Below, one piece after another: positions 1 through 21,972 of a stretch of 21,972 bases of DNA (the first letter of the stretch is position 1; each line of letters starts with the position of its first letter). Origin of the DNA: a virus. Below the pieces are notes generated by a model. It saw nothing but the letters and a program-made list of their open reading frames with translations. It ran no database searches and was not told the DNA's origin. Both the position numbers and the translations under genes were made by a program. The stretch spans positions 1 through 21,972 of IMG/VR virus record IMGVR_UViG_3300032308_002415, one strand, 5' to 3'.

Positions 1-3000
1 AACTACTCTTTCAACAGAATATGGACCAGCTGCCAATGTATGATTTGATCCCCCGGAAGCTATAGCCACTATGATAGCACTGCCTGGAACTAGTCCGTGA
101 TTGCTGGCAAAGGCAACCTGTATGGTAGCAATGGCGCTGAAAGAAATCGATGTGCTGGCAGATATTGAACTAGTCGTTGGAGCAGTTAGAGTAACCGTTG
201 ATAATATTGTTACCTGTTGTCCACGTATGGCTGTACCGGTTATCGAAACCCCGGTAACCTGTCCCGCAGTGGCCGGAGATCCTGAATCAGTTGATGTGAT
301 CTGAACAATCGCATCATTTCCAGGACTTAGACCTCCAAGATCCGTACCTAATATTCTATATCTATTGTATAGGTAATATCCGCTAGTTCCATCATCGTCG
401 ATGCTGACGATAGAATATGTACCTGCATTTCTTCTAATTGTGATAGTAGCGTTATTACCAAATAAATTACCTACAGAACCATCTGATGCCACACCAGTAT
501 ATGTTGCCGATGCAGCAGCAGGTAAATTATTAACTCTTTCAAATGTAGTGATAGCACCGCTGCTAACTCCGGTGACTAGCAATCTAATATCGTTAACGCC
601 AGTAGATCCGCCGAGCAGAGCTCCGTCGATATCAACAAGATCGCCTTGTTGATAATTGATACCGCCGTTGTTTATAGTAATCGAAGTATAGTTAGGGGTC
701 ACTGCGGTAACGTTAAATGTAGCACCAGTACCTATACCGTTGATAAAGTTTGCCGATGATAGGATTATCGTAGAATAATTTTGATCGTCACCTCTATATG
801 TAGTGTCGATAGGACCACTTAGATTGAGTGTATTTCCAACTACAGAATTTACCACTACCTGTACATTTCCTACACTACCATCGGACAGTGCCATGCCAGG
901 CTCAATTCCAGTTACGTTAGTTAATGATATTGATGATGTACCCGGGGTTACTCCGCTGGCTAGATAGAAACTGCCAACACTACCTCCAGATCCAAATTGA
1001 CCTGCTACCTGTGTTCCTGAAGGAATTCCGCTGACTGTCAACGGCACGCCCAGTCCTGGAGCAGATCCGTTATAGGCTATAGTTGATGAACCTGTGGGAA
1101 TCAATAAGGCTGTGGTAATAGTACCGCTGGCACCGTTACTTGCCACTGTGATAGTTGGTGTAGGCAGTGCCGCACCGGTATAAAATCTTGATTCTCTTAG
1201 CTGTGTATTTGTTGTAGCTAAAACTTCACCGTTGGTGGTTCCAACTTTTGATTTGGCATAATAGGTAAATGAATTTGTTGTTGGAACACTGTTAACTAAA
1301 AAGGTTCCCTCAGCACGAGCAAATCCCAATACAGATGAGCTAAGAGCTCTAATTGTAAATGGTTGTCCCACCTGAAGCAAGTGAGCTGAAACAGTATTAC
1401 AAGTAATTAAACTAGATCCAACCCCGCTGGTTCCTGTTGAAGCATCTGTGACCACAGATGTAACTAAAATATCAGAAGCTCCTGTTTCATAGGTAGCTGG
1501 GTAACCTCTCTGAGTACCTATAGCCTGCCATTTAGTTGGTTGTAAACCATACTCAAAGTCTGCGTCGATCATAGCACGTGGCTGTGCTACACGCATGCGT
1601 TCGATAGCGTCTGTGCCAAAGTCGTATGGTCGAACTCGTAATTCTGATTCTTCTAAGAATACCTGTATAGTATCTGCTGCAGACATCGCAGCAGTGTTGT
1701 AATTGAAGTTAATTACTGTAGTACCGTTGCTAACTGAAATAGCTGTAGGGTATGCTAGTGAATTACCTGATTCAAATCTAGCCTGGCCGCCTTTGGTTGG
1801 TTCAGCGAAGTTGTAGATGACTTCGTTGGTAGTAACGTTGGTGATAATAAGGATATCTTCAAGACCGATTTTATCAAGTAATTCTACACGACCGAGACCG
1901 ATAACCTGTGCTGGTAACACCGATAATCCGAATTCGATAACGTCTGCTACATCTTCTAATAGAGCAGATACTCTTGTCTTAGCCGCAGATTCTCCAGTTT
2001 TGGTTAAGTCGATAACCTGCTGAGCAACGCCTTGTTCCGGATTAAGATCTTCAATGTTGTCTATGATAAAGTTATTGATAAGATCTGCAGTGAATAGATA
2101 AGCTTCTACTTCAGCGAGTCTAGTTCCGTCAATTTGAGGAACGGTTCCTACCCAATAGAATGTTGAAACTCTACGTGTTTCTTCATTGCCGCCGTAGCGT
2201 AGGTCATATAACAGTGCATCTAAAACGTATCCGCTGTCACGCTGACACTTAGATTCGCTGAAAATATAATCTTTAAAACCGTTAACTGTGTTAATGATTG
2301 TAGTTTTATTAGTATCTATGGTAGACTTAGCAGATTGAAGACCACCTGCTGCCCAGGTCACTGAAGGTGCTGTTCTGCCTACACCTGATAGATATGCGTT
2401 GGCATTCGCCTGGCTGGTCTGATTGACTACATCTTCGGTTATCTGTACTAGGTTAGATAAAGTTGTTGCTTCGGTTGAAGTAGCGTTACCTCCGCTGGTA
2501 TCTTGTACTCCTGGATATCTAGGATCGTTAGTGTCCGTGATAGACAGTGTAACTGATGTTCCAAGAACAACCTGTTGTACTATGGCCTGTAATCTATTGT
2601 AGGCTGCTACGGTTTGTAATCTATGTGTGGGGTCGATACCAGGAGCATTGTTGGCAAAACCGTAAAAGAAGAATTTAGCCTGATCGAAGGTGGCTGAATT
2701 TCCACCATAAAGGATATCATAGCATAGAGCATCGATAGCATATTTTACATCTCGTTCGCACTTGGCTTCATCGTGGTCGTGGCTAGGATAATTCACATGC
2801 ACCCAAGCATTAACTTCCTTGGCTAAAAATGTTCTGTTGGCTACTAGTCTATTTTTAGCATTGACCAACGCAGCAGAGGCACCTGTTGGGGTCGGAAATG
2901 ATAAAACATTGGCTGCCGATCTACCATTTTGTGCGATATCGATAACTTCATTGAAGAATGCGTTGCTTCTTGACAATGCTGCCGAATCAACAGCCACGTC

Positions 3001-3327
3001 GGACAGTGCTGCTACTTGATCCCTGGCTCTAGCGATAGTTCTTAAAACAGTAGGGCTGTTTTCTAAAGAATTGTATTCAGCTAGACCTAAAAATATAGCG
3101 TTGTAGTTAGTGCCTAGTGTGATATCAAAACCCACACCATCGATCAAATATCCTAGATCGCGTTCGCATTTGACTGCATCCGCTACTTGGTTTGTGATAA
3201 AAGCTGTGATTTCTGACTGTATAAAAACTTTATTCTGGAATATTAAACTATAGGCGTTGGGATATTGATTGTCTCCAATTCCTAATCCCGGACTAAACAC
3301 ATAATTTTTAACTAGTTTCTTTGCCAT
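1..3327 (-). CDS. Large virion structural protein, C-terminus beyond left edge
   Basis: The reading frame is open from the ATG at 3325-3327 to the first base of the window, giving at least 1109 residues with no stop. The start is supported by an AAGGA ribosome site about 9 nt upstream that overlaps the end of the preceding gene. Three copies of a module with the core Cys-(Glu/Gln)-Arg-Asp, followed by Gly/Lys-Tyr-x-x-Asp and Tyr/Phe-Asp-x-x-x-Gly-(Gly/Thr)-Asn, begin at about residues 54, 190 and 361. The rest is low in Cys and rich in Gly, Ser, Thr and Val, as in beta-structured fibre or baseplate-associated proteins. Proteins with such modules are common among large structural proteins of T4-like marine phages (from memory). 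No enzymatic motif was recognised. It lies directly after two fibre genes on the same strand. The exact virion position is unknown. Confidence 0.8.
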   Translation of the reverse strand, partial: MAKKLVKNYVFSPGLGIGDNQYPNAYSLIFQNKVFIQSEITAFITNQVADAVKCERDLGYLIDGVGFDITLGTNYNAIFLGLAEYNSLENSPTVLRTIARARDQVAALSDVAVDSAALSRSNAFFNEVIDIAQNGRSAANVLSFPTPTGASAALVNAKNRLVANRTFLAKEVNAWVHVNYPSHDHDEAKCERDVKYAIDALCYDILYGGNSATFDQAKFFFYGFANNAPGIDPTHRLQTVAAYNRLQAIVQQVVLGTSVTLSITDTNDPRYPGVQDTSGGNATSTEATTLSNLVQITEDVVNQTSQANANAYLSGVGRTAPSVTWAAGGLQSAKSTIDTNKTTIINTVNGFKDYIFSESKCQRDSGYVLDALLYDLRYGGNEETRRVSTFYWVGTVPQIDGTRLAEVEAYLFTADLINNFIIDNIEDLNPEQGVAQQVIDLTKTGESAAKTRVSALLEDVADVIEFGLSVLPAQVIGLGRVELLDKIGLEDILIITNVTTNEVIYNFAEPTKGGQARFESGNSLAYPTAISVSNGTTVINFNYNTAAMSAADTIQVFLEESELRVRPYDFGTDAIERMRVAQPRAMIDADFEYGLQPTKWQAIGTQRGYPATYETGASDILVTSVVTDASTGTSGVGSSLITCNTVSAHLLQVGQPFTIRALSSSVLGFARAEGTFLVNSVPTTNSFTYYAKSKVGTTNGEVLATTNTQLRESRFYTGAALPTPTITVASNGASGTITTALLIPTGSSTIAYNGSAPGLGVPLTVSGIPSGTQVAGQFGSGGSVGSFYLASGVTPGTSSISLTNVTGIEPGMALSDGSVGNVQVVVNSVVGNTLNLSGPIDTTYRGDDQNYSTIILSSANFINGIGTGATFNVTAVTPNYTSITINNGGINYQQGDLVDIDGALLGGSTGVNDIRLLVTGVSSGAITTFERVNNLPAAASATYTGVASDGSVGNLFGNNATITIRRNAGTYSIVSIDDDGTSGYYLYNRYRILGTDLGGLSPGNDAIVQITSTDSGSPATAGQVTGVSITGTAIRGQQVTILSTVTLTAPTTSSISASTSISFSAIATIQVAFASNHGLVPGSAIIVAIASGGSNHTLAAGPYSVERVV

Positions 3328-3336
3328 CTTTTATCC

Positions 3337-4443
3337 TTATGCTCCAAATGCCACTGAGAATGCTAATATATTAGCATCTACATATCGTTTATTTGTCAGG
3401 TGTTCTGCGTTAGTCGGCGCTGTGTCAGCACTGACAGTGGAACCCGCATTAATCCTTCCTGATACTCCTACCCCGCCAGTTACTACAATCGTTCCCGTGA
3501 CTGTGGAGGTTGAGGCTGTATTGCCTGTGAATTTGTTTGTAGCACCTGCTACGTTTAGTTGTCCTGCTACTCCCACTCCTCCGCTGATTTTTACAGCTCC
3601 GGTTGTTGAACTGGTTGATGCTGTGGTATCAGAAGATGTAACTACGCCAGTGGCTGTTAGAGCCGGTACTGTTAATAATCCTGTGAAATTATTAAATGTA
3701 AATCTAACGTCGCCGGCAAAATCGTCGTTGTCGTTATATTGTACTTGAGTGTTTTGTCCAGCGGCAGCAAATCCACCTGTTGGACTGACCACAGTGACCC
3801 AACTTAAAACTCCCGCTCCGTTGGTTCTTAATACCTGTCCAGAAGTTCCGTCTCCTTGCGGTAGAGTAAATGTTCTGCTTGTAGATATAGTTGTAGGGGC
3901 TTTAAATCCAATATAACCTGTGTTTCCGGTATTGTTGAATCTAATCTCCGAAGAAGATCGCATATCGATTCGATCATTGCCGTCATTAACAGTTATGGTT
4001 CCGTCTGTAAATATGTCCTTTGCCACATACATACCGCCTGTGGTTCTTATAGCTCCAGAGGTACTGCCAGTGGTATTAGAATCATTGTTGACAAACAGCG
4101 GGTTAGTTATAGCTCCACCGTTAAAACTGCCGCCGCCTCCTGTAACCGATGCTGGTTTCCATTTTTGTAAAATAGCATCATATACTAGAGATTGCTGATC
4201 TGCTGGCGGATTGGTAGCTAAATCTACATCGGTCAATTCGCCAAGACTAAAACTTTGATCAATACCGGTAACAGTCCCAGTGACTGTTAGATTAGTTACA
4301 TTAATATCTGTACTGGTTAAACTAGTCAGTGCCAGTGTTCCTGGCGGAACTACTACCCAGGCAACTCCATTGTATCTCCATGTGGTACTACCACTGGTTA
4401 TTGTGTCGTTTATCTGCGGATTACTTGGAAAATTTATTGCCAT
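3337..4443 (-). CDS. Tail-fibre-like structural protein with triplicated beta repeats
   Basis: A 368-residue protein, almost all Gly/Ser/Thr/Val/Asn. Residues 1-34 form a small module ending in TWRYNGVAWVVVPPG, and a related module recurs at about 86-98. A glycine hinge sits near 102-105. Three similar repeats with the pattern G-(A/T)-I/V-x-x-x-GG-(V/M)-x-V occur at about 130-144, 282-298 and 317-334, alternating with threonine-rich spacers. The C-terminus contains HLTNKRYVDANI (348-359), a motif often seen near the ends of phage fibre proteins. It probably forms trimeric beta-structured fibre segments. It starts 14 nt after the preceding gene ends; no strong Shine-Dalgarno sequence is visible. 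The product call is secure only as a virion fibre or fibre-associated protein; receptor-binding function is inferred. Confidence 0.75.
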   Translation of the reverse strand: MAINFPSNPQINDTITSGSTTWRYNGVAWVVVPPGTLALTSLTSTDINVTNLTVTGTVTGIDQSFSLGELTDVDLATNPPADQQSLVYDAILQKWKPASVTGGGGSFNGGAITNPLFVNNDSNTTGSTSGAIRTTGGMYVAKDIFTDGTITVNDGNDRIDMRSSSEIRFNNTGNTGYIGFKAPTTISTSRTFTLPQGDGTSGQVLRTNGAGVLSWVTVVSPTGGFAAAGQNTQVQYNDNDDFAGDVRFTFNNFTGLLTVPALTATGVVTSSDTTASTSSTTGAVKISGGVGVAGQLNVAGATNKFTGNTASTSTVTGTIVVTGGVGVSGRINAGSTVSADTAPTNAEHLTNKRYVDANILAFSVAFGA

Positions 4444-4457
4444 AATTAATATTTAAC

Positions 4458-5573
4458 TTATAATGAAACTATGTTCTTAACAACAATGGTGCCAATCATC
4501 ACACCGTGTACTTGACATTGATATCTGTAATTACCGCTGATTGATCCCGGAACTTTCCAATACAGTGTTCCAGAAATTTTGCCTTGAGCAGCAGCACCTG
4601 TGCTCACAGTGCCATCTGTTGCCACATGGACTAGACCGGTATTGTAGTTATTACCTGTACCGTCTTGTATCAAGAATGGATGGCCGGTGACATTTAATTT
4701 AAATGCTATCGTAGTTCCGCCTATGGCATATATCGTAGGATTATTGCCGGTGTACTGATCGAAATTATAGGCGCTTGCCCCAGTATTGGTCACTGCTAAT
4801 CTAGTTATGGCTTGAAGATAGATTTGATCTATGCTCAAAGAAGATTCAGCAACTTCATCTAGCAAAGAAAATTGAGAAACACCACCACCTCCACCAGTAG
4901 CAGCTATTGTGATCGTATCAGTTGTAGAATCTGTTGTTAATGTGATTCCTGCACCTGCAGTTAGAGTAAGAGTATCTGTAGAAGAATCTGCTACTACGTT
5001 ATTCTGGCCAGCTACAGAAATAGTGGCAAATGAATTAGAAGATCCACCACCGCCACCGCCTGTGGCATCGGTATCGTTGACCCAAGCAGTGCCGTTATAT
5101 TTTAGTACTTGTCCTGTTGAAGGATTAGAAATGGTTACATCGGTCAAGCTGTCAATATTCGTAGCCCCACCGCCACCACCGCCTCCGGTTCCATACTGAA
5201 CTGATGTAGGCTGTACCCACTGTGAAGATGTACCGTCGTTATAGTACACATAAAGAACGCCAGACTCTATGTCAAACCAAAGCTCTCCTTGATTAGGAGT
5301 TGGGGGAGGCACATCGTCTATGGTAGTGCTAGCCGAAATTCCAGCAGCAGCCGCTTTGTTTTTAAAATCGTCGTTGTCTACGTTAGAAAGATCCAGAGCT
5401 ACTGCTAGATCTGCTCGCTGTAATGAATAGCCGCCCGCAGTATCTCCGTCATACAATCTCAGCTCGTTCTGCTGTTGATCATAGAAAATCTCGCCCCTCT
5501 GGCCGATTTTACGGTCTAGAAAGTCTGTATTTCTGCCTACTAAACGCAGTTGTGTTATAGGAATATTGGACAT
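4458..5573 (-). CDS. Fibre-like structural protein with C-terminal cupredoxin-like domain
   Basis: A 371-residue protein built of modules separated by poly-glycine runs at residues 130-136, 172-177 and 227-231. The N-terminal part has two related modules (GEIFYDQQQNELRLYDGD at 27-44 and a similar stretch at 96-113), of a kind found in marine phage structural proteins. The last 120 residues are different. GHPF (His298), then a beta-rich segment and YQCQVHGVM give Cys353, His356 and Met359. This His...Cys-x2-His-x2-Met set matches type-1 copper ligands of small cupredoxins, with amicyanin-like loop spacing. Whether it binds copper is unknown; the fold could be kept without metal. It is the first gene of the structural run and lies just after a late promoter-like box. 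The ribosome site is weak. Confidence 0.75.
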   Translation of the reverse strand: MSNIPITQLRLVGRNTDFLDRKIGQRGEIFYDQQQNELRLYDGDTAGGYSLQRADLAVALDLSNVDNDDFKNKAAAAGISASTTIDDVPPPTPNQGELWFDIESGVLYVYYNDGTSSQWVQPTSVQYGTGGGGGGGATNIDSLTDVTISNPSTGQVLKYNGTAWVNDTDATGGGGGGSSNSFATISVAGQNNVVADSSTDTLTLTAGAGITLTTDSTTDTITIAATGGGGGVSQFSLLDEVAESSLSIDQIYLQAITRLAVTNTGASAYNFDQYTGNNPTIYAIGGTTIAFKLNVTGHPFLIQDGTGNNYNTGLVHVATDGTVSTGAAAQGKISGTLYWKVPGSISGNYRYQCQVHGVMIGTIVVKNIVSL

Positions 5574-5596
5574 AATCTGGTCTTATTTGTACACAG

Positions 5597-5604
5597 TATT
5601 TATC
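5597..5604 (-). promoter_or_regulatory. T4-type late promoter box (GATAAATA)
   Basis: On the minus strand this reads GATAAATA, one base from the T4 late consensus TATAAATA and matching the looser NATAAATA form described for T4-like cyanophages. It lies in the 42-nt gap between the HldD-like gene and the 371-residue fibre gene, 23 nt before that gene's ATG, which is a plausible leader length. It would drive the structural run 5573 to 1 separately from the heptose operon upstream. Confidence 0.5.
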
Positions 5605-5615
5605 CGCTTTGGTTT

Positions 5616-6485
5616 TTAGTAGTATTTGCTCAGTTTGAGATATTCTAAATATTTTTCTATGCCTGTAGCGGGGTCTAACAGGGTTTCTACGTCGTATCCT
5701 GCCCGGACTAGACCGCTGAGATCTGCTACTGTATCTGTTTGATATTGAGATTTTAAATCTTCGGGCATAGGTATTTCTGTTTTAGAACCAGTGCCTAACT
5801 GTGCGATCAGTTGATCGGCTAGGCTGTTGAAACTGGTACTAATTCCTGATCCCACATCGTAGCTGCCGGGTTGATAATTTTTAATGAAAAAAGCTATGAT
5901 TTTTGCTACATCTTCAACCCACACAAAATCTCTATGATAGCTGTTACTATTTTCGAAGATATTTAAATTATCACTTTCGGATAACTGATTATACCAATGG
6001 AATATTGTAGATGCCATGCGCCCTTTATGATACTCGTTGGGTCCGTAAACATTGAATAATCTTAAACAGACACCGTTTGTACACTCTTTTTCTAAGGTAT
6101 ACTTACTAAACGCATATTGATTTAATGGACCGCGGCCGTTTCCGTAGATTGCGGCGCTGGATACCCAGATAAACTTTTTATTGGCAGCTTTACAGAGGTC
6201 GTGCCAGCGTCTGGTGCTCAGCACATTACTTTTGTACAACTCCATCCAATTTGTTTCAAGAGTATTGGCATTGGCTCCTAGATGTATCACTGCTTCTAGA
6301 TCAGTGCAGTTGCTGATCAGCTCTGCGGTAGAATGTATGCTGAGATATTTTTTGTCCACAAGATTTTTATACTGCCGAGGATCGGGTAGATCATCAAAAA
6401 TTCTGATATCTGTGATGCCCTGTTGATTAAGATAACCCAAGACCACACTGCCTATAAATCCACCTGCTCCGGTGATCGCTATCAT
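5616..6485 (-). CDS. hldD: ADP-L-glycero-D-manno-heptose 6-epimerase (HldD-like)
   Basis: A 289-residue short-chain dehydrogenase of the extended type. HldD converts ADP-D-glycero- to ADP-L-glycero-D-manno-heptose in the cytoplasm, the last step of nucleotide-heptose supply. Visible features are the Rossmann loop TGAGGFIGS (5-13), Ser109/Ser110, the catalytic YAFSK (Tyr124, Lys128), and the HldD-typical block RLFNVYGPNEYHKGRMAS (142-159), whose Lys154 corresponds to the second catalytic lysine of HldD. RDFVWVEDVA (185-194) and the DVGSG loop (210-214) are also as in HldD. The length is slightly below the bacterial norm of about 310. Its ATG overlaps the stop of the kinase gene by 4 nt (ATGA), so translation is probably coupled. 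Other NDP-sugar epimerases are possible, but the HKGRMAS block favours HldD. Confidence 0.8.
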   Translation of the reverse strand: MIAITGAGGFIGSVVLGYLNQQGITDIRIFDDLPDPRQYKNLVDKKYLSIHSTAELISNCTDLEAVIHLGANANTLETNWMELYKSNVLSTRRWHDLCKAANKKFIWVSSAAIYGNGRGPLNQYAFSKYTLEKECTNGVCLRLFNVYGPNEYHKGRMASTIFHWYNQLSESDNLNIFENSNSYHRDFVWVEDVAKIIAFFIKNYQPGSYDVGSGISTSFNSLADQLIAQLGTGSKTEIPMPEDLKSQYQTDTVADLSGLVRAGYDVETLLDPATGIEKYLEYLKLSKYY

Positions 6486-7267
6486 TCTATTTCTCCTAGA
6501 CTAGGCGCATAACAGCCTAGATGCTGTACCGTTATTCCTGCGGCACGGTTAGCAAAATCTACGGCAGTTTCGTGATTCCGTGATCTTAAGAATTCAAATG
6601 TAAACGCTGACAAAAAAGTATCTCCCGCTCCGGTAACATCTACTACTTCTACTCTAGGGCAGGAATATAAGGTTTCTTGTTCGAGATCGTCACCGGTCTT
6701 ATACATAGCTCCGCGACTGCCTAGGGTTACTATCAAACTGTCGTTGGTGCTTTTGATATTCTTATATTCTAGTTCGTTGATTTTAACAAATATACCCCGG
6801 AAAGAAGATAAATGTGTTTTTTTAGTATCCATAAACATGGGCCCTATGTAATTTTTTCTCAGCTGCTGAATTAATTCGTAGGTAACCGCACCTTTGTTAT
6901 AATCACTGATCACTATGGCATGATAATTATTTAAATTTTCAACATCGTCCACATTGATGGGATCTGCAGCAGTATCCTCATCAACTCGCAGCAGATGTTG
7001 TTTAGATCTTAGATCGATTAATCTAGTTTTTTTACTAACAGATAAGGGAGTAAAAAAATCTACTTCACAGCCTAAGGATTGTAAATTTAATTCTACATTT
7101 CCGGCCATACCGGGTCTTTGTTCTTCTCTGACAAACTTAAACACAGGCACGGGTGCTTCTGGACTGATTCTATCCACTGTACCGTATTGATATACATCGA
7201 GACAGTTATCTCCGATTAATAATATCTTGTATTTTGTTTGTGGTTGAGTATTTTTCAAGTCTGTCAT
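6482..7267 (-). CDS. hldA: D-glycero-beta-D-manno-heptose-7-phosphate kinase (HldA / HldE N-domain), shortened
   Basis: A PfkB/ribokinase-family sugar kinase that would phosphorylate heptose 7-phosphate at C1. HldE-specific blocks are present: GDNCLDVYQYG (19-29), RISPEAPVPV (33-42), RPGMAGNVELNLQSLG (51-66), KTRLIDLRSKQHLLRVD (80-96), and the PfkB signature DVTGAGDTFLSAF (210-222) with catalytic Asp216. At 261 residues it is about 55-65 shorter than the usual domain. Most of the loss lies between residues 66 and 80, where bacterial enzymes have an extended segment, but all the active-site blocks remain. The assigned ATG overlaps the adenylyltransferase gene by 62 nt. The family's N-terminal strand begins at about residue 13, so a slightly later non-ATG start cannot be excluded. 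In many bacteria this domain is fused to the adenylyltransferase (HldE); here they are separate and in reversed order. Confidence 0.8.
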   Translation of the reverse strand: MTDLKNTQPQTKYKILLIGDNCLDVYQYGTVDRISPEAPVPVFKFVREEQRPGMAGNVELNLQSLGCEVDFFTPLSVSKKTRLIDLRSKQHLLRVDEDTAADPINVDDVENLNNYHAIVISDYNKGAVTYELIQQLRKNYIGPMFMDTKKTHLSSFRGIFVKINELEYKNIKSTNDSLIVTLGSRGAMYKTGDDLEQETLYSCPRVEVVDVTGAGDTFLSAFTFEFLRSRNHETAVDFANRAAGITVQHLGCYAPSLGEIE

Positions 7268-7610
7268 AGAATTTAATTTCTTTACAGTATTCGGCTCCGA
7301 TGATTTTTTTACCTCTGTAATCGCTGCCTTTGACCATTATATCAGGTCCAAATTCTTTTAGCAGTCTTTCGAGTTCTTGGTCTGAGTCAAATGTTTCTAC
7401 GCGATCCACTGATTTTATAGCAAATAGAAAACTACAGCGTTCGTATTCGTTGTGTATGGGTCGCTCGGGACCTTTTAATTCTCGTATTCTGCGATCACTG
7501 TCAGTTAGCACTAACACATAGCTCTGTGGGAAAGACCTAGCATATTCTAAAAGCCTAAGATGTCCTAGGTGTAAAATATCAAAACTTCCGTTAACTACTA
7601 CTTTGGTCAT
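7206..7610 (-). CDS. hldC: D-glycero-beta-D-manno-heptose-1-phosphate adenylyltransferase (HldC / HldE C-domain)
   Basis: A 134-residue nucleotidyltransferase of the cytidylyltransferase superfamily. It would join heptose 1-phosphate to AMP from ATP. Key features are NGSFDILHLGHLRLL (7-21) with the nucleotide-binding HLGH at 14-17, the DSDRRIRELKGPERP loop (37-51), PDIMVKGSDYRGKKIIGAE (89-107), and the C-terminal STTNKI (122-127). All correspond to blocks of the RfaE C-terminal domain, and the length fits that domain alone. Its ATG is 1 nt after the stop of the oxygenase gene, and its 3' end overlaps the kinase gene by 62 nt. The nucleotide used (ATP or CTP) cannot be read from sequence with certainty; adenylyl transfer is inferred from the similarity and the neighbouring kinase and HldD-like genes. 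Confidence 0.8.
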   Translation of the reverse strand: MTKVVVNGSFDILHLGHLRLLEYARSFPQSYVLVLTDSDRRIRELKGPERPIHNEYERCSFLFAIKSVDRVETFDSDQELERLLKEFGPDIMVKGSDYRGKKIIGAEYCKEIKFYDRLEKYSTTNKIQDIINRR

Positions 7611-7611
7611 A

Positions 7612-8178
7612 TCAGTGATCTAGTGTGTACCAGCCCGTGATTATATATTTGTATCCTGAATATATAGGATTTCCTCTGTGCGGGTGCGTGAAATATGCAG
7701 GCCATATAACTAATTTTCCTGTTTCGGGTTTGACTTTAACGCCTTGATAAAGATATTCGGTCTCTCCACCCTCTTCTACAGTATTGAGATACAGCGTATA
7801 GGCCAGTATGCGATTAGACGATGCAGCATCAGCATTTTCACAGTGCCAAGAATGATAGCCCTGATGCGGTCCTGTTCTCTGTACACTCATGCCCTTAGGA
7901 GTATGTTGGAAACAGATACCCAATATGCTGTATTTTTTCGCATATTCTTTGTAATATTGATTCAGTGTTTGGTAGAAGAACGCACAGATATCTGGATCTA
8001 TGTTGTAGTGTCGTTGATTATGGAAGGCCCAGTCAAAGAAAATCCTGTCATCTTGATTTTTTGTGATATCGTCCTGCGTGAGATGTTGCCCCATTCGAAC
8101 CATGTCTTCAAATCTCTGTATTACCGTTTGACAATACTCTTCGGGAAAAGCTCGGGAATATTCTTCTATGAAATTCAT
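7612..8178 (-). CDS. 2OG-Fe(II) oxygenase-like protein (prolyl-4-hydroxylase superfamily)
   Basis: A 188-residue protein with the double-stranded beta-helix pattern of 2-oxoglutarate/Fe(II) oxygenases. The likely metal site is WHCE (His112, Glu114) and His167 in THPHRGNP. Lys177 lies ten residues after His167, the spacing seen for the 2OG-binding Lys in prolyl 4-hydroxylases. EEGGETEYLY (135-144) is the characteristic strand after the first ligand. The first carboxylate is Glu rather than the usual Asp. The N-terminal 90 residues are family-specific and helical in character. It overlaps the cupin gene by 4 nt and precedes the adenylyltransferase by 1 nt, which ties it to the heptose operon. 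A paralogue with the same ligand pattern lies on the other strand at 8870-9490. The substrate is unknown. Confidence 0.75.
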   Translation of the reverse strand: MNFIEEYSRAFPEEYCQTVIQRFEDMVRMGQHLTQDDITKNQDDRIFFDWAFHNQRHYNIDPDICAFFYQTLNQYYKEYAKKYSILGICFQHTPKGMSVQRTGPHQGYHSWHCENADAASSNRILAYTLYLNTVEEGGETEYLYQGVKVKPETGKLVIWPAYFTHPHRGNPIYSGYKYIITGWYTLDH

Positions 8179-8543
8179 TGCTGACTGTCTCCGGGCAGTA
8201 TTCTGTAGTTGTCCTCTACTGAATCTGCAGTGCTGACTTCTATCACTGTGGCTCCTGCGGATCTTGCTATTAACTGATGAGGCACTGTGGGCAAATTACG
8301 CCAGGTATCTCCAGTGTTTAAAATTTTTTCGTTAATTTCCGCAGTAGCAGTGTCTATCCAACGTAGGGTAAAACTGCCTACACTGACATACCAAGTTTCA
8401 TCTTTTTCTATGTGGAAATGCATAGAAAATTTTGAACCTTCTTGTTCAAATACTAGTAATTTACCTGTGTATTTTTCGTTAGTGGACCAAATTAATTCGT
8501 GTCCCCAACCTTTTTTAACATAGCCGCTTAGTTGATTACCCAT
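8175..8543 (-). CDS. Small cupin protein, mannose-6-phosphate isomerase type II-like
   Basis: A 122-residue single-domain cupin. Cupin motif 1, G-x5-H-x-H-x4-E-x6-G, is matched exactly with Gly36, His42, His44, Glu49 and Gly56. Motif 2 contributes His89 in LPTVPHQL, so all four usual metal ligands are present. The start GWGHELIW and KDETWYVSVG resemble the small cupins related to type II phosphomannose isomerase, often found in sugar-nucleotide and surface-polysaccharide clusters. A sugar-phosphate or nucleotide-sugar substrate is therefore likely but not shown. The gene overlaps the downstream oxygenase start by 4 nt (ATGA). The upstream AAAGAA is only a weak ribosome site, and it lies in the arm of a hairpin. 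Confidence 0.75.
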   Translation of the reverse strand: MGNQLSGYVKKGWGHELIWSTNEKYTGKLLVFEQEGSKFSMHFHIEKDETWYVSVGSFTLRWIDTATAEINEKILNTGDTWRNLPTVPHQLIARSAGATVIEVSTADSVEDNYRILPGDSQQ

Positions 8544-8565
8544 GGTTCTTTATATATCAGAACCA
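8543..8565. repeat. Inverted repeat at the cupin start (7-bp stem, 9-nt loop)
   Basis: The arms TGGTTCT (8543-8549) and AGAACCA (8559-8565) are perfect inverted repeats around an AT-only-but-one loop. In the minus-strand transcript the 3' arm would include the AAAGAA region and the first base of the cupin ATG, so the hairpin could mask initiation. It has no U-tract typical of an intrinsic terminator. The short, weak stem makes this tentative. Confidence 0.35.
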
Positions 8566-8594
8566 CGGGTATCGAAGGCTATTTTAAGAATTGA

Positions 8595-8771
8595 TTATTG
8601 TGATTCTTTTTTCAGTCTCCACTTACAGCTTGGAGCATGATTTTCTAGTTTACCTGCGATCTCTTTTTCTGGCCTTTTGCAGAAAAAACACACCATGTCT
8701 TCGTTTGAAGACAAGGGATCGAGGCGTTCTTTTGGATAGTCATTGTATGTTGATAACTTTACTTCTGGCAT
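8595..8771 (-). CDS. Small putative zinc-finger protein, 58 residues
   Basis: A short gene read directly from the minus strand: ATG at 8769-8771, TAA at 8595-8597, 58 codons. It has the best ribosome site in the neighbourhood, GAGGAG at 8778-8783 followed by a 6-nt spacer, and a late promoter box 31 nt upstream of the ATG. The sequence begins MPEVKLSTYNDYPKE. Residues 28-49 hold a Cys-x2-Cys...His-x3-Cys set (Cys28, Cys31, His45, Cys49), which could bind one zinc ion. The C-terminus is basic (KWRLKKESQ). The fold suggests a nucleic-acid- or protein-binding mini-finger, but no specific family was recognised. It is the first gene of the late heptose operon, 51 nt before the cupin. An overlapping frame on the opposite strand (8591-8833) lacks comparable signals. 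Confidence 0.75.
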   Translation of the reverse strand: MPEVKLSTYNDYPKERLDPLSSNEDMVCFFCKRPEKEIAGKLENHAPSCKWRLKKESQ

Positions 8772-8869
8772 TTTTTTCTCCTCGGTCAGAAAGTTTACTG
8801 TATATTTATACTCATCTTTACATAAACTACTAAGAGATTATGGATAATTAAAGTACCAGCGGAAAAATC
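8772..8869. other. Divergent intergenic control region
   Basis: This 98-nt gap separates the minus-strand late operon from the plus-strand operon that begins at 8870. It holds the GAGGAG ribosome site and the late promoter of the minus operon. On the plus side there is a GCGGAAAAA ribosome site just before 8870. Only a poor sigma-70-like pair is visible (TTTACA at 8817-8822 and GATAAT at 8843-8848, with a 20-nt spacer, longer than normal). The plus operon may therefore use a phage middle or early promoter that I cannot define. Confidence 0.5.
8803..8810 (-). promoter_or_regulatory. T4-type late promoter (TATAAATA, exact consensus)
   Basis: On the minus strand this is TATAAATA, the exact octamer recognised by the T4 late sigma factor gp55 with the gp33/gp45 co-activators. 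It sits 31 nt upstream of the ATG of the 58-residue zinc-finger gene, giving a leader of roughly 25 nt, which then contains GAGGAG. The position in a short intergenic gap, at the head of a six-gene run with no other obvious promoter, supports function. It places cupin, oxygenase and heptose genes in late expression. Confidence 0.7.
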
Positions 8870-9490
8870 ATGGAAAATTACGAAATTGACAACTTTATAG
8901 GTGTGTTTCCAAACGCCCTAAGCAAAGATAGCTGTGAACGCATCATAGAGCACTACGAGTATGTAAAATCTCTAGGAAGGGCTCAGACCAGAAAAGAAAA
9001 CGAAAACAGCAAATACATAGATAAAGACAACGAAACGTATTTTTTAATGAATTCTAGGATTCCCTTAGAGCCAGAAGACACTGTTGTTTCTGACATGGAT
9101 CACTACTTTACCGCAGAGTTCGGTAATATCTTTTGGAAATATTTTGAGCTATATCAAAAAGAATACGGAGTCCTGGAATCTACATCAAATGTCATCGGAT
9201 TTAAAGGTAAAATAAAAATACAGAAAAATCTACCTGGCGAGGGCTATCATGTGTGGCATTGCGAACAGTGTACAGTTAATACCAGCACAAGATTATTTTT
9301 AGTGATTTTATATCTCAACGATGTAGAATCCGGAGGAGAGACAGAATTCCTATATCAACATAAGCGTGTGGCCGCTAAACAGGGCACTCTGCTGATCTGT
9401 CCAGGAAATTTCACCCATACCCACAGAGGAAATCCACCGCTGTCTGGAGTCAAGTACATCATGAATACCTGGGTAGAATTTATCAGATGA
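8870..9490 (+). CDS. 2OG-Fe(II) oxygenase-like protein, paralogue of the one at 7612-8178
   Basis: A 206-residue member of the same family as the minus-strand oxygenase. Shared blocks are GEGYHVWHCE (His130, Glu132), ESGGETEFLYQ (153-163), FTHTHRGNPP with His185, and SGVKYI with Lys195, ten residues after His185. These would form the Fe(II) site (His-x-Glu...His) and the 2OG-binding Lys of prolyl-hydroxylase-like enzymes. The N-terminal 100 residues, including GVFPNALSKDSCERIIEHYE, resemble the helical start of such proteins. The start is supported by GCGGAAAAA upstream. It opens the plus-strand operon and its stop overlaps the next start (ATGA). The substrate is unknown; protein side-chain or sugar hydroxylation are both plausible. 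Confidence 0.75.
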   Translation: MENYEIDNFIGVFPNALSKDSCERIIEHYEYVKSLGRAQTRKENENSKYIDKDNETYFLMNSRIPLEPEDTVVSDMDHYFTAEFGNIFWKYFELYQKEYGVLESTSNVIGFKGKIKIQKNLPGEGYHVWHCEQCTVNTSTRLFLVILYLNDVESGGETEFLYQHKRVAAKQGTLLICPGNFTHTHRGNPPLSGVKYIMNTWVEFIR

Positions 9491-10062
9491 CAAATATTTT
9501 AATCTGCGGGGACAGCTTCGCAGCGGATTGGCCTGGAGAAGGGTGGCCTAAAAAATTAGCACTAAAGTATAATGTAAAAAATCTAGCACAGGCCGGTGTT
9601 GGAGAATACAAAATTTTAAAACAGATAGGATCTGTGAATCTTTTAAATTTTGACCTTGTAATTGTAAGTCATACTAGCCCCAGCAGAGTACACACTAGGC
9701 AGCACCCTATACACAGACAGGGTCTGCATGAAAACTGCGATTTGATTTATAACGACGTTGATAGGTTAAATTTTTTCAACAAATCATTAAAAGCAGCAAA
9801 AGGGTGGTTTGACTATCATTACGACGATGAATATCAAACTGATATCTATAATATGCTGCGTGAAAAAATCAAAGACATGATAAAAAAACCTTATATCAGC
9901 ATTTCTCATGCTGACATCCCCGAAGATCTAGTCATAGAAAATAATCATATAGATTTTCGATCTATTTGGAACGATCATCGAGGAGATGTTAATCATTATA
10001 CTGATCTAGGTAATACTTTGGTTTTTGAAACTTTAGATAAAAAAATACAGGAACTGTTATGA
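9487..10062 (+). CDS. SGNH/GDSL-hydrolase-like protein
   Basis: A 191-residue protein. The N-terminus carries the block-I motif ICGDSFAADW with candidate nucleophile Ser10. A following NLAQAGVGEYKI (32-43) fits block II, and the C-terminal GDVNHYTDLGN gives Asp167-x-x-His170, the block-V pair that completes the catalytic triad. Block III (Gly-x-Asn) is not clear, so activity is uncertain. Such proteins act as esterases, acyl- or acetyl-transferases or deacetylases, often on glycans. There is no signal peptide. It overlaps both neighbours by 4 nt (ATGA), between an oxygenase and a halogenase homologue. Confidence 0.65.
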   Translation: MTNILICGDSFAADWPGEGWPKKLALKYNVKNLAQAGVGEYKILKQIGSVNLLNFDLVIVSHTSPSRVHTRQHPIHRQGLHENCDLIYNDVDRLNFFNKSLKAAKGWFDYHYDDEYQTDIYNMLREKIKDMIKKPYISISHADIPEDLVIENNHIDFRSIWNDHRGDVNHYTDLGNTLVFETLDKKIQELL

Positions 10063-11531
10063 AAGAAGTAAAAACCGTAGGCATTATCGGGGGCGGTACA
10101 GCAGGATTAGTTGCTGCGTTGATAATAAAAACAAAATTTCCTTTCATGGATATCGATGTTATCCGATCAGAAAAAATTGGTATCATTGGTGTCGGCGAAG
10201 GATCTACAGAACACTGGTCCAGTTTTATGGAATATGTAGGATTAGATGTGGCAGAAATGATCAGAGAATGTGATGCTAGTTTTAAGAGCGGTATTATGTT
10301 TAAGGGCTGGGGTGAAAAAGATTATCTCCAAAGCATAACTGGACGATATAATTTATTCCATAACAGATATCCCTTTATCTACGGCCAGTTAATTTCTGAT
10401 GCTACTCATCCAAAAGATCTAGTTTCTAGCCATGCTTGGGACAGCAGAGTAAACACATATTTTGTAACTCAAGAAAATATGAGCTCTGTAATACAATATC
10501 ATTTTAATACTAATAAATTAAATTCTTGGCTCACTAGAAAGTGTCAGGAAAGAGGTATAACAGTTTTAGACGATGAAATTCTAGAAGTTTCTCTAGATGA
10601 ACAAAATCAAATATCTAATTTACGCGGCGAAAAACAAATCTATAATTATGATTTCTATGTTGACTCGACTGGGTGGAGAAGAATGCTGATAGGTGCGCTA
10701 GGAGCGAAATGGCAAAGCTACGGTGAGTATTTGAAAATGAAAAATGCCATAGTATTTCCTACAGAAAGCGACGAGGAAATTCCTATGTGGACTAGAGCTC
10801 AGGCCATGGAATACGGTTGGATGTTTACTATACCAGTCTGGGGAAGGAACGGTAACGGTTATATCTATGACGGAGATTATATCACTGCCGATCAAGCGCA
10901 CGAAGAAGTTGAAAAGTTTTTTGGTAGAAAAATTGACATCGCTAAAAAAATTGAATTTACCCCCGGGGCATTAGATCGTCCCTGGATCAGTAACTGTGTA
11001 GCCGTAGGTCTCAGTGCTAGTTTTGTAGAGCCGTTAGAAGCCAGTTCTATCGGAACAAGTATACAGCAGTGTTTTTTAATGTGTGAAAAATTAATAAATT
11101 ACAATCCTAGCACTATCGAATCTTATAATCGATCGATGGGCAAATTGCTGGATAATATTAGAGATTTTATCGCTCTGCATTATGTTACTGATAGAAGAAG
11201 CAGTGATTTTTGGAAAGATGTTAGTAAAATTAAATTGCCCGAAAGTCTATCACAAAAATTAGAAACATGGAAATATAAACTACCTTCTATCGACGACTTT
11301 GAAGGTAGTAGCTTTTATCTGTTTACTGCTTTCCATCATATATTAGTTTTATATGGACTAGGACTATTTGATGTTGATGCTATTAGAAAGGAATATATGT
11401 TAACTATTCCCCAAGAAAGACAGGACGAAGCTAGATTCTTAATCGACGAACAAAAAAGATTAAGATGTCAAACTATTTCTCACAAAACGATGTTAGAAAT
11501 CATTCGTACTGTTAAAAACGAAAACTATTAA
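10059..11531 (+). CDS. Flavin-dependent (tryptophan) halogenase homologue, type B
   Basis: A 490-residue member of the tryptophan halogenase family (PF04820), which uses reduced FAD, oxygen and halide to make a hypohalous species. It has the FAD motif GGGTAG (11-16), GVGEGST (44-50), the candidate catalytic Lys76 in ASFKSGIMFKGW, and CVAVGLSASFVEPLEASS with Glu327 aligned to the catalytic Glu of PrnA/RebH. Two signatures deviate: WxWxIP is WMFTIP (254-259), and F-x2-P-x2-S-x-G reads F-x2-P-x2-A-x-S, so the Ser and Gly next to the halide site are changed. It resembles the 16688-18181 protein more than the other two. No flavin reductase gene is in the window; a host enzyme would have to supply FADH2. 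Overlaps the SGNH gene by 4 nt. A viral iodinating relative, VirX1 from cyanophage Syn10, is known. Confidence 0.8.
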   Translation: MKEVKTVGIIGGGTAGLVAALIIKTKFPFMDIDVIRSEKIGIIGVGEGSTEHWSSFMEYVGLDVAEMIRECDASFKSGIMFKGWGEKDYLQSITGRYNLFHNRYPFIYGQLISDATHPKDLVSSHAWDSRVNTYFVTQENMSSVIQYHFNTNKLNSWLTRKCQERGITVLDDEILEVSLDEQNQISNLRGEKQIYNYDFYVDSTGWRRMLIGALGAKWQSYGEYLKMKNAIVFPTESDEEIPMWTRAQAMEYGWMFTIPVWGRNGNGYIYDGDYITADQAHEEVEKFFGRKIDIAKKIEFTPGALDRPWISNCVAVGLSASFVEPLEASSIGTSIQQCFLMCEKLINYNPSTIESYNRSMGKLLDNIRDFIALHYVTDRRSSDFWKDVSKIKLPESLSQKLETWKYKLPSIDDFEGSSFYLFTAFHHILVLYGLGLFDVDAIRKEYMLTIPQERQDEARFLIDEQKRLRCQTISHKTMLEIIRTVKNENY

Positions 11532-11539
11532 GGAAAAAA

Positions 11540-12451
11540 ATGTTACCTAGAAGATTATTCGCATTTGGCTGTAGTTTTACAAATTATCTTTGGCCGACTT
11601 GGGCCGATATTTTAGGTAAAGATTATTTCTTATTTCATAACTGGGCTTGGCCGGGATTAGGAAATCGAGCAATCGCAGAAAGAGTTGCAGAAGCTCATGC
11701 CAAGTTTAAAATCGAACCTTCTGATTTAGTTGTAGTTCAGTGGACCAGTCATCTAAGACACGATTGGCTCCACTTTAGACGACCTAAAACAGATTATAGT
11801 CATTGGAGAACTAAAGGTAGTATTTTTACTGAACAAAATCAAAAGTTTTATAGCAAGGAGTGGATGGAAACATTCTGGGACGAACGGGCATATTATGTCC
11901 ACACTCTAAATAACATATTATTAGTACAGGGATTTTTAGACGGCATAGGTTGCGAATGGTACATGACATCTATGACTGATCACAGTAAATTAAGCATAGA
12001 AATTTCAGGTAGAACTGTAGACGGGGAGCACCCCGACGAACAAGGCGGAATTTTTGATGTGTGGGAAAAAACTCCAGAATTATTAGATTACAGAAATCGT
12101 ATTTGGTTAGAAAGGGAAGATAAGTGGGTTTTGCCTATAATGGAATATTGTAAAACTACTCCTCACGACCATTGGTGGTTTAAATTTGATAAAAATAATC
12201 CAAATGAAAAAACGTTCCGCAAAGATAAAAATGATCGGTGGATGGAGCCTCATCCTAGTGTAAAACAACACGCAGAGTGGTTGCTGTTATTAAAAGAAAA
12301 AATGAAACAAGATCCGGCGTTGTCAGAAAATCAACAAATGTTTGTTGACGAATTTATTAATCTAAAAGCATTAGACGAAACATATAATGATTTTGATGCC
12401 AAGGTTAAACAAACAGCGTGGGGATTTGAACCTAAGTATCGAGGATTTTAA
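11540..12451 (+). CDS. SGNH-hydrolase-like protein, 303 residues
   Basis: A 303-residue protein starting with LFAFGCSFTNYLWPTWADIL, where GCSFT (10-14) fits block I of SGNH-type proteins with Ser12 as candidate nucleophile. NWAWPGLGNRAI (34-45) fits block II. The C-terminal EPHPSVKQHAEWL has a candidate catalytic His238. The middle is rich in Trp and His and was not recognised. A GAAGGAAAA-type site (AAGGAAAAAA) lies in the 8-nt gap after the halogenase gene, so this gene can initiate independently. It ends in a tail-to-tail overlap of 20 nt with the minus-strand gene at 12432-13268. Hydrolase function is inferred from weak motifs only. Confidence 0.55.
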   Translation: MLPRRLFAFGCSFTNYLWPTWADILGKDYFLFHNWAWPGLGNRAIAERVAEAHAKFKIEPSDLVVVQWTSHLRHDWLHFRRPKTDYSHWRTKGSIFTEQNQKFYSKEWMETFWDERAYYVHTLNNILLVQGFLDGIGCEWYMTSMTDHSKLSIEISGRTVDGEHPDEQGGIFDVWEKTPELLDYRNRIWLEREDKWVLPIMEYCKTTPHDHWWFKFDKNNPNEKTFRKDKNDRWMEPHPSVKQHAEWLLLLKEKMKQDPALSENQQMFVDEFINLKALDETYNDFDAKVKQTAWGFEPKYRGF

Positions 12452-13268
12452 CGCCCTTACACCACGGAAGAAATTTGTGAGCTATTTCTAAATGCCCCTG
12501 TAAGGTATAATGTTCGTCATCGGGCATCAGCATTTCACTTATATCGTAACCTATTTCTTTTAAGTAAGTTTCGGCAGATTTTTCTATCTTAACGATTGAT
12601 TTCATTTTGCCGTATAATTCGATATTTTTTGGCATATAAACTCGATCATTTACTCTCCAGAGATACATTTTTAGATTTTTTTCTGCGCAGAGTCTATCCA
12701 TTAAAAATAATGTTCTACAATATTCTCTGTGTTGTAGATGTGTCATCAATTCAGACCACAGTTTTACAACTATGTAAGGATCCTTCTGAAGATTTGGCTT
12801 ATATTTTTTTGGCAAATATTTCAAAGTTTCATAATCTTCTGGTGCTATTTTTTGAGGATAAAAATGATTTGATCGTTGTACATTATCTTGTTCTGCTAAT
12901 TCTTCTGGATAATCAGAATATCTAGATAGCAGATCTGTTTCGCTGTGTAATTTAGTGAAATAATCTATAGATATTTCCTCGGTATAGTCTCTAAGATCAG
13001 ATCCGCTCAACATAAATCTATTCCAGTGTAGTGCTTGAACAAATACTTCGTCAACATCTGAGTATTTGTCTAGACAAAATTTAAGCCAGTCTGGGTATCT
13101 TTGTATAGTAGTACCACTCATAGCATAAATTACAGCAGACTTTGAATATAAATCAGAATAAATTTCAGCATAGTTGTTGGGTTGCCAGACGTGTGGAAAA
13201 TTCATATGAGCGACTTGCTCTCTCCAATATCCCTGTGTATGACTGTCACCTAAAAATAATGATCTCAT
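12432..13268 (-). CDS. SGNH/GDSL-hydrolase-like protein, 278 residues
   Basis: A 278-residue protein with RSLFLGDSHTQGYW at the N-terminus (Ser9 as candidate nucleophile) and MPDDEHYTLQGH near the C-terminus, giving the Asp250-x-x-His253 pair. These are the block-I and block-V elements of SGNH hydrolases. The middle (about 60-240) is charged, rich in Tyr, Leu and Lys, and has no motif I can name. No signal peptide or membrane segment. It is the last gene of the long minus-strand block and overlaps the methyltransferase stop by 4 nt. Its stop lies inside the plus-strand gene that ends at 12451. Likely roles are ester hydrolysis or acyl transfer on a glycan; unproven. Confidence 0.6.
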   Translation of the reverse strand: MRSLFLGDSHTQGYWREQVAHMNFPHVWQPNNYAEIYSDLYSKSAVIYAMSGTTIQRYPDWLKFCLDKYSDVDEVFVQALHWNRFMLSGSDLRDYTEEISIDYFTKLHSETDLLSRYSDYPEELAEQDNVQRSNHFYPQKIAPEDYETLKYLPKKYKPNLQKDPYIVVKLWSELMTHLQHREYCRTLFLMDRLCAEKNLKMYLWRVNDRVYMPKNIELYGKMKSIVKIEKSAETYLKEIGYDISEMLMPDDEHYTLQGHLEIAHKFLPWCKGVKILDT

Positions 13269-13903
13269 TTTTTATAAAACCAATCTTCATTGTAGGGTTG
13301 TTCCGATTCTGCTCTAGTATATCCCTTAGATTCCAACAATTCGATTATGGGTTCTCTTAGAGGATTGTTAGCATGTTCGACTGTGATGCAACTGATACTG
13401 TATTGATCGAAATCAAAGGTTCTTAAAATTTCATACTCGCTGCCTTCTGTGTCTAAACTCAAATAATCTATTTGTTTTGGTGCTTGGTATAATATTAATA
13501 AATCAGTTAAAGAAATAGTATAAACATTAATAGTTTTGTATTTTTCATCTATGGAAGGATGATAGGAATTATTGTATTGACTTAATCCTGCTTTAAAATT
13601 TAAACCATACGGCAAAGATTGATCAGCTATAAATCTAAAAGGTAGAATTTTTCCAGATTCTGAATAAACGCACAGTGTACTAACAAAATTGTCTCTACAA
13701 TTTATTAAACTTTGTAAAAAGGCAGGATTCGGATCTACACATATTCCGTCCCATTTAAACCATTTTTCCAAGGTGAAGCTATTACTAGCTGTAATTCCGT
13801 CAGCTGCTCCAATGTCAACGAAGTATCCGTTATTTTTATAATTGGCATGTTTTAATGCGAATTGTTCTTGACCCGATTCGGAATTTTTAATTATATCATT
13901 CAT
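13265..13903 (-). CDS. FkbM-family methyltransferase
   Basis: A 212-residue SAM-dependent methyltransferase of the FkbM type (PF05050), which methylates hydroxyl groups of sugars, polyketides or glycans. Motif I is YFVDIGAADG (27-36) followed by ASNSFTLEKW, then WDGICVDPNP with the acidic residue Asp58 at the end of strand 2. The FkbM-specific block IDYLSLDTEGSEYEIL is at 145-160, and SCITVEHAN (171-179) follows. The length matches the domain alone. It overlaps both neighbours by 4 nt (carbamoyltransferase upstream, SGNH-like protein downstream), an arrangement that suggests a shared O-linked modification of one substrate. Confidence 0.85.
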   Translation of the reverse strand: MNDIIKNSESGQEQFALKHANYKNNGYFVDIGAADGITASNSFTLEKWFKWDGICVDPNPAFLQSLINCRDNFVSTLCVYSESGKILPFRFIADQSLPYGLNFKAGLSQYNNSYHPSIDEKYKTINVYTISLTDLLILYQAPKQIDYLSLDTEGSEYEILRTFDFDQYSISCITVEHANNPLREPIIELLESKGYTRAESEQPYNEDWFYKK

Positions 13904-15540
13904 TGTTTTTTAATTATCTTACCTGATTCAGGGAACCATAGGATATCGATTTCTGAACTATCAAAAGTTTTTACAGCATCTTCTACAGTTTCTACCAGAG
14001 GTTCACCTGCTAGATTAAAACTAGTATTGAGTAAAACTCCACAGCCCGTTTTATCTTTGAAAGCTTTTAAGAGGTTGTAGATATGTGAAATTTTTTCTGA
14101 AACAGTCTGCACTCTACAGCTTCCGTCGACATGAACCACTCCGGGTATCTCTACTGATTTTTTACATTGAAAACTAACAGTCATGAATTCTGATTTTACT
14201 ATTCCGTGGTTATCAAAATATTCAGCAAAATCCTCTTCTAATACCATGGCAGCGAAAGGTCTATACCATTCCCTCTTTTTTATTCGATTTACGATTTTTT
14301 TAGCGTCTGGATTTCTAGCATCAAACAAAATAGATCTATTTCCCAATGCTCTCGGTCCGCTTTCTGCCAAACCGTTATAGACCGCCACTGTTTTCTGTTG
14401 AATCAACTGTTCTACTAACCGCTCATAATCGCAATCGTGTCCATCGATTTTTTTATCTTCGTGAATACCATGTATGAAAGTATCTTGTATAGGATTGATT
14501 GTTTGATCTTTAGTGATGAATCTATAAAGATGCATAGCTGCGCCTAGGCTGTTTCCGCTGTCATCTGCTAATGGTTCAAAATAAAAATCTACATCGGGAA
14601 ACTGTTTAACGAGATAACCGTTACAAACAACATTCAGAGCATACCCGCCAGATAGACAAACTTTTTTAATTCCAGTTTTCTCTATCCATTCGCCGACTAA
14701 GTTTCCTACGAATTCCTGTGTCTGCTTCTGCACCTGATAGGCGTAGTCAGCATAAAATTTGTAATTTTCTTCTGAAAGATTGGATGTTTGTCTATCTATA
14801 TAATCTTTAAAAATTGTAGAATTAAATCCAGGTATTACAAAAGGGCCGTGTGTGAATAATCTATCCTGCGGTCTTCCTTGATTATAAAATTCTACAAAAT
14901 CTTTATCTTCACCGTAGGCAGCTAGTCCCATGGTTTTTCCGTTTTCTAAAGGTTTTTCGCCTATGAGTGTAGTAGCGGATTCATAAATTTTAACCGTGCT
15001 CATAGTTGTGTCGGCATTAAAACTATAGGGCTGTTGTGATAGACGACGGAAAACGTCAAAGTGCTTCGTATCGGTAGTGGAACCTAAATCATGTACCCAA
15101 AAATTCTTGTGTAATGTTTTAAATTCACAGGGATATTCTGCTACAAAAACTGTTTCTGCTTCTCGCATACAGCCTTCGATCACCGAACCATCTCGATCTA
15201 TTACAAAAATCAGTGCTCGATCAAATCCACTATTGTAAAAAGCTAAACTTGCGTGACTCAAATGATGATGTTCCATGTATTCAGTTACTGGACAATCAAA
15301 CATCCTCGATAGTGTTGTAGATAAAAATGCTGATTCGATATCTGCCGGGGAAGGACTTGCGATACAAGCGTGATCGATTTTACCCGTGACGTTTTCTAAA
15401 ACTTTGATCAGAGACTTGATAGGATGGCTTTCTCTTTTTTTTCTAGTATATCTCTCTTCTTTAAAGAAAAGCTCTACTTCTCCGTTGTTTATTACAGCCA
15501 CTGTACTATCATGAAGAGGACTTACACCTAGTATTCTCAT
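13900..15540 (-). CDS. O-carbamoyltransferase, NodU/CmcH family
   Basis: A 546-residue protein that would transfer a carbamoyl group from carbamoyl phosphate, via carbamoyl-adenylate, to a hydroxyl group. The N-terminus MRILGVSPLHDSTVAV is typical of the family's ASKHA-type domain. His92, His96 and Asp115 in HHHLSHA and FVIDRDGS match, in spacing, the iron ligands of TobZ. Other blocks are GKTMGLAAYGED, CLSGGYALNVVCNG, ESGPRALGNRSI, WYRPFAAMVLEE and, in the C-terminal domain, LLNTSFNLAGEPLVET. The length is within the family range. Overlaps of 4 nt join it to the GmhB-like gene and the FkbM methyltransferase. A sugar or glycan acceptor is likely from context. A second homologue ends at 21788. 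Confidence 0.85.
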   Translation of the reverse strand: MRILGVSPLHDSTVAVINNGEVELFFKEERYTRKKRESHPIKSLIKVLENVTGKIDHACIASPSPADIESAFLSTTLSRMFDCPVTEYMEHHHLSHASLAFYNSGFDRALIFVIDRDGSVIEGCMREAETVFVAEYPCEFKTLHKNFWVHDLGSTTDTKHFDVFRRLSQQPYSFNADTTMSTVKIYESATTLIGEKPLENGKTMGLAAYGEDKDFVEFYNQGRPQDRLFTHGPFVIPGFNSTIFKDYIDRQTSNLSEENYKFYADYAYQVQKQTQEFVGNLVGEWIEKTGIKKVCLSGGYALNVVCNGYLVKQFPDVDFYFEPLADDSGNSLGAAMHLYRFITKDQTINPIQDTFIHGIHEDKKIDGHDCDYERLVEQLIQQKTVAVYNGLAESGPRALGNRSILFDARNPDAKKIVNRIKKREWYRPFAAMVLEEDFAEYFDNHGIVKSEFMTVSFQCKKSVEIPGVVHVDGSCRVQTVSEKISHIYNLLKAFKDKTGCGVLLNTSFNLAGEPLVETVEDAVKTFDSSEIDILWFPESGKIIKKQ

Positions 15541-16112
15541 GATTCATTATAAGGCAGTGCGTTAGCAAACGACCATAGATCATCAAAAACCATAGTTTTC
15601 TTTTTTAAATCTCTGTGTGCGTATCTATCTAATTCTTTTAAAGTATCTGCACCGTGTCCTGTTTTGACCAGTACAGGTGTAGCTCCTATTTTTTCTGCAG
15701 CTTTGAGATCGCTGATCTTATCTCCCACAAAGGCACCGCCTTTGAATTTAACACCTTGTTCTTCTTCTGCTCTGCGAAACATACCTATGTTAGGTTTAGC
15801 AAACATATCATCTTTTAAGTTAGTAGTACTGTAATATATTCCATCTATGCTAGGACAACCTGCCTGACCTAATAGTTCTAACATCCTATGATTTACAGAT
15901 TCTACATCTTGCTGGGTTAGTAATCCTTTGGAAATGCCTGCCTGATTAGTCAATATAACGATATTATATCCCTTAGCACGTATCTGTGCCACAGCTTCTA
16001 GGCTTCCTACTATAGGAACGAATCCGTCTGGATGTGAAATATATCCTCTATCTTCGTTGATAGTACCGTCTCGGTCTAATCCTATAGTAATGTTAAATCT
16101 AGCTTTAGACAT
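15537..16112 (-). CDS. gmhB: GmhB-like D-glycero-D-manno-heptose-1,7-bisphosphate 7-phosphatase (HAD family), zinc loop lost
   Basis: A 191-residue HAD-superfamily phosphatase of the GmhB/HisB-N group. It would remove the 7-phosphate from heptose 1,7-bisphosphate. GLDRDGTINEDRGYI (11-25) holds the nucleophile Asp13 and acid/base Asp15. VILTNQAGISKGLL (52-65) is motif II (Thr55), Lys106 sits in AKPNIGMF, and FVGDKISDLKAAEKIGATPVLVKTG (from 128) is motif IV, with Asp131. The Cys-x-His and Cys-x-Cys zinc ligands expected between IYY and KP in GmhB are absent: IYYSTTNLKDDMFAKP contains no Cys or His. The substrate call depends on similarity plus HldA/HldC/HldD-like genes elsewhere in the window. 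It overlaps the upstream gene by 8 nt and the carbamoyltransferase by 4 nt. Confidence 0.75.
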   Translation of the reverse strand: MSKARFNITIGLDRDGTINEDRGYISHPDGFVPIVGSLEAVAQIRAKGYNIVILTNQAGISKGLLTQQDVESVNHRMLELLGQAGCPSIDGIYYSTTNLKDDMFAKPNIGMFRRAEEEQGVKFKGGAFVGDKISDLKAAEKIGATPVLVKTGHGADTLKELDRYAHRDLKKKTMVFDDLWSFANALPYNES

Positions 16113-16722
16113 TTTTTAAATTTAAATTAAATGCGATAGTGATTCTTTCACTATCTGTGTATTGTTGATTAACGCGATGCCAAAGATATCTAGGAAAAAA
16201 CAGTGTCATTCCACTAGAAACTCTGCAGATCTTTTCTGATGTGTTGTAATCATTAAGATCACGCCTTGCCTTAAAGGGCCAGTTAGTATACATTATATTT
16301 GTGTTCATAAATGCTATAGCGGCATCATCGTGTTCTGCTTGTAGATAATATACACCGCTCCATATATCAGGACAATGATGGTGTATACCATGATAAGAAT
16401 TTTCTCTGTTTATACTAAACCAAGATTTTGCTAATTCTAATTCTCCTATTAGTCCAATTCTATTATGTAATTCTTGGGCTGACATTAAAACATGATCTTT
16501 GATCGGTTTAAGTTCTTCAAGATCGAAGATCTTATCTATAGTGTCAAAACTTGTATAGCTTCCTCTGGGATAGGAATCGTTATTCAGCGGTAATTTTTTT
16601 TCTATCTCGTAGAATAATTTTAATATTTCTTGTTTTTTATTTTCATCAATAAAAAAATCTTTCCTTGCTAGAGGAACTTTGAAAATATCAAATATTTCTA
16701 TGTTGTCTTGTTCGAAGTTCAT
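16105..16722 (-). CDS. Putative 2OG-Fe(II) oxygenase, TIGR02466-like
   Basis: A 205-residue protein. KSWFSINRENSYHGIHHHCPDIWSGVYYL (from 99) is the characteristic block of the TIGR02466/PF13759 group, whose members usually have His-x-His near Ser-Gly-Val-Tyr-Tyr. FFPRYLWHRVNQ (175-186) gives His182, and Arg193 in ERITIAFN is the likely 2OG carboxylate anchor. Candidate Fe ligands are therefore His114/His116 and His182. It belongs to a different oxygenase family from those at 7612 and 8870. The ATG lies 35 nt inside the end of the upstream halogenase gene and has no clear ribosome site; the domain begins near residue 10, so the start is reasonable. Many phage homologues of this family have no known substrate. 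Confidence 0.75.
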   Translation of the reverse strand: MNFEQDNIEIFDIFKVPLARKDFFIDENKKQEILKLFYEIEKKLPLNNDSYPRGSYTSFDTIDKIFDLEELKPIKDHVLMSAQELHNRIGLIGELELAKSWFSINRENSYHGIHHHCPDIWSGVYYLQAEHDDAAIAFMNTNIMYTNWPFKARRDLNDYNTSEKICRVSSGMTLFFPRYLWHRVNQQYTDSERITIAFNLNLKNV

Positions 16723-18181
16723 CGGTATTATCGGGTAAATTTGATATCTTAGCAGATGTTATATTACTCATATTATAGTACTCTTTACTTGCTAAGTCTA
16801 CTACTCTATGTAGTTCAAGTTCTTTTCTAGCTATTTCGGGAGTGAGTTTTCCCGTGCCTGCTAGGATGTAACTCCACAATGGCCATCCTGCTGCTCCTGG
16901 AATCCCTGGAAACATACTGCTGTTTGGAACCCTGTGTTGGCACACTCCTATGATCGCAGAAACATGATCAGTTAGGGTCTTTCCGGAACTTATATATTTC
17001 CAGAATTCGGAATCAGTTCTGCCTCCTTGATAATGTAAAACTAAAAAGTCTTTCAGCAAATCATACATGAAGTTGTGTTTTTCATTATACATATTCATGG
17101 TATTTGGATCGCAGGTTAATTCTTTATTCAGCGACAGACAAAATTTAGCAAAGCTTTCTAATTGGACTATAGTGGTATGGATAGACGTCGCTTCTAAAGG
17201 CTCGGCGAATGCTGAGGCTAGCCCAATAGCAAGACAATTTTTTTCCCAAAGAATTTCTGATCTTCCAGATTCAAATTTTATAAATTTTATAGGCTTAACA
17301 GCACGACCTAGACTCTTTTCAATCTCTTCATGGGCTTGATCATCTGAAATAAATTCACTAGAATATACATAACCGCAACCTTTGCGATTTAGAGTTGGTA
17401 TCTGCCACATCCAACCGGCCCTATGTGCCCAGGCTGTGGTCACAGGAGAAATAGTTTCATCGGCTTCATAGTCTAATAAGAAAGGCATCGCTCTATCAAC
17501 TGGCAAATTATTTTTATAACTATGCCATTTAACTCCTAGAGCTTTCATCAATATTCTAGAAAACCCCGTAGCGTCGATGAAAAAGTCTCCGGTGACGGTA
17601 GTATCTGTGCTTAAACCTAGAGACTTAATAAATCCCTGTTCATCTAAGTTCACTGTTTTCACTTCTGCGTCGATATGAGTAACTGATTCTCCGCAAACTT
17701 TCTTAAAATATTTTCCCACTTTATGAGCGTCGAAGTGATAGGCTGCCGGGCCATCTTTCATAGACAGCGTGTCTCTGTTCTGATCAATCATAAACCCGTT
17801 GTCTGAATTTAAATGCCAACCGGATTTATCAAAATTTGCTAACGTGTGTATGAACATAAAATCTAAAGGACTGTTACTAGTCCACGATCCGTCGATCGGT
17901 CCGTAATAGCTAGAACCGTCCCCAGTCCAGTTAACATGTTTGATTCCTAATTTCGGTGTAACATCACAAGAATTTACAAAATCCTGTTCGTCACAGTCAT
18001 ATTTTCCTGTGATATTTTGTATTACATTTGTCAGTGTGCCTGTGCTGCCTTCTCCTGCTCCTATGATTCCAATAGCAGAAGACTCTATCACTGTGAATTT
18101 ATGGGAGTCACCTTTGGTCTTAGATAAAATCAATGCTGCTAACCAGCCGGCTGTTCCGCCTCCTACTATTACTATATTCAT
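16688..18181 (-). CDS. Flavin-dependent (tryptophan) halogenase homologue, type B
   Basis: A 497-residue tryptophan-halogenase-family protein. IVGGGTAGW (5-13) binds FAD, GAGEGST is at 41-47, candidate catalytic Lys77 lies in TPKLGIKHVNW, the WxWxIP motif is intact (WMWQIP, 257-262), and CLAIGLASAFAEPLEATS contains the candidate catalytic Glu330. As in the 10059-11531 protein, the residue after this Glu is Ala rather than Ser, and the motif F-x2-P-x2-S-x-G becomes F-x2-P-x2-A-x-S. The two also share YVYS/YIYD and DQAHEE-(I/V)-E around 271-288. The C-terminal region has a Pro/Gly-rich segment. Overlaps the next halogenase by 4 nt (ATGA). The substrate and halide are unknown. Assigned to the family with confidence; true halogenation is less sure. 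Confidence 0.8.
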   Translation of the reverse strand: MNIVIVGGGTAGWLAALILSKTKGDSHKFTVIESSAIGIIGAGEGSTGTLTNVIQNITGKYDCDEQDFVNSCDVTPKLGIKHVNWTGDGSSYYGPIDGSWTSNSPLDFMFIHTLANFDKSGWHLNSDNGFMIDQNRDTLSMKDGPAAYHFDAHKVGKYFKKVCGESVTHIDAEVKTVNLDEQGFIKSLGLSTDTTVTGDFFIDATGFSRILMKALGVKWHSYKNNLPVDRAMPFLLDYEADETISPVTTAWAHRAGWMWQIPTLNRKGCGYVYSSEFISDDQAHEEIEKSLGRAVKPIKFIKFESGRSEILWEKNCLAIGLASAFAEPLEATSIHTTIVQLESFAKFCLSLNKELTCDPNTMNMYNEKHNFMYDLLKDFLVLHYQGGRTDSEFWKYISSGKTLTDHVSAIIGVCQHRVPNSSMFPGIPGAAGWPLWSYILAGTGKLTPEIARKELELHRVVDLASKEYYNMSNITSAKISNLPDNTDELRTRQHRNI

Positions 18182-19635
18182 TTCGTATTCACCGAGTTAA
18201 TTGAATCTAGCATATCTTGATGCGATATGCCCTTCGTTGATTTGATTTCTTGACTTTTTAAAAATAGTCCCATGGTTCTTTCCACTAGTAAAGGATTAAT
18301 AGTGATATCTTTTTTTAGAGGTACACCTAGCTGTATCAACCAAGCGAACCAACTGCCTGGACCAAATATTCTGTTATCTTTTAAATCAGGTTGACATAAT
18401 TCGTAGAGCATTTTATTTTCGTCTATGCAGATATCTTCGTAATACATCTGTATGTCAGATTTCTGATGAACAGATTTAACATGTTGCCAAAATGCTCCTT
18501 CTCTATCGGAGTGAGAATAATGCATGTTAACAAAATCTACAACGTCTTCGAAATGTCTTATCATCGTAGCATTATAGTGATCGATATCGTACTGGTCAAA
18601 AAAATCTAATCTTAATTTTTCAGCTAGCTTTTTAATACCTAATCGTATGAGAGAAATTCCTGTACTTTCCAGTGGTTCAACAAATCCTCCGCTGAGTCCT
18701 ACAGATACAACATTTGTTTCCCAGAAGTTTTTAATGTAATAGGGAGTCCAATCTATGATTCTGATTTTTTCTTTAGACAGTCTACCGTTGAGATGCTCAT
18801 AAAAATAGTCTTTGGCTGTTTCCGGATCAGTGATATTTCTATTAAAAACCAATCCGCAGCCCAGTCTATGTTGTACAGGTATCCTCCAGGTCCAACCGTG
18901 TTCTACAGCTGAACAGATAGCATAGGGACGTTTTTCTTCTGTTTCATTTTCGTAAGAAATTTGCCCAACTGCTGCTGTATTACAAAATAAACGATCTTCT
19001 AAATTTACCTTATCTTGTTGTTTTAGCAGACTAGAAAAGCCAGTGCAGTCTATGTATAGATCTGCTTCTATCTGTTGACCGTTGACTAGTGATAAAAATT
19101 CTACAGCATGTTGATTTCTCACTACTTCTTTTACTTCCGATCTGATTACGTTGACCAATCCTTCTAGTTTTGATTGTAGGTAAACAACTAATTTTCCACA
19201 GTCAACATGATACGCATATAAATCTAAATTGTAGGGATCAATTAAATTATCTTGACTTGATTTAAAAAACGGTAAAGCATGATCTAGAAAATTAGTTTCC
19301 GGATACGCTGACCAAACATCGAATTGACTTAATTTTACAGCATCGTGCTGTGTGTTAGTTAAAAAAGGATGCCAGAATAAATTACCTTCTTTACCCCAGT
19401 TGGGAAAAAGTATACCAGATTTAAAAGTAGCAGAAACTGCAGGAATCCATTCATGTTTTTGAAATCCGCAACCTGCCATGAAGTCTGAAAAATCTAAAAG
19501 AGTAGCTTCACCTACCCCGATAGGTGTACCTTGTTCTTTATCTATTACAGTTATATCAAAACTGGGAAGATTATTTCTAAAGAACGCTGCGGTCATCCAT
19601 CCTGCTGTGCCACCGCCTACAATAACTACCTTCAT
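18178..19635 (-). CDS. Flavin-dependent (tryptophan) halogenase, type A, tandem copy
   Basis: A 485-residue member with all classical signatures: IVGGGTAGWM (5-14), PIGVGEAT (38-45), catalytic Lys72 in TFKSGILFPNW, GWTWRIP (Trp248, Trp250), and SVGLSGGFVEPLESTG with Glu323-Ser324-Thr325-Gly326, as in PrnA and RebH where Thr and Gly bind chloride. Length is below the 530-540 of bacterial tryptophan halogenases, lost mostly from the C-terminal part. It shares long identical stretches with the adjacent 19632-21086 protein (for example AYHVDCGKLV, LVFNRNITD, ETAKDYF, IDWTPYY), so they arose by tandem duplication. Overlaps both neighbours by 4 nt. Reduced FAD must come from a host reductase or one outside the window. 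Confidence 0.85.
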   Translation of the reverse strand: MKVVIVGGGTAGWMTAAFFRNNLPSFDITVIDKEQGTPIGVGEATLLDFSDFMAGCGFQKHEWIPAVSATFKSGILFPNWGKEGNLFWHPFLTNTQHDAVKLSQFDVWSAYPETNFLDHALPFFKSSQDNLIDPYNLDLYAYHVDCGKLVVYLQSKLEGLVNVIRSEVKEVVRNQHAVEFLSLVNGQQIEADLYIDCTGFSSLLKQQDKVNLEDRLFCNTAAVGQISYENETEEKRPYAICSAVEHGWTWRIPVQHRLGCGLVFNRNITDPETAKDYFYEHLNGRLSKEKIRIIDWTPYYIKNFWETNVVSVGLSGGFVEPLESTGISLIRLGIKKLAEKLRLDFFDQYDIDHYNATMIRHFEDVVDFVNMHYSHSDREGAFWQHVKSVHQKSDIQMYYEDICIDENKMLYELCQPDLKDNRIFGPGSWFAWLIQLGVPLKKDITINPLLVERTMGLFLKSQEIKSTKGISHQDMLDSINSVNTK

Positions 19636-21086
19636 CTATCCGCCTTGGTTAAGATTCCCAGGGAATCAATGTGAGGCACTGATCTCTTTTCTCTAATTTT
19701 TTCATTATGTAGGAAGCTGTTCATAGCAAGACTCTGATAGTATTCGGGCATATCTAAACGTTTTTTAACAGGATAACCTAGTTGAATTAACCACAGCAAC
19801 CAGTTGGCATGATTAAACATTTTAGAATCACCAATTAAGTCTGGTAGATATTTGAATGATTTAGTCTCGTCAGCTAAGAAATTTTCATACCACTGTTGTG
19901 TCTTTGATTTTTGATAATTTGTTTTCACATATTGCCAAAATGGCTCAATACGTTCAGTGTCAGCGTAGTGCATGTTTATAAAATCTACAGTGTCCTCGTA
20001 CATTTTGACCATCTGACTATTGTACAACTCTACGTCATATTCGTTCCATAGTCCCAGAGAAATCTTGTCACTGAGTCTCCTGATCCCTGCTCTCATAAAA
20101 GCCAAGCCAGTACTCTCTAAGGGTTCGATGAATCCGCTGCTTAATCCTATAGAAATAACGTTACCTTCCCAACAATTTTTAGTGTAGTAAGGAGTCCAGT
20201 CTATCACTTTAAGTTTATCTTTGCTAACTCTGTTATCCCAGTGCGTGACAAAATAGTCTTTGGCTGTTTCTATGTCTGTGATATTTCTATTAAAAACCAG
20301 TCCTGATCCAAATCTTCCCTTTACAGGAATCTTCCAAATCCAGCCGTGATCAACTGCTTCTGAAATAACGTAAGGTCTAAATTCTTTTTCCTCATCCTGA
20401 TAGGGCACATGGCCTGCGACTGCTGTATTACAAAATAATCTATTTTCTAAATTTACTTTCTCTGGAGTTTTTAAAAGATTAGACCAACCAGTGCAGTCTA
20501 TGAAAAGATCTGACGTATGTTCGACACCGTTTTCCAACATCAGACTTGCTATATTCTTTCCTTCTTTTTTAACTTCAATAACAGAAGAGCGAATAATCTC
20601 GATAAAAGGATGGATTTTAGATTCTATAAATTTGACTAATTTTCCACAGTCCACGTGATATGCGTAATTCTCTTTTTTGATAATATCTACTTTGTTCTTT
20701 TTGCTAACTTCTAACATAGGTAAGCCGTGTGTAGCAAAAGGCAAAGATTGATCCTGCGCCCAGATATCCCATTGACTGGTGTATCCTAGATCTAAGTGGA
20801 CCATGTGTATGAAAAACGGATGCCAAACTGAATTTTCTTTATTCTTCCAGCCTGGAAATAGTATACCTGATTTATAAGATCCGTCAACGGTGGCCAGCAG
20901 TTCATCAAAATCAAATCCACAATCACGCATGAACGGTTCAAAATCTAAGACTGTAGCTTCTCCCACACCGACCGGAGTTCCTATAACTTTATCTATTAAG
21001 ACTACTTTAAAGTCAGGATGTCTTCTTGATAAAAATGCTGCGGCCATCCAACCTGCTGTGCCGCCTCCAACTATGGTGATTTTCAT
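19632..21086 (-). CDS. Flavin-dependent (tryptophan) halogenase, type A, tandem copy
   Basis: A 484-residue paralogue of the neighbouring downstream halogenase. It has IVGGGTAGWM (5-14), PVGVGEAT (38-45), candidate catalytic Lys72 in SYKSGILFPGW, GWIWKIP (Trp249, Trp251), and SIGLSSGFIEPLESTG with Glu324-Ser325-Thr326-Gly327. The halide and lysine sites are thus complete. The stretch between residues 80 and 135, which in this family lines part of the substrate site, differs much more between the two copies than the flavin parts do, suggesting different substrates. The start is 1 nt after the stop of the DUF6445-like gene, and its stop overlaps the next start (ATGA). Pairing with a DUF6445-like gene is also seen next to halogenase homologues in some bacteria, from memory. 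Confidence 0.85.
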   Translation of the reverse strand: MKITIVGGGTAGWMAAAFLSRRHPDFKVVLIDKVIGTPVGVGEATVLDFEPFMRDCGFDFDELLATVDGSYKSGILFPGWKNKENSVWHPFFIHMVHLDLGYTSQWDIWAQDQSLPFATHGLPMLEVSKKNKVDIIKKENYAYHVDCGKLVKFIESKIHPFIEIIRSSVIEVKKEGKNIASLMLENGVEHTSDLFIDCTGWSNLLKTPEKVNLENRLFCNTAVAGHVPYQDEEKEFRPYVISEAVDHGWIWKIPVKGRFGSGLVFNRNITDIETAKDYFVTHWDNRVSKDKLKVIDWTPYYTKNCWEGNVISIGLSSGFIEPLESTGLAFMRAGIRRLSDKISLGLWNEYDVELYNSQMVKMYEDTVDFINMHYADTERIEPFWQYVKTNYQKSKTQQWYENFLADETKSFKYLPDLIGDSKMFNHANWLLWLIQLGYPVKKRLDMPEYYQSLAMNSFLHNEKIREKRSVPHIDSLGILTKADR

Positions 21087-21087
21087 G

Positions 21088-21795
21088 TTATATAAAGAAT
21101 ACTTGATTAATTCTATAATTATCGCCGGTATACATTCCTGGCTTAATATACGCAGTATGATAAACAGCCTGAGGATAGAGGACCATTCTATTAAATTTCA
21201 TCTCTGCGAGATACTCTAACTGCCAACCTCCTACGCTATCTACTATAAAGTGGTCAGGCTTTATGGTTTTTTCTGCGTCCATCCATTCAGAAAAACCTTT
21301 CATTAGACCGTTAAACGAATAAAAACCAGTACCGCCTTTACATTCTTCCGGAGTGTTCAAATAGATCAGTGCCGCATAAACATCTTCATAAGGGAAATCT
21401 ACGTGGGGTGAACAAGCGGGAAGATTTTCCGAAGTCATTACATTAACAATAAATGTAGCATCTCTGAAAGATTCATAAACAGCGTTTGGTCTCATGCATC
21501 TATATGTTTCTGGCAAATATGTTTTATAGATATGATCAAATGTAGGTGCCAGACCATCCATGATATAAAAAGCGTTGATTCGTCCGCTGTGATGATCGGC
21601 AGGTAAATTTGTTAGTATTCTTTTGTTAGTTGTAGGAGGAATCATTATAGCTAGATTCCTCACTAAATCTGGGTTTTTGTAAAAATTATCAACAATCAAT
21701 AATTTATGCTTTTCAGCACCCATCTCGATCACCTGCACTTCGAAATTTTCGTTTACAGCAAAAGTTTCTTGTTCGTTGATAAATGTTTTAAGCAT
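21088..21795 (-). CDS. DUF6445-like protein with 2OG-Fe(II) oxygenase fold pattern
   Basis: A 235-residue protein. SPHVDFPYEDVYAALIYLN (from 129) contains His131-x-Asp133, followed by GGTGFYSFNG (154-163). RMVLYPQAVYHTAY then gives His213, and the protein ends YRINQVFFI with Arg228. This His-x-Asp...His...Arg order and spacing is that of cupin-fold Fe(II)/2OG oxygenases. The overall sequence resembles the DUF6445 family, which I recall near tryptophan-halogenase homologues in proteobacteria; no function is established that I can cite. No signal peptide. The gene overlaps the end of the upstream carbamoyltransferase by 8 nt and lies 1 nt before the halogenase, so the three are probably co-translated. 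Confidence 0.65.
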   Translation of the reverse strand: MLKTFINEQETFAVNENFEVQVIEMGAEKHKLLIVDNFYKNPDLVRNLAIMIPPTTNKRILTNLPADHHSGRINAFYIMDGLAPTFDHIYKTYLPETYRCMRPNAVYESFRDATFIVNVMTSENLPACSPHVDFPYEDVYAALIYLNTPEECKGGTGFYSFNGLMKGFSEWMDAEKTIKPDHFIVDSVGGWQLEYLAEMKFNRMVLYPQAVYHTAYIKPGMYTGDNYRINQVFFI

Positions 21796-21972
21796 CGTTT
21801 TTAACCTCTACTAGAAATCCATACTCGGGAAGATATAGATATTCCATTAGGCTGTTGGCTAAAGTTCTAACAGCATCATCTAAGGTTTCCACTAGAGGTT
21901 CTCCGCCGAGATTAAACGACGTGTTAAACAATATAGGCATGCCAGATTCTTTATGGAACTCGCTGATTAAAT
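21788..21972 (-). CDS. Carbamoyltransferase, NodU/CmcH family, C-terminal 60 residues only (runs off right edge)
   Basis: An open frame enters from the right edge and stops at TAA 21788-21790. The visible 60 residues contain PILFNTSFNLGGEPLVET followed by LDDAVRTL, which align with LLNTSFNLAGEPLVET and VEDAVKTF near the end of the complete carbamoyltransferase at 13900-15540. This is the most conserved block of the family's C-terminal domain. The tail (YLYLPEYGFLVEVKNDA) is diverged. Whether the rest of the gene is intact lies outside the window. Its last 8 nt overlap the start of the DUF6445-like gene. Confidence 0.8.
   Translation of the reverse strand, partial: LISEFHKESGMPILFNTSFNLGGEPLVETLDDAVRTLANSLMEYLYLPEYGFLVEVKNDA

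Follow-up and report, generated by a model that had tools for sequence, protein, structure and literature searches.

Four flavin-dependent halogenase homologues of two clades among the tailoring genes of a T4-like marine phage

The window, that is, the whole stretch of 21,972 nucleotides analysed here, represents the variable segment beside the tail-fibre genes of a marine T4-like phage. Its left end encodes, on the minus strand, a reading frame of 1109 aa that is open at the window edge and by its position a putative large virion or tail-region protein (1..3327), a tail-fibre-region protein (3337..4443, weak match to PHROG 3018), and a tail fibre or baseplate wedge-tail fibre connector (4458..5573, PHROG 677, 1e-38), the latter accompanied by a T4-like late-promoter core, ATAAATA, at 5597-5603. 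On the same strand follow an NAD-dependent nucleotide-sugar epimerase (5616..6485) and a PfkB-family, HldE-kinase-like sugar kinase (6482..7267), both assigned by family matches, an HldE-like nucleotidylyltransferase (CTP_transf_like; 7206..7610, PHROG 7878), a 2OG-Fe(II) oxygenase (7612..8178, family match), a cupin-like protein (8175..8543; PHROG 7851, annotated as 'cysteine dioxygenase'), and a 58-aa reading frame with a zinc-finger-like CxxC...HxxxxC pattern (8595..8771), before which ATAAATA recurs at 8803-8809.

A plus-strand unit opens with a second 2OG-Fe(II) oxygenase (8870..9490, family match), followed by a putative SGNH/GDSx-like protein (9487..10062), the first flavin-dependent halogenase (FDH) homologue, HalA (10059..11531), and another putative SGNH/GDSx-like protein (11540..12451); the two SGNH/GDSx-like assignments rest on an N-terminal GDSF and GCSF, respectively, with no family match. 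The remainder lies on the minus strand and comprises a GDSL-like protein (12432..13268, weak match to PF13472, E 0.01), an FkbM-type methyltransferase (13265..13903, family match), a NolO/CmcH-type carbamoyltransferase (13900..15540, family and PHROG matches), a GmhB-like HAD phosphatase (15537..16112, family match), a third 2OG-Fe(II) oxygenase (2OG-FeII_Oxy_5; 16105..16722, family match), the FDH homologues HalB (16688..18181), HalC (18178..19635) and HalD (19632..21086), a DUF6445 protein (21088..21795, family match), and the C-terminus of a second carbamoyltransferase, recognised by eye from the motif NTSFNLGGEPLVET and cut by the window edge (21796..21972). DUF6445 genes repeatedly adjoin FDHs in phages and proteobacteria. 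Rfam and tRNA searches of the window gave no match, the complete window had no megablast match among phage records, and no glycosyltransferase was identified in it.

The tailoring cassette thus holds a heptose-type nucleotide-sugar set (HldE-type kinase and nucleotidylyltransferase, epimerase, GmhB-like phosphatase) together with two carbamoyltransferases, FkbM, three 2OG-Fe oxygenases, DUF6445, a cupin and four FDHs of two clades. An earlier note on this DNA had placed a cluster at 10059-21086, with oxygenases, carbamoyltransferases and a methyltransferase as neighbours; the cluster and these neighbours are there, but its extent is larger, about 5616-21972, and the list lacked the HldE-type, epimerase, GmhB-type, DUF6445 and SGNH-like genes and the second carbamoyltransferase, truncated at the right edge.

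All four FDH reading frames are distinct and match both Trp_halogenase (PF04820; E 1e-82 to 1e-96, 279-324 bits at a cut-off of 21) and PHROG 2928. Each carries GGGTAG (GxGxxG) and, in the HMM alignment, the catalytic Lys and Glu (K76 and E327 in HalA, K77 and E330 in HalB, K72 and E323 in HalC), as the earlier note had read from the sequence. Its division by halide loop holds as well: HalC (FVEPLESTG) and HalD (FIEPLESTG), here type A, have the Fx.Px.Sx.G motif, from which HalA (FVEPLEASS) and HalB (FAEPLEATS), type B, deviate with Ala for Ser and Ser for Gly. WxWxIP is found in HalB (WMWQIP), HalC and HalD, while HalA has GWMFTIP, a variant common to ~75 of 271 viral relatives. HalC and HalD are 49% identical, and every other pair 25-34%, so that the finding of four distinct genes in two types is no chance effect. 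AlphaFold2 models of HalA (pLDDT 93.3) and HalB (pLDDT 93.5) both have the FDH fold (VIA Z ~46), with top FDH matches at Z ~44-47; the best PDB matches are the FDHs 8fov for HalA (Z 46.7, rmsd 2.4, 470 aligned residues) and 9luq for HalB (Z 46.1, rmsd 2.6, 472 aligned residues).

The modelled fold (TM ~0.88), GxGxxG and the catalytic Lys and Glu recall PyrH, PrnA and RebH, but the Trp4 substrate motif ([YH]YHG[LF]) was not found in any of the four proteins, nor the Trp2 motif HxF in HalA and HalB, which makes free tryptophan an unlikely substrate. The only [RK]NFW match in HalA-D, in HalC, was rejected as a Trp4 motif, since it belongs to KNFWETN, which precedes the halide loop and is not at the Trp4 position.

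Phylogeny, with PyrH and SttH as reference sequences (PrnA, RebH and BrvH left out), shows the two types to be genuine clades. HalC and HalD fall with VirX1 in a virus-only clade of 72 members (support 0.93), and HalA and HalB in a second, virus-rich clade of 76 that lies outside it. Single-sequence scans of viral contigs with HalA or HalB returned no relative, and those included were retrieved with alignment queries. Of all alignment columns, only the two halide-loop positions carry a nearly invariant residue in each clade that differs from one clade to the other. Since the viral-contig scans used EPLEA/EPLES patterns, raw motif frequencies from them are biased; isolate phages found by similarity provide an unbiased check, with Gly in 14/14 and Ser in 11/14 members of clade A, and Ala in 7/7 and Ser in 6/7 of clade B. 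Halide preference may possibly differ between the types. That type B has another redox role, as the earlier note had also considered, is weakly supported, because active brominases, BrvH among them, show Gly-to-Ser at this position, and HalA and HalB retain Lys, Glu and the FDH fold. The halide is coordinated by backbone amides (PMC5945002, PMC7336383), and the halide motif is not a strict requirement (PMC7336383); we therefore file HalA and HalB as FDH homologues that may be active.

HalD, HalC and HalB are joined by successive 4-nt overlaps. An A-then-B order of FDH genes was found in 22 contigs, mostly from one other phage lineage, in which the pair has a gp15-NUDIX stretch on one side and a fused HldE-epimerase-cupin stretch on the other; as the order comes mainly from this one related lineage (at least 66% identity) and the window, it represents few independent events. 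Three or more FDHs occur in 24 of 160 viral loci, with a maximum of five. In Syn10, VirX1 itself, located by exact sequence match, is the downstream one of two FDH genes in tandem.

Across phage records of at least 90 kb, genes for 2OG-Fe oxygenases, DUF6445 and carbamoyltransferases are found close to FDHs above expectation (rotation null, p ≤ 0.0022). In Syn10 (VirX1), S-RIM44, P-TIM40, P-RSM6, S-SZBM1 and S-CREM1, FDHs are neighbours of tail fibres and of 2OG arrays, and in DSL-LC01 of collagen-like genes; some other phage FDHs are away from tail fibres, near talC/hli/psbA or by replication/recombination genes. The sequence TATAAATA is found upstream of 17 of 175 FDH units (0.7 expected), an excess consistent with late expression of these units.

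The kind of cluster is already described, in S-SSM6a; new here are the four FDHs of two clades. The S-SSM6a/S-SSM7 cluster (PMC7824862) has, like the window, two carbamoyltransferases, an FDH, HldE-type nucleotidylyltransferase and kinase, a cupin, an epimerase, 2OG oxygenases and a DUF6445-type gene, and in S-SSM7 this cassette is located between a tail fibre and the neck gene gp13. The combination that defines S-SSM6a-type clusters (carbamoyltransferase, FDH, 2OG oxygenase, cupin and HAD phosphatase) is complete in the window; their HemK-like amino-acid methylase was not seen in it, the window being cut at its right edge, and FkbM is present instead. S-SSM7 has one full-length FDH where the window has four, two of them type B, and does not share the coupled D-C-B triplet, FkbM or the SGNH-like genes. 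VirX1 (cyanophage Syn10, PDB 6QGM) resembles HalC and HalD in its clade and its tail-fibre/2OG context, but is ~29% identical to HalC, its tandem partner is of type A, not B, and its surroundings contain no annotated heptose or carbamoyl genes, though many neighbours are annotated as hypothetical. Type B recalls BrvH and the TonB-associated, proteobacterial Xanthomonas FDHs in the Ser at the motif Gly (BrvH) and the missing Trp4 motif, and bacterial loci related to these carry DUF6445 and Fe/cupin genes, as does the window; type B differs from BrvH in also having Ala for Ser, and those bacterial clusters are built around TonB receptors and SapC rather than nucleotide-sugar genes.

Taken together, gene content and context suggest halogen decoration of a surface sugar or small molecule by the virus. 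We give roughly even odds (about 0.5) to the reading that the phage uses this tailoring cassette to make a halogenated glycoconjugate of the virion or infected-cell surface or, less likely, a diffusible metabolite. A flavin reductase (PF01613) is absent from all 29 FDH phage records, and FADH2 would come from host reductases. Each FDH would make hypohalous acid from O2 and seawater halide, which Lys and Glu would steer to an electron-rich, probably bulky substrate (glycan-, peptide- or carrier-linked) rather than free tryptophan. HalC and then HalB, translationally coupled, may act on the same substrate, sequentially or as a complex, and the product, a glycoconjugate bearing halogen, hydroxyl and carbamoyl groups, would be displayed on the virion (tail fibre) or infected cell surface. 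As counterpoints, the sugar genes could belong to a separate pathway, co-located in the variable segment by chance, no glycosyltransferase was identified in the window, some phage FDHs are away from tail fibres, and the A-then-B order stems from few independent events. More speculatively, and in our view improbable as a whole, marine phages may possess a dedicated paired-halogenase chemistry, in which two ancient viral FDH clades, differing most consistently at the halide loop and often translated together, provide virions or infected cells with a halogenated coat based on sugars. If true, this would give a natural role to enzymes of the VirX1 type; VirX1 is a useful biocatalyst, for whose natural substrate we found no report in the literature surveyed. 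Given how often heptose-type sugar, carbamoylation, 2OG-oxygenase and tail-fibre genes recur around these FDHs, and given the coupled A-B pairs, the hunt for a substrate can focus on glycoconjugates of the surface or virion and on co-expressing partners, and the dozens of new FDHs in two halide-loop classes offer material for probing halide preference.

A halogenated amino-acid/sugar secondary metabolite that diffuses away, as an antibiotic or toxin against competitors, is an unlikely product of the cassette. Such a metabolite, or capsule decoration, has been proposed for S-SSM6a-type clusters (PMC7824862), and the antibiotic idea was recorded earlier for phage prnA (PMC2984593). Carbamoyltransferases with FDHs are typical of secondary-metabolite pathways, but the window revealed no core scaffold enzyme (NRPS, PKS or RiPP precursor), the cassette genes adjoin tail fibres, and a slowly made, secreted product would probably bring little gain to a lytic phage.

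Similarly doubtful is that FDHs and 2OG oxygenases act directly on side chains of the (collagen-like) tail fibres, halogenating Trp or Tyr and hydroxylating Pro or Asp to tune adhesion. Peptide halogenation has precedent in MibH, and in many phages FDHs lie beside tail-fibre, tail-fibre-assembly and collagen-like genes; this proposal leaves the nucleotide-sugar and carbamoyl genes unexplained. An open site in the related FDH Xcc4156 might admit peptides (PMC7336383).

Somewhat less probable still, type-B proteins could assist the type-A enzyme of a pair, as partners that do not halogenate or as monooxygenase-like relatives of FDHs. The near-fixed Ser-to-Ala and Gly-to-Ser exchanges and the conserved coupling downstream of type A would fit, as would the loss of the catalytic Glu in other phage FDH-like proteins (to Gln in Syn1, S-RIM44 and Sf-CH3, and to Ser or Phe in forms of ~400 aa). 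HalA and HalB, however, keep both catalytic residues, HalA has no other FDH gene alongside in its operon, and BrvH and two X. campestris FDHs are active brominases with Ser at the motif Gly (PMC7336383).

That the phage carries these four FDHs merely by accident, as unrelated genes from hosts, is very improbable: although such segments of T4-like cyanophages hold many variable genes (PMC2984593), the reading frames are intact with catalytic residues kept, and the viral clades (72 and 76 members), the conserved gene order, the same cassette in many phages and the rotation test lead us to reject a stray acquisition, in agreement with the earlier note's view of a viral tailoring cluster.

The earlier note had placed flavin-dependent halogenase (FDH) homologues of two halide-loop types at 10059 (HalA), 16688 (HalB), 18178 (HalC) and 19632 (HalD). 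This is borne out: all four ORFs were found there, match the Pfam profile PF04820 with 279-324 bits (cut-off 21) as well as PHROG 2928, and carry the catalytic Lys and Glu in the HMM alignment. The same alignment gives the halide loop as E-S-T-G in HalC and HalD (type A, S-x-G), and as E-A-S-S in HalA, which carries a W-M-F-T-I-P motif, and E-A-T-S in HalB (type B, A-x-S). HalC and HalD share 49% identity and the remaining pairs 25-34%, so the four did not arise when a single gene was recently duplicated in place.

In a tree of 265 FDHs, the two types correspond to two clades. HalA and HalB fall into a group of 76 members (support 0.92), comprising 60 sequences from viral contigs, 7 from isolate phages, 7 from bacteria and the two window genes, and HalC and HalD into an exclusively viral group of 72 (support 0.93) that includes VirX1, an FDH of cyanophage Syn10. 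At an 85% threshold in both clades, only the two halide-loop columns are fixed to differing residues (S/A and G/S, ranking 11th and 4th in divergence among 402 columns). The S/A column is biased because the viral scans selected on the patterns EPLEA/EPLES, outside of which the G/S column lies; both columns are divided in the same way among isolate phages, which were retrieved by similarity without any such pattern.

In FDHs, the halide is bound by the backbone amides of the two residues following the Ser (T359/G360 in RebH), positions at which BrvH, an active FDH that prefers bromide, has Thr-Ser, and two Xanthomonas brominases likewise have a Ser (PMC5945002; PMC7336383). The Gly-to-Ser half of the type-B loop therefore has active precedents, while for the Ser-to-Ala half we found no description in the literature consulted. 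As the top PDB matches of the AF2 models of HalA and HalB (pLDDT 93.3 and 93.5) are FDHs, including PrnA, RebH, PyrH, BrvH, Xcc4156 and VirX1, type B is most likely still a halogenase-type enzyme, which may differ in halide preference, and a purely redox role becomes a minority option. Free tryptophan is an unlikely substrate, since the Trp4 substrate motifs (as defined in PMC8269204) are absent from all four proteins and the HxF motif from HalA and HalB.

Altered homologues also occur in phages. The catalytic Glu is replaced by Gln, a change that abolishes FDH activity according to one review (PMC8407142), in Syn1 (L011:12001-13437), S-RIM44 (L022:3001-4437) and Sf-CH3 (L026:3001-4455), where the loop reads PLQATS and the genes lie near talC and hli, and in CP21 (L019:5995-7194; PLQSTG). 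A shortened PF04820-like family of ∼400 residues is found in FDH-carrying phages (L109:2662-3879, L085:3180-4364, L030:18572-19720, L082:607-1794, and about 168252-169244 in the S-SSM7 record), some copies having Ser or Phe for the Glu but retaining the Lys.

Among 160 viral loci, a few of which share a contig, 24 carry at least three FDHs and some five. All 23 adjacent, co-directional pairs that combine the two types, HalC-HalB included, are in the order A then B, overlapping by 4 nt in 19 cases and by 1 nt in 4. The majority come from a single related phage lineage (≥66% identity) and thus reflect few independent events; window HalC is only 42-45% identical to this lineage, and the order is retained across large divergence. 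Another locus, L110, appears to have the same D-C-B triplet, with its third gene incomplete. VirX1 (exact match) is the downstream member of an A-A pair in Syn10, as are its relatives in S-RIM44, P-TIM40 and P-RSM6.

HalD, HalC and HalB belong to a minus-strand chain of nine genes (21795 to 12432) joined by overlaps (at most 35) or few-base gaps, in the order DUF6445, HalD, HalC, HalB, 2OG oxygenase, GmhB-like phosphatase, carbamoyltransferase, FkbM methyltransferase and GDSL-like protein. Convergent with it is a plus-strand chain (8870 to 12451) of 2OG oxygenase, SGNH-like protein, HalA and SGNH-like protein. A second minus-strand chain (8543 to 5616) encodes a cupin, a 2OG oxygenase, an HldE-like nucleotidylyltransferase, a PfkB kinase and an epimerase and is followed by tail-fibre genes; of a second carbamoyltransferase, cut by the right edge of the window, the C-terminus is present. 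The three SGNH/GDSx-like proteins (9487-10062, 11540-12451 and 12432-13268, with starts GDSF, GCSF and GDSH) have very weak or no family matches and perhaps modify acyl groups or glycans. The HldE-like kinase and nucleotidylyltransferase are two overlapping genes in the window (6482-7610) and a fused single protein in the lineage with most A-B pairs (L113:12975-14123), whose order is gp15, NUDIX, FDH-A, FDH-B, fused PfkB/CTP-transferase, epimerase and cupin.

We consider tailoring of a surface or virion glycoconjugate the best reading of this putative cassette. That it is a viral tailoring cluster and not a stray gene, as the earlier note held, is supported by S-SSM7, which has a nearly identical cassette but one full-length FDH, and by gene proximity: DUF6445, carbamoyltransferase and 2OG genes are found close to FDHs more often than a rotation null predicts (29 longer records; p ≤ 0.0022 in those of at least 90 kb). 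The neighbour clusters met most often up to 4 kb from a viral FDH include two of 2OG oxygenases (in 81 and 78 loci out of 160), alongside DUF6445 (72), carbamoyltransferase (61), PfkB kinase (42), GmhB-like (38) and cupin (34). The rival readings are that the product is a metabolite, or that a tail protein is the target of modification; for a similar ten-gene cluster in S-SSM6a, either a halogenated amino-acid/sugar metabolite or capsule decoration has been proposed (PMC7824862). Cyanophage prnA has long been on record (PMC2984593; PMC3037559; PMC10452541); new here are the multi-FDH form, the halide-loop split between the two clades, the genomic setting of VirX1 and the coupled A-B order.

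Bacterial FDH relatives neighbour TonB receptors, SapC and Cupin_8, but also, as in phages, DUF6445. The latter, found beside FDHs in phages and in proteobacterial TonB/SapC clusters (window 21088-21795; L052:3900-4598; L237:9557-10267), could itself belong to the Fe(II)/2OG oxygenases, given that one member weakly matches 2OG-FeII_Oxy_3. PF01613, the sole flavin reductase family searched, is absent from all 29 records and present in 13 of 14 control genomes; reduced flavin is thus probably supplied by the host. For the window, an IMG/VR-type virus record of 21,972 bases, we infer the host from the relatives, which are mostly phages of marine cyanobacteria.

The T4-like late-promoter core ATAAATA is strongly depleted in the window (2 copies, 10.3 expected), occurring upstream of a tail-fibre gene (5597-5603) and of the 58-residue ORF that begins the cupin/HldE chain (8803-8809). 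Of the 175 FDH transcription units in relatives, 17 are preceded by TATAAATA at a distance of at most 90 nt (0.7 expected from its density), which, as a motif match only, is consistent with late expression of these units; for other units it is found in 47 of 385 (1.5 expected), an enrichment of similar order.
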